DNA of 64,000 nucleotides, taken from Orobanche coerulescens (lineage: Eukaryota > Streptophyta > Magnoliopsida > Lamiales > Orobanchaceae). The position numbers and the translations under genes were made by a program. The stretch spans positions 203,317,096-203,381,095 of the forward strand of contig CM065802.1 of the NCBI GenBank assembly GCA_033398695.1, written 5' to 3'. The notes beneath the pieces are model-generated. The model saw only the letters and a list, made by a program, of their open reading frames with translations. It was not told the origin of the DNA and searched no databases. This document shows positions 1 to 64,000 of the stretch, piece by piece (position 1 is the first letter of the stretch; every line of letters begins with the position of its first letter).

Positions 1-284
1 AGATTGACCCAAAACAAGATCACGGCTGCTCGAACGATTTAAAACCGAAATACGAACAAGTTCGAAAGTATCAACGAACACGAGCGAGTCGATAGACTCG
101 AGAAAGAGAAAATGCAGGAGTCTAAAAACAACACGGGTACTACATTCGACCTCTTATAAAAGAAGGTCGCCCCGCAACTCGCAACAATGAAATCAAGGTG
201 ACGGCACAACAAGCAACCGTGAAACATCCTTCAAAGGCCTCTCAAAGCCGATTCCGATGACTGTCTGAAGCGCGAACTTCGAAA

Positions 285-345
285 GTCTCGGTAGCTAATT
301 CGCAAAACGGAATTCGGTGTCCCTCGAGTCCACACTTGAAATGTG
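285..345 (-). pseudogene. gag zinc-knuckle scar
   Basis: The minus strand reads a second CCHC-type knuckle (KCGLEGHRIPFCELATE). The first cysteine of the motif is replaced, since the residues before KCG read HF where CY is expected. Knuckles of the same family occur at 10311-10661, about 22838-22910 and 53214-53316. The surrounding gag is missing, so this is a relic of the capsid/nucleocapsid gene. Confidence 0.6.
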
Positions 346-1862
346 TTACCGACGAGAAGGACAGTTTACACGTGCATGCCCGGCACATCACGGTTGAAAC
401 GTCTCGGCTCGGCATACCGAAAATACAAATGCTAGATACAATGGGGCACAACGTCGCAAAATAACATAGCGGAGATGCCAACTCAAAGACAACAAAGAAT
501 CATAACACATACTATATACAACGATTACCATCATAAAGTAATACACACACAAACACTATAGCAACGACGGTATCGTTCGGCGACCTCGACGGCCCGAACG
601 ATAACCAGCACATAATTTCAACCATCATGAAACAATCACACATGTACACAAACGTACAAACTCAAGCTTCAACAGCTCACACCCGTGCGACAACACGCAA
701 ATCACCACGAGGCGACAAACAAGAATACCACCATACCTCTCACAGAGGACTAGTACAACAAATGCGTGGCAACGCCTCGACGTTCATGCCACCATTTCGA
801 TCACAATTCGGGGTTAACACCGTAACAAAAGTTCGAAAACCATACACGCATTTCCGGTCCGCAAACAGGAATGATAGGTTTTAAAAACAAAAACCACCTT
901 TGAAGACAGTTTGGAAACACCAATTGATCTTGAGTATCATTTTACAAAAAGTTGAACAAACATTATTTTCGAGACTTTGAAAATCATCTTGCGTTTGAAC
1001 AAAAATGAGGACACCTTCTCGTAGTGAAAAACTTTCAAAAATATTCGACCCTTGGGTCTAAGCAATCGCATTTGAAAATATCTCAAAATATTTTTGGTCC
1101 TCAACCTAAATTTTTTTGAAATGTATTGCGGCATTAGAAAACACCTTGAAAACACCGCTAGAAAATAATTCGTTTTAAAAGCACGTCTCGAATTTTAATT
1201 TTCTAAGACACTCAAGGTTTTCAAAATAATTCAATGGGCTAGAATGCCCAAAAATTTCTGTAATTACAAGGAACAATATAGCGCCGTGGTCCCGCGCCGA
1301 ACCCACCAGGCTAAAAACCATTCACAAAACGCCAAAAAGGCCGATGACGGTAATATTTCAAAACTCATAAAATCCATTTACAAAATACTAAATACCGTCA
1401 TAAGAATTTCGCCAAAATGATCAAGGCCATAATGCCAAAAACTTCGGTTAATGGAATCAATTTTCGAAATAAAACTCATCGGTAAAATACCGAAAATCAT
1501 TACAAAGGAACTCACGCAATGGATAAAAGGAATAAAGTCAAACATGCACAATCCATCAACACTACTCCTCATATGAACGAAGTATTAGAGTCGAGTAACC
1601 ACATATCACGAAATCAAAATTCATAAAAGAATTCCGTCGCTTAACAAATAATCATAAAAAAAATAGCTCGTGTCACACGAGGCACAACACAAAGAAGGAG
1701 ACTTACACACAGGTCGCACGAAGATGATGATCGCCCCACGATACTAATCACGACCAACAAACTCATACGACGCGTCGCGACACGACTCAGTCAGATAAAA
1801 TCCGACGAGACAAAAACTCGATAGACACCACTGACCCGACAGCCTAGGTTTCCACAACCTAA

Positions 1863-1874
1863 GCTCCGATACCA
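1863..1874 (-). other. Primer-binding site (initiator-Met tRNA)
   Basis: The minus strand reads TGGTATCGGAGC a few bases after the LTR end (TGTTACA). It is one base from the plant Ty3/gypsy consensus TGGTATCAGAGC, complementary to the 3' end of initiator-Met tRNA. Confidence 0.8.
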
Positions 1875-2735
1875 TTTATGTAACACCCCCAATCCACTCA
1901 GGGATATTACACGCCGTAGACCCTCTCCTCGAGGATCTACCAGCCGATAACTAAAATCAAACATCTAAACATCGCCTTTAAGGCTAAAATGACTCAGTAG
2001 ACCGACTTGGTCTTTCAATAATAACATACAACTCATTCCCAACACATACCCACGCAGGGGTCAAAATAAAATAAACTCCCGTACAACGGGGAAAAGATAC
2101 CGCAGCGGAAAAAGAAAATACAACTGGACCAATACGACATCAACGAAACCTCGTGTGATTAGTATCGTTCATCTTTCATCATCCTTCGTGCCGACCCTGT
2201 GCTATGCTCCAAAACATGAATTCAAAAATAGACATCCATTTCCGAATACTCGGGGTTAGCAAACTCCACTGTTTTGCTAGTGCAAGTACAAGTGCAAAAA
2301 TACGAGCCATACAATACAAGTTCCAAGAACAATAATAATCAGGAATCCTCAAAGATCCAAACGTAAAGAAAAGTACTTCCCGAGGCAAGAGTTTGGGTAA
2401 ACATTTCCAAAACCGAAAGATCGCAAATAAGGGAAACAATTTACAAAACAGCTTTAAAATGCCATCGAGAGTTTTAATAGAAAACAATTTAGGATTATAA
2501 AATCCTTCTCTTTCCAAAAGATCGATAGTGGTCACACCCAAACGCTTTGTTTTCGCAAATAGGAAATCACCAACAATTTACGTGGTCAAAGCCCAACATC
2601 ACGTGTCCTCAACGGACGTAAAATCAACGAAACATAATCACGCACGCGCATCGCCAGACCGGACGATACCACCGACATCCCACTCGAGGCCTCGAAGGAC
2701 CCTCCCGAGCCGGCTAGCGAAACAAATCACAACAT

Positions 2736-2957
2736 CTCACGGTTGGATCAATCACTTGTTGCATCCTCGGCCACATGATCGCATGCCATGTGCCACCGTA
2801 GATTAACTTTGGCGCTCACGGTTGGATCAATCACTTGTTGCATCCTCGGCCACATGATCACATGCCATGTGCCACCGTAGTTTTCCTTAGGCTCTCACGG
2901 TTGGATCAATCGCTTGTTGCATCCGGCCACATGATCACATGCCATGTGCCACCGTAG
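2736..2957. repeat. Three-unit minisatellite in LTR A1
   Basis: About 70-bp units that each begin CTCACGGTTGGATCAATC and end GCCATGTGCCACCGTAG, repeated three times with small changes. The same three units are present in LTR A2 (8326-8547). It lies in the transcribed (R/U5) part of the LTR. Confidence 0.9.
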
Positions 2958-3947
2958 GCCCCGCCCACATTCACACAATCACACACATATCACAATGCAA
3001 CAAAGATATCCAAATAATTCATCCAGAGGCATCAACACTTAGCCAAACACCACGTCAAACCACAACGCACCGAAATGAAATAATATGCGCCCACACGCAA
3101 TACCAAGTGCAACATCAACACCAAACATATCCATAGAGTTCACATAGTCATTCTCAAACCACACCATTTACAAAACACACGCGTTTTGAAAGCAAGCCTT
3201 TAACAAGGCTAAACCGAATCTTTTGAAAGTTCAAACACACGATCAAATAAACACATAGAGACGGTTACTAATTATCATATCCACAAAACAAGAATTGTAT
3301 GGACAAGGTACTTGCCTCGATACCACGAGCACGGAACCACGAACGGATACGGCTCAACCGAAGCTTCGAACGCCCGATGCTAACGAAAAGGGAATACGAC
3401 GAACGGAACGGAAGAATCAAGCACGGCCGTGAGGAACCGACGAAAATGAACCTAACGATTCGAATAGCACAATCACAACCACTTCTAAACGATTATGGAA
3501 ATGGAATACACGGAACCCCGCCTACGATTCATGTATATTCATACCGAAAACAACAACGAGGCGGACCACAACCAAACCCTCTCGATTCCGTAAAAATCCA
3601 CAAAATATCCATGAATCCGTAGGGAAACTAAAGATACTAACAAGATTAATCATATTCATCATGAATCCATCAACGAAACGGAAAGAATCGGACAAAACCC
3701 CAAAATCCCCAATTATCCAAAAAGGTAGGGTTTCAAGAGATATTACCTTGAGTGATTCAAGTGTTAAGATCCGTAGAACACGCGTTAGATTGATTATCCG
3801 AGCCTCACAACCGAAAAGAAATGATGAAAATCGACCCCCGGATGAAGAACTCTCTCCCTCTATCTCTCCTCTCTCGCGGCGTGATGGAAAAATTGGAAAG
3901 AAATGAGCTTCACGCTCAAAACAACGCATTTAAAGTGTAACACCAGA

Positions 3948-3980
3948 CCTATCGGCCGGCCTATCGGCCGATAGGCCCAC
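3948..3980. promoter_or_regulatory. U3 palindrome cluster, LTR A1
   Basis: Overlapping copies of CTATCGGCCGATAG and half-sites lie directly before the probable start region of the minus-strand LTR (a TATA-like TTTAAATG lies about 20 bp downstream in element sense). A role in promoter binding is inferred from position only. Confidence 0.6.
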
Positions 3981-5871
3981 CCGATCGCCATACTGAATGT
4001 AGGCAGTAGAGGAAATCGACCCCCCATCGCGCCCGAAAGCCTCCGGTAAGTGCTCGGCCAAAACCGGACACGACCATAACTCTCTCGTCCGGACTCCGAT
4101 TGACTCACCGTTTGAACCATTGGAAAGCTAACTCGATGTTCTATAATATTGCAAAGATTTATAATTTTTGGAGTCATCAAAAATTAATGGTGATCTAACA
4201 AAGACGAACTCATACTTAGAAAAGTCGTTTAGTAATCCCGAATTCAACAAAACGACACCGAAACCCGAACTGAATACGAACCAAGATACGGTTACGAAGT
4301 ACTCACAAAGACGAATCTAAGAGCTAGTAGGACACACGATTCCGACCACCCGAAGGCTCGAATTCAACAACGGAAGTAATTACCCAAAACTTTGGGAAAT
4401 TACGAAAATGGCCCAAAACGTCCGAAAATCACGATACGCGATCGAAACACCAAACCAAAGCTCGCAACATGAATAATAACATTAAATGAACTTACGAGAA
4501 ACTCAAACGACAGCTGGACGAGATTCGCAAGAATCGAGCTCAAGTGCGAAAAGTCGCTAAAAGCACGGAACTCAACAAAACAACACCAAACGAACTCGGA
4601 TGACAAAAAGTGAAGAATTAATCATTCTCGAAATGACGAAATGGTCATGAGCGAGTCGTCAAAACGGACTTCCGCCGAAAAAAAGAAAATTACCGAAATT
4701 CGAAATTGCGGATATTACATTCTACCCTCCTTAAAAGAAGTTTCGTCCCGAAACTTAAAACAAGTAGGGGGAAGCAATATACCCTGCCAGGAAAACTCGA
4801 CGAGATACGCAAAAACCGAAAACTCGCGCCCGACGGCGAAACGCTGCAAGAAACGCAAAGAGACATACGGCGTGAAAACACGCTCCACGACGACCAATAC
4901 CACGTCGCCGTTAGGAACATACTAAAGTCAACAAGTGACAAGCGTCAACAAACAGATAGTATAATCCAGTCGATTATCCAGACAATCACAAAACACAACG
5001 AACGAAAATCAACAGGATTGACCCACCCAACGGTACATCAATCAAAACGTGGCCAACCGCTGAACAAATACAGAATTCCACCGCCCAAGGGTTGGAAGAT
5101 TGAAAACGAGACTAACTTCCCGAACTTAAGGGAATTTCGAAAGAGTCTGAATGTTCAACAATCACGAAACGAGATCAACAAAAACTGAACAATCAAACGA
5201 TCGAACCACAAAGATCGAGACAACAAAAATCGAACGATCATGTTCGAATCACAAAGAACAATAAAGTTCAAACAACAACTCCCAGGACGATCTGGTGAGA
5301 ACTACAAGACATGCATTGCCGAAGATCCACAGGAAAGGGAATAGCGATTGAAAAGTCACAACGACAACGAGTTATTCCGAAATAACACCACACTCGTTCG
5401 ATCAACAAAAGCAAGGAGCAGGGCAAGCTCAGAAATGTCAACGAACATAAATGAGTCGACAGAGTCGAAAACACAAGAGTTCCAAAGCCGATCCACTTCG
5501 AATAAAAGAACTTGTAGAACCAGATGATGTCACTCCCAAACAAGGTTCACAAGAATCGAACTGAACTCAAAAAAATCACAGCGATAACCAGATTGACCCA
5601 AAACAAGATCACAGCTCGTTCGAACGACGAAACCGAAATACAGAACAAGTTCAGAAAGTATCAACGAACACGAGCGAGTCGATAGACTCGAGAAAGAGAA
5701 AATGCAGGAGTCTAAAAACAACACGGGTACTACATTCGACCTCTTATAAAAGAAGGTCGCCCCCGCAACTCGCAACAGCGAAATCAAGGTGACGGCACAA
5801 CAAGCAACTGACAGAAACATCCTTCAAAGGCCTCTCAAAGCCGATTCCGATGACTGTGCTGAAGCGCGAAC

Positions 5872-5945
5872 TTCGAAAGTCTCGGTAGCTAATTCGCAAA
5901 ACGGAATTCGGTGTCCCTCGAGTCCACACTTGAAATGTGTTACCG
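5872..5945 (-). pseudogene. gag zinc-knuckle scar, second copy
   Basis: The same nucleotides as in the copy at 285-345 (complement of CTCGAGTCCACACTTGAAAT and flanks) encode the KCGLEGHR core on the minus strand. It is surrounded by sequence with no gag continuation, so it marks a pre-existing internal deletion shared by both units. Confidence 0.55.
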
Positions 5946-7458
5946 ACGAGAAGGACAGTTTACACGTGCATGCCCCGGCACATCACGGTTGAAACGTCTC
6001 GGCTCGGCATACCGAAAATACAAATGCTAGATACAATGGGGCACAACGTCGCAAAATAACATAGCGGAGATGCCAACTCAAAGACAACAAAGAATCATAA
6101 CACATACAATATACAACGACTACCATCATAAACTAATACACACACAAACACTATCGCCACGACGGTATCGTTCGCGACCTCGACGGCCCGAACGATAACC
6201 AAAGACATAATTTCAACCATCATGAAACAATCACACATGTACACAAACGTACAAACTCAAGCTTCAAGCTCACACCCGTGCGACAACACGCAAATCACCA
6301 CGAGGCGACAAACAAGAAATACCGGTTCATACCTCTCACGAGAGGACTAGTACAACAAATGCGTGGCAACGCCTCGACGTTCATGCCACCATTTCGATCA
6401 CAATTCGGGTTAACACCGTAACAAAGTTCGAAAACCATACACGCATTTCCGGTCCGCAAACAGAATGATAGGTTTTAAAAACAAAAACCACCTTTGAAGA
6501 CAGTTTGGAAACACCAATTGATCTTGAGTATCATTTTACAAAAGTTGAACAAACATCATTTTCGAGACTTTGAAAATCATCTTGCGTTTGAACAAAAATG
6601 AGGACACCTTCTCGTAGTGAAAAACTTTCAAAAATATTCGACCCTTGGGTCTAAGCAACTGCATTTGAAAATATCTCAAAATTATTTTTGGTCCTCAACC
6701 GGAAATTTTTTTTGAAATGTATTGCGGCATTAGAAAACACCTTGAAAACACCGCCAGAAAATAATTCGTTTTAAAAGCACGTCTCGAATTTTAATTTTCT
6801 AAGACACTCAAGGTTTTCAAAATAATTCAATGGGCTAGAATGCCCAAAAATTTCAGGTAATTACAAGGAACAATATAGCGCCGTGGGTCCCGCGCCGGAA
6901 CCCACCAGGCTAAAAAACCATTCACAAAAACGCCAAAAAGGCCGATGACGGTAATATTTCAAAAACTCATAAAATCCATTTACAAAATACTAAATACCGT
7001 CATAAGAATTTCGCCAAAATGATCAAGGCCATAATGCCAAAAACTCGGTTAATGGAATCAATTTTCGAAATAAAACTCAGTCGGTAAAATACCGAAAATC
7101 ATTACAAAGGAACTCACGCAGCGGATAAAAGGAATAAAGTCAAACATGCACAATCCATCAACACTACTCCTCATATGAACGAAGTATTAGAGTCGAGTAA
7201 CCACATATCACGAAATCAAAATTCATAAAAGAATTCCGTCGCTTAACAAATAATCATAAAAAAAATAGCTCGTGTCACACGAGGCACAACACAAAGAAGG
7301 GAGACTTACGACACAGTCGCACGAAGATGATGATCGCCCACGATACTAATCACGACCAACAAACTCATACGACGCGTCGCGACACGACTCCGATAAAATC
7401 CGACGAGACAAAAACTCGATAGACACCATCGACCCGACACTAGGTTTCCACAACCTAA

Positions 7459-7470
7459 GCTCCGATACCA
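7459..7470 (-). other. Primer-binding site (initiator-Met tRNA)
   Basis: Minus strand TGGTATCGGAGC, identical to the site at 1863-1874, four bases past the LTR A2 end. Confidence 0.8.
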
Positions 7471-8325
7471 TTTATGTAACACCCCAATCCACTCGGGGAT
7501 ATTACACGCCGTAGACCCTCTCCTCGAGGATCTACCAGCCGATAACTAAAATCAAACATCTAAACATCGCCTTTAAGGCTAAAATGACTCAAGAGACCGA
7601 CTTGGTCTTTCAATAATAACATACAACTCATTCCCAATACATACCCACGCAGGTCAAAATAAAATAAACTCCCGTACAACGGGAAAAGATACCGCAGCGG
7701 AAAAGAAAATACAACTGGACCAATACGACATCAACGGAACCTCGTGTGATTAGTATCGTTCATCTTTCATCATCCTTCGTGCCGACCACGTGCTATGCTC
7801 CAAAACCCGAATGCAAAAATAGACATCCACCCCGAATACTCGGGGGTTAGCAAACTCCACTGTTTTGCTAGTGCAAGTACAAGTGCAAAAATACGAGCCA
7901 TACAATACAAGTTCCAAGAACAATAATAATCAGAATCCTCAAAGATCCAAACGTAAAGAAAAGTACTTCCGAGGCAAGAGTTTGGGTAAACATTTCCAAA
8001 ACCGAAAGATCGCAAATAAGGGAAACAATTTACAAAACAGTTTAAAATGCCATCGAGAGTTTTAATAGAAAACAATTTAGGATTATAAAATCCTTCTCTT
8101 TCCAAAAGATCGATAGGGTCACAGTCCAAACGTTTGTTTTCGCAAATAGGAAATCACCAACAATTTACAGGGTCAAAGCCCAACATCACGTGTCCTCAAC
8201 GGACGTAAAATCAACGAAACATAATCACGCACGCGCATCGCCTAGGACCGGGACGATACCACCGACATCCCACTCGAGGCCTCGAAGGACCCTCCCGAGC
8301 TGGCTAGCGAAACAAATCACAACAT

Positions 8326-8547
8326 CTCACGGTTGGATCAATCACTTGTTGCATCCTGGCCACATGATCGCATGCCATGTGCCACCGTAGATTAACTTTG
8401 GCGCTCACGGTTGGATCAATCACTTGTTGCATCCTGGCCACATGATCACATGCCATGTGCCACCGTAGTTTTCCTTAGGCTCTCACGGTAGGATCAATCG
8501 CTTGTTGCATCCAGGCCACATGATCACATGCCATGTGCCACCGTAGG
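8326..8547. repeat. Three-unit minisatellite in LTR A2
   Basis: Same three approximately 70-bp units as at 2736-2957. Confidence 0.9.
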
Positions 8548-9540
8548 CCCCGCCCACATTCACACAATCACACACATATCACAATGCAACAAAGATATCC
8601 AAATAATTCATCCAGAGGCATCAACACTTAGCCAAACACCACGTCAAACCACAACGCACCGAAATGAAATAATATGCGCCCACACGCAATACCAAGTGCA
8701 ACATCAACACCAAACATATCCATAGAGTTCACATAGTCATTCTCAAACCACACCATTTACAAAACACACGCGTTTTGAAAGCAAGCCTTTAACAAGGCTA
8801 AACCGAATCTTTTGAAAGTTCGAAACACACGATCAAATAAACACATAGAGACGGTTACTAATTATCATATCCACAAAACAAGAATTGTATGGACAAGGTA
8901 CTTGCCTCGATACCACGAGCACGGAACCACGAACGGATACGGCTCAACCGGGAAGCTTCGAACGCCCGATGCTAACGAAAAGGGAATACGACAACGAGCG
9001 GAGCGGAAGAATCAAGCACGACCGTGAGGAACCGACGAAAATGAACCTAACGATTCGAATAGCACAATCACAACCACTTCTAAACGATTATGGAAATGGA
9101 ATACACCGGAACCCCGCCTACGATTCATGTATATTCATACCGAAAACAACAACGAGGGCGGACCACAACCAAACCCTCTCGATTCCGTAAAAATCCACAA
9201 AATATCCATGAATCAGGGAAACTAAAGATACTAACAAGATTAATCATATTCATCATGAATCCATCAACGAAACGGAAAGAATCGGACAAAACCCCAAAAT
9301 CCCCAATTATCCAAAAAGGTAGGGTTTCAAGAGATATTACCTTGAGTGATTCAAGTGTTAAGATCCGTAGAACACGCGTTAGATTGATTATCCGAGCCTC
9401 ACAACCGAAAAGAAATGATGAAAATCGACCCTGATGAAGAACTCTCTCCTCTATATCTCCTCTCTCGCGGCGCGATGGAAAAATTGGAAAGAAATGAGCT
9501 TCACGCTCAAAACAACGCATTTAAAGTGTAACACAGCAGA

Positions 9541-9630
9541 CCTATCGGCGGCCTATCGGCCGATAGGCCCAACCGATAGCCATATCGAATGTAGGCAGAG
9601 AGTCTATCGACCCCCTATCGGCCGAAAGGC
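9541..9630. promoter_or_regulatory. U3 palindrome cluster, LTR A2
   Basis: Contains CTATCGGCCGATAG, CTATCGGC half-sites and CCTATCGGCCGAAAGG. Same place in the LTR as the cluster at 3948-3980 but better preserved downstream. Confidence 0.6.
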
Positions 9631-10310
9631 TCTGGAAGTGCTCGGCCAAAATCGAAACGACCATAACTCTCTCGTCCGACTCGATTGACTCACCGTTTGA
9701 ACCATTGGAAAGCTAACTCGATGTTCTATAATATTGCAAAGATTTATAATTTTTGGAGTCATCAAAAATTAATGGTGATCTAACAAAGACGAACTCATAC
9801 TTAGAAAAGTCGTTTAGTAATCCCGATTCAAAGAAACGACAGAAACCCGAACCCGAATACGAACCGAAGATACGGTTACGAAGTACTCACAAAGACGAAT
9901 CTAAGAGCTAGTAGGACACACGATTCCGACCACCCGAAGGCTCGGAATTCAACAACGGAAGTAATTACCCAAAACTTTGGGAAATTACGAAAATGGCCCA
10001 AAACGTCCGAAAATCACGATACGCGATCGAAACACCAAACCAAAGCTCGCAACATGAATAATAACATTAAATGAACTTACGAGAAACTCGAAACGACAGT
10101 TTCGGACGAGATTCGCAAGAATCGAGCTCAAGTGCGGAAAAGTCGCTAAAAAGCACGGAACTCAACAAAACAACACCGAAACGAACTCGGATGACAAAAA
10201 GTGAAGAATTAATCATTCTCGAAATGACGAAATGGTCATGAGCGAGTCGTCAAAACGGACTTCCGCCGAAAAAAAGAAAATTACCGAAATTCGAAATTGC
10301 GGATATTACA

Positions 10311-10661
10311 GAGTCCGTATTGGTAGCGAAGAATCAGAAGATCTCCGTTGACGTATCAGAAAGTAAGGGAATTGGGATTCCCACGCCTCAACTCTCGTAT
10401 CAGCCGAGTATGGGACCTTCTCGGTCAGCTAGAGAAACCAAAGGACCCAAGCCGATGTCTTTGAGTTCTGGTAATGCTCCTAGGTGTTTCAACTGTAACG
10501 TTCTAGGCCATGAACGCGCGCATTGTAAGAAACCGCTAATGACTTGTTATAATTGTGGACACGAGGGGCATCGAGTTCAGTACTGCGAGATTGTTGCCGA
10601 GATGATAAGGGACCGGAGTACCATTCCTACTTCCGGAGGGCCCAGTGATGTCCAGTTATAG
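10311..10661 (+). pseudogene. gag: gag C-terminal fragment with two zinc knuckles
   Basis: An open frame of about 113 residues that starts at the junction with LTR A2, so the real N-terminus is missing. It reads a low-complexity linker and then two CCHC knuckles, CFNCNVLGHERAHC and CYNCGHEGHRVQYC, followed by a stop. Tandem CCHC knuckles at the end of Gag bind packaged RNA. The second knuckle is followed by a stop and a non-coding 3' module rather than by protease and RT, so this is the gag end of a pol-less derivative, as in the other non-autonomous copies here. Confidence 0.8.
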
Positions 10662-10663
10662 TG

Positions 10664-11329
10664 TTTTTGGTACTAGTTGCGCGGATTGTTTCTCGTGTAG
10701 AGATGTATTTTGTGACGTTTTTACGTTTGGAACTTGTTAAATGATATTTTGTCTTGAATAAGTTCCCGTATAGTTGTTGAACCTACAAAGGCGTGACAGT
10801 GGACCTCGGGGTCATGAACATGGTATTTTATTATGTGTCGTTATATTTTGTTTCGTATCACTGTGATAACCTTAATTTAAGTTTCGGGACAAAAATTATT
10901 TTTAGTATGATAGAATGTAATATCCGGTATTCTCGTTTTCTGTTATCTTGAATTATTTGTGTTTTGACGTCGGCATTTTCTTGTTGATGAGTATCGGAGT
11001 GATTTCTATCATGATATTCTATTTGTTTCTTTCGCATAGCCATTTTAGTCGAGTGCGGCTTGTTGTCGCCCGCGCTTCTTTGATTAAATGTGTGCATGTG
11101 ATGTGACGTTAATTGCTCGTTATTGTTTTGAATCATAGTCGGTGGCGTTGTGTTGGTCGTCGTGGAGCGTGTTTTCACGCTGTATATTCCTCTGCGTTGC
11201 TTGTAACGTTTCGTCATTAGGCGTAAGTTACACATTTCTTGTGTATCTCGTTGAGTTTTCCTGGCGGGATATTGCTTCTCCCTACTTGTTTTAAGTTTCG
11301 GGACGAAACTTATTTTAAGGAGGGTAGTA
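10664..11329 (+). mobile_element. 3' module of a pol-less element, with an internal LTR-start echo
   Basis: Non-coding sequence between the gag stop and the polypurine end GGAGGGTAGTA. It is homologous to the minus-strand 4720-5590 segment. Near 10881-10945 the PPT/LTR boundary motif (GTTTCGGGAC... followed by TGTAATATCCGG at 10916) appears once before the true LTR start at 11330, so an LTR beginning has been embedded in the internal region, probably by template switching. Confidence 0.65.
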
Positions 11330-11837
11330 TGTAATATCCGCAATTTCGATTTCAGATAATTTTCTTTTTTCAGCGGGGGTCCATTTTGACGACTCGCTCA
11401 TGACTGTATCGTCATTCTGAGAATGATTAATTCTGGACTTTTTGTCATCCGAGTTCGTTTCGGTATCGTTTTGTTGAGTTCCTTGTCCTTAAATGACTTT
11501 TCTGCACTTGAGTTCGATTCTTGCGAATCTCGTCCGAAACTGTTGTTACGAGTTTCTCGTAAGTTCATTGAATGTTATTATTCATGTTGTGAGCTTTGGC
11601 TTAGTGTTTCAATCGTGTATCGTATATTTCGGACGTTTTGGGACGTTTTCGTAATTTCCCAAAGTTTGGGGTAATAACTTTCCGTTGTCGAAGTTCGAGC
11701 CTTCGGGTGGTCGGAATCATGTGTTCTCTTAGCGCTTGGTTTTGTCTTTGCGAGTACTTCATAACCGTATCTTCGATTTATATTCAGGTTCGGGTTTCGG
11801 GGCCGTGTCAGACTCGATATTGGCCTCCTATTGTATC

Positions 11838-12045
11838 ACACGAGCAGGCCACACGAGCACGTGGTCGTGCGTGGCGCTCGTGCGCTATCCAGCGCTCGGC
11901 AGTGAGCTCCAGGGACGCACGAGAAGGACACACGAGCAACTACTCGTGCGCGTTGCTCGTGCGTGGTGTCAGTGGCTGGGCAGTGGCCTAGCGCATGACC
12001 AAACACACGAGCACTTGGTTGTGCATTATGGTCGTGCGTCGCTGG
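11838..12045. promoter_or_regulatory. U3 palindrome cluster, GCACGAGC type
   Basis: About a dozen copies in both orientations of CACGAGCA / GCTCGTGC and close variants, ending within about 10 bp of the TATA box at 12048. The motif differs from that of LTR A although the LTR starts are homologous. Confidence 0.6.
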
Positions 12046-12047
12046 TG

Positions 12048-12055
12048 TATATAAG
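12048..12055 (+). promoter_or_regulatory. TATA box of LTR A-plus
   Basis: TATATAAG followed by GGGGACAG, directly downstream of the palindrome cluster. A C+T-rich probable start region with CCTCCCCTTCTTC follows. Confidence 0.6.
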
Positions 12056-12942
12056 GGGACAGATGGGTTTCTCACCCCATTTCCTCCCCTTCTTCTATTA
12101 TCTTCGCGGCTGTCGAATGGGTGAGGCTAGGGTTCGAGTTCTTGGTCGGTTCTACTCAATTCCAAGGCGTTTTGGAATATTCTTGTTGATTATATCACCA
12201 TTCAATCCGTGTTCTTCGTCGAATCGAGGTAATATCTTGAAATCTCCTAGGGTTGACTTTCGAGATTTCTTTTTAATATTTGTTGTTCGTCCGAATTTCG
12301 ATGATTTGGTTGATGTTATTAAACCTTATTAATCATGTCCTATGGGTTGTATGTCCATATTTCGGATTTGTTTAACTCGATTGACGATTCGAGTGTTCTT
12401 GGGAATTATTGAACATTTAGTGTTCGATTAAATGCCCCTATGAGTTTCCCTTCGATAGTTTGATGAGATTTCCGTTGTTTTCAGTTTTGATTCTTGTTGT
12501 AATCGTATCTTCGTTGTTTTTGCCGGAGGATTGTAGGTGTTCGGGGTTTTTCTGGGTTGTGCCGTATTCGTAAGAATATTCGGGCACCGACAATCGAGGC
12601 AAGTATTTTACTATACAATTTGTGCCTTGTGAATAGGGATGTCGTGTTATGGTTATGATGAATTGATTTATCTTAGAGAATGTGCTTCGTATGAATTGAT
12701 TATTATGAACGATTGATGGTAACGATAATACCTTCACTTAGTTAACATCGTGGAATTGTGTTGGATGTGCAAATCATCTAAGTTTTGTGTCGGGCGTGGT
12801 TGGTTATCGTTGAGTTGTTGTGATAGTTATGATATTTGTGTTGCTTTGGTTTACATACTTGATTATACATTTCAGTGTAGTGTGGAATGGCTTGACATTT
12901 GATAATTATGAGTTGTGTCGTGTCGACGTGTGTGTTTGTTCC

Positions 12943-13185
12943 AGGTAGGGTCTGATGAGACCTCTGGAGTACGGTACATGATGTGTACGAACAAGGTGTG
13001 TGATTTAGGTAGGGTCTGACGAGGCCTCTGGAGTTTGGTACATGATGTGTACGAACGATGTTTGTGGCCGGGTAAGGTCCTCCGAGGCCTTCGGAGTTCG
13101 GTACATGATGTGTACGAATAGGGTGTGTGGTCCGGGTAAGGTCCGTCGAGGCCTCCGGAGTTCGGTACATGACGTGTACGAACAA
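12943..13185. repeat. Four-unit minisatellite in LTR A-plus
   Basis: Units of about 60 bp with the core GGTCTGACGAGGCCTCTGGA and then GTACATGATGTGTACGAA, repeated four times. The unit sequence differs from the repeat at the same relative place in LTR A1/A2. Confidence 0.85.
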
Positions 13186-13271
13186 CGATCGTATAACAGT
13201 GATTATTTGGATAACATTTTGAATATGGGTCTCGGACTCATAATGATATCTTATCTAGTGTGTTTTGAAAC

Positions 13272-14163
13272 TGTAATATCCGGATTTATTACGGTGTATT
13301 TCATCTGTATTCAAACCCTGTATTATTCGGATTGGTGGTTTTGATTATTGGAGTATGATATTTCTTGCATTGATATCATTGTACATAAGTATAGAAGCAT
13401 GCAAAATTGCTCATGAAAACTCGTGATAGCGCATGGTAAGAATGTATCTTAACGCGCGCTATCGGGCTACTATTAGCGTACGCTATGCAGGTAGGAGTTG
13501 CGTGCGCTAAGAACTCAATTATTGAGCGGGATGGCTAGCACATGCGCCAGCCGGGACATGGGTCCGGATAAGATTCCCGCGGACGAACCTGGACAGTTCT
13601 GAAGTCAACTTTTATTAGCGCACGCTAAGGAAAGCTTAGTAGCGTGCGCTAACTTGTTAAAATGCAGAATATTATAAATGGGACAACAACTCGTTTTGGC
13701 TTACATTTTTACTCGACCATTCTGCATTCTTGAGAGGCCAGAGAGCTGAAATATCCTCCTACACACTTAGAACACATTTTGTTGGTGTTTATATATTGGT
13801 TATCACTTGGGAATAATCATTGAAGTGGAATAGCACCTTGGAGTGGCATACAACCAACCGGAGTTGGATTCTACCTTACGGTTCAGTGATTTTCATCATA
13901 TTAAGGTATGTTCAATCTATCTCCAGACTTAGAGTTGGATTCTAACGATTTGGATGATCATGTTAACAAGATATGGATTTTCATAGATGAATTATCCAAA
14001 GTATATCATGTTTGGAATATTGAGATGATTAAGCCTTAAGTACCTTGATTATGATCATCATGATTCAAATCTTATTACATTGAACAAAGTAAAGGAAGCT
14101 TCTATCATTGGTAATCCGAATCTAGTAGATGACTTCATAGCAATCATGGACTTGACTTTATCA
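13272..14163 (+). repeat. LTR B, left part (split by CACTA)
   Basis: Begins TGTAATATCCGGATTTATT at 13272. It has TAGCGTGCGCTA-type palindromes at about 13420-13660 followed by a TATA-like ATTATAAATG near 13670. The sequence breaks exactly at the CACTA insertion and resumes at 20696 after the TCA duplication. Confidence 0.6.
13420..13660. promoter_or_regulatory. U3 palindrome cluster, TAGCGTGCGCTA type, first LTR B block
   Basis: At least six copies or half-copies of TTAGCGTACGCTA, TAGCGCACGCTAAG and TAGCGTGCGCTAAC. The last lies about 25 bp before a TATA-like box. Confidence 0.6.
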
Positions 14164-14650
14164 CACTACACCATATATGGGTTTCAGCAACACCTGAAAA
14201 ACTGTGTTCAAAAGTCCAAAAAGTGTTGCTGAAGGTAGAAAAACAAGCTATGGCTACACTTTGACCAAATTCGAAAGTGTTACAAAAACGGCCGCAACCA
14301 TAGGGGTCTAAGGTAACACTTTTCTTTTTTTTGGTAACATGTTAAAAAAGTGTAGCAATAGACCCCTATGCCAACACTTTTATTGTCTCTGGCTACACTA
14401 GATTTTGTGTTGCTGTAGACTTAAGGCCACACTTTTATATTTTTAGTGACACCAAGATTTGTGTAGCCGTAGACCTATGCCAACACTCATGAGGTCTAAT
14501 GTAACATTAAATTGTGAAACATTTTGACATCTTTACCAACAACTTTAACACTATGGCTACACTTATATATGAACAGTTCTAACTTTTGCCAACACAATTT
14601 TAATCTTTACCAACACAATTTTTATATTTTGCCAACAGAAAAAATTATAA
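14164..14650. repeat. CACTA left terminus and subterminal repeats
   Basis: TIR plus direct and inverted copies of TATGGCTACACTT and GCCAACACTTTT. Subterminal repeats of this kind bind the accessory transposase protein in the En/Spm family. Confidence 0.85.
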
Positions 14651-14929
14651 ATTATAGTCTATGGCTACATTTTTGCAGATTTTTACCATCATTTTTCATG
14701 CTAAAAAGCAAAATGTTATATTGAAAAATAAATATTACCATAAAACAGTCAATACCATTAAAACAATGTCAACCATAACAACATCCAAAATACATGACTG
14801 CTAATATTCAATCCATAATAGCTAAGAACAAGTTACGATCGCAATCCACAAATATAACAAAACTACTTGAGTCACTTAGCTAGCATAATATAAAATGATG
14901 AGATCAGTCAAGGAGTGACATTGTCACCG

Positions 14930-15615
14930 CCATAGGACTCCTCGATTTCTGAGAGTCATCAATCTTTAAGTTCAAATCTGGATTCTTCTCGGCCAACATT
15001 TTCATCATTTCTCGAGTTGAGCCCTGATCTTAGTAGTTAGGTCCGCCACGTACTGATCAGCAACTTGAACGGATGGTGATGCTGAAGACTTCGATTTCGG
15101 TTGCTCTGTAATATACTCTTCTTGACTATATATATACACTCACTGGTAAGAAGAATGAGAATATGTCACATTATGTTAAGAAGGAGATAGTTGAATTTCA
15201 CAAGGAAGAGATGATAAAGTATAGGGTAAGATAAACTGCAAAATCAATGTTAAACCTTTTCTAGCATAGACTCCCTGAGCATTTACATAAGGTAGCATAA
15301 ATTGCTTAGTATATCAAGAATACATATTACAGGCAATATGAATGGGTAAAAAGAAAACGAAATTCTGGAACATAACATGCGGCATTGACCATTTTCTTTT
15401 TCGTTAAGGAAGGCATAAAATTGTTAATGCGGCAAAAAAAAAGAGCTAATTTTTACCCAAACATTTGTCCGATCATATTAATAGGATTTTCACCATCGAA
15501 TCTTCATCATGGAGCTGCCTCTTAGGTATTGCCTTTGGCTTTTGGTCCATTTGAAGTATGACGAGCCGCAAGTTTGGGTGGTGGTCTCCTCAACGCGATA
15601 TATAGATAATAGAAA
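14930..15615 (-). pseudogene. Degenerate TNP1/Transposase_24-like fragments
   Basis: On the minus strand the 15050-15110 region reads PKSKSSASPSVQVADQYV and, after a frameshift and stop, about 14960-15000 reads EKNPDLNLKIDD. This resembles the coiled-coil tail of plant En/Spm accessory proteins, where an aspartate/leucine-rich ending is common. Further upstream (15520-15610) the minus strand reads RRPPPKLAARHTSNGP, similar to the proline-rich segment of the same proteins. Stops and frameshifts separate the pieces, so no product is expected. The match is from memory of the family and moderate at best. Confidence 0.4.
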
Positions 15616-18310
15616 TAAGAAAAAGGACACCAAAACCACAAGAGCCTATTCATGCTAACAATCATAAAAATACGACACTTCCTCATACCTGAACAAATCA
15701 TCGGATAAGAAAGAATAGTCCCTCGCGTTCTTTAGAATTTCAACCTTTTTCTTCAACCGTGTCAGTTATTAGGAAAGTGAAAAAGGGGTGAAAAAAGTTA
15801 TAAACCACCAACTACCAATCGGAGTATCGATAAGTCAACAGTAATTACCCGTTTGTGACTCTTGGTGGATGGTCATCGCTGGATCTTGACTTGACATGGT
15901 CGATGGAGCTCTTATTATTACGCACAATAAAATAGCTTCAAAGTGAAATAATGATTCATTCTCATCGAGAATGACCAAACAAATAACAAGGTAAAAAAAG
16001 GGCTCCAGGCTTCAACATGTAAGATAAATGACTAGACTCCTTAAAAAATTCCTTGCTTATGGTGTAGTCAACAGTATCATGATTTAGACATACTCGAGAC
16101 GCACAATATCTTGAATCCACTTTGTAAAAGCGATTGCCAGAATGACCAAAAGGCATATAAATAAACCTCATGATTGAACAAATCTGCACATCACATATCT
16201 GTTAATAGAAAGGACTTAAAATAGTAGTGATGCATGCAATCAAAGGAAGCAAATTGAAATGTATATACAATTTCATAAAAGGCAATAACTGAACAGTGAA
16301 GACGATGAAGGAATTTTACACAGTAAAATAAGAAAAATTACAGTCGGATATTACATCCACCCTATGAAGAACATCCTATTATCCAACAGCCAGGCGACTA
16401 TCTCGCCTATAGTTGAAAAGGAAGAAGATATATCTAAGGTAGTATCATATCATTTCCCAACAGGTACCAAGGACATTAATGTTCCTCCAGTGGTATGTTG
16501 TCCATGTAGGTCAGATAATTCCTAACTTGCACCTTGAATCTATTAGCACAAAGAAATCATCTTTTCTACCTCACCAACACCGGTGTCGAGAATCTCTTGC
16601 TTACTAAACTATATTTCTTAAAGATGTTGTCAGAGCCATAGACTCCGATAAAAATGAGCTGCTTTTCTTCATGATAGCTCAGCTCAGGTCACCAACATGT
16701 GATGTACTATCTCGGATGTAGTAGATGCTTTCAAAGCGACCACGGTGGCTATCAAGCTCGTCTTGGTATATTCACTAAAAATAAAGTAGAAATTCTGAAC
16801 AACGATTAAAAAAATCCCTTGTAGATGAAGCCAAAGCGCTCTCGATCTTGAAATCACGCGATACAAACCGAAAGCTCATGACAAGAATATTGAGATCTAA
16901 CCAAAGAGGTGAAGAAAAAGAATAAAGTCTATGATGAATTTGCCACCAACATTAAAGAGATTTTGAAGCGTAACGTCCCTTTATAATGCCCAAAGAGGGA
17001 GAAGTGGTGTAGGCGCAATCGATCGCGACACTAGAAGCAAGTGAATTATTTTATTTCTTTGGATGATGTTGTAGCCAATATCGTTAGTCGACTCTCATAA
17101 CTGGCCCGGGGCAAGGATCTTTAGGGCATAAGTTTGGCGGCTCATAGAAGCGAGTTCTCCGATCCCAACCTTAATATGGTCACCAAGCGGCGAAACTCAT
17201 TTGCCTACAGATAGGTAATACAGACCAGGACATCAAGAATTTAAAAACCAATGAACTCAACAGGTACTTTTGTACCCTAATAAAGTAGTCACGATCTTCA
17301 ATAGGTTTAAGACACTCAATGATGCGGCAAGGAATTTTCTGGCTTATGGCGAAGGTAAACTCCCCAAGAGACACTCAAATGAAGGTACATGAAAAATGAT
17401 TATCTTACCCACCCAAAAGATCAAGTTGTTGGTCTATGACATGTCTTTAGAAGGAAAATGTTATTACTGTAAACAAATAAATGAACAACAAGAAAACTTG
17501 TGGAAAGAAACCAACTTGATCCTTACGGTAAAAGGCGAGAGAAAAACATTAATGACAGAACATAGATGTTAATTATCTCACTTTCTTTGTTATAGATAGT
17601 TCTATTTATCTTATTTTTATTTAGTTTTTCTTGCAAATAATGTAATTGTATGCTTTTATTGCTTATGAATGAAAGTTACTTGTTCTGCCCTAAGAAGATT
17701 ACGGCTCATAATTTATTATTTACTTGCATTACGTTTAACTTCAATCTTTTTGAGTTATTATGCATATTGGAACTTACTGTATGAGCTTGACTGTGCACAG
17801 TTCCTAGTTTAAAGTTGTAAGTCGTGAGCTTACTATATGAACATGCCTACAAGCCTATCATAGTTCAAGTTATGAAACTTAGTGAGTTAGGATGAATTCT
17901 TACAATTTTAGAACATGCACGTGAGTTGTTCATTTTTCTAGTTTAAGATAGACTATTAAGGTTAAGGATATAGGTTTTGACATTATCAAATTGGGGGAAA
18001 TTGTTCGGATAAATCTCTTTGATTTTGATAAGTGCAAAACTTACAGCAGCATCCTACACTTGCGGCAATCAAAGGCCACAGTAGAACAGACGATGATTAC
18101 ATCAAAAGATATTTGAGGATACAACATTTATGCTGTCGACTCCACATATGAAATATTATAAGGAATTCCTACAATAGAAGTTCAAATAAGTGTAACCATT
18201 CTGACTAAGGGAATAGTTTAATCCTAAAGAATCTCGATGTATTTAATGCATAGATATGACGGTTGGATATAAATGAAGGATTTCAAGAGAAATAAGAAAA
18301 AAAAAATTTA
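15616..18310. other. CACTA interior, unrecognised
   Basis: About 2.7 kb inside the CACTA element. Short minus-strand open frames exist (15962-16189, 16684-16866, 17180-17374), but none shows a motif I recognise and all are bounded by stops. It could be decayed transposase or captured host sequence. AT-rich non-coding sequence dominates after 17580. Confidence 0.4.
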
Positions 18311-18349
18311 CTAACCATCTGATATTTTACTCAAACAAAAAAATCTTAC

Positions 18350-18556
18350 AGGCTTGTCATGAATGCCAATTTGAGCCCATATTACGACCTCCAATAACTC
18401 CTCCATAGTGCCATAACCATCTGATAATTGTAAACAATACTGTATGACAATAAGAAACAAAGTAGAGAGAGAGAGAGAGGGAGAGAGATTGTACAAACCT
18501 AGCAAAGCAATGAAGCAATCAGAATGGCTGGCCATCTCAGCCTTCCTCTGGTGCAC
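18350..18556 (-). pseudogene. LOG-like: Captured LOG-type cytokinin riboside 5'-monophosphate phosphoribohydrolase fragment
   Basis: The minus strand carries parts of two exons of a LOG gene, whose enzyme releases active cytokinin from its nucleotide. Exon part 1 (18556-18499) reads [19 protein letters not shown] 78-nt intron with GT donor (18498) and AG acceptor (18421) follows. Exon part 2 (18420-18350) reads [19 protein letters not shown] then HDKP, and stops at a GTAAGA donor where LOG genes also have an intron. The family signature PGGxGTxxE is damaged: the proline is replaced by leucine and the first glycine by aspartate across the splice junction. Upstream and downstream exons are not found. 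The preserved intron shows capture at the DNA level, a CACTA transduplication. A dead fragment by itself, though it could be transcribed with the element. Confidence 0.85.
18463..18490. repeat. (GA)n microsatellite in the captured LOG intron
   Basis: Run of GAGAGAGAGAGAG with interruptions, lying within the 78-nt intron of the LOG fragment. Confidence 0.8.
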
Positions 18557-20109
18557 TCAACACAAGAGCGTTGCTGTTGGGTACGACCACTTGAACCCAG
18601 CAAGTAATCTACAGCATAAGTCTGCTCTACAAAAAAAAAAAGAGAAGTTAACACCGGGAAGCATTCAAAGCAAATCATCATCAACAAATCTACAGACCTC
18701 CTAGTATTTTCTTCTGACTGAATCCTTTTGAAAGCTAAAACAATAATCAATATAAATTATATAATAAATCAAAAATACAACAACTAAAGCACTTCAATTT
18801 TATGTAGCCCAAGCAGTCCCGACTTTCAACCATCGGGTGTCGTCGAGCCTTATTTTCACCGCCAAAATCGAGATCGGAACTTGACACCGGCTCAAACACG
18901 CTGAGTCAAGAAATCTAGCCCAGCCGGTTCACCTCAACACAACACCCAGATTCACAAAAAAATTAGGAATTCTTACTCGAGTCTTGGAATTTAAACCTCA
19001 ATTTCGACCCGAATTCATGTAACCCACCTGAACCAGAACATCTGCCATGCCCCGGCCGCCGATGCCATATGCCTGCTGGAAATTAGGACAGAAACCCTAA
19101 CCCGCGCCGCGCACAACGCTCTGCTCACAATTGCCGTTTTTCATTTTTCATCTTTCACTGTGTGTGTGTGTGAATTTTGTGAGAGTGTGTGTGTGTGTGT
19201 GAACTTTGTGAGTAAAGAAGAGGATAGAGGAAGAGCCGAGAAGGGAGAATCGAAAGAAGAAGAAGAGAAAAAGAAAATGAGTTACGCAGTGAGGGAGAGG
19301 AAGTAGGGAGATAACTGTGTATTATAAATTAGATATATTATTACATAAAATATTATATATTATACATAAATATTATAATGTATTATAAATTAGATATATT
19401 ATTATATAAAATATTATATTTTAAATATTTATTATACTAACTTGAAATTATTAATTACATTATATGTATATATGATATATATTAAAAATATTTATATTCT
19501 TAAATATAGGGTATACGGCCGGATTTAAAAGGTGTGATATTTTGGCTCTAACCTGTTTTTAGCGAGTTAAACGGGTGGTCCGACGGGGCCGGGCCGATTA
19601 TCTCTAATGTCCATTTTCAATCGAATTAGCATCTCCCAATCTTTACAAGACCCATGTTTTCAATGTCCAGTTTTAGATCGAGATTTGGCCATCTCAGCGT
19701 GCCGTTGTCCAAATGTTTTGATGATAAATGCATTTTTATTTTTCAACTTTTTATAATATTAATATAAATAAATTTTAATTTATATTTCTTATTATATTTT
19801 AAAAGAGTTGAATGTATAAATTCAATTTTTATTTTAATTTTAGATTATAATTTTCAAAATAAAAATATATGTATTCATATAATATATTTTATTATTATAA
19901 TTTTAAGGAATTATTTTCTTTTTAATATTTTTAAATTTATTAGTTTAATCCGAACAAATTTTAAGTAAAAAATTATATGTGCTCTTATAAAAAAATCCGT
20001 TATAAAATGATTAAACAAATTCAAATAATTTACTTTATTTTAGTGTAAAAAACTTAAATTTGGCGATATTTTTTTAAAAATATTTAAAATAATTTTCGTA
20101 ATTATTAAG
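18557..20109. other. CACTA interior right of the LOG fragment
   Basis: No gene recognised. Contains a relatively GC-rich block (18800-19130) that could be captured exon or UTR sequence, (GT)n tracts at 19159-19200, and then strongly AT-rich DNA with a direct repeat around ATTATAAATTAGATATATTA (19320 and 19380). Confidence 0.5.
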
Positions 20110-20319
20110 ATGATTTAGTATATTGCAACGCTTTAAGTTCACGTATAATCCAACACTTTAGGTTGGTGTTGCATTAACGTCTTTTGCAACAGTGCATTAA
20201 GGTCTAATGCAACACTAATTGAGTAGTATTGCAAAAGACAAAAGATCAGAGGGCTATTGCAATACTTTTCCTTGCAACACCGGAGATATGCGTTGCATAT
20301 AAGCACTTATGGCGTAGTG
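20110..20319. mobile_element. End fragment of a second CACTA element inside the first
   Basis: Ends at 20319 with CTTATGGCGTAGTG, a CACTA-type terminus different from that of the host element, preceded by its own subterminal repeats of the form TGCAACAC / GTGTTGCAT between 20118 and 20300. No matching left terminus was found, so it is a truncated copy or a swapped-in end. Confidence 0.6.
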
Positions 20320-20692
20320 CAATATTTCCTCTTATTTAATGCTCATCTCTCTTACATTACTCCCTCCGATTAGGACGATTCATAAAATACCTTAAAAAAA
20401 TTAGGTCGTTATAGTTGAAAATAATTTATTTGGACCAACTAAAATATTTTAGCAAATCCGCCTATTTCTTTTAGTGTTTAGTTACACTTTTTCTAAATAG
20501 CAACGGCTACACCAAATTTTGTGTTAGCGTAGATATTCAATTTGGTCTACGGTAACACTAATTTATATCAATAATAACGTTAGAAAAATGTGTAGCCTTA
20601 AATCAAATTTGACCAATTTTAAGGCATCTAAGGCTACACTTTTGCTTGTAACATCAAAAAAAATGTTGTTGAAAGCCATATATGGTGTAGTG
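20320..20692. repeat. CACTA right terminus and subterminal repeats
   Basis: Contains GGCTACAC, TGTGTTAGCGTAG and GTAGCC-type repeats matching those at the left end, then the 17-bp TIR. A degenerate CTCCCTCCGATTAGG block near 20361 resembles a Stowaway-type end. Confidence 0.7.
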
Positions 20693-22175
20693 TCATTATT
20701 GTTAGATAAATCTAAGGGATTGATCATGGAAGGATTTATCTAGTATAGATGGAATGTTAAACAACTTCAGCATGATAATATTGATTGATGTAAAGGTGTT
20801 GATATCAACCGTTAAGCCTTTCGAATTGTCGTATGAAGATTTGTAGTCGAAATGGAATATGGTTTTATATGGTATGCATATCCTTGAATCCGAAGTTGTT
20901 GTTATCCGTAAGATCATTCATAAACGTATGTACATTATATTCATGGAGGTAACATGAATTATCACGGAAGATTTCATTGTTGTGATCATGATGAGAACAG
21001 TTTACTGCCCAGCAGTAAACTGCCATGCATAGATAGCGCACGCTAAACTATGAAAATTAACGTGCGCTATCGAACACTAGTTAGCGTACGCTACGTTTGG
21101 TACGTAACGTACGCTAGGCCATCAGACGAGTCAGTCGACTGATCAGTGAAGTACTGACCATACATAGTTAGCGTACGCTAGGCTTTGTTGTTTGCGTGCG
21201 CTATCGAGCAGACTTAATGCACGCTACGCAGAGTACTTAGCGTGCGCTAAGCAGTTCAGGCAGATTGCATTTTATGAACTTTTGGCCGTAAATCGAATTG
21301 TTAAACATTCGTACGACGTGAGATAAATCCTATATCATTTCTTTTGTTAAGGTTTGGTCTCGTTACGTGATTGTTTGAGGAGGACGACCTTTGAGTGTTC
21401 ATTTTCGTGGAAGTGTTGTTCTTGTCTTCAAATCGAGGCAAGTACCTTAATTGTTTTATGTATTGATGTTATACGTATTGTCGTGCATGTATGTCGTTGT
21501 TGTATGTCCACCTCGCGTTGGTCTGACGGGATCATCGGGGGATCTATGCTAGCGTGCGCTGGATCATCGGACGGGTTTTTCCACCACGGGTTGGTCTGAC
21601 GGGATCATCGTGGGTTCTAGGCAGTGAACGCTGGATCGACGGAATTACCATGTGTATGTTATGATATCATGTTGTGATTATCACTTGTGCATGTCATTTT
21701 TGAGTTTCTCGTAGGAGAAGACTCGTTGGTATTTTTCTTGTCGTTTACGTTATTCGTGAGATATGAATAATATGTTGTGGTACTTGTACTAGCATCGTTG
21801 TGCTAACCCCTTCGGGGGTGAACATTTTGTTTATGTTCAGGATCCAGGAGAGCGGGAAAACAACCATTGGAGTTGCATGACGACGAGGGTGCAGAGTGAT
21901 GTTTCGGTCGGGTTTATTTGTCTGTTGTTTATTGGTTATTTCAATAAGTACTCGAGTACGAAGTCATTTGTGATGAATTTGAATTTGGTGATGTATTATT
22001 GAGTTCTGTTGAACAATTGTACTATTTTTGTATTTGGTCAGAATTGTCGTATCGTAATTCCGTTATTTCCATTCGTTAGTACCTTTTAATGCCTGTTCAA
22101 TTCTTCAGCCTTGTAAATCCTTATGTAAAGGATTTACGGCGCTGTAATATTCCTAAATATATCGGGGGTGTTACA
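20693..22175 (+). repeat. LTR B, right part
   Basis: Resumes after the TCA duplication and ends GGGGGTGTTACA at 22175, directly followed by a PBS. It contains a second TAGCGTGCGCTA cluster (21034-21255), the LTR-family landmark TCGAGGCAAGTACC (about 21434), a short tandem repeat (GGTCTGACGGGATCATCG, 21520-21640), and the AACCCCTTCGGGG motif near 21805. Two palindrome clusters in one LTR may mean that B is itself a fusion of two LTRs. Confidence 0.7.
21034..21255. promoter_or_regulatory. U3 palindrome cluster, TAGCGTGCGCTA type, second LTR B block
   Basis: Eight or so copies of TAGCGCACGCTA, TTAGCGTACGCTA and TTAGCGTGCGCTAAG. It is followed by AGGCAGATTGC, a spacer word also seen near 31823 and, as CAGGCAGTAG, in LTR C. 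Confidence 0.65.
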
Positions 22176-22180
22176 GAATA

Positions 22181-22192
22181 TGGTATCGGAGC
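22181..22192 (+). other. Primer-binding site (initiator-Met tRNA)
   Basis: TGGTATCGGAGC five bases after the LTR B end. Confidence 0.8.
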
Positions 22193-22409
22193 TAAGATTA
22201 TGGATATCTTGGCCGTTGGGTTAAAATAGGGGTCATTTATGTCTTTTGAGGTAACCGGCCGTGAATGACATCACTGCACTGCCTACGTCTTCATGCGAAC
22301 GGTGGTTGTAAGTTCTTAAACTCTATCTCGTTCTTTACATGTTGTGTCTCTTTATACTCGAATATTAGAACGATGCTGTTTCCTGTATATTGAGTATTTA
22401 TGCTTACAG

Positions 22410-22960
22410 TATGTTGAGAGGCGGACGTGGACGTGGTCGCGGTCGTGGACGCGGACGAAGAAATGCCGAAGGGAAGCGTCGCCTTCTAATCGTGCCGCCA
22501 TAGTTCAAAGTAGCCGCAACAATCTATTAATAACGAACCAGATCCTGCTGTACCAGAGATCCTTCGTCAAGTGGTGAACCAGATGACTCAGTTCGCCCAG
22601 GTCGTGGACCGAATGCAAGTGGCGGTGGGACTACAGCAGGGAGAAAGACAGCAAGGGATCCCAGACATGGGAAATTGAGGTGACCGGTGGCTGCAAGAGG
22701 TGGCGAAGATGCAACCACCCAAATTCAACGGTATTTCTGAGACTCCCACCTCGGACCATTGGTTGAAGGAACTGGAGAAAATATTTGCCAGAATTAACTG
22801 CCCAGATGACCGGAGAGCCTCTACTGGTAACGTGTTACAAGTGCGGACTCGAGGGACACCAGGTTCAGTTTTGCGAGTTGGTCACCGAGCCTTCCGAGGA
22901 ACGGACTTGAGCACTGATATCAGGATTAACTCTGAGGATTCCATGAGAACTAGTCACATG
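22410..22960 (+). pseudogene. gag: Internally deleted gag
   Basis: Begins with an RGRGRGRGR-rich stretch, as in element H gag (52278). Frameshifts follow, then a recognisable capsid N-terminal region with MQPPKFNGISE and ELEKIFARINCPDDR. Right after the PDDR word the sequence jumps to the end of a zinc knuckle (the alternate frame reads CGLEGHQVQFCE). About 180 codons of central gag present in H, plus the first knuckle, are missing. No pol follows. A deletion derivative incapable of autonomous movement. Confidence 0.7.
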
Positions 22961-23719
22961 TTATGTTATTTCCTTGCTTTTTTGTTTTGAATTTCTCAGG
23001 TAAACTTCTTTTATTAGAAGTGGATTGGATTTTGAACTTCTGTATCCTCAACTCTATCGACTTGTTTGTGTTCGTTGATATTTTCTAAACTTGTTATATC
23101 TTTCACTTTTGTTGTTCGAACGAGTTGTGATATTGTTTCGGATTAATCCGCTTGTCGTTGTGACTTTTTTGAATGCGATTCCATTCCTGTGAATCTTATG
23201 TGGGTGCATGTCTTATCGTCCTTACCGGATCACCTATTGTCTCGAGCCGAGGTGTGAACTTTGGAGTTGTTATTTGATTCTTGTTGTTCGTCGTGATTCG
23301 GATATGATTGTTCGACGGTTGTCGTCTTGATCGTTGTGGTTTGACCGTTTGTTGTTCGGTATTTGTTGATCTCATATCGTGGTTGTTGAGCCTTCAGACT
23401 CCTTCGTACTTTCCCCAAGTTTGGGAAATTAACTTCGTTTTCGATCTTCCAACCCTTGGGTTGTGGAAATTCGTATTCGTACAACGATTAATTCGTGCTT
23501 TGATTGTTGTACTGTTTGGGTTGGTCAACCGTATTGATCTTTGTTCGTTAGGTCTTGTTATTGTTCGGGTGTAGTTATATGGATGGTAGCAGCTACGTGA
23601 TGCATGTGATTCGTTGCAAGTTGTTGGCAATGGATAGCGTGTGTTATCTGAGATTGTTTTGCATTGATTGTTTTATCTCTTAAGTTTCGGGGACGAAACT
23701 TCTTTTAAGGGGAGTAGAA
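22961..23719 (+). mobile_element. 3' module of the B/C composite
   Basis: Non-coding, from the gag scar to the polypurine end GGGGAGTAGAA before LTR C. Homologous to the antisense of 4720-5590 and to 48983-49440. Contains the double stem-loop at 23411-23465. Absent from element H, where integrase ends about 35 bp before the LTR. Confidence 0.65.
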
Positions 23720-23933
23720 TGTAATACCCGAGATCTTCGTTTTGGTTTCGTTGAATTTTTCTTCGGTCGAGTGGATTTTTATCGTCCGCGTCTTTGGAAT
23801 CGTGTGCTTGCACTGTGGTACGTTGAGTTTCGTAGCCTGTTCGTTATTGTTTCGGATCTTAGTCAGTGTGTTTGCGTGATCGAGACGTCCTCGAGTATCG
23901 AGTCGGATTGTCGGGTGTCGGCTGCTGGGATCG

Positions 23934-24232
23934 AGTTACGGCCGTAAGACTCCCGCACACGCTGGCCTGGGAGGACTCGGTTACGGCTGTAAGGGTTAAC
24001 CTGTTACGGCTGTAAGGCTTCGTTACGGCCGCAAGGCATTGGCCGGTTACGGCCGTAATGCGTCGGCAGATTTCAGGCAGTAGCCCTGGGGACCTGGTTA
24101 CGGTCGTAAGGCCAGGTCGAGTATGGCCTTAAGGCATGCTCGTTACGTATGTAAGGCAGCAGCCATTACGTATGTAAAGGCAGTTGACCGAGTTACGGCT
24201 GTAAGGCACTGCCGGTTACGGCCGTAACACTG
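23934..24232. promoter_or_regulatory. U3 palindrome cluster, TTACGGCCGTAA type, LTR C
   Basis: About twelve copies of GTTACGGCCGTAAGGC, with variants GGCTGTAAGG and TTACGTATGTAAGG, lying just upstream of the probable start region (GGCGGCTGCGGACGGGAGGA). The homologous LTR D has a different palindrome at this place. Confidence 0.7.
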
Positions 24233-25194
24233 TCGGCCATACATAGGCCTGGGCTTCGGATAGACCTCATTTGCTTGCGTTTTCTTCACTTGGTGGCGGC
24301 TGCGGACGGGAGGAGTTATTGGACGGTTCTAATTAATTCCAAGGCGTTTTAGAAGATGCGTTTCGATTATATCATTACCGAATCCTTGTTCTTCGCCGGA
24401 TCGAGGTATTTCTTCTGTAGAACCCTAGTTGTGTATTTTTTTGGGGGGGTTTCTTCGTGATTCGTTGTTTTTGTCCGAGATTGATGAATTGTTCTTGGTA
24501 TTCTTGTTGTATTGATCGTGGTCTTCGGATTTTGTAACTCATTTATCGATTTTTATCACCTAGACCTTGATTCTCGATTTCCTTGAAGAAACCCTCGGAT
24601 TCTTGTTGTTTTTCGGGTTGATTCGGATTCCGTTTAGCATTATTGATTCGTGGTGATATTATTTTCGTAGTTTTCGTGGAGTTGTCGAGTTCTTGGTCGT
24701 TTTTAGAAGTTCGAGGGCTACTTGACCGTGTCCGTTCGTCGTTTCCTTGCTCGTGGTATCGAGGCAAGTATCTTGCCCATACGTTTCATGTTTCTTAGAC
24801 GTAATTGTTGGTGAATGATTTTATGTGCTATCCGAATGTTTAAATGAACCTTAAAAGGATCGGTATGTTCTCGATAAATGTTGTCTTTCAAAATATAACT
24901 CGTATGCTTCGTAAACAAATGTGTTTTCGGAATATGTGTGTTGGTTTCGTATGTTGGAAGATGTTACAATAATATTTAGTGAATATAGTAGACCGTATTA
25001 ATTGTCGAGGATTGTGTATTGATAAGTGTAATTGTTATGAGAAAATGTGATATCATGTGATATGATTTGTGACTCCTTTATAAGGAGGTGGCGATGTTCC
25101 TTGTGGTTTGTAAATTGCACGTGCTTGTTATTGTGTGATCGTTGTAAGTGATGTGCCTCCGGGTAAGATTGTTGAATCTTCGGGATCCGTACTT

Positions 25195-25620
25195 TCTAGT
25201 ACGGGTCGGGAGTGACCGTAGGGTTATCCAATCGGGTATGTCTTGCGGGGACTCCGAGGTTCGTGGATTGTTAGCGCGATGCCGGGGATGAGTTGTGGGG
25301 TTATCCATCGGGTATGTCTTGCGGGGAGTCTGAGGTTCGTGGCTTGTTAGTGCGATGCCGGGATAACTTATGGTTGTGGATTGATCGTGTGATGTACTTG
25401 TCATGGATTTTCCAATTGGGTAAGTCTCGTGGAGGCTCCGAGGTTCGTAGCTTGCTAGTGCGATGCCGGGACAACTATGAACGTACGTATGGTTGTGATT
25501 GTGTGACTGTTGTCACTGTGATATGTGAATTGGTATGGTTTCCCATTGGGTTATTCACTCGGGTATGTTCTGCGGGAGCATATGAGGTTCGTGGCTTGGT
25601 AGCACGGGACGCGAATAATC
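25195..25620. repeat. Tandem repeat in LTR C
   Basis: Four units of about 90-110 bp built on GGGTATGTCTTGCGGGGA, CTCCGAGGTTCGTGG and GTGCGATGCCGGGA. LTR D has the same repeat, in the opposite strand, at 47160-47470. Confidence 0.85.
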
Positions 25621-26392
25621 CTTGGTAATATGTTGTTATGGATGATTGGGTCGTGGACCCCGTGCTTCATGATTTGGGTCGTGGACCTCCATGCCTTGTC
25701 ACCGGAATTGTATTTTGGAAAATAATTTTTGGGCTGTGTCCCTAAGTGTTTTCGAAAGACTTGAGAATTCTTAAATCCCAAATGTTTTCAAAACTCCCAA
25801 GATCGTAAATGTCTTGTAAGATGTACTTTGGGTTTATTTCCCACATTTTATGATTTGAACTGTCTTGATCAAGTGATTTATCTCGGGAGGTATATTCACG
25901 ATTATTATGTTCTTGGAGTATGTTGTGTATAGCTTGTATTCGTATTTTATACTTGCACTAGCAAAACAGTGGAGTTTTGCTAACCCCTGAGTTTTCGGGG
26001 GGTGGATGTCTGTATTGCTTCCAGGTACTTGCATGTTGCCAGGGAGCGAATCACAGCATCGTTACGAAGGATGATGGAAGACGACGGTACTAATCACATG
26101 AAGACCAGTATTGAGTTTTTGGTAGAGTTCTGTTGTTTGTCTCTCCGTTGTGTTATTCTCCCGTTTTATGGGAATGTTGTTGTATGTTAACCCCTGCGTG
26201 GGTATGAATTGTGAGAAAGAGTTATGTATGCTTGATGTGTATGTTGTGTACAAGACCAAATCGGTCTAACGGTTCATTACATAGCCATGTCGGCATGTAA
26301 TGTGATGTATTGTTTTTGTATTTAGCCTGGTTGATCCTCACGGAGAAGGTCTGTGGCGCTGTAATATTCCAGAGTGTTTTGAGGGTGTTACA

Positions 26393-26589
26393 ATAAGTGT
26401 CAGCGACGGTCTTTATCTCATGTTGGACTCTACCTCCCAAAGTCTGTTTTCAGATATGGCCAGCTCTATGTTGCATTCTCTAGAGTAACAAGCAGGAAGA
26501 GGCTCAAGGGTTTAGCATTGTATGAGGTAGGCAATCCCACCGACACGATCACCAACATTGTATACAATGAGGTGTTTTCAAAGTTTTGA
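26393..26589 (+). pseudogene. Helitron RepHel helicase, C-terminal fragment
   Basis: An open frame of 64 codons, ending in TGA at 26587, reads HVGLYLP, YGQLYVAFSRVTSRK, LKGLALYEVGNP and NIVYNEVF. GQLYVAxSRVTSRKxLK is helicase motif VI and its tail in the Pif1-like helicase of plant Helitrons, and the NxVYxEVF ending is also standard there. It begins abruptly at the end of LTR C, so the LTR element inserted into, or recombined with, the Helitron gene. The N-terminal Rep and helicase motifs I-V are not in the window. Confidence 0.85.
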
Positions 26590-27144
26590 GGTATTATTTT
26601 ATCATATTAATACACTTTATGTCTAAAGTAGCAATATACATTTATTTGATTTTGTTATTGCTTACTGGTTTATACAAATATCGTTTTGCAATTGGTAATT
26701 ATTCAGATGTCTACGGTGATTGTACACGTTGAGTTCGCATTCTCTTTCTTATATTTCGATGTACTGAACCTTTAATTCTTTTTAATATCATTCATTATTT
26801 GGATGATATTTTATTTTATGTATTACTGATTTAAAGGAAATCATAGTACTAGTAGTCATTATTTTAGGTAAAATATTAAAATTCAATGTATATTTAGAAA
26901 AGACAATATAGTTGGTAATTTGTATATCAAAGAAAAAAAAAATTCTAATACCGAATAAAAGAATTCGTTTCTGACGTGCATTTCGAAGACTTGGACGAAC
27001 ATAGCAAAAGTTGATAAATCTATATTCTTTTAATATACTATAGTTAATGTTATTCAACTACATTGCTTCTTTTTAAAAAAAAAGTGCATAATGAACAGAG
27101 TTATGTGAGGATATTGAAAGTTAATTATGGAAGGCGGACTATTA
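26590..27144. other. Helitron 3' side and AT-rich DNA
   Basis: AT-rich with no gene recognised. A Helitron 3' hairpin followed by CTRR was looked for and not identified with confidence. Confidence 0.4.
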
Positions 27145-27366
27145 TCTTCAGCCAATAGTCCAAGTCCAAAGACAAAAATATGATTGTAGGAATAATAAAC
27201 TACGACTTTCTTTGTATTAAAAAATAAATGTAATGATGGTGTTAGGATTCTTCGTGATATTTCTTGTAATTACCTTAGATTATATCAATACTTATTCAAC
27301 CTCAGTTTCAGTTCAGTTCAGTTCAGATTTATTCAGCTCAGTTCAATTTAGTTATTCTTCTTCATA

Positions 27367-27775
27367 TTATTATTATTATTAATCTTAATTATTATTATTG
27401 TTATTATTACTAATAATATTTACTATTATCGTTGTTGTTGATTACTATTATTATTATTTACCATTATTATCAGTGTTATTATTATTATTATTATTAATCT
27501 TAATTATTATTATTGTTATTATTACTAATAATATTTACTATAATTATTAATAATATTTATTATTATCGTTGTTGTTGTTGATTACTATTATTATTTACCA
27601 TTATTATCAGTGGTATTATTATTATTGTTATTATTATTATATTTATTATCTTTATTGTTATTAATATCGTTAATATTATTACAATTTACTTTTATCAAAT
27701 AGATCTCAACTTATCATTTATATTTTATTATATTATTATTATTTTTACTATTATTTTATTATTATTATTTACCCT
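27367..27775. repeat. (ATT)n-rich microsatellite block, left arm
   Basis: Imperfect ATT/GTT trinucleotide arrays including a local duplication of about 100 bp (27400s versus 27500s). Confidence 0.85.
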
Positions 27776-27789
27776 TAATATATATTTTA

Positions 27790-27900
27790 GTTCAATTCGA
27801 TTCGATTGATTCGATTCAGTCCATTCGATTCAATTGATTCGATTCGATCAGTTCGAATCCATTCGATTGATTCGGTTGATTCGGTTTAAATTCATTCGAT
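27790..27900. repeat. GATTC-type pentamer tract, left arm
   Basis: Imperfect repeats of TTCGATTCGATTGATTCGAT. The mirror copy is at 63255-63370. Confidence 0.75.
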
Positions 27901-29124
27901 CCAAAAACGAGCAATATGTTTTTCCACTAGAAGAAAGTCAGACGCACACAGTATTACATTAAAAGTAATAGGGGCTTTATTTAGTAAAATTGATTAAAAA
28001 AATGATTAAAATGATAAGATACTCGATGTCTGATAAAATATTTATAAACGTACTTGATCGTTAAAGTGTCTGATTTTATAGAAAATATTTGACAGATTAA
28101 ATGCTAAGATAACTCATACTTTGTAAAATAACATAAAAGGACACAAATTATTCTTAATATGAATATAGGGTCTATTACATCTATCACTCATGTTAGATGT
28201 ATCTTCTCAAATGAAGTACTTGTTGAACAATAGCGAAGCAGTAGAGTATTTCTAATTACATATAAATTCAGAAGTCAAACTAATTTTGAAATGACCAAAC
28301 ACATTACTATTAAATATTTATATTGCAAATTATAAATTTGACCTTAAATTATAACAAACTTTTATATTTACCTCAAATATTTATAAAGGAATATGGTAAT
28401 TTTGTAAATAATTATTTTACAAACTTTATTTTGGAGTTCTATATTAAATTCTCAAAGTCACGATGAAATATAGGGCACTACTTTCAAAACTCAGAAATTA
28501 ATTTATTCTGGATTTTAGTAAATTATAATTTCTAATATTACGTATGTAATAACTTATAGAATCTAATGCACCTTATTATATAAAATTAATAATATAACTT
28601 TAATATATAGTTATAAAGAATACAAATTACCTTCTAGGAATATATTATTTATGTTCTCATAACTTTTAATGAGAAGTTACTGAATTTAATCATTTATATT
28701 TGTTTAATTAATTTACAATATCGTAATATCATGGAAAATACTATTATTGATATAAATAAGTATAAAGTTTAATATTCCTACACAAATAAGGAATATACTA
28801 GTATTATGGACTTCTGAAAATATTCAAAATTCTAAAATATTATTATAATTTTTCTAAATTTTTAATATTATAGTAAATGAAATATTCTATTTATTGAGTA
28901 TTCTAATAGAACTAATTTAGAAAACCCAATATTCTGAGAATACATAACATCTTATAATATATGAGATTATTTAATATTATTTACACATAATATTCTGAAT
29001 TATATTCAATTTACTATTATTATAAAAGGATTTAAATTACTTAATCTCTAAATAATTATAAACATATCATAATAATTTAAAAAAAATACACAATAATTCT
29101 AGATCATATTTATGGTTCACATAA

Positions 29125-29330
29125 TACTCCCTCCTCTGTCCACAAATAACTTGTCAAGTTGGAATGACACGAGTTTTAAGAAAAATTGGTATAAAGTGAT
29201 TTTAGTGGAGAAATGGTTCCACTTTTGAGAAGAAGAAAAAGAGAAACTTTTCCTTTTATAACTGAGATAAGTTTTTGACGGACACCCCAATAAGAAAACT
29301 GGGACAAGTTTTTGACGGATGGAGGGATTA
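29125..29330. mobile_element. Stowaway-like MITE, left arm
   Basis: About 206 bp bounded by TA. Starts CTCCCTCCTCTGTCC and ends GACGGATGGAGGGAT, the usual Tc1/mariner-type MITE termini. Present at the same place in the right arm (61836-62042), so it predates the duplication. Confidence 0.75.
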
Positions 29331-29463
29331 CATTTTTCCATATATTATGTTTTCGATAAACACAAATAAATCAATATATACTTAATTATTTATGTTATAA
29401 AAATGAAAGAATAAGTTTCCATCGGAACTGTTGCCAGAGGTATGAACTCCTGGCATGAGACAT

Positions 29464-30478
29464 AGGGACTGTTTACTTGTGACTTAATCAGCTTAATGGA
29501 TAAAATGTCTTATTCGCTCAGACGTTTGGAGGTGTTTACTTGTGGCTAATGACTTATTCGGGAAGACAAAAATGACTTATTCATTAAGCATGAAAAGGGG
29601 TGTTGTCCCCATTAAGACAAAAAAATGACTCCCCTACCCCTAATTGAAAACCACACATTTATATATACAATATAAATGTTTAGGACAAAAAAATGACTCT
29701 CATGTTCCCATTATATATACTCATTTATATATACAATATAAAAATTTAGGTCTTAATATAAATGAATGTAATATATATTATTCATATATAAATAATATAC
29801 ATTATTAATTTATATATAATATTTGTTACTATATATTATTATATAAATAAACTTTTGTATCTACAAAATATCATATATATTATGAATATATAAATAAATA
29901 TTATATATTACTTATATATTACCATTTATTCATCTGTATAATATTTATTATATATGTTCTTATATATTTAAAATATATTTCTATATATAAATATATATTA
30001 TCAATTATACGTATTATTTATATATGTATTAAATATTTTATATATTACTTACATATAAAATTGAATCATTTATGTATAATATTTTGTTTAAATTTAAATA
30101 ATATATATCTAGAAGATGAGTCAAACTTGATTTTTCAATAATATTTAAATTTGTCTACTTTGTGTTTGAATTTGGCTACTTTGTGATTGAACTACTTTTT
30201 TGTGTTTGAAATTGGATTTTTAAGTACTTTATGAATTTATGTTTTGATTTTTGGATTATATCATTTATATTGCTTAAAAAATAAACAACAATTTATAAAA
30301 CAGTTTATAATTCATATTCAGGGGTAAATCGGTCATTTCTGTTATTCAGACAGTTTATTCAGATGAAAAAGTAAACAACAGGACCAATTTACCCAGACAG
30401 ACATATTTACCCAGACAGACAAATTTAACCAGGCAGACACAATTTACCCAGACAGACAAGTTTGGCAAACAACCCCTT
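29464..30478. mobile_element. hAT-like non-autonomous element, left arm (candidate)
   Basis: Ends read GGGACTGTTTACTTGTGACT and, in reverse complement, AAGGGGTTGTTTGCCAAACTT, similar to hAT MITE ends (CAGGGGCTGTTTGG-like). Inside there is a run of CCAGACAGACAAATTTA-type short repeats near 30390-30460. No clean 8-bp target duplication was found, hence moderate confidence. Confidence 0.45.
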
Positions 30479-30860
30479 AGTAAGAAGAAAAGGTTATTTT
30501 CTTTAATGTTTTAAATAATTTATTAAAATAAAATAAAAGTAAACAATAAATAACAAGATAAATGACTTAAGTTGAATTAGGAAAACTGCGAGGGATTTTT
30601 TTTCAAAATGAGAAAATAAGGTCATGTTTGGGAGCTGATTTCACTCTTTGATGAATGGGAAAATGGAAAGAAGGACCTATATGAAATTATTGGACAAATG
30701 GCTACCTAGATGTAACTAGAAAATCTAAGAGGAGTGTTAAATGAAAATCATCCTATTAATATATTTTTTTTATAACTAGATGATCCCAACTTAGCCTGAC
30801 TAATCCTAGTCCCTCAATGAACCCACTCCTAACCCATTGAGAGAAGTAAATCGCGAGTCG

Positions 30861-31260
30861 CACTACAAAAAAACAGGGCATCTGTGACGATCAAATTGCA
30901 ACGAAATTTAAAGTCATCGCTAGTACCGACAGATTACCTACTAAATACCAACAATTTTTTTACACATATAGTTTATGACATTAGCGACAACTTAACAACA
31001 AAATACCCACAGACTTAATTTTTTATTACAAAACAGGGCAACTGTGACAATGACATTCCAACGAAAGTTTATTTCGTAGCTAGTAGTGACAAAATTACCT
31101 ACGAAATACCAATATTTTTTCCACATAGTTTTCTTGTATCAATAGCAACAACATACCAACAGAATTTACTACAAATTTATTTTTGGTAGCTTTCGTTGCA
31201 ATTTCGTTGCTTTGATTCCAGCAAGTTCCTTATTGCGTTGATATTTTGTAGATGCCGAAA
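30861..31260. mobile_element. Truncated CACTA-like terminus
   Basis: CACTACAAAAAAACAGGGC at 30861 is a typical plant CACTA start. It is followed by two degenerate repeats of about 160 bp (ACAGGGCATCTGTGAC at 30873 and ACAGGGCAACTGTGAC at 31033) and TTGCAACGAAA / TTTCGTTGC inverted motifs. No partner terminus was seen. Confidence 0.6.
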
Positions 31261-31738
31261 ATTCATTTTACAGCTAAAACAATTATAGTATATGAGAAGT
31301 AATGAGCATCATTTTTAATTAATTTTTAAAAGGAAAATAGTAATTGACAAAAAACAATCTCAATTTTGTTGCACCATCCAGAAAACAATCTGCATTTCAT
31401 TTGCTTATATAAGTCTAGCAACAATCTAGTCAAAATAATCCTAGGTACAAACTTATAACCTCTCAAACAACCAAGAAAACTTAGCAACTAGCACTTCAAC
31501 AGGATTGAAAATAATTACACTAGCTAATTACAACAACAAGATTAAGATATACAATCAACGAAATAATCCCCAATTTCCAGTTGAAATTGAGCTACAAATA
31601 TATCTTTTATTTTTTACAGTCGAAATAATCCTTGTTCTTAGAGCTCCTGATGTGAGACAATTTATCAGAAAAGAAAAGTAAAAATATTGCTGAGATAATT
31701 TATTAGAAAAGAAAGGTAAAAATATTGCTGAGAGACAG
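31261..31738. other. Unassigned AT-rich segment with a short direct repeat
   Basis: No gene seen. Near 31665-31735 a 45-bp unit (GAAAAGTAAAAATATTGCTGAGA) is repeated twice, ending at the LTR scrap. Confidence 0.5.
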
Positions 31739-31975
31739 TTAGCGCATGCCAAGTGTGGAGCTAGCGCGCGCCAGCGTGGCATGGCTAGCGCACGCTAAGT
31801 CTCTGTTGGAGCGCACGCTACTCAGTCTAGGCAGAATCTCGGGAATAGCACTTTGGCCGTAGGTCTAATTTTTGTGATTGTTAGACTGATCATTTGTGAC
31901 CGTATTCTATGTGTGTTGTCCAGTGATAACAATTGTTGTGTGTGATTATGTGATCTTTCGTTGCGATAGGTTTTC
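31739..31975 (+). repeat. LTR scrap with TAGCGCACGCTA palindromes
   Basis: Contains TTAGCGCATGCC, CTAGCGCACGCTAAG and GCGCACGCTACTCAG and then AGGCAGAATC and GGCCGTAGGTCTAATT, aligning with the 21230-21300 part of LTR B. Both sides are unrelated, so it is an isolated fragment of a B-type LTR promoter. Confidence 0.7.
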
Positions 31976-32096
31976 AAGAAGGAAAAGAAAAAGAAAGAAG
32001 AGAAGAAAAAATTATGAACTTAAAAGTTCCCAACATGAAAACTGAAAAAACAAAAACTAAACCAAACAAAAACTAAAAACCTCAGACATTTGGGCC

Positions 32097-32988
32097 AGGA
32101 TCCTCTGCAGTACACAGCACGGTGCTGTGCATTGCCAGCCGTTAGATTACACACACTCGCACGAGTATGTGTGTGTGCGTGTTCGATCCTACGCACAGCA
32201 GTGCACAGCACCGTGCTAGGAGTGAGCAGAAAAACCGACAAAAACCGATAATACCGAAAATACCAAAAAACCGAAACCGAAAAATCGAACCAATAAGATA
32301 TTGGTATGGTACGGTTCTTAAAATTTTGAAAACCGAATTATGCGGCTCGGTTTCGGTTTCAGATATGGATCCCGAATTTAAAAACCGAACCGAACCGATA
32401 AAACACAGGAGTATTCTGCAGACTTTGTTTTTTCTTTGTGCAGGTTGTTATGAATTGATGGACTTGTGCTGAGGAGGAAATTCAAGACTTTTGTTTAATC
32501 TCATATTGGACTTTTTGAATCCTTAGTTATTATCATGTTATTGAAGTAGATTTTATTTTTATTCAAGCTTTGAAGTGGAGGATGTAGTACCATTTATTTC
32601 CTATTGGATTCATTATGTTTGAACTTTGAACATGTCTTTGTTTAATTTGGCTCAAATAGTCAAGTAGGATCATGTTCGTTAAGCCCAACAGTGCCTGTTG
32701 GATTAATTATGTCTAAATCCTTATATTTGAACTTACAATTGTCTGATTTATTCCAAGTAGTTCAATTTGGGTTTGGTGCAAACCCAACTTAAGTGGCCCA
32801 TTTAATTAGCCCATTGACACCGAACCGATACTGAAACCGATCACACCGAGCCGATTTAAAACCGAATCATTTCGATACTCAAATGTTGGATGCCGATAAG
32901 ATGCGATTCGGTATCGGTTTTAGCTAGAAACCGTACCAAACCGAACCGAGCTCACCCCTACACCGTGTTGTGCACTGCAGAGGATCCT
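32097..32988. mobile_element. Fold-back element interrupted by a MITE
   Basis: Left end AGGATCCTCTGCAGTACACA at 32097 and right end, in reverse complement, AGGATCCTCTGCAGTGCACA at 32988. The inverted termini continue through GCACGGTG for about 30-40 bp. Without the inserted MITE the unit would be about 150 bp, a small fold-back element. Confidence 0.65.
32217..32960. mobile_element. hAT-like MITE (TAGGGGTGAGC ends) with 8-bp target duplication
   Basis: Starts TAGGAGTGAGCAGAAAAACC and ends as the complement of TAGGGGTGAGCTCGGTTCGG. Flanked by CACCGTGC (32209-32216) and CACCGTGT (32961-32968), a 7/8 match fitting a hAT duplication. Rich in CCGAACCGA / TCGGTTCGG near both ends. 744 bp, non-coding, inserted in the right terminus of the fold-back element. 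Confidence 0.75.
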
Positions 32989-33107
32989 ACTCCACATTTG
33001 AGTTTCATTCATTATTTTATTCACGAGCTTTGTAGCTTGTGTATATATATATATAGGATGTTGATCAGGATTCCTATCCGTACCCTTACCATTTAAATTA
33101 CCGTTCA

Positions 33108-33554
33108 TCACACCCATAGAAAATCTTTGATCCAATTCACCCCATCATTGCTAAAGTAGAAGCCATCCTCTTTCACCAGCCAAAGGCATTGTCTACGAGC
33201 GCCACACCTATACCTGTCGCGACTCGCCCGGAAAGCTTCGAATTTTTTCCGCTTTCCATCCCATTTCATGGTGCAGTCGAACTGAGACCAAGAGCTCCAA
33301 AGTACGCCGGTCGTGTCGACAGTCCAGCTATAATCGTCTCTCTCTTGGAGTGCCCTTCCGCCGATGTCACCCTTCTCATGGGAGACGCACCACACGACCA
33401 ACGGCACAGATGAGTTATTGGTGAAGCCATTGGTTATACGAACTTCATAGTGTGTGTTGTTTAATTGATCAGAAGGCTGTCTGAATAGATGAAATGTCGT
33501 GAATGATGCATACGCTAAAATTAGGAGTATTAATACATGTTGATGAGTTTTCAT
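33108..33554 (-). CDS. Plant self-incompatibility S1 family protein (SPH), secreted
   Basis: A single uninterrupted 148-codon frame, the usual size and intron-less structure for S-protein homologues. Residues 1 to about 22 form a hydrophobic signal peptide (LILLILAYASF). The mature part has the family pattern: YEVRITNGF near the N-terminus, VVWCVSHEKGDIGGRAL (Cys56), YSWTV, then FDCTMKWD (Cys94) and YRCGARRQCLW (Cys117, Cys123), four cysteines for the expected disulphides. Possible N-glycosylation sequons occur at about N32 and N46/N47. Family members are small secreted ligands. The poppy stigma S protein triggers self-pollen rejection, while the role of most homologues is unknown. The start is the first ATG after a TATA-like box about 45-50 bp upstream. 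It is the only intact host gene found and lies as an island between transposons. Expression cannot be judged. Confidence 0.9.
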   Translation of the reverse strand: MKTHQHVLILLILAYASFTTFHLFRQPSDQLNNTHYEVRITNGFTNNSSVPLVVWCVSHEKGDIGGRALQERDDYSWTVDTTGVLWSSWSQFDCTMKWDGKRKKFEAFRASRDRYRCGARRQCLWLVKEDGFYFSNDGVNWIKDFLWV

Positions 33555-33595
33555 GGTTTGAGTTGTTTATGATGAGTTGTTTGAGTTGTGCAGCC

Positions 33596-33605
33596 CATAT
33601 ATAAT
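33596..33605 (-). promoter_or_regulatory. TATA-like box of the S1-family gene
   Basis: Minus strand ATTATATATGGG about 45-50 bp before the ATG, which would give a short 5' leader containing CAACTCA repeats. Confidence 0.45.
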
Positions 33606-33640
33606 GCATCTCTAATCCTAAGTAATTAGTGCCCCACCCA

Positions 33641-33745
33641 CACACAACAACAACAACAACATTAACCCAATGTCTTAACGGCTCCCGCAAAAAGCGGGGT
33701 AAAGAGGATCGAATGTACGTAGCCTTATCCTTATCTTAACACATG
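33641..33745. repeat. Degenerate dispersed repeat (SINE-like tail)
   Basis: CAACAACAACAACAACATTA followed by CGGCTCCCGCAAAAAGCGGGG and GATCGAATGTACGTAGCCTTA resembles the 3' part of a dispersed repeat family frequent in asterid genomes. Recognition is from memory and tentative. Confidence 0.35.
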
Positions 33746-33967
33746 TATAAGCTTGCATTTATCTGAAAGTAAAAAATCGCATCGAGAATCGCATTGAATA
33801 CTAAGTCTTGAGAAAAGAAGTGCAGTCAGTTTAGTGAGTCATTTTATTTTATTCCCTTATAATCCAGAACCAAAGAATAAGGAGTGTTTGATTCCATTGG
33901 AAAGAATCGAAAAACACACGCACCAAACAAAAAAAAAAGAGATTGGACTTCTTTATGCTGGTGGGCA

Positions 33968-34556
33968 TTTGACATTCACGAGTAATAAATCAAAAGTCTG
34001 CATTCCACCAAATTACGAGTATTCCACCACTTGAAAACATATGCTGGTGGGCATTTGACATCACGAGTAAAAATCATTTTGTTTGATTCAGCGCCGTCTC
34101 AAACAACTGAGAGATTCTGTTAAAATATTAAAAATATCGCCCTACTTTTATCAAATTGGGCACCTCAATGACGGAGTTTTACAAAAAAAATTCGGGGGAC
34201 CAAAATCATCAACAAATATTGACAATAATTAAAGATAAAAAGAAATAAATATTAATTAAAAAATGCTATAACTACAAACAAAACTAAATTTCTAAAAAAA
34301 CTATTTTAATTCATCAATAGAAATTCGATTAAGAACTCAAAATCACAATATTCTTAAAAAATAAAGGTAAGTTTAATTAATTTTGGTTTTAAAATGCTAG
34401 ACTTATTTTTTGGAAAATTTCAAATATTTTTCAATTATTTTTGCTAAAAATAATATATTTTTTAGTTAAATACATTTCAAAAGCAATACAATATAATATA
34501 TTTAATTTAATCAGATTTTCGTAATGTTATAAAAAAACACTTGTCCTAAACAAAAC
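33968..34556 (+). repeat. 589-bp flank duplication, left copy
   Basis: Starts TTTGACATTCACGAG and ends CCTAAACAAAAC. The same 589 bp with only a few substitutions lies at 45659-46247 on the other side of element G. Non-coding, AT-rich. Confidence 0.9.
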
Positions 34557-34579
34557 TGGGCATTTTTCGTAATGGTATT
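34557..34579 (+). other. Filler DNA at the left junction of element G
   Basis: About 23 bp between the duplicated flank and the truncated LTR. TTTTCGTAATGGTATTAAAA closely resembles TTTTCGTAATGTTATAAAAA only 40 bp upstream (34516-34535), so it looks like a templated insertion from slipped repair synthesis. Confidence 0.6.
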
Positions 34580-35109
34580 AAAACATGTTCAATTTTATTA
34601 AATCAATGCCCGAATAATTTTGTCATTTAATTCATCTCATTCTCATGCAAATTCATTTCATTTTATTTTGACGCATGTCAAATTAATTAATTCACTATCT
34701 CATTCCATGTCATATTAACTCTCGTCACTTTATTTCATTGTGTCTCATCTCGTCATTTCTAGGCCCGAGTCAAATTTTAAACAATATTAATTGTTACCCA
34801 AAAATTTTTACAAGATAAATAATAATATTATATATTTTTAATATTACTATTACCATTATTAACATTATTATTACTAATTTTATTAGTACTAATATTCTTA
34901 TTATTATCATTATCATTTTCCGATATTATTACCATTATTAATAATTGATTATTTTTACATTTATTATTATTACTGTATCAATTATATTTAATATTGTGTT
35001 ATAATTAAACTAACTATGATTAAACTAAATTAACCATAATTAAGAACTCCCAATCGTTCCTCTCATCACAGTTCCTCAATTCATCCAAACTTCTTTGAGA
35101 TATATCATA

Positions 35110-35799
35110 GATTTAAGATCATTTGAGGACCAAACTTTTTTTACATACCAAGAGACTAATCTCCACCTTCCATTTTCCCTCCATCTTTATTTGATCTAAT
35201 GGATGAGATTAATCCCAACAATTTAAAAAACCCACTTTCATCATTTTTTTTCAAATTTCAATAACTTTCAAACCGTTAATCGTTAAGTCAAAAAAATATA
35301 CCGTTACGACGAGCATTTAATTATCTTTCTATAAATAGGCACTTTGATATATTTTCGACAATTTTTTCTTTTTCGCTTTTTTCACGTTTTTTTCGGCCAC
35401 GAAAAAAAACGTGAAAAAACAAAAATTTTACCAATGTAGCCTCAATTACGTAATTGACCAAGGCGCTATGTTAATTGCCTTAGAATCAGTCTTGGTTAAT
35501 TGCGTTTGGTGCGTGGCAAAGCAAGCAAAGGCAGTTGTTCCATCAGAGCACGTACCGGTCATTCTCCCAATCCCAGATCCAGATTGGGCGGTTGAGATAA
35601 TTTCTACCCCGGATAGATCGAGATTTGGTTCCAGGTCGAGCACCTGCATTCGTTTCGGGCCAAGCATGTCAAAAACGAGAGTCGTCTTTTCCTTCGCGAA
35701 GAGATCCGGGGTCTCAACCATCGATTTCTTTTTGGATGGATGGTGGAGATGAGTCCCTTGGTATGTAAGAAAAGTTTGGTATTTAATATAACTCTACTC
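35110..35799. mobile_element. MULE-like element, possibly carrying captured coding sequence
   Basis: 690 bp absent from the other LTR, flanked by the 9-bp duplication TATATCATA (35101-35109 and 35800-35808), the length typical of Mutator-type elements. Inverted ends align without gaps over 58 bp, with the inner 38 bp (ACCAAAC...CTCCACC) nearly perfect and the outer 19 bp diverged. The middle (35446-35752) is GC-richer than its surroundings. On the minus strand an open frame of 91 codons reads LFAKEKTTLVFDMLGPKRM and DLEPNLDLSG, which looks protein-like, but I do not recognise the source. Confidence 0.8.
35446..35721 (-). pseudogene. Unrecognised open frame inside the MULE-like element
   Basis: A 91-codon frame on the minus strand starting MVETPDLFAKEKTTLVF. 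Base composition and codon use are more gene-like than the surrounding AT-rich DNA. The overlapping plus-strand frame (35411-35752) is also open, so direction is uncertain. It could be a captured exon of a host gene (Pack-MULE) or non-coding. No function is proposed. Confidence 0.3.
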
Positions 35800-35848
35800 T
35801 ATATCATATACAATCCTAATTGAACTAAAACACTTTAAAATCTATACC

Positions 35849-35856
35849 TATAAATA
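35849..35856 (+). promoter_or_regulatory. TATA box of element G 5' LTR
   Basis: TATAAATA, conserved at 43484-43491 in the 3' LTR. The MULE-like insert ends about 50 bp upstream. Confidence 0.6.
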
Positions 35857-37465
35857 CAAGTTATTATCCAACAATAATTGATCTATACACTACACAATAC
35901 CTCTGCAAATATCCCACGGCAGAAAAAAATTAAACAACAAATCTGCCATTCACAACTCACTTTTCAACTAAGGAGAAGAGAAACAATTTACAATACAAGA
36001 AACGAAGAAATCAAGGAGGTCAGATCTCAAAACGTTCGTCATCCGATCAGATTCTAGCTGGGTTCCATCCAGTCTCCGTCTAATCTAACGGAGGTAAAAC
36101 TTTAACACCCTCAGCCCAGTTTTGAGTTCGCACGACCAACCTCTTCTTCTCGGCAGTCCATATTCAACCAATTTCAGCACCCTGAAATTCTACAATAAAG
36201 GTAAAATTCTACAAACCATCACCTTGTATTCTCTGTTGTACTTTCCTGTTAATATAAACTTGCAGATTCTTTACTTACAAGGTAATCAAAATTCCATACA
36301 ACTACTGTGTATCCTCTCAACCGTAATATTTGGCCTAACAAAACTACTCAACACCGAGCCTGAATTCACCAATTTGAACCCCAAACCCATGTTCAAAAAT
36401 CAAAAGCACCGCCACCGACTTTGCACTGCCAACCGCGACTCCCAGCCATACACCAGAACCTTTCCCCAACTCCAGACATAAACTTCCCAAATTTACTCAC
36501 AACCTAACCAAAAATCCAAAACCCTCAACCTCTTTTTCCAGAATTGAAAATTTAAAATCCAGCCCGAACTCATGGCCGAATCCATATCGGAACTCCCATA
36601 CAACGACCAATCCGAACTAGAAAATTTAATAGGCCATCAATCAAGAACCAGTTCCTTACCTCTATTTCCTTGCTGTGACTTCCCGTCGAAATCTTTCTTG
36701 GCTGCGCCGTCCATCGGAGGACAAGGGCCGAAGCCCTTTTGTTTAATCTCTGTTTTTTTTTTGATCTGTATGAATCGATCACACTTTGGTGTGTATAAGT
36801 CTTGTGAGTGTGTGTGTGTGTGGTTTTTTTTGGAGAGAGATCGATTATTTCTGGCAGAGGAGTTGAGAGAGAACCGAGGGAGAAGTGAGAAATGTCGGCC
36901 GAGGGAGATGAAGTGAGAATCAGGCGAGAAGAAGAGAAATGCGGTCGATTAATTAGGGATTAGGGTTTTTATACCCTGATTTTCATTGAATTTCTACCAC
37001 AGCCCCACTCTTTTGAATCTTATCAAAAGTGACCCCAATTCTTTTTCTAGCATTTTTATTTCAAACCATTCAGTCTCCAATTCTCTCAAAATATCCCCAT
37101 CATATTTATAATTGCTTCAATTTCAGTCCTTAAATATTTAGTTCCTTCACGTTTACTTGAATCAGCTTTTCAATAATTATAAATCCAAGCCATTTAAAAT
37201 ATTAATTGTATTCATTAATATTAATAATTCAATTTTAATCTATGCCTCATATTTTATTTCCCAGTTATTGTATATTTATAAATTATAATAATAGTGATTA
37301 CCATTATTATTAATTGTAGATAATAACAAGAATTTACGGGCCTAGAATTGTCGAGTCAAGCATCTTCATCACATTCAAGTTCAGAACTACAATTTTATCC
37401 AGGTGTGGGGATTTATTACGCTTTTGTTTATTTTAATTGCTTTATATATTGTCTCGTATGTGCAC

Positions 37466-37602
37466 ATGAAATCAGTCAGAAGCACTTAAATGTGCAATCA
37501 GTCAGAAGCACTTAAATGTGCAATCAGTCAGAAGCACTTAAATGTGCAACCAGTCAGAAGCACTTAAATGTGCAAATCAGTCAGAAGCACTTAATTGTGC
37601 AT
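37466..37602 (+). repeat. 26-bp tandem repeat, five units, G 5' LTR
   Basis: AATCAGTCAGAAGCACTTAA plus ATGTGC repeated five times. The same array is in the 3' LTR at 45096-45232. Confidence 0.95.
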
Positions 37603-38033
37603 AAAGCCTTCGGGCTAGCCGACGGGCTTCAGAATTTATCAGTCATGTTGTTTATACTTGCTAATATATTTAGTAATTAACGTAGACATATTGCGTACTC
37701 TCCACACTGAGCGAGTTGGAAGCTCACCCCACTATTTTACCCCCTTTCAGGTTGAGGAGCTCGATGTGGCATGGGCTTGAGTGTGGGATGATCAAGCTTC
37801 ACGAGTTGTTATTTATTTAATTACTATTATTTTCCTCAAACTATGTTTTACGAACAAGTATTCGATTTGTTTTAATTTCACGTCGAAGGTTGTTTTTATT
37901 TAATGGTGACTTGAAAATATTACTTGCGATTATTAAGTTTGCCTTTTTAAAATGTATTTCCGCTCCAAAATTTTTATTTATTCTTCTCTAAATTAGAAGA
38001 ATTATTTATTTAGAAAAGTGGTCGCTACATAAG

Positions 38034-38045
38034 TGGTATCAGAGC
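38034..38045 (+). other. Primer-binding site of element G
   Basis: TGGTATCAGAGC, a perfect match to the plant initiator-Met tRNA priming consensus. Confidence 0.9.
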
Positions 38046-38468
38046 GGGTCTATGGTTCTGTAGACTCGTTAAAATGGTCTCTTTTTCTAAACTGAAATTT
38101 TATTTTCGCTAGTAGTCAAATATTTTTAGCAATTATGATCATCCACCTCTGCCGCTCCACGTCGACTCCAAGGTACATTAAGTTATGATTATTCATTATG
38201 CGATAAATGCAGTTTGCCAGATCAACCATGATTCATGTATTACAGATGCATTTTCAGTCTATTTTATGCATACGAATTTTATGATAAAGTATTTGGGCAT
38301 GAAATTGTTTTCTTATAAATTCATAAGTATATGTGTGACATGCGTAAATCATCATTGCTAGAAATCTCTGGTTCTCAACCTATAGATGCAATGTAACTCC
38401 CCCTTTTATTTCTCCCTCTCGTTGGGTAAGTGCTGAAGGATTCGTTGCGTGTGGTGTGCCTTAGGATA

Positions 38469-39175
38469 ATGGCAACTCGTGGACGTGGACGCCCAGCTAA
38501 CCGAGGTGCAGATAATCTCGGTGGTCAGAATGCCAACTTTGGTGGTGGTGACGGAGGTCAGGATAACCACAACAATAACGTGCCAGCTCCTACTCAGGCA
38601 CAAGTCGTGCAACAGTTCCGACGTTTCACCCCACCAACATTCAACGGTCGAGAAGGACCAGCTTTCGTTGATGAATGGTTCATGTCACTCGAGCGCACCT
38701 TTGAGCTCATTGGGTGCACTGATGCGCAAAGAATTCTTTGCGGCCAATACCAAATGGTGGAGGATCTTTGGGCCGGTGGATAAGCTATTGGCGTTTGAGG
38801 CCGGCAGCCGAGCGTGCTGCATTGACTTGGGAACGATTCAAGGAAATAGTGATGGAACAGTACTACCCACAGCATTATCGAGAGAAGATGGAGAGAGAGT
38901 TTTGGAATCTCGAACAAGGAGGGATGACGGTTGAAGAATATGAGAGGAAATTCAACCAAATCAGCTTCTTTGTGGAGCACATGGTGGATACAGATCGGAA
39001 GAGGGCCCTTAAGTTTCGGAGTGGTTTACGCCCGAGTATTCGTCACATCGTGGCGGGTCATGGAGTGCTACCGTATACGGAGACAGTGTTTCGAGCTCAA
39101 GAGGTTGAGGCTAGTCACAATCTGGATCAAGAATACCAACTAAGCCTAGTACTAGGTAAAGGAATTGGAATCTGA
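38469..39175 (+). pseudogene. gag: gag of element G (frameshifted)
   Basis: Encodes the structural capsid protein of the intracellular virus-like particle. The chosen start, MATRGRGRP at 38469, follows the family pattern of a GR-rich N-terminus. The retrotrans-gag region follows with FTPPTFNGREGPAFVDEWF and LERTFELIGCTDAQR, and then in another frame WERFKEIVMEQYYPQHYRE and MTVEEYERKFNQI. A frameshift near 38770-38785 separates the two halves. Sequence identifiable as gag stops near 39175, and the zinc knuckles are in the next frame (39215 onwards). Confidence 0.88.
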
Positions 39176-39214
39176 ATAAAAATAAGGCCGTGGTTTATAA
39201 AAAGCAAGCAAAGG

Positions 39215-40798
39215 ATGATCAAAGGTCGGGACCAAAGCATCAAACCAAGAAGCGAGTGTTCGAAGTGTGGTAAGAATCATGGCGGAGAGTGTTTGTATGG
39301 AAAGGGTGTCTGCTACAGATGCAAGGAGCCAGGGCATGCATCTTCGAACTGTCATCTCCAAAGGGCCAAAGGTCAAGGTTCTGGAGGAAAGGCTCGTATT
39401 TATTATTTGACCCAAAAGGACGCAGATGAGAATCCCGGCACGGTGTCAGGTATGCTTATGATATCTAATATGCCCGCTTTTGCTTTATTTGACACTGGTG
39501 CCACACATACTTTTATGTCTGCAAAGTTTTATCATGCTATTGGTCATAGAAGCGTTAGAACTGTTGAGTCTCTGGAGGTTAGCTTACCGTCAGGAAATAC
39601 GATCATCACTAATACAATGATTGACGAGAATATTGAGATAGGAGGTAGAGAATTTGACGCTTCTTTGTATTTAATTAACTCGATGGATTTTGACGTGATC
39701 CTTGGTATGGACTGGCTCGATAGACATGATGCCGATATAAGGTGTCGTGAGAAGATGGTAACATTGAGGTGTTCGGACGGTGAGTCGATCACTTTTTATG
39801 GTACTAAGAGTAGGACAGTACCCAGTGTAATCACTGCCATGAAGGCACTGAGAAGTTTAAGGAAGGAGGAATGTCAGGGTTACTTGGTGAGTTTAGTCGA
39901 CACTCGTACTAATGAGGTGTCCCCCACAGACGTACCTATAGTACGGGAGTTTTTGGATGTGTTTCCAGAAGATTTGCCGGGAGTCCCACCCGACCGACAA
40001 GTGGAGTTTAGTATTGATTTAGTCCCTGGGGCGGCCCCAACGTCCAAAGCGCCATATAGGATGGCTCCGAGGGAACTTCAAGAATTGAAGGTCCAAATTC
40101 AAGAGTTGCTGGAGCTCGGATTTGTTCGTCCTAGTGTGTCACCATGGGGTGCACCAGTGCTGTTTGTAAGAAAGAAGGATGGGTCACTTCGGATGTGTAT
40201 AGATTACCGAGAGCTGAATCGACTCACGGTGAAGAATAAATACCCGCTGCCGAGAATCGAGGATCTATTCGATCAGTTGAGGGGAGCCGGAACCTTTTCG
40301 AAGATCGATTTGCGGTCGGGGTACCACCAATTGAAGATTAGAGAGTGTGACATTCCCAAGACGGCTTTCAGGACCCGTTATGGACATTTTGAATTTGTAG
40401 TGATGCCATTTGGTTTGAGTAATGCACCAGCAGTCTTTATGGATTTGATGAACAGGGTGTTCCAACCTTACTTGGATAAGTTCGTGATCGTCTTCATAGA
40501 TGATATCTTGGTGTATTCTAAGGACAAGGAACAACACCAAGAGCATTTGAGAGTTACATTGGAGACGCTTCGCAAGGAGAAATTGTATGCCAAGTTCAAG
40601 AAATGTGAGTTTTGGTTAAACAGAGTTGGATTCCTTGGACATGTGGTGACCTCAAAAGGAATTGAGGTAGATCCCGATAAGGTTGTAGCAGTGAGTAGTT
40701 GGGGAGTACCCAAGAATGCGAGCGAAGTTCGTAGCTTCGGGCTAGCCGCTATTATAGAAGATTTATTGAAGGATTTTCTAAAATCGCCACTCCTATGA
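39215..40798 (+). pseudogene. pol: Zinc knuckles, protease and reverse transcriptase of element G
   Basis: A 527-codon frame. Residues 15-46 hold the knuckle cysteines ([12 protein letters not shown] and [14 protein letters not shown]). The aspartic protease active site FDTGATHTF is at residues 92-100. RT runs from about residue 280 ([10 protein letters not shown]) with [30 protein letters not shown] and the catalytic FIDD at 427-430. The frame ends prematurely where the thumb/connection region loses a few bases near 40736-40750, shifting the conserved tether into nonsense. Catalytic residues are intact. Confidence 0.93.
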
Positions 40799-40800
40799 CC

Positions 40801-41715
40801 CAGTTAACAAGGAAGGGCGTGAGGTTTGAATGGAGTGAGAGGTGCGAGGAAAGTTTTCAAGAGTTGAAAAGGAGACTAACCTCGGCACCAGTATTAACGA
40901 TTCCTGATCCGACGGATGACTTTGTTATTTATAGTGATGCTTCAAAGTAGGGTTTGGGTTGTGTTTTAATGCAACATGGTAAAGTAGTAGCCTATGCATC
41001 GAGACAGCTTAAACCACATGAGTTGAACTATCCAACACATGATCTGGAGTTGGCTGCTGTAGTTCATGCGCTAAAGATTTGGCGCCACTATCTCTACGGA
41101 GGGAAGTGTGAGATATACACGGACCATAAAAGTTTGAAATATCTTTTCACACAGAAGGATCTTAACATGAGGCAAAGGCGATGGTTAGAATTGGTGAAGG
41201 ACTATTATTGTACCATCCATTACCATCCCGGTAAGGCTAATGTGGTAGCTGATGCCTTGAGTCGGAAGACTAGAGGTGAGTTAGCTTGCTTGACCGATCA
41301 GGAGAGTTTGATAAAGGAGTTCTCCGAGTTGAGGATTGAGGTAGTTGAGTCTTCAAAGGGTTCGAAGGCAATCATATCATCTTTGGTCTTGCAACCAAAC
41401 TTGAGGGATAAGATTAAGGAGGCTCAACCACGTGATAAGTTCTTGTGTAAGATGAAGGATCGAGCACAAAATGGGAGTATTGAGAAATTTGTCGTTGCAG
41501 ACGATGTTTTGACTTATGATGGGAGGTTATGTGTTCCTAAGGATCCATCCCTTAGGAAGCAAATTCTTGAAGAAGCTCACGGTGCACCATACTCCGCTCA
41601 CCGGGAGGTACAAAGATGTACCACGACCGAAGAAGTTATTTTGGTGGAGAGGAATGAAACGGGACATTGGTGTATTTGTGGAGAGGTGTATGATATGTCG
41701 GCAGTGAAGGCGTAA
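40801..41715 (+). pseudogene. pol: RNase H and integrase N-terminus of element G (broken)
   Basis: RT connection and RNase H continue after the frameshift. An in-frame TAG at 40948 interrupts the RNase H start (IYSDASK, stop, GLGCVLMQ). The rest reads [28 protein letters not shown] and VVADALSR, with the acidic RNase H positions present. The integrase zinc-binding domain begins at AHGAPYSAH and is frameshifted again around 41600-41630. The other frame reads [19 protein letters not shown], giving the CxxC half of the HHCC finger. Confidence 0.88.
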
Positions 41716-41780
41716 CACCAACGACCAGGAGGTTTACTCCAACCGTTGGAAATCCTGAATGGAAATGGGAGCATATCACA

Positions 41781-42830
41781 ATGGATTTCGTGGTTGGTCT
41801 GCCACGAACCGTGAGGAAAAACGATGCTATTTGGGTGATAGTGGATCGTTTGACGAAGTCATCTCATTTTCTACCTGTGAGGATGACTTATACTATGGAA
41901 CAGTATGCAAGGATTTATATTCGGGAGATTTTGAGGCTACATGGTGTTCCAGTGTCGATCGTCTCGGATAGAGATCCGCGATTTACGTCGAAATTTTGGA
42001 AGAGTCTTCAGAGTGCGTTGGGTACTAAGTTAAATTTCAGTACTGCATATCATCCGCAAACCGATGGTCAATCTGAACGAACTATCAAGACACTTGAAGA
42101 TTTGTTGAGGGCATGTGTTCTTGATATTGGTGATAATTGGGAGAATATTTTGCCGTTAGTAGAGTTCGCTTATAACAATAGTTACCAAGCAACTATACAA
42201 ATGGCCCCGTATGAGGCTCTCTACGGAAGGAAATGTCGATCGCCTCTTTATTGGAGTGAGGTTGGGGAAGGAAAAATTTTGGGTCCAGAATTGATCGAGC
42301 AGACTGTAGAGAAAATAGCCGAGATCAGAAGCAGAATTAAGACTGCCCAGGATCGGCAGAAGGCTTATGCTGATAAACGAAGGAAAGATATCCAATTTGA
42401 GATTGGAGAGAAAGTGTTCTTGAAGGTAGCGCCTATGAAAGGAGTGATACGATTCGGTAGAAAGGGAAAGCTACAGCCTCGTTATATCGGGCCTTTTGAG
42501 ATTTTGGGTCGTGTTGGTGACCTTGCTTATCGTTTGGCACTGCCGTTGGAGTTATCAGGAGTGCACAATGTCTTTCACGTCTCCATGCTGAGAAAGTACA
42601 TACATGATCCTAGTCACGTATGCAATTTCAAAGAGTTACATGTAGCCAAGAACCTGACTTATGAGGAGGTGCCTACAGCTATTTTGGAGCGTAAGGTACA
42701 TCAGTTACGGAATAAAGAGGTTAAATTGGTGAAAGTTCAATGGGGTCGTCATGGACCAAATGAGGCAACTTGGGAACGTGAAGAGGAGATCCGTTCTAAG
42801 TATCCAACATTCATTTTTCAAGGTACGTAA
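41781..42830 (+). pseudogene. pol: Integrase core and chromodomain of element G
   Basis: A 350-codon open frame. Catalytic acids of the DD35E core are all present: [22 protein letters not shown] and [13 protein letters not shown]. The GPF/Y-type module ([18 protein letters not shown] and [18 protein letters not shown]) follows, and the tail [19 protein letters not shown] is a chromodomain, used by chromoviruses to direct insertion to marked chromatin. The frame itself is intact, but it is cut off from the upstream pol by frameshifts. Confidence 0.93.
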
Positions 42831-42850
42831 CTTAATTTTCGAGGACGAAA

Positions 42851-42871
42851 ATTTGTTAAAGGAGGGTAGGT
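42851..42871 (+). other. Polypurine tract of element G
   Basis: AAAGGAGGGTAGGT directly before the 3' LTR start, priming site for plus-strand synthesis. Confidence 0.75.
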
Positions 42872-45658
42872 TGTAACGCCCCGATTTCGCATATACATTT
42901 ATTGTGAATTAAAGAAAACATGTTCAATTTTATTAAATCAATGCCCGAATAATTTTGTCATTTAATTCATCTCATTCTCATGCAAATTGTTTCATTTTAT
43001 TTTGACGCATGTCAAATTAATTAATTCACTATCTCATTCCATGTCATATTAACTCTCGTCACTTTATTTCATTGTGTCTCATCTCGTCATTTCTAGGCCC
43101 GAGTCAAATTTTAAACAATATTAATTGTTACCCAAAAATTTTTACAAGATAAATAATAATATTATATATTTTTAATATTACTATTACCATTATTAACATT
43201 ATTATTACTAATTTTATTAGTACTAATATTCTTATTATTATCATTATCATTTTCCGATATTATTACCATTATTAACAATTGATTATTTTTACATTTATTA
43301 TTATTACTGTATCAATTATATTTAATATTGTGTTATAATTAAACTAACTATGATTAAACTAAATTAACCATAATTAAGAACTCCCAATCGTTCCTCTCAT
43401 CACAGTTCCTCAATTCATCCAAACTTCTTTGAGATATATCATATACAATCCTAATTGAACTAAAACACTTTAAAATCTATACCTATAAATACAATTTATT
43501 ATCCAACAATAATTGATCTATACACTACACAATACCTCTGCAAATATCCCACGGCAGAAAAAAAATTAAACAACAAAAAATCTGCCATTCACAACTCACT
43601 TTTCAACTAAGGAGAAGAGAAACAATTTACAATACAAGAAACGAAGAAATCAAGGAGGTCAGATCTCAAAACGTTCGTCATCCGATCGATTCTAGCTGGT
43701 TCCATCCGTCTCGTCTAATCTAACGGAGATAAAACTTTAACACCCTCGGCCAGTTTTGAGTTCGCACGACCAACCTCTTCTTCTCGGCGATCCATATTCA
43801 ACCAATTTCAGACCACGAAATTCTACAATAAAGGTAAAATTCTACAAACCATCACCTTGTATTCTCTGTTGTACTTTCCTGTTAATATAAACTTGCAGAT
43901 TCTTTACTTACAAGGTAATCAAAATTCCATACAACTACTGTGTATCCTCTCAACCGTAATATTTGGCCTAACAAAACTACTCAACACCGAGCCTGAATTC
44001 ACCAATTTGAACCCCAAACCCATGTTCAAAAATCAAAAGCACCGCCACCGACTTTGACCGCCAACCGCGACTCCCACCATACACGGAACCTTTCCCCAAC
44101 TCCAGACATAAACTTCCCAAATTTACTCACAACCTAACCAAAAATCCAAAACCCTCAACCTCTTTTTCCAGAATTGAAAATTTAAAATCCAGCCCGAACT
44201 CATGGCCGAATCCATATCGGAACCCCCATACAACGACCAATCCGAACTAGAAAATTTAATAGGCCATCAATCAAGAACCAGTTCCTTACCTCTATTTCCT
44301 TGCTGTGACTTCCCGTCGAAATCTTTCTTGGCTGCGCCGTCCATCGGAGGACAAGGGCCGAAGCCCTTTTGTTTAATCTCTGTTTTTTTTTGATCTGTAT
44401 GAATCGATCACACTTTGGTGTGTATAAGTCTTGTGAGTGTGTGTGTGTGTGTTTTTTTTTGGAGAGAGATCGATTATTTCTGGCAGAGGAGTTGAGAGAG
44501 AACCGAGGGAGAAGTGAGAAATGTCGGCCGAGGGAGATGAAGTGAGAATCAGGCGAGAAGAAGAGAAATGCGGTCGATTAATTAGGGATTAGGGTTTTTA
44601 TACCCTGATTTTCATTGAATTTCTACCACAGCCCCACTCTTTTGAATCTTATCAAAAGTGACCCCAATTCTTTTTCTAGCATTTTTATTTCAAACCATTC
44701 AGTCTCCAATTCTCTCAAAATATCCCCATCATATTTATAATTGCTTCAATTTCAGTCCTTAAATATTTAGTTCCTTCACGTTTACTTGAATCAGCTTTTC
44801 AATAATTATAAATCCAAGCCATTTAAAATATTAATTGTATTCATTAATATTAATAATTCAATTTTAATCTATGCCTCATATTTTATTTCCCAGTTATTGT
44901 ATATTTATAAATTATAATAATAGTGATTACCATTATTATTAATTGTAGATAATAACAAGAATTTACGGGCCTAGAATTGTCGAGTCAAGCATCTTCATCA
45001 CATTCAAGTTCAGAACTACAATTTTATCCAGGTGTGGGGATTTATTACGCTTTTGTTTATTTTAATTGCTTTATATATTGTCTCGTATGTGCACATGAAA
45101 TCAGTCAGAAGCACTTAAATGTGCAATCAGTCAGAAGCACTTAAATGTGCAATCAGTCAGAAGCACTTAAATGTGCAACCAGTCAGAAGCACTTAAATGT
45201 GCAAATCAATCAGAAGCACTTAATTGTGCATAAAGCCTTCGGGCTAGCCGACGGGCTTCAGAATTTATCAGTCATGTTGTTTATACTTGCTAATATATTT
45301 AGTAATTAACGTAGACATATTGCGTACTCTCCACACTGAGCGAGTTGGAAGCTCACCCCACTATTTTACCCCCTTTCAGGTTGAGGAGCTCGATGTGGCA
45401 TGGGCTTGAGTGTGGGATGATCAAGCTTCACGAGTTGTTATTTATTTATTTACTATTATTTTCCTCAAACTATGTTTTACGAACAAGTATTCGATTTGTT
45501 TTAATTTCACGTCGAAGGTTGTTTTTATTTAATGGTGACTTGAAAATATTACTTGCGATTATTAAGTTTGCCTTTTTAAAATGTATTTCCGCTCCAAAAT
45601 TTTTATTTATTCTTCTCTAAATTAGAAGAATTATTTATTTAGAAAAGTGGTCGCTACA
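42872..45658 (+). repeat. 3' LTR of element G
   Basis: 2787 bp, starting TGTAACGCCCCGATTTCG and ending GTGGTCGCTACA. Complete, with TATA box at 43484 and 26-bp repeats at 45096-45232. Serves as the reference for the truncated left LTR. Confidence 0.92.
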
Positions 45659-46247
45659 TTTGACATTCACGAGTAATAAATCAAAAGTCTGCATTCCACC
45701 AAATTACGAGTATTCCACCACTTGAAAACATATGCTGGTGGGCATTTGACATCACGAGTAAAAATCATTTTGTTTGATTCAGCGCCGTCTCAAACAACTG
45801 AGAGATTCTGTTAAAATATTAAAAATATCACCCTACTTTTATCAAATTGGACACCTCCGTGACGGAGTTTTACAAAAAAAATTCGGGGGACCAAAATCAT
45901 CAACAAATATTGACAATAATTAAAGATAAAAAGAAATAAATATTAATTAAAAAATGCTATAACTACAAACAAAACTAAATTTCTAAAAAAACTATTTTAA
46001 TTCATCAATAGAAATTCGATTAAGAACTCAAAATCACAATATTCTTAAAAAATAAAGGTAAGTTTAATTAATTTTGGTTTTAAAATGCTAGACTTATTTT
46101 TTGGAAAATTTCAAATATTTTTCAATTATTTTTGCTAAAAATAATATAATTTTTAGTTAAATACATTTCAAAAGCAATACAATATAATATATTTAATTTA
46201 ATCAGATTTTCGTAATGTTATAAAAAAACACTTGTCCTAAACAAAAC
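45659..46247 (+). repeat. 589-bp flank duplication, right copy
   Basis: Directly follows the 3' LTR. Near-identical to 33968-34556. At 46248 the sequence continues into A-rich DNA, which presumably was the original right-hand neighbour. Confidence 0.9.
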
Positions 46248-46319
46248 AAAAAAAATAAGTCAATAAAAAAGAAATTACGTGAACAAACCAAAAAAAAAAA
46301 AGGAAAACAATTAAATGTG

Positions 46320-46362
46320 GCATGTGGGGATCGAACCAGGTTTTAGTGCACTCTACTGATAC
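46320..46362 (-). other. tRNA-like segment next to the LTR D primer-binding site
   Basis: The minus strand reads TGGTATCAG (PBS start) and then TAGAGTGCACTAAAACC and a perfect Pol III B-box, GGTTCGATCCC. It looks either like a SINE end or like extended complementarity to a tRNA copied into the element. It is too short for a tRNA gene. Confidence 0.35.
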
Positions 46363-47159
46363 CATATTCTGTAACACCCCCAAACCAATCGGGAATATTA
46401 CAGCGCCGCAGACCCTCTCCGCGAGGATCTACCAGGCTAAATACAAAACAATGCGTCACTTCACATGCCGACATGGCTACGTAAAGGACCGTTAGACCGA
46501 TTAGGTCTTATATCACAACACACACAACATTACATACATGATACTTGCCCAGAACACATACCCACGCAGGGGCTAGAATACAATAACACTTCCATAAATC
46601 GGAGTAACAACACATCGGAGGGATAACCAACATGACTCTATCATATACTCTACAATTGGTCTTCACGTGATTAGTATCTTCGTCTCCCATCATCCTTCGT
46701 ATCGATCCTGTGATTCGCTCCCGCCTACTGCAAGTACCGGACGCAATCTGAGACATCCACCCCCCGAATACTCGGGGGTTAGCAAAACTCCACTGTTTTG
46801 CTAGTGCAAGTATAAAACCAAAAGTACAAGCCATACATAACTTGCTTCAAGAATATAAAATCTTGAATATATTTCCCGAGATAATTCACTTAATCAAAAC
46901 AGTTTGATTTATAAAAGGTAGGAAAAGAACCATGTGTCTCATACAAAATATTTTACGGTCTCGGGAGTTTGAAAACATTTGGAAATAATGAATTCTCAAG
47001 TCTTTCGAAAACACTTGGGGACACGGCCCAAAATCATCTTTCCAAAATACGATTCCAATAATAAAACGCGGTTCCACAACCCAATTCACAACACACGGGG
47101 TCCAAGACCCAAATCATAAGCCACAGGGTCCACGACCCGAATCACATAACACATGTTCC

Positions 47160-47470
47160 TAAGGATTATTCGCGTCCCGTGCTAACAAGCCACGAACCTC
47201 AGATGCTCCCGTAGAACATACCCGAGTGAATAACCCAATAGGAAACCATACCAAATCACATGTCCTCGTGACAACAGTCACGGAACCATTCCATACCACA
47301 ACCATAAGTTATCCCGGCATCGGGCTAACAAGCCACGAACCTCGGAGTCCCCACAAGACATACCCGATGATAACCCCACAAGTTATCTCGGCATCGGGCT
47401 AGCAAGCCCCGAACCTCGGAGTCCCCGCGAGACATACCCGGATTGGATAACCCTACGGTCACGCCCGACC
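47160..47470. repeat. Tandem repeat in LTR D
   Basis: Three to four degenerate units with GGGCTAACAAGCCACGAACC and GGAGTCCCCGCGAGACATAC, the reverse complement of the LTR C repeat. Confidence 0.85.
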
Positions 47471-48438
47471 CATACTAGCAAGTATGGATCCCGGAGATTC
47501 AACAATCCTACCCGGAGGCACATCACTTTCAGCAATCACATCACAAGGAGTAGAACATCAAGCCAAGCAACACTTAAACATCACAGCCTCCTTTCAAAGG
47601 AGTAACAACTAATATCCCACGTAATACATTCTTAACGAACAAGTACCCATAATATTACGTAATCCCCGCCAAAGGATTACGGTCTAATAGACTCATTCAA
47701 AATGATCATATCATCTTTTCAACATACAAATCCAACACACATATTCCGAGAACACATATATTCACGAAGTACATAAATTATCGTTGGAAGACAACATTTA
47801 TCGAGAACATACCAATCCCTTTTACGTTCATTAAACATTGGGTTTCGTATATAATCATTTATCAATAATTACGCCTACGAAACATGAAACGTATGGACAA
47901 GATACTTGCCTCGATATCACGAGCAACGAAACGACGAACGGGCGCGATCGGGCAACCTTCGAACCTCCAAAAACGATCAAGACTTCGACAGCCCACGAAT
48001 ACTACGAAAATAGCATCACCACAATTCAATAACACTAATCGAAATCCGAAACGATCCTAAAAACGACAAGGATCTAGGTATTCTCAAAGAAATCAAGAAT
48101 CGTTGATCCGGGCGATAAAAGTCGATGAACGGTTAACAAAATCTGAAGATTACGGTCAAGACAAACAAGAACAAATAACCGATCGGATGAGATCGGTCAA
48201 GAATCACAAATCCAAGCAAAAACCCCAAATTTAAGAAAATAGGGTTCTAACAAGAGATTACCTTGATTTGGACCAAGAAGACGATTAGATGTTGTTAAAC
48301 ATCTACAAATCCACTCAAAGATGAAGCTAGAAGAAAAGGATCGGTCCTACTCGCCTCTGGATCTCACTCCCGTCGGAAGAGATGAAGAAAAGTGGGAAAA
48401 TGACGACTTAACGCCGTTGTCCAAGATTTATCTCGATA

Positions 48439-48817
48439 TTAGCGTGCGCTAATCATCCTTCATTAGCGTGCGCTAACGGGGTCAACGCTCCAGAGAAACC
48501 GCGTATAACCTAGTTAGCGTGCGCTAGCCCAAAAGCCGTAGCGTGCGCTAACGGGTCACAAAACCAGTCCAGTAGCCTCTGGACAGAACTGCACCTACCG
48601 AGTAGCGTGCGCTAGAAAGAAGAGGGAGCGTGCGCTAAGCAGTCGATAGCGTGCGCTAGCTATCGGCCTTAGCGTGCGCTAACAAAGCTCCAGTCCTAGT
48701 CCAGTAGTTACTGGACTGCCTCTGAACTGCCAGTTTAGCGTGCGCTACACATTCGGTAGTGTGCGCTAAACACCACGCAGTAGCGTGCGCTATGCTTCAA
48801 GCATTAGCGTGCGCTAC
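48439..48817. promoter_or_regulatory. U3 palindrome cluster, TTAGCGTGCGCTAA type, LTR D
   Basis: At least twelve nearly perfect copies of TTAGCGTGCGCTAA, evenly spread and separated by spacers such as CCAGTAGCCTCTGGACAGAA. In element sense it lies directly before the probable start region. Confidence 0.75.
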
Positions 48818-48982
48818 ACCACAAAATCTCAAAAACTCACAAAGTGATCCGAAATGCCTCCAAAAACATGTCCCAACAAGTCACAACCAAACATGGCACA
48901 AAATTCCTACGATGAGGACCATGACAATCCGATAAAACCCAGAAAACCCAACGAATCCGGAATAAAGATCTCGGGTATTACA

Positions 48983-49440
48983 TTCTACCCCTCTTAAAAG
49001 AAGTTTCGTCCTCGAAACTTGAAACATAAAACGAACGACGCAAAACAAACTCAGATAACACACGTTATCCGTTGCCGAAATAACAAAACACGACGAACGA
49101 AAATCAATACGGTTGAATAATTCAACAGTACATCAACCAAAACACGAGCTATACGCTGGACCAATACGAAATTCCACAGCCCAAGGGTTGGGAGATCGAA
49201 CACAAAACAAATTTCCTGAACTTAAGGAAATTACGAAGGAGTCCTAACGCTCAACAATTACGAAACGAGATCAACAAAAACTGAACCATCAAACAATTGA
49301 GTTACAACGATCGAGACAACAACAGTCGATCAATCATGTTCGAATCACGACGAACAATAATACTCAAACAACCACCCCAAAGTTCACATCTCGGCTTGAG
49401 ACAATATACGATTCGGTGAAGACAACAAGATGTGTATTCA
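48983..49440 (-). mobile_element. 3' module of the LTR D element (truncated)
   Basis: Minus-strand internal end with polypurine tract, homologous to the 3' modules at 4720-5590 and 22961-23719 and including the stem-loop at 49211-49232. Stops near 49440, where unrelated AT-rich DNA begins. Confidence 0.65.
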
Positions 49441-49799
49441 CAAATATTAAATATAATTACATATATCTATATATAAGGGTTTCGTTATTATTTGAGGCCC
49501 TAAAAAAACTAGCATTGGGCTTGAGTCCTGTGTAGTAGTACAACTTGCACATGTCCATGGACGGCCCTGATTTGATTAGATTTTAGTTAGTTTGAGTTTG
49601 ACTAAATAAATTTGTTTGGTAATGATATTTTATTAAAGGACAATCATCCTACCCAATTAAAAAATAAATCACATTAGTTTTTGGTTTCCAATTATGTCCC
49701 TTATTTTCTAAATTACTATGACTATTACTCATTAATGAATTCAATTATTCACTTGTTCACTATCAAGCAAAATGCTCATATTTGATATAAAGAAATATA
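49441..49799. other. Unassigned AT-rich segment
   Basis: No gene or terminal repeats recognised. Confidence 0.4.
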
Positions 49800-50065
49800 C
49801 TAATCCTGTTCTCTTATTACTGCAACATCTGGATTTTCACGTTTGTGAATACACAACTTTGACTATTAGTATTACTATCTTCAATTCTTTATTTTAAAAA
49901 TTATAAAAAAATTAATATTTTGAAAGTATATTTCGAGATGAATCTAACAAAACCTCACATGACTATATTTTTTATATATATATAAATCACAAAAGATGGT
50001 CAAAAGAGAGTATGTGAATAGTGCAATAGTCAAAACGTTGTAATAATAAGAGAACGGAGGAAGTA
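49798..50065. mobile_element. Stowaway-like MITE
   Basis: Ends CTAATCCTGTTCTCTTATTA and, in reverse complement, CTTCCTCCGTTCTCTTATTA, bounded by TA. About 265 bp, AT-rich and non-coding. Confidence 0.6.
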
Positions 50066-50185
50066 TATTTTAATGTATAGAAAGTTAGAATATAATATTT
50101 GTTGTGTACAAAATTTTAATTACTTTTTTTCTTACTATTATCACTACAACCACTACTAATAATATTAATTAATAGGATGATTTAG

Positions 50186-50470
50186 GGGGGAAGGGTTGGT
50201 GGTCCAGTGGTAGGACGCCTACTCACAGGACACTCCTTTGGGAGAGGTCTTGGGTTCTAACCCCACCAAGGAGGTGAAAGATGAGGGTTTTCTCTTTATG
50301 ATCCTCTAGCTCCCCGGGGCTAGCTCGAGCGATCGCTAATCAATGTTTAATCTCGCGTCAAGCGACAGTGTGGGAGTATTTCCTTGTTGGGAACCCGGAG
50401 GTGCTGACCAATCAGTGACTGTTCTCCCGAGAACTGTGCTGGGAACCTGAGGCGCTGTTAATCAGTTAAG
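50186..50470 (+). mobile_element. tRNA-derived SINE-like sequence
   Basis: Pol III promoter boxes are visible: an A-box-like TGGTCCAGTGGTAGGA near 50200 and a B-box GGTTCTAACCCC at 50253, about 40 bp apart as in tRNA genes. The tRNA-like head is followed by an unrelated body of about 200 bp ending at the truncated LTR E. No poly(A) tail is seen. Confidence 0.6.
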
Positions 50471-50479
50471 GGCTTCCGT

Positions 50480-50645
50480 AAGTATTGATACTGCCGTAAT
50501 GGTGTTCTTGATACGGCCGTATGTGTCTTTCATCAGATTGTCCAGTTTCTCTCCAGAGGCCAGTTACGGCCGTAAGAGAGTCAGGATACGGCCGTAATAT
50601 TCCAATGTTACGGCCGTAAGTGGGTTGTGTTATGGCCGTAACACC
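50480..50645. promoter_or_regulatory. U3 palindrome cluster, TTACGGCCGTAA type, LTR E
   Basis: Six or more copies of ATACGGCCGTAAT or GTTACGGCCGTAAG. The last lies about 10 bp before the TATA box. Confidence 0.7.
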
Positions 50646-50651
50646 TGCCAA

Positions 50652-50659
50652 TATATAAA
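50652..50659 (+). promoter_or_regulatory. TATA box of LTR E
   Basis: TATATAAACTGG, identical at 57791 in LTR F. A pyrimidine-rich start region and GCGACGGGAGCGACG follow. Confidence 0.65.
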
Positions 50660-51269
50660 CTGGCAGCGGCCCATTTTTTTTCCTCATTTCTCATATCTTT
50701 CTTTTCTCTTCGCGACGGGAGCGACGGCAGAGGCTAGGGTTCGTTCGATTTTGATCCAAACTCCATTGTAAGGGCATATTCAAGTATCATACCATCCACC
50801 TATCGCTAATCATCCATCGTTCATCTTCGAATCTAGGTAAATCTTCTAAGAACCCTATTTTTGGGTAAATTGGGGGTTTTCGGGTTGTTGTTCGATTCGT
50901 TCCGTGTGATTGATATATTCATGATGAATATGATTAATCTTTTTAGTATCCTTAGTTTTCCTACAGATTCATGGTATATTTCGTGGTTTTTGCGTAATCG
51001 AGAGGGTTTGGTTGTGGTCCGCCCTCGTCGTTGTTCTCGGGCGAATATACATGAATCGTAGGCGGGTTTTCGGGTGTATTCCATTTCCGTATTCGTTTAG
51101 AGTTGGTTGTGATTATGTTCTTCGAATCGTTAGGTTCGGTTTCATTGGTTCCTAGTGTTCGTCGGTGATTTTCCTTTCCGTTCGTTGCGTCATCAATTAT
51201 TTAAGGCAAGTATTTTTGGAAACCTTTATGCTTAACATGTAATGGTAATGTATATTGTGTGTGCTTTGC

Positions 51270-51520
51270 TCACCTCGGGAGGGTCCGACGGGATCACGGA
51301 GGGAATCCAATGGATTAGCCCTGGATTCACGAGTTTGTTTCGCTAGCCAGCTCGGGAGGGTCTTTAGAGGCCTCGGGTGGGATTTGTGGCTTCGTCCCAG
51401 TCCTAGACGATGCCTGTGCGTGATTTGTTTTATAAGTGGCCATCTCGGGAGGGTCCTTAGAGGACTCGGGTGGGATTTGTGGCTTCGTCCCGGTCCTAGG
51501 AAAATTGATTGACTGTTTGT
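51270..51520. repeat. Tandem repeat in LTR E
   Basis: Two to three units with CTCGGGAGGGTCC, GGCCTCGGGTGGGATTTGTG and CGTCCCGGTCCTAGG. LTR A1/A2 hold a single homologous unit near 2645-2720 and 8230-8300. Confidence 0.85.
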
Positions 51521-52045
51521 TTCCGGGAAAGACATGTCTGGTTTTTGGTTTTGAAATGAATTTGGTGCATTGGACTATGAAATGTGTAAGCGATTGGTTT
51601 GCCTTGATTACTTGTACTAGCATAATTACTAACCCCTTTGGGGACCCGTTGTGGGGAAATTCTTATTATGGATTTCAGGTTATGATCATCCGGACGAGCG
51701 AGCGCTGGGACAGTACGGGGATGTTGGCCAGGTTCGTTGACATGTGCACTCAAGTCCTTTTATTTCCGTTGTTCTATTCGATATGGTTGTTGTCTACTTT
51801 TGAAACTTATAGATTGTGCTCGCGAGTACTTAGGCTTTTCTCTTCGGATTGTGATTTGTATTCGTCGAAGTTATTTATGTTTTCCATTGTCGATTATCCC
51901 GCCGGTTGTATCGGGCGTGTTATTTGATTTTCAACTGGATGATGTGTGTTTTTACTGTGGTAAGTTGTGTCTAGCATGGTGGGTCCCATGTAAGGGTCCA
52001 CGGCACTATAATATACCTTGAATATCACGGGGGTGTTACAGAAAA

Positions 52046-52057
52046 TGGTATCAGAGA
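52046..52057 (+). other. Primer-binding site of element H
   Basis: TGGTATCAGAGA, matching initiator-Met tRNA at 11 of 12 positions. Confidence 0.8.
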
Positions 52058-52277
52058 ACTAGGTTTATGGATACCTAGGCTTGTCGGTTATTTGGGTCTA
52101 GTTGTGTTTTGTGTTGCACATTGTCACGCCGCTGCCAGCATCTCGGTACTTCCAGTGCTCGTAAGTTTTCCTTACTCGATCCTTTGTTTTCTCGTATTGT
52201 ATTTCTGTTTCTTGAATCGTGGATGTTTTCCTCTCTTACTTATCACCAAGTTGCTTTTGCTACCTCTTAACACCAGT

Positions 52278-53381
52278 ATGGATGCTGGAAGAGGCCGTGG
52301 ACGAGGTCGTGGTCGTGGTCATGGACGCGTCCGGGGACGTGGGGTAGCCGGTGCGGAGGCCACGTCGCATTCTTCGGGAGCCGGCAGTACAGGTGACCGT
52401 CGCAGTCATGCTTCTTCTCAGGAACGCGCCGACCTTGGTATTGCGGCCGTTATGCAGCAAATGGTAAACCAAATGGCGGCGATAGCTCAGGTGGTTCAGA
52501 ACCCGGATCCGGCCCATGCTAATCGGGGTGGAGCAGACCGTTGGCTCCAAGATGTCATCAAGATGTATCCTCCTCGTTTTTCGGGAGCATCAGACCCGAT
52601 CAGCTGGGAGGGGTGAATCAAAGAGATATCTAAAGTATTTATTGCCACCAACTGCCCCGAGGACCGTAAGGTCCCTATTGCCCAGTACTTTCTCACTGGG
52701 GACGCTACGGATTGGTGGGAGGCCGTTGGGCCCAAAGACCATGTTGCTTCGTGGGCTGAATTTCTGGAATTGATGGAGACTGAATACTGCCCGTGGCCGG
52801 TTAGACAGGCTCGAGTTCATGCCTTCTATGATGCTCAACCACGGTATATTCCTGTCTCTCAAGCTATTGCCGAGTTCAACAAGGAGTTGGGCTATGTGAA
52901 GACCCAAGTTTTCGAGGAGAGAGACAAAATTTTTCACTTTTCCCGACGGATGAAACTGTCAATTCAGGATTACATGTCTGGGCTCGTCTGTATTACTTTG
53001 AAGGATTATCAGAGTCGAGCTCTTGCCTATGATATGTCAGTGACAGCCAGTGCGGCGGTTCGGGAGAGTAAGAAACAGAAATCCGCCGGAAATTTCTCGG
53101 GCCACATGGGTGGAGGTCAACAGAAGTCTGAGTCTGCGAATATTCCTGGAGGTAATTCGGCTCGTTTCTCTGGGATCTATCGAGGTAATGCTAGTGCCTC
53201 CGTTCGGGATGCCAAATGCTTTAACTGTAGCGAGTCGGGCCATCGAAACTTGGAGTGTCCTCGTCCGCCTCTGACTTGTCATACTTGTGGTCAGTCGGGC
53301 CACAAGGCTTTCTTTTGTGAGCGGGCACGACAGTTTCTTGGTGCTCAGACTTCTTTTCAGCACCTAGGGAGTCGAGTGTAA
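52278..53381 (+). pseudogene. gag: gag of element H (one in-frame stop)
   Basis: Starts MDAGRGRGRGRGRG, the family GR-rich start. Reads WLQDVIKMYPPRFSGASDP and then an in-frame TGA at 52614, where the equivalent position in relatives is tryptophan. It resumes with IATNCPEDRKV, YFLTGDATDWWEAV and FNKELGYVKTQVFEERD, and ends with two knuckles, CFNCSESGHRNLEC and CHTCGQSGHKAFFC. Forms the capsid and binds element RNA. It is full length apart from the stop and provides the reference that shows what the pol-less copies have lost. Confidence 0.9.
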
Positions 53382-55648
53382 ACCAGGGCTCGTTTGCTCC
53401 GCAGCCTCCGCCGAGTGCCGGTCGAGGTAGAGGTCGGGGTCAGCCCGCTAGAGGAGGAGCTTTCAGTGTCGGCTCTGCCCAGCCGCGTATCTATGAGATG
53501 AGGAGGGCCGATGATCCAGCAGCCACTGTGGCGACAGATACCGTTCATATTCATTCTCATCCTATCAGTGTGCTTTTTGATTCTGGTACTACACATTTGT
53601 TCATATCGCTGGAGTGTGTGCGCCGTTTGAGTCTCGACTGTTTGTCGCCTTGCAAGTATTTTATTGTTAAACTTACTAGCGGTGATAGGATCGTTGGCGA
53701 TCGAGAGGTCCGAGACTGCTCTGTGTTTATTTGTGAGAGAGCTTAGCTCTCTAATCTTATTGTCGTTAATATTGAGGGTGAGGATTTGATTCTCGGCGAT
53801 GATTGGCTCGAGCGGCATGGCGCAATCATGAACTACTGCACGAGGATCATCACCATGTTAGCTGAGGACGGCACCGAGCACTCTTTCGCAGGGCGAAAGA
53901 TAGGAAACCAGAAGTTCTTTATTAACGCCTTAAAGGCGATGAGGCTCCTGTGGAAGGGGTGTACTGGTTATTGGTGCTATACCTTGAAGACGGAGGATGG
54001 TGGAGTCGAGTTTTCGTCGATTCCAGTCGTTAGTGAGTTTCTTGATGTATTTCTTAACGAGTTACCGGGATTGCCACTGGATCGTGAGGTCGAGTTTGCT
54101 ATAGAGTTAGAGCCGGGCGCGGCTCCGATTTCGAAGGCGCCATACCGCATGGCACCTTCAGAGATGACCAAGTTGAAGAAGCAGTTGAGTGAGCTTCTTG
54201 AGTCGGGGTATGTTCGACCGAGCGCTTCACCTTGAGGCGTACCGGTCCTGTTTGTGCGGAAGAAGGATGGTTCATTGCGTTTGTGTATCAACTATCGCGA
54301 ACTAAACAAGGTGACCATCAAGAATAAGTATCCTTTGCCGAGAATTGATGATCTGTTCGATCAGTTGCAGGGGGCTTCGGTATTCTCGAAGATTGATTTG
54401 AGATCGGGGTACTATCAGCTCCGGGTGAGGGAGTCCGATGTGCCGAAAATAGCTTTTCGGACGAGATACGGACATTATGAGTTTGTAGTTATGCCCTTCG
54501 GGTTAACTAATGCGCCGGCGGTGTTTATGCAGTTGATGAACAAAGTCTTTATCGAGTATGTGGATAAGTGTGTCGTCGTCTTCATTGATGATATTCTTAT
54601 TTATTCGAGGAACGAGGAAGAACATGCCCATCATTTGCGAGTAGTGTTAGACATTTTGAGGACCGAGCAACTCTATGCGAAGTTCTCGAAATGTGAGTTC
54701 TGGCTGAAGGAAGTGATGTTTTTAGGTCACGTGATTTCAGCCGAGGGGGTTCGTGTGGATCCACAGAAGATTGAGGCAGTGTTGGATTGGGCACCACCCA
54801 AGAATGTGAAGGAGATCCGTAGTTTCTTAGGTTTGGCCGGCTACTACCGTAGGTTCGTCGAGGGTTTCTCGAAACTGGCTCGGCCACTTACACAGTTGCT
54901 CCAGAAGTCCAAGAAGTTCGTCTGGAATGACGAGAGGCAGTCGAGTTTTGAGGAGCTGAAGAGGCGTTTGACTTCAGCCCCGATTTTAGCGTTGCCGTGT
55001 GGCAACGGGGGTTTTGCTATTTATAGTGATGCTTCGGGTCAGGGTCTTGGGTGCGTATTGATGCAGCACGGCAAGAACATCGCATATGCATCGAGGCAGT
55101 TGAGGCCGTATGAGCTTAACTACCCTACTCATGATTTGGAGTTAGCGGCAATTGTTTTTGCGCTCAAGATTTGGCGTCACTATCTTTTCGACTCTGCATG
55201 TCAGATTTTTACCGATCATAAAAGTCTGAAATACATATTTACTCAGCGGGAGTTGAATATGAGGCAGGGGAGTTGGTTAGAGTTGATTAAGGATTATGAC
55301 CTCGAAATCCTTTATCATCCGGGCAAGGCGAACGTCGTGGCCGACGCCTTGAGTCGGAAACCGGTTGCGTTGCGAACGCTTGAGATTCTTACGTCTCAGT
55401 CTAAGCTTCGGCAGGTTTTGATCAAGTTAGATGTTGAGGTTTTGTTGCCTGGAGCTGTCGGGCAACTTTGTGCTTTAGAAATTTCGTCGTCTTTGATCGA
55501 TGAAATTAAGCTGAAGCAGTTGGAGGATCCGATGATTACTCAAATCCGAGAGAACGTTCTTAAGGGAAAGTCTCCTGGGTTTGTGATTCACGAGGATGGT
55601 ATTTTGAGATTCCAGAGTCGGATTTGTGTACCGAACGACTCAGAGTAG
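53382..55648 (+). pseudogene. pol: Protease, reverse transcriptase and RNase H of element H
   Basis: One continuous frame, shifted relative to gag, with stops at 53744, 54233 and 55646. Protease active site VLFDSGTTH at about 53579. The RT part reads GDDWLERHG, then [33 protein letters not shown] and FIDDILIYS (about 54581), all catalytic positions present. RNase H reads [28 protein letters not shown] and VVADALSR with its acids intact. The stop at 54233 lies in SPWGVP (W to stop), within RT. Confidence 0.92.
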
Positions 55649-56923
55649 AGACAGAGTATTCTGCGTGAGGCCCATGCTACACCTTACTCCGTTCATCCTG
55701 GTTCGAGTAAGATGTACAAGGACCTGAGAAGGAATTTCTGGTGGAATGATATGAAGGAGGAGGTCGCACACTTTGTAGCGAGATGTTTGACTTGTCAGCA
55801 GGTCAAAATCGAGCATCAGCGATCGGCCGGGTTATTGCAGTCACTTCCTGTTCCGGAATAGAAATGGGAAGATATATCGATGGATTTCATTACGAGTTTG
55901 TTGAGATTGAGGTCGGGCATGAATATGGTCTGGGTGATTGTTGATCGTCTGACCAAGTCGGCACATTTTCTGGGCATCAAGGACACTTGGGGCCCGGAGA
56001 AATTGGCTCGTGTGTTTATCGCACAGATCGTGAGGCTTCACGGTACTCCGAAGTCTATTGTTTCGGATCGTGATGGTCGTTTTGTATCGCACTTTTGGCA
56101 TGCAGTGCATAAGGCGTTGGGCACTCATTTGCGTTTGAGTACCTCTTTTCAGCCTCAGTCAGATGGACAGTCGAAACGCACTATCCAGACATTCGAGGAT
56201 ATGTTGCGTGCTTGTGCTCTCGATTGGAGCAATGACTGGGAGGAGCATTTGCCATTGATCGAATTCACGTACAACAATAGTTGGCACGCGTCGATTCGGA
56301 TGGCACCGTATGAGGCACTTTATGGGCGGCGTTGTCGATCACCGATTTGTTGGAATGAGGCGTCTGATATGGTCGGGACCGAGCCGAATATCGTTCTAGA
56401 TACGAGGCGGAAGATAGAATTAATTCAGGAGCGGATGTTGACTGCCCAGAGTCGACAGAAGTCATATGCCGATGTCCGTCGTCGACCTTTGGAATTCGAG
56501 GTGGGAGATCATGTTTTGCTAAAGGTGTCGCCGACGATAGGAGTTTTCCATTTCGGGAAGAAAGGGAAGTTGAGTCCGAGATTCATTGGGCCCTTCGAGA
56601 TTCTCGAGCGAGTCGGTGGGTTGGCATACCGTTTGGCATTACCCCCGTCCCTGAGTCATGTTCATAGCGTTTTTCATATTTCCCAGATGAGGAAATATGT
56701 CTCGGATCCTAGCCACGTCATCGATTATGGCGAGATTGATGTCGCCGAGGATATTACTTTTGAGGAGCATCCTTTGAAGATTTTGAAGCATCGTGAGAAG
56801 CGAATGAGGCATAAGACCATCCCTTTAGTCAAGGTGCAGTGGTCGAGACATGGTGTCGAGGAGGCAACTTGGGAAACCGAGGATAGCATGCGTGCTAGGT
56901 ACCCCGAGTTGTTTGCTTCTTAA
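55649..56923 (+). pseudogene. pol: Integrase and chromodomain of element H (catalytic Glu to Lys)
   Basis: The zinc finger reads AHATPYSVHPGSSKMYKDL and CLTCQQVK. An in-frame TAG at 55859 stands for the tryptophan before KWEDISMDF. Core acids are the first Asp in [13 protein letters not shown] and the second in IVSDRDGRF. The glutamate expected 35 residues after the second Asp is lysine (DGQSKRT, codon AAA at 56174), so strand transfer should be abolished. Then GPFEILERVGGLAYRL, and the chromodomain IPLVKVQWSRHGVEEATWE runs to the stop, about 35 bp before the 3' LTR. Confidence 0.92.
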
Positions 56924-56931
56924 GTTTCAGG

Positions 56932-56958
56932 ACGAAACTTATTTTTAGAGGGGTAGAA
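56932..56958 (+). other. Polypurine tract of element H
   Basis: Contains AGAGGGGTAGAA directly before LTR F. The AGTTTCAGGACGAAACTT inverted repeat upstream is conserved in all copies of the family here. Confidence 0.75.
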
Positions 56959-57478
56959 TGTAATATCCGCATTTTCTTTTTCCGGTATTTTCATTTTTGG
57001 TGTATTTTCCAACTCGTTTGTAACCGTTTCGACATTTTGAATCTATTTTATTCTTGGAGTTTCTTCATTTGGACGATCTTCAGTGGTGTTTTGATATTAT
57101 TCCGTTTTATGTCATGTATTGTGGCATGGACGTTCGATTCTCGTAAAACCCATTCTTTTTTGTAATCTCTTTGGTTTCACGAGTTCGTATGGGTGAGTTG
57201 GTCGTGTTGTAAGCTTCGGTTTGTTAATCCGACGTCGTATCGCGATTTTTGGACGTTTGGGCCATTTCGTAATTTCCCTAAGTTTAGGGTATTCTTGCTA
57301 TCCTTGTTGTTCCTGAACCTTCGGGTATTCGGAATCACGCTTCATCATAATGTTTTGGTTTCTGACTCGAATCCGTGGTGATTGTATCCATTGGTCGTTG
57401 CTACGCTTTGGTATTTTTCCGTTTATTCCTCGTCGAGTAGTTACTTCAGTTCTGGCCTGTTTGCTGTCCCAGGCTGTG

Positions 57479-57785
57479 TTACGGCCGTAATACTAGAGAG
57501 TTACGGCCGTAGGCATTTCTTTATACGACCGTAACAAGGATTCGTTTCTTGCCTCTTGGTCCAGTTCTGAGTTACGGGCGTATCATATTTGAGTTACGGC
57601 CGTAAGTATTGATACGGCCGTAATGGTGTTCTTGATACGGTCGTATGTGTCTTTCGTCAGATTGTCTAGTTTCTCTCCAGAGCCAATTACGGCCGTAAGA
57701 GGATACGGCCGTAAGAGAGTCAGGATACGGCCGTAATATTCCTATGTTACGGCCGTAAGTGGGTTGTGTTACGGCCGTAACACCT
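57479..57785. promoter_or_regulatory. U3 palindrome cluster, TTACGGCCGTAA type, LTR F
   Basis: At least eleven copies of GTTACGGCCGTAA, ATACGGCCGTAAT and variants. The full-length cluster, about 300 bp, ends 6-10 bp before the TATA box. Confidence 0.75.
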
Positions 57786-58399
57786 GCCAGTATATAAACT
57801 GGCAGCGGCCCATTTTTTTCCTCATTTCTCATATCTCTCTTTTCTCTTCGCGACGGGAGCGACGACAGAGGCTAGGGTTCGTTCTATTTTGATCCAAACT
57901 CCATTATAAGGGCATATTCAAGTATCATATCATCCACCTATCGCTAATCATCCATCGTTCATCTTCGAATCTAGGTAAATCTTCTAAGAACCCTATTTTT
58001 GGGTAAATTGGGGGTTTTCGAGTTTTTGTTCGATTCGTTCTGTGTGATTGATATATTCATGATGAATATGATTAATCTTGTTAGTATCCTTAGTTTTCCT
58101 ATGGATTCATGGTATATTTCGTGGTTTTTGCGTAATCGAGAGGGTTTGGTTGTGGTCCACCCTCGTCGTTGTTCTCGGGCGAATATACATGAATCGTAGG
58201 CGGGTTTTTGGGTGTTTTCCATTTCCGTATTCGTTTAGAGTTGGTTGTGATTATGTTCTTCGAATCGTTAGGTTCGGTTCCGTTGGTTCCTAGTGTTCGT
58301 TGGTGATTTTCCTTTTCGTTCATTGCATCATCAATTATTCAAGGCAAGTATTTTTGGAAACCTTTATGCTTAACATGTAATGGTAATGTGTGCTTTGCT

Positions 58400-58640
58400 C
58401 ACCTCGGGAGGGTCCGAAGGGATCACGGAGGGAATCCAATGGATTAGCCCTGGATTCACGAGTTTGTTTCGCTAGCCAGCTCGGGAGGGTCCTTTGAGGC
58501 CTTGGGTGGAATTTGTGGCTTCGTCCCGGTCCTAGGCGATGCCTGTGCGTGATTTGTTTTATAAGTGGCCAGCTCGGGAGGGTCCTTAGAGGCCTCGAGT
58601 GGGATTTGTGGCTTCATCCAGGTCCTAGGCAAATTGATTG
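58400..58640. repeat. Tandem repeat in LTR F
   Basis: Same units as in LTR E (CTCGGGAGGGTCC with GGCCTCGAGTGGGATTTGTG). Confidence 0.85.
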
Positions 58641-59149
58641 ACTGTTTGTTTCCGGGAAAGACATGTCTGGTTTTTGGTTTTGAAATGAATTTGGTGCATT
58701 GTACTATGAAATGTGTAAGCGATTGGTTTGCCTTGATTGCTTGTACTAGCGTAATTGCTAACTCCTTTGGGGACCCGTTGTGGGGAAATTCTTCTTATGG
58801 ATTTCAGGTTATGATCATCCGGACGAGCGAGTGCTGGGACAGTACGGGGATGTTGGCCAGGGTCGTTGACATGTGCACTCGAGTCCTTTTATTTCCATTG
58901 TTCTATTCGATATGGTTGTTGTCTACTTTTGAAACTTATAGATTGTAGCTTTTCTCTTCGGATTGTGATTTGTATTCGTCGAAGTTATTTATGTTTGTCA
59001 TTGTCGATTATCCTGCCGGTTGTATCGGGCGTTTGATTTTCAACTGGATGATGTGTGTTTTTACTATGGTAAGTTGTGTCTAACCTGGTTGGTCCCATGT
59101 AAGGGTCCACGGCACTGTAATATACCTTGAATATCACGGGGGTGTTACA

Positions 59150-59362
59150 AAGCCCTGGTGGTGCAGAAGGACTAGTTGGACAAGTACCACTGCCCTCGCA
59201 ACGAGGGACATCATCATCACTCACTCACTCACTTGAAGTTCATCATTTTGCTCATCTGGTTCACGAATAGGTGAAGACGAATGCTCCACAATTGGCCTCT
59301 CCCCGTTTCGTCTGCGAGAACTGTTTGCACCCGTACTTATATTCTTGACTCTTCTAGCCATA
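59150..59362 (-). pseudogene. Fragment of a protein start, possibly a transposon accessory protein
   Basis: The minus strand reads MARRVKNISTGANSSRRRNG and then PIVEHSSSPIREPDEQNDEL before a stop, with a further Ser/Pro/Asp-rich stretch (SDDDVPRCEGSGTCPTSPS) in another frame up to the LTR F end. A basic start followed by an acidic, serine-rich linker is common in CACTA accessory proteins, but the identification is weak. Element H appears to have inserted here. Confidence 0.3.
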
Positions 59363-60191
59363 CTGCAATAAGGGATATGATATGTATATTTTTTAGATTA
59401 AAAAAGACAGTAATATAACCAACATAGAAATATATATTAACACTAATATAGACATCTGGTGAAATCAGCAACTTCACAATAAGATAAACTAGTGAAATCA
59501 GCCAAAAAAATAGCAAGTAAAAATCAAATTTTATTAAAAATTAGTTTTGTTAAGTAAAAATTAATTTCAATCAATTAAACCAATTTTAGTCACTAAAATA
59601 AATTGAGTTAGAATTCAGGTGAAAAGAATAAGAGTCTTAATAGACTTGTTTCTTTATTAAGCTAAGACTATTAGTTAACCTTTTGTTTACACGAATATCC
59701 AATCAAAATTTACTTCAGTAGCTAATCTTCTAAATTTTATGTTAATAGACATAATTATAAATAAGTCAATTACATCAAGGTGTAAGGCAAACGGGCAACT
59801 TTGCAAGATGCTGCTTTTAGGGCAGCTTGTCCCACAGTGAAACCCCCACTCCTCAAGCCCGTTAGAGGAGAAACCCCTGTTAAATCCACACAAGTATTTC
59901 AATGGTGTATTGGATGAATTACAAGAAAGTTTTAAGTTACCGAGTATCATATTTGCATGTATATTCACTAATAATTACTTTTTTTTTCTGAGCTTTCTCA
60001 TATATAATAAATAAATAAGGGTATAAATAAAAAAATAAATGATTACTAGATTAACTATTTATTCTATATTTGTGATATATAATTATATGCCCCTATTATT
60101 TGGGATGGATAAGGGATGAATATATACATATATGTATAGATAAATAACAATCTTAACTACAATGAATGAAGCAAGCATGGGAATTTCTTAC
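59363..60191. other. AT-rich segment between LTR F and the SKU5-like exon
   Basis: Mostly AT-rich. Around 59780-59900 a GC-richer island reads GFTVGQAALKAASCKVARL on the minus strand with nearby stops. It could be the next decayed exon of the SKU5-like gene or unrelated. No firm call. Confidence 0.35.
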
Positions 60192-60360
60192 AGTGTGATT
60201 AGCAGTATACCAATCTCCAATTAAGACAGTGAAATCGTCGGCCGGGATATCGGAGGGGACAGGGATGAAGGGCCTGCTTAGTATCTTAATATCTCCAACA
60301 CCAGCAGTAGTCTTGTGGAATGCCAAGGATGGGAAGTAGAAATAGGATCATATTTGATCC
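60192..60360 (-). pseudogene. SKU5-similar multicopper-oxidase-like exon fragment
   Basis: The minus strand reads SYFYFPSLAFHKTTAGVGD, IKILSRPFIPVPSDIPADD and FTVLIGDWYTANHT and ends at a GTAAGA splice donor (60191). The FPSLAFHKAAGG and IPVPxPxPAxDxxVLIGDWY patterns belong to SKU5/SKS proteins, GPI-anchored or secreted relatives of ascorbate oxidase that act in cell-wall expansion. An in-frame TGA precedes SYFYF where a Gly codon would be expected (QIGS in the family). At that point the inverted-repeat arm begins, so the gene has been broken there. A fragment only. Confidence 0.8.
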
Positions 60361-60711
60361 TTCATTCAGGGACTAGGATTAGTCCGACTAAATTGGGATC
60401 ATCTAGTTATCAAAAAAAATATATATTAATAGGATGATTTTCATTTAACACTCCTCTTAGATTTTCTAGTTACATCTAGGTAGCCATTAGTCCAATAATT
60501 TCATATAGGTCCTTCTTTCCATTTTCCCATTCATCAAAGGGTGAAATCAGCTCCCAAACATAACCTTATTTTCTCATTTTGAAAAAATATCCCTCGCAGT
60601 TTTCCTAATTCAACTTAAGTCATTTATCTTGTTATTTATTGCTTACTTATATTTTATTTTAATAAATTATTTAAAACATTAAAGAAAATAACCTTTTCTT
60701 CTTACTAAGGG

Positions 60712-61690
60712 GCTGTTTGCCAAACTTGTCTGTCTGGATAAATTGTGTCTGTCTGGTTAAATTTGTCTGTCTGGGTAAATTGATCCTGTTGTTTACTTTT
60801 TCATCTGAATAAACTGTCTGAATAACAGAAATGACCGATTTACCCCTGAATATGAATTATAAACTGTTTTATAAATTGTTGTTTATTTTTTAAGCAATAT
60901 AAATGATATAATCCAAAAATCAAAACATAAATTCATAAAGTACTTAAAAATCCAATTTCAAACACAAAAAAGTCAAGTTCAATCACAAAGTAGCCAAATT
61001 CAAACACAAAGTAGACAAATTTAAATATTATTGGAAAATCAAGTTTGACTCATCTTCTAGATATATTATTTAAATTTAAACAAAATATTATACATAAATG
61101 ATTCAATTTTGTATGTAAGTAATATATAAAATATTTAATATGTATATAAATAATATGTATAATTTACAATATATATTTATATATAGAAATATATTTTAAA
61201 TATATAAGAACATATATAATAAATATTATACATATGAATAAATGTTAATATAAAAGTAATATATAATATTTATTTATATATTCATAATATATATGATATT
61301 TTGTAGATACAAAAGTTTATTTATACAATAATATATAGTAACAAATATTATATATAAATTAATAATGTATATTATTTATATATGAAGAATATATATTACA
61401 TTCATTTATATTAAGACCTAAATTTTTATATTGTATATATAAATGAGTATATATAATGGGAACATAAGAGTCATTTTTTTGTCCTAAATTATTTATATTG
61501 TATATATAAATGTGTGGTTTTCAATTAGGGGTAGGGGAGTCATTTTTTTGTCTTAATGGGGACAACACCCCTTTTCATGCTTAATGAATAAGTCATTTTT
61601 GTCTTCAGAATAAGTCATTAAGCCACAAGTAAACACCTCCAAACGTCTGAATAATAAGACATTTTATCTATTAAGCTGATTAAGTCACAA
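60712..61690. mobile_element. hAT-like non-autonomous element, right arm (candidate)
   Basis: Mirror copy of 29464-30478: starts AAGGGGCTGTTTGCCAAACT and ends near AAGTAAACAGCCCCCAAGT. Confidence 0.45.
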
Positions 61691-61835
61691 GTAAACAGCC
61701 CCCAAGTCTCCTGCCAGGAGTTCATACCTCTGGCAACAGTTCCGATGGAAACTTATTCTTTCATTTTTATAAATAAATAATTAAGTATATATTGATTTAT
61801 TTGTGTTTATCGAAAACATAATATATGGAAAAATG

Positions 61836-62042
61836 TAATCCCTCCATCCGTCAAAAACTTGTCCCAGTTTCTTTATTGGGGTGTCCGTCAAAAACTTATC
61901 TTAGTTATAAAAGGAAAAGTTTCTCTTTTTCTTCTTCTCAAAAGTGGAACCCTTTCTCCACTAAAATCACTTTATACCAATTTTTCTTAAAACTCGTGTC
62001 ATTCCAACTTGGACAAGTTATTTGTGGACAGAGGAGGGAGTA
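61836..62042. mobile_element. Stowaway-like MITE, right arm
   Basis: Mirror copy of 29125-29330, bounded by TA, with ATCCCTCCATCCGTC and GACAGAGGAGGGAG ends. Confidence 0.75.
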
Positions 62043-63390
62043 TTGTGTGAACCATAAATATGATCTAGAATTATTGTGTATATTTTTTTAAATTATTATG
62101 ATATGTTTATAATTATTTAGAGATTAAGTAATTTAAATCCTTTTATAATAATAGTAAATTTAATATAATTCAGAATATTATGTGTAAATAATATTAAATA
62201 ATCTCATATATTATAAGATGTTATGTATTCTCAGAATATTGGGTTTTCTAAATTAGTTCTATTAGAATACTCAATAAATTGAATATTTCATGTACTATAA
62301 TATTAAAAATTTAGAAAAATTATAATAATATTTTAGAATTTTGAATATTTTCAGAAGTCCATAATACTAGTATATTCCTTATTTGTGTAGGAATATTAAA
62401 CTTTATACTTATTTATATCAATAATAGTATTTTCCATGATATTACGATATTGTAAATTAATTAAACAAATATAAATGATTAAATTCAGTAACTTCTCATT
62501 AAAAGTTATGAGAACATAAATAATATATTCCTAGAAGGTAATTTGTATACTTTATAACTATGTATTAAAGTTATATTATTAATTTTATATAATAAGGTGC
62601 ATTAGATTCTATAAGTTATTACATAAGTAATATTAGAAATTATAATTTACTAAAATCCAGAATAAATTTCTGAGTTTTGAAAGTAGTACCCTATATTTCA
62701 TCGTGACTTTGAGAATTTAATATAGAACTCCAAAATAAAGTTTGTAAAATAATTATTTACAAAATTACCATATTCCTTTATAAATATTTGAGGTAAATAT
62801 AAAAGTTTGTTATAAGTTAGGGTCAAATTTATAATTTGCAATATAAATATCTAATAATAATGTGTTTGGTCATTTCAAAATTAGTTTGACTTCTGAATTT
62901 ATATGTAATTAGAAATACTCTACTGCTTCGCTATTGTTCAACAAGTACTTCATTTGAGAAGAGGACATCTAACATGAGTGATAGATGTAATAGACCCTAT
63001 ATTCATATTAAGAATAATTTGTGTCCTTTTATGTTATTTTACAAAGTATGAGTTATCTTAGCATTTAATCTGTCAAATATTTTCTATAAAATCAGACACT
63101 TTAACGATCAAATACGTTTATAAATATTTTATCGGACATCGAGTATCTTATCGTTTTAATCATTTTTAATCAATTTTACTAAATAAAGCCCCTATTACTT
63201 TTAATGTAATAATGTGTGCGTCTGACTTTCTTCTAGTGGAAACATATTACAGCCTCGTTTTTAGATCGAATGAATTTGAATCGAATCAACCGAATCAATC
63301 GAATGGATTCGAACTGATCGAATCAATCAATTGAATCGAATGGACTCGAATCGAATCGAATCAATTGAACTACAATATATATTAAGGGTA

Positions 63391-63785
63391 AATAATAATA
63401 ATAATAAAATAATAGTAAAAATAATAATAATATAATAAAATATAAATGATAAGTTGAGATCTATTTGATAAAAGTAAATTGTAATAATATTAACGATATT
63501 AATAACAATAAAGATAATAAATATAATAATAATACCACTGATAATAATGGTAAATAATAATAGTAATCAACAACAACAACAACAACGATAATAATAAATA
63601 TTATTAATAATAATAGTAAATATTATTAGTAATAATAAAAATAATAATAATTAAGATTAATAATAATAATAATACTAACACTGATAATAATGGTAAATAA
63701 TAATAATAGTAATCAACAACAACGATAATAGTAAATATTATTAGTAATAATAATAATTAAAATTAATAATAATAATAATATGAAG
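63391..63785. repeat. (AAT)n-rich microsatellite block, right arm
   Basis: Mirror of the ATT block at 27367-27775, with the same internal duplication but slightly different repeat counts. Confidence 0.85.
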
Positions 63786-64000
63786 AAAAATAACTAAACT
63801 GAACTGAACTGAACTGAATAAACCTGAACTGAACTGAAACTGAGGTTGAATAAGTATTGATATAATCTAAGGTAATTACAAGAAATATCACGAAGAATCC
63901 TAACACCATCATTACATTTATTTTTTAATACAAAGAAAGTCGTAGTTTATTATTCCTACAATCATATTTTTGTCTTTGGACTTGGACTATTGGCTGAAGA

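Follow-up and report, generated by a model that had tools for sequence, protein, structure and literature searches.

En/Spm of maize, a CACTA transposon, has in its upstream control region a repeated 12-bp CpG-containing TnpA motif near the promoter, and TnpA is an element-encoded, dimer-forming protein that counters methylation. Tnt1 is a Ty1/copia element. In the available text of PMC1838419, the U3 of the Solanaceae elements Tnt1, Retrolyc, and Retrosol evolves as a module, related elements carry different and unrelated U3 modules, and there is no mention of a common dyad vocabulary in a preserved architecture. VANDAL elements of Arabidopsis carry dense, family-specific arrays of short motifs in noncoding DNA, with motif-distinct subfamilies and rapid turnover (PMC5735166, in the part available). 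These motifs lie in tandem repeats and their trans-factor is known, the VANC proteins showing that such arrays can serve anti-silencing (PMC5735166 and PMC10398659, both in the parts available). Among host proteins, the NAC family uses a half-site similar to those described below with a different palindrome spacing, according to the accessible part of PMC4081100. Our literature search, mostly outside subscription journals, found no paper on CpG dyad arrays in LTR promoters, and the accessible part of PMC11656987 holds no description of such arrays.

We examined a window of 64,000 nucleotides (the whole stretch of DNA analyzed) in which several LTR promoters carry arrays of CpG-containing dyad words. 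A repeated CpG-containing motif near the promoter resembles the TnpA sites of En/Spm; the factor is element-encoded there, whereas none was seen in the E/F element of the window, in which only gag-pol domains were recognized. As with Tnt1, related elements here carry different, unrelated U3 modules. The likeness to VANDAL lies in density, family specificity, motif-distinct types, and rapid turnover; here, in contrast, the arrays occupy LTR promoters, the dyads sit in unrelated spacers, and in some types their position is tied to the TATA box. Exchange of U3 modules (Tnt1, available text of PMC1838419) and motif arrays with differing letters (VANDAL) are already known, and what is new is a dyad vocabulary in LTR promoters, with an unusual scale and grammar. 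The features of the window are as follows.

48440..48816, minus strand, array D: 12 TAGCG-NN-CGCTA words, 10 with perfect arms and 2 with one change
46370..48982, minus strand, LTR D: TGTAATACCC at the 5' end and GTGTTACA at the 3' end
23936..24227, plus strand, array C: 10 TTACG-NN-CGTAA words
23720..26392, plus strand, LTR C: homologous to LTR D outside the U3 array region
50488..50641, plus strand, array E: 6 TTACG-type words, the last one 10 bp upstream of TATATAA at 50652
50476..52040, plus strand, LTR E: 5' LTR of the E/F element, lacking its own 5' end
52041..56923, plus strand, E/F internal region: gag, RT, RNase H, and integrase C-terminal SH3-like domain
57479..57780, plus strand, array F: 12 TTACG-type words, the last one 10 bp upstream of TATATAA at 57791
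56959..59149, plus strand, LTR F: 3' LTR of the E/F element
13427..13651, plus strand, array B1: 6 TAGCG-type words, in the LTR starting at 13272
21034..21249, plus strand, array B2: 9 TAGCG-type words, in an LTR with its 3' end at 22175
31740..31820, plus strand, array X: 4 TAGCG-type words, a truncated array absent from the original prediction
9527..9640, minus strand, A2: two dyads of the TATCG-GC-CGATA type, one of them with a single change, and half-sites, in the LTR at 10310-7475
3936..4040, minus strand, A1: one TATCGGCCGATA dyad, one poor dyad, and half-sites, in the LTR at 4719-1879
11842..12040, plus strand, G: CACGAGC/GCTCGTG half-site array, in the LTR starting at 11330

The original prediction had placed arrays of one self-complementary CpG word in each of these LTRs. 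We located such arrays in B, C, D, E, and F, with the qualification that TAGCGTGCGCTA is not perfectly self-complementary, since its two centre bases are free. The many copies announced for A1 and A2 came down to one or two full TATCG-GC-CGATA dyads plus half-sites, and the LTR at 11330 has, in place of a self-complementary word, the non-palindromic half-sites CACGAGC and GCTCGTG in direct and inverted order. Across the 64 kb we counted 34 perfect-arm NNNCGNNCGNNN dyads against a mean of 1.9 and a maximum of 6 in 100 first-order Markov resamples, so the dyad arrays of the window are not due to chance; 33 of the 34 fall in the U3 stretches described, the exception lying at 32155. Array D lies in the U3 of LTR D (Ty3/gypsy), which is followed by a PBS-like TGGTATCAG and has a polypurine tract (PPT) immediately 5'. 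Read in the LTR sense, its words form groups of 4, 4, 2, and 2, spaced 21–24 bp inside groups and 51–66 bp between them. B1 and B2 probably belong to a single LTR that an insertion has divided, since arrays that resemble them by eye stand ~1.1 kb apart in two of the sampled regions described below (L015 and L020). The array X fragment has weak similarity to B2 (62%, 157 bp) and to D (71%, 90 bp). LTRs A1 and A2 and the sequence between them (1-10310) form a tandem LTR-internal-LTR-internal arrangement with a 5.59 kb step and a short internal region. A tRNA-like stretch at about 50187-50475, which we take, also by eye, to be SINE-like, runs directly up to the truncated start of LTR E, the junction falling inside a word.

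On sequence evidence, the E/F-type family is classed as Ty3/gypsy, probably of chromovirus type, because it encodes RT, RNase H, gag, and an integrase tail with a weak chromodomain match, an assignment that draws on domain names, domain order, and plant relatives. Protein P0002 of this element matched the RVT_1, RT_RNaseH, and RT_RNaseH_2 domains, and the integrase tail gave a weak Chromo match (E 1.8e-4; 21.8 bits, below the curated 25.1). The LTR termini are TGTAATAYCC...GTGTTACA, of the TG...CA form; a PBS-like TGGTATCAGAG follows LTR E, and PPTs precede LTRs F, D, C, A1, and G. The RT, RNase H, SH3-like, and weak chromodomain matches together with TGGTATCAGAG resemble Tekay/Del-like chromoviruses, and we presume the lineage to be Tekay/Del, a name suggested by the C-terminus and LTR length only. 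To our knowledge, CpG dyad arrays in U3 are not a known trait of that lineage. In a protein search, the named matches among the best 120 of 8000 scored candidates were plants at 43–63% identity, mostly eudicots, including Tanacetum, Smallanthus, Solanum, Dionaea, and Camellia, and the closest entry among the matches listed in that set had 66% identity. Viral contigs searched for RT relatives yielded none that was confirmed, and when scanned for word patterns, one contig matched in one scan and none in another.

To sample U3 regions independently of the words, we used as a mark the conserved end of the internal region followed by the PPT and the LTR start. This mark occurs 59,137 times genome-wide (29,451 on one strand and 29,686 on the other; control 0). 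We hand-picked 58 usable U3 regions, all from contig C1 in the first 6.4 Mb of one chromosome, mostly in list order and with the last four chosen for PPT variety, the words not having been seen beforehand. At least four copies of one CpG dyad word were present in 45 of the 58: 19 with TAGCG, 13 with GTGCC, 9 with TTACG, 2 with TGTCG, 1 with TAACG, and 1 with ACACG. One of these 45, L080, owes its array to a nested LTR. The other 13 comprise 11 with fewer than four copies of any word, plus L076 and L077, in both of which the best automatic word fell outside the set; inspection shows three GTGCC words in L076 and TGTCG words in L077. The palindromes thus occur in most of the members sampled, so the cassette-exchange idea stands on this point, and the copy number put at 6–16 gave way to a range of 0 to 15 in this wider set.

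We then counted exact patterns across the genome (3,646,015,169 bases), taking the reversed pattern as control. There were 1,309,842 copies of TAGCGYRCGCTA (control 108), 184,551 of TTACGGCCGTAA (83), 170,680 of TTACGTACGTAA (255), and 101,126 of GTGCCGCGGCAC (26), about 1.77 million exact sites for the four patterns combined, with exact TAGCG words at roughly one per 2.8 kb. As these LTR families are very abundant, the counts alone prove little. A finder with no prior word, applied to 20 grid-placed 10 kb regions (L006-L025, 200 kb in all, not random draws), detected CpG-word arrays in 13 of the 20, leaving aside AT-rich and other clusters (window 34867, 61177, and 63267; L006, L010, L011, and L020), and found no cluster when window and sample together were resampled three times under a first-order Markov model. 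Two of the 64 possible outer triplets, TAG and TTA, account for 83 of the 97 perfect NNNCGNNCGNNN dyads in the sample, with a chance expectation of about 0.08 per triplet in 200 kb. Thirteen of 24 grid-sample arrays had no flank match to the U3 set, and eight of those 13 also had no LTR start of the expected form nearby; further LTR families therefore seem to use these words. Regions L018, L019, and L022 hold seven GTGCC arrays in which neither an LTR start nor homology to the U3 set was detected, two of them 11 bp from a TATA box, and GTGCC words seem to be used by further element families. The observed/expected CpG ratio was 1.10 in the window and 1.03 in the 200 kb sample; this lack of depletion is unexpected for TE-rich plant DNA if CpG is methylated.

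The words follow a recognizable spacing. Most stand 21–24 bp apart (23–24 bp in 93 of 199 TAGCG intervals, 21 bp in 34 of 86 GTGCC intervals with L080 included, and 22–24 bp in 34 of 77 TTACG intervals), and longer steps are mostly about 43–53 or 59–75 bp. Among periods of 9.5–12 bp tried over all pair distances, 10.5 bp scored highest at 0.32, below the 0.39–0.41 of the 22–24 bp step itself. Arrays had been described as ending ~10 bp before the TATA box. This held for E and F, for most TAGCG U3s (last word 11–13 bp before TATA in 17 of 20), and for part of the TTACG type (10–12 bp in 6 of 11, 18–24 bp in 4, no match in 1), but not for TATCG U3s, where the distance was 18–29 bp in all four, nor for GTGCC U3s. 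None of the 15 GTGCC U3s matched the first TATA pattern; a looser TATAA/TATAT lay at 16–18 bp in seven, and none followed the array in the other eight. The TAGCG word centre is oriented, reading CA in 157 and TG in 10 of 219 sites in the LTR sense. Letter information is mostly 1.2–2.0 bits within words (less at the TTACG centre and at GTGCC position 2) and mostly below 0.65 outside them (0.88 just before TTACG, 1.21 just after GTGCC), a contrast partly built in, since sites were called by similarity. Half-sites pair preferentially with their own kind, TAG-TTA hybrids numbering 14 against 49.5 expected. Neither CACGAGC, in the LTR at 11330, nor CGTGTC/GACACG, in L030, L037, and L063, fits TNNCG well.

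Several observations bear on how the words are maintained. The 9-base flanks after words were as unlike within arrays (likeness 0.306) as between arrays (0.305), so tandem-unit homogenization is not what keeps the words. Tandem Repeats Finder reported only 48756-48816 in array D and parts of array C; apart from these stretches, the arrays are not tandem repeats evolving as units in the manner of VANDAL. Over 22 disjoint homologous same-word pairs, arms differed at 132 of 1932 positions (6.8%) and spacers at 840 of 4917 (17.1%), where low arm variation is partly by construction, site calling having allowed at most two changed arm letters, and where counting as arm any stretch called as a word in either sequence biases toward conservation, a bias judged mild. 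Arms were the less diverged class in 21 of the 22 pairs, the exception being L056-L073. Selection on the words rather than homogenization of units appears to be the best reading of these comparisons.

The original prediction further held that motif type does not follow body relationship and that a promoter cassette has been exchanged between LTRs. Within the window, C and D do have homologous bodies (74% identity over about 2 kb) with different words, and D shares the TAGCG type with B. C shares the TTACG word with E/F, but the C and F spacers show no homology (z -0.5). The bodies of A and E/F, described as near-identical, match at 81–83% across some 360 bp and at 66% across the first 380 bases. 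U3 positions 1-470 of A and of the LTR at 11330 agree at 86–87%, after which the two arrays are unrelated. That LTR matches L047, L048, and L069 on both sides of the array (88–93% left, 89–90% right), and these three carry TTACG arrays in place of its CACGAGC sites; likewise, L059 (TTACG) and L078 (TAGCG) share an 87% left flank and a 97% right flank. Among the 58 U3s and six from the window, 11 different-word pairs have both flanks at 85% or more, reducing to four kinds (L048-L035/L038/L050; wG-L047/L048/L069; L059-L053/L078; and L071 or L074-L081 or L083). A separate count gave 23 different-word pairs, falling into three kinds, whose common left flank reaches the start of the array; in 18 of them GTGCC stands against TATCG and the shared piece is only 157–201 bases long. 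In this analysis we drew the array boundaries of wG, wA1, wA2, and L049 manually and dropped L080; no other internal LTR start was found by pattern, and the same-word count is 0 by design, because same-word pairs align across the array.

Individual cases illustrate the exchange. L056 tracks L068 (TAGCG) at 91% for 546 bases and then passes into a GTGCC array that shares homology with the arrays of L055, L073, and L081. L079 and window LTR F have homologous TTACG arrays, spacers included (z 18.6), yet over the first 230 bases L079 is 65% identical to LTR F and 92% identical to the TAGCG-bearing L053; as L079 and LTR F are alignable throughout (71% over 1.1 kb), their bodies are distant rather than unrelated. 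Similarly, L053 and L065 have a spacer z of 17.0, though their 5' ends match poorly. The swapped block often extends beyond the array, taking in the U3 from about 330–540 bp on and at times the downstream part.

With words masked, 11 of 20 hand-picked same-word pairs chosen without L080 had a spacer z of at least 5, four had 2.5–4.3, and five had less than 1. All six different-word pairs fell between -1.2 and 0.8, and blast among 50 arrays gave no match between arrays of different words. The five pairs without spacer homology (L047-L054, L047-wF, L054-wF, L054-wC, and wC-wF) fit strong selection on words or independent origin, not cassette sharing, and we rejected the idea that a shared word always means a shared cassette. 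In a tree built from the 5' ends of 37 U3s, the word assignment had to change 19 times with wordless rows counted as a label (minimum 7; 14 without those rows), against a mean of 23.5 for shuffled labels, which came as low as 19 in 1 of 200; the tree retains L080 with the label of its nested insertion. By this measure, words track descent to a weak degree. The pairs with shared flanks thus support exchange of a promoter cassette between LTRs, and the independence of word from body that had been proposed holds only in part.

Two lines of evidence for exchange were set aside. L080 was a candidate for recent exchange, its array being 94% identical to that of L040 in another body, but a decayed LTR start TATAATATCC at 369-370 begins an L040-type LTR and marks a nested insertion. 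It was dropped from the flank, letter-information and flank-likeness, arm/spacer, and half-site pairing results and retained in the word counts, the first-230-bp test, and the blast, spacer-z, spacing and TATA, and tree results. A pair test on the first 230 bp overstated exchange and includes nested-insertion cases; the claim rests on the flank analysis.

We consider the arrays to be probably, at about 0.6, homotypic clusters of binding sites for a dimeric protein that reads TNNCG half-sites just upstream of the core promoter. A binding array for a dimeric regulator, as originally suggested, would fit the anatomy: dyads in excess, near-two-turn spacing, conserved arms, homotypic pairing, unrelated arrays between shared flanks, and a TATA distance that is nearly fixed for TAGCG and for some of the TTACG and GTGCC arrays. 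Such a protein would read TAGCG, TTACG, TATCG, or TGTCG, or TGCCG without a spacer in GTGCCGCGGCAC, many times on one helix face directly upstream of the core promoter, and its binding may activate or de-silence the LTR, or possibly repress it. Swaps could arise by recombination, most simply by template switching between co-packaged RNAs or by ectopic recombination. Different words might engage different members of one protein family, in which case exchange would reset which regulator an element obeys. TTACG, TAACG, TAGCG, TATCG, TGTCG, and TGCCG can be linked one base change at a time, so that protein family and sites could drift together. The TATCG distance of 18–29 bp from TATA, the eight GTGCC U3s with no TATAA/TATAT beyond the array, and the clustering of words on the body tree count against this explanation, as does the fact that we know of no protein that binds these words. 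The CA orientation (157 versus 10) is not needed by a symmetric homodimer and could reflect shared descent.

If the words do bind protein, retrotransposons have seeded more than 1 million near-identical strong sites in this genome, which would form a large sink or source for one regulator, supply promoters to nearby genes, and offer a direct route to test how LTR elements change regulator; TAGCGCACGCTA, TTACGGCCGTAA, and GTGCCGCGGCAC would serve as exact DNA baits for fishing out the putative protein. We put forward only tentatively the wider idea of a genome-wide regulatory code run by retrotransposons. One-step-related TNNCG half-sites would act in it as interchangeable specificity tags, with about 1.77 million exact sites in largely pure arrays moving among LTR backbones, and the driving force would be an arms race of the elements with diversifying dimeric DNA-binding proteins of activating, anti-silencing, or repressive effect.

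Stress-responsive LTRs are known to have captured host transcription factor sites. The arrays could, with rather less likelihood than dimer-binding clusters as such, be ordinary activator sites of one plant transcription factor family, the words corresponding to tissue or stress niches. They adjoin TATA, and NAC proteins bind as dimers to TTNCGT[G/A] and CGT[G/A] cores that resemble TTACGTACGTAA (PMC4081100, accessible part). The palindromic NAC site searched for in the accessible part of that paper is, however, CGT-N7/8-ACG and not CG-N2-CG, and by inspection TATCGGCCGATA and GTGCCGCGGCAC contain no CGT[G/A], so that neither the NAC core nor its palindrome runs through all of the words. Anti-silencing on the VANDAL/VANC model is less probable again. 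The words would be targets of element- or TE-encoded demethylating proteins acting on their own noncoding regions and would diversify as each protein frees its own kin. VANDAL arrays are likewise dense, with short motifs in one orientation, subfamily-specific variants, and fast gain and loss (PMC5735166, available part), and TAGCG words too have a prevailing orientation and two CpGs each. VANDAL motifs nevertheless lie in tandem repeats according to the same source, whereas the bases beside words here are unrelated and tandem repeats are limited to the short stretch of D and parts of C. Furthermore, only gag-pol domains were recognized in the E/F element (shorter frames fell outside the search), and a factor would therefore probably act in trans from elsewhere.

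A role at the RNA level is very unlikely in comparison with dimer-binding clusters. The U3 is transcribed at the 3' end, and identical palindromes there could pair mutually in hairpins or dimers for packaging, polyadenylation, or dicing; a structural need would, however, permit covariation pair by pair, yet within an array the words have their letters in common and TAG-TTA hybrids are rarer than expected, and the helix-length spacing and TATA distance point to DNA. Equally improbable is a lack of any function, with the arrays arising as by-products of mutation and owing their spread to nothing but the copy number of a few LTR families, which are indeed very abundant (59,137 PPT-LTR starts), because arm changes are less than half as frequent as spacer changes in homologous arrays and the same words recur in arrays whose spacers lack homology.

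Finally, we note several minor features. The TATA box often lies in the loop of an inverted repeat, as in CTGCCAGT-ATATAA-ACTGGCAG, CTCCCTGG-CTATATAAA-CCAGGGAG, and CCTGGGTT-TATA-AACCCAGG (50645-50666, 57784-57805, and the U3 set); 12 of 31 U3s reached the 95% level of random positions, with few independent stems among them. Word groups are separated by spacers that have a second set of short motifs in common (among them CAGAACTG, CTGGAC, and ACTGCC), which is enriched relative to the rest of the window in a comparison of arrays A2, B1, B2, C, D, E, F, G, and X, uncorrected for the number of words tried. Another LTR family in the window (37470-37601 and 45099-45230) has a 26-bp tandem repeat whose unit contains a near-palindrome without CpG, GCACTTAAATGTGC. 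The segments 27145-30821 and 60361-64000 form inverted 3.7 kb arms, ~96% identical and some 30 kb apart.
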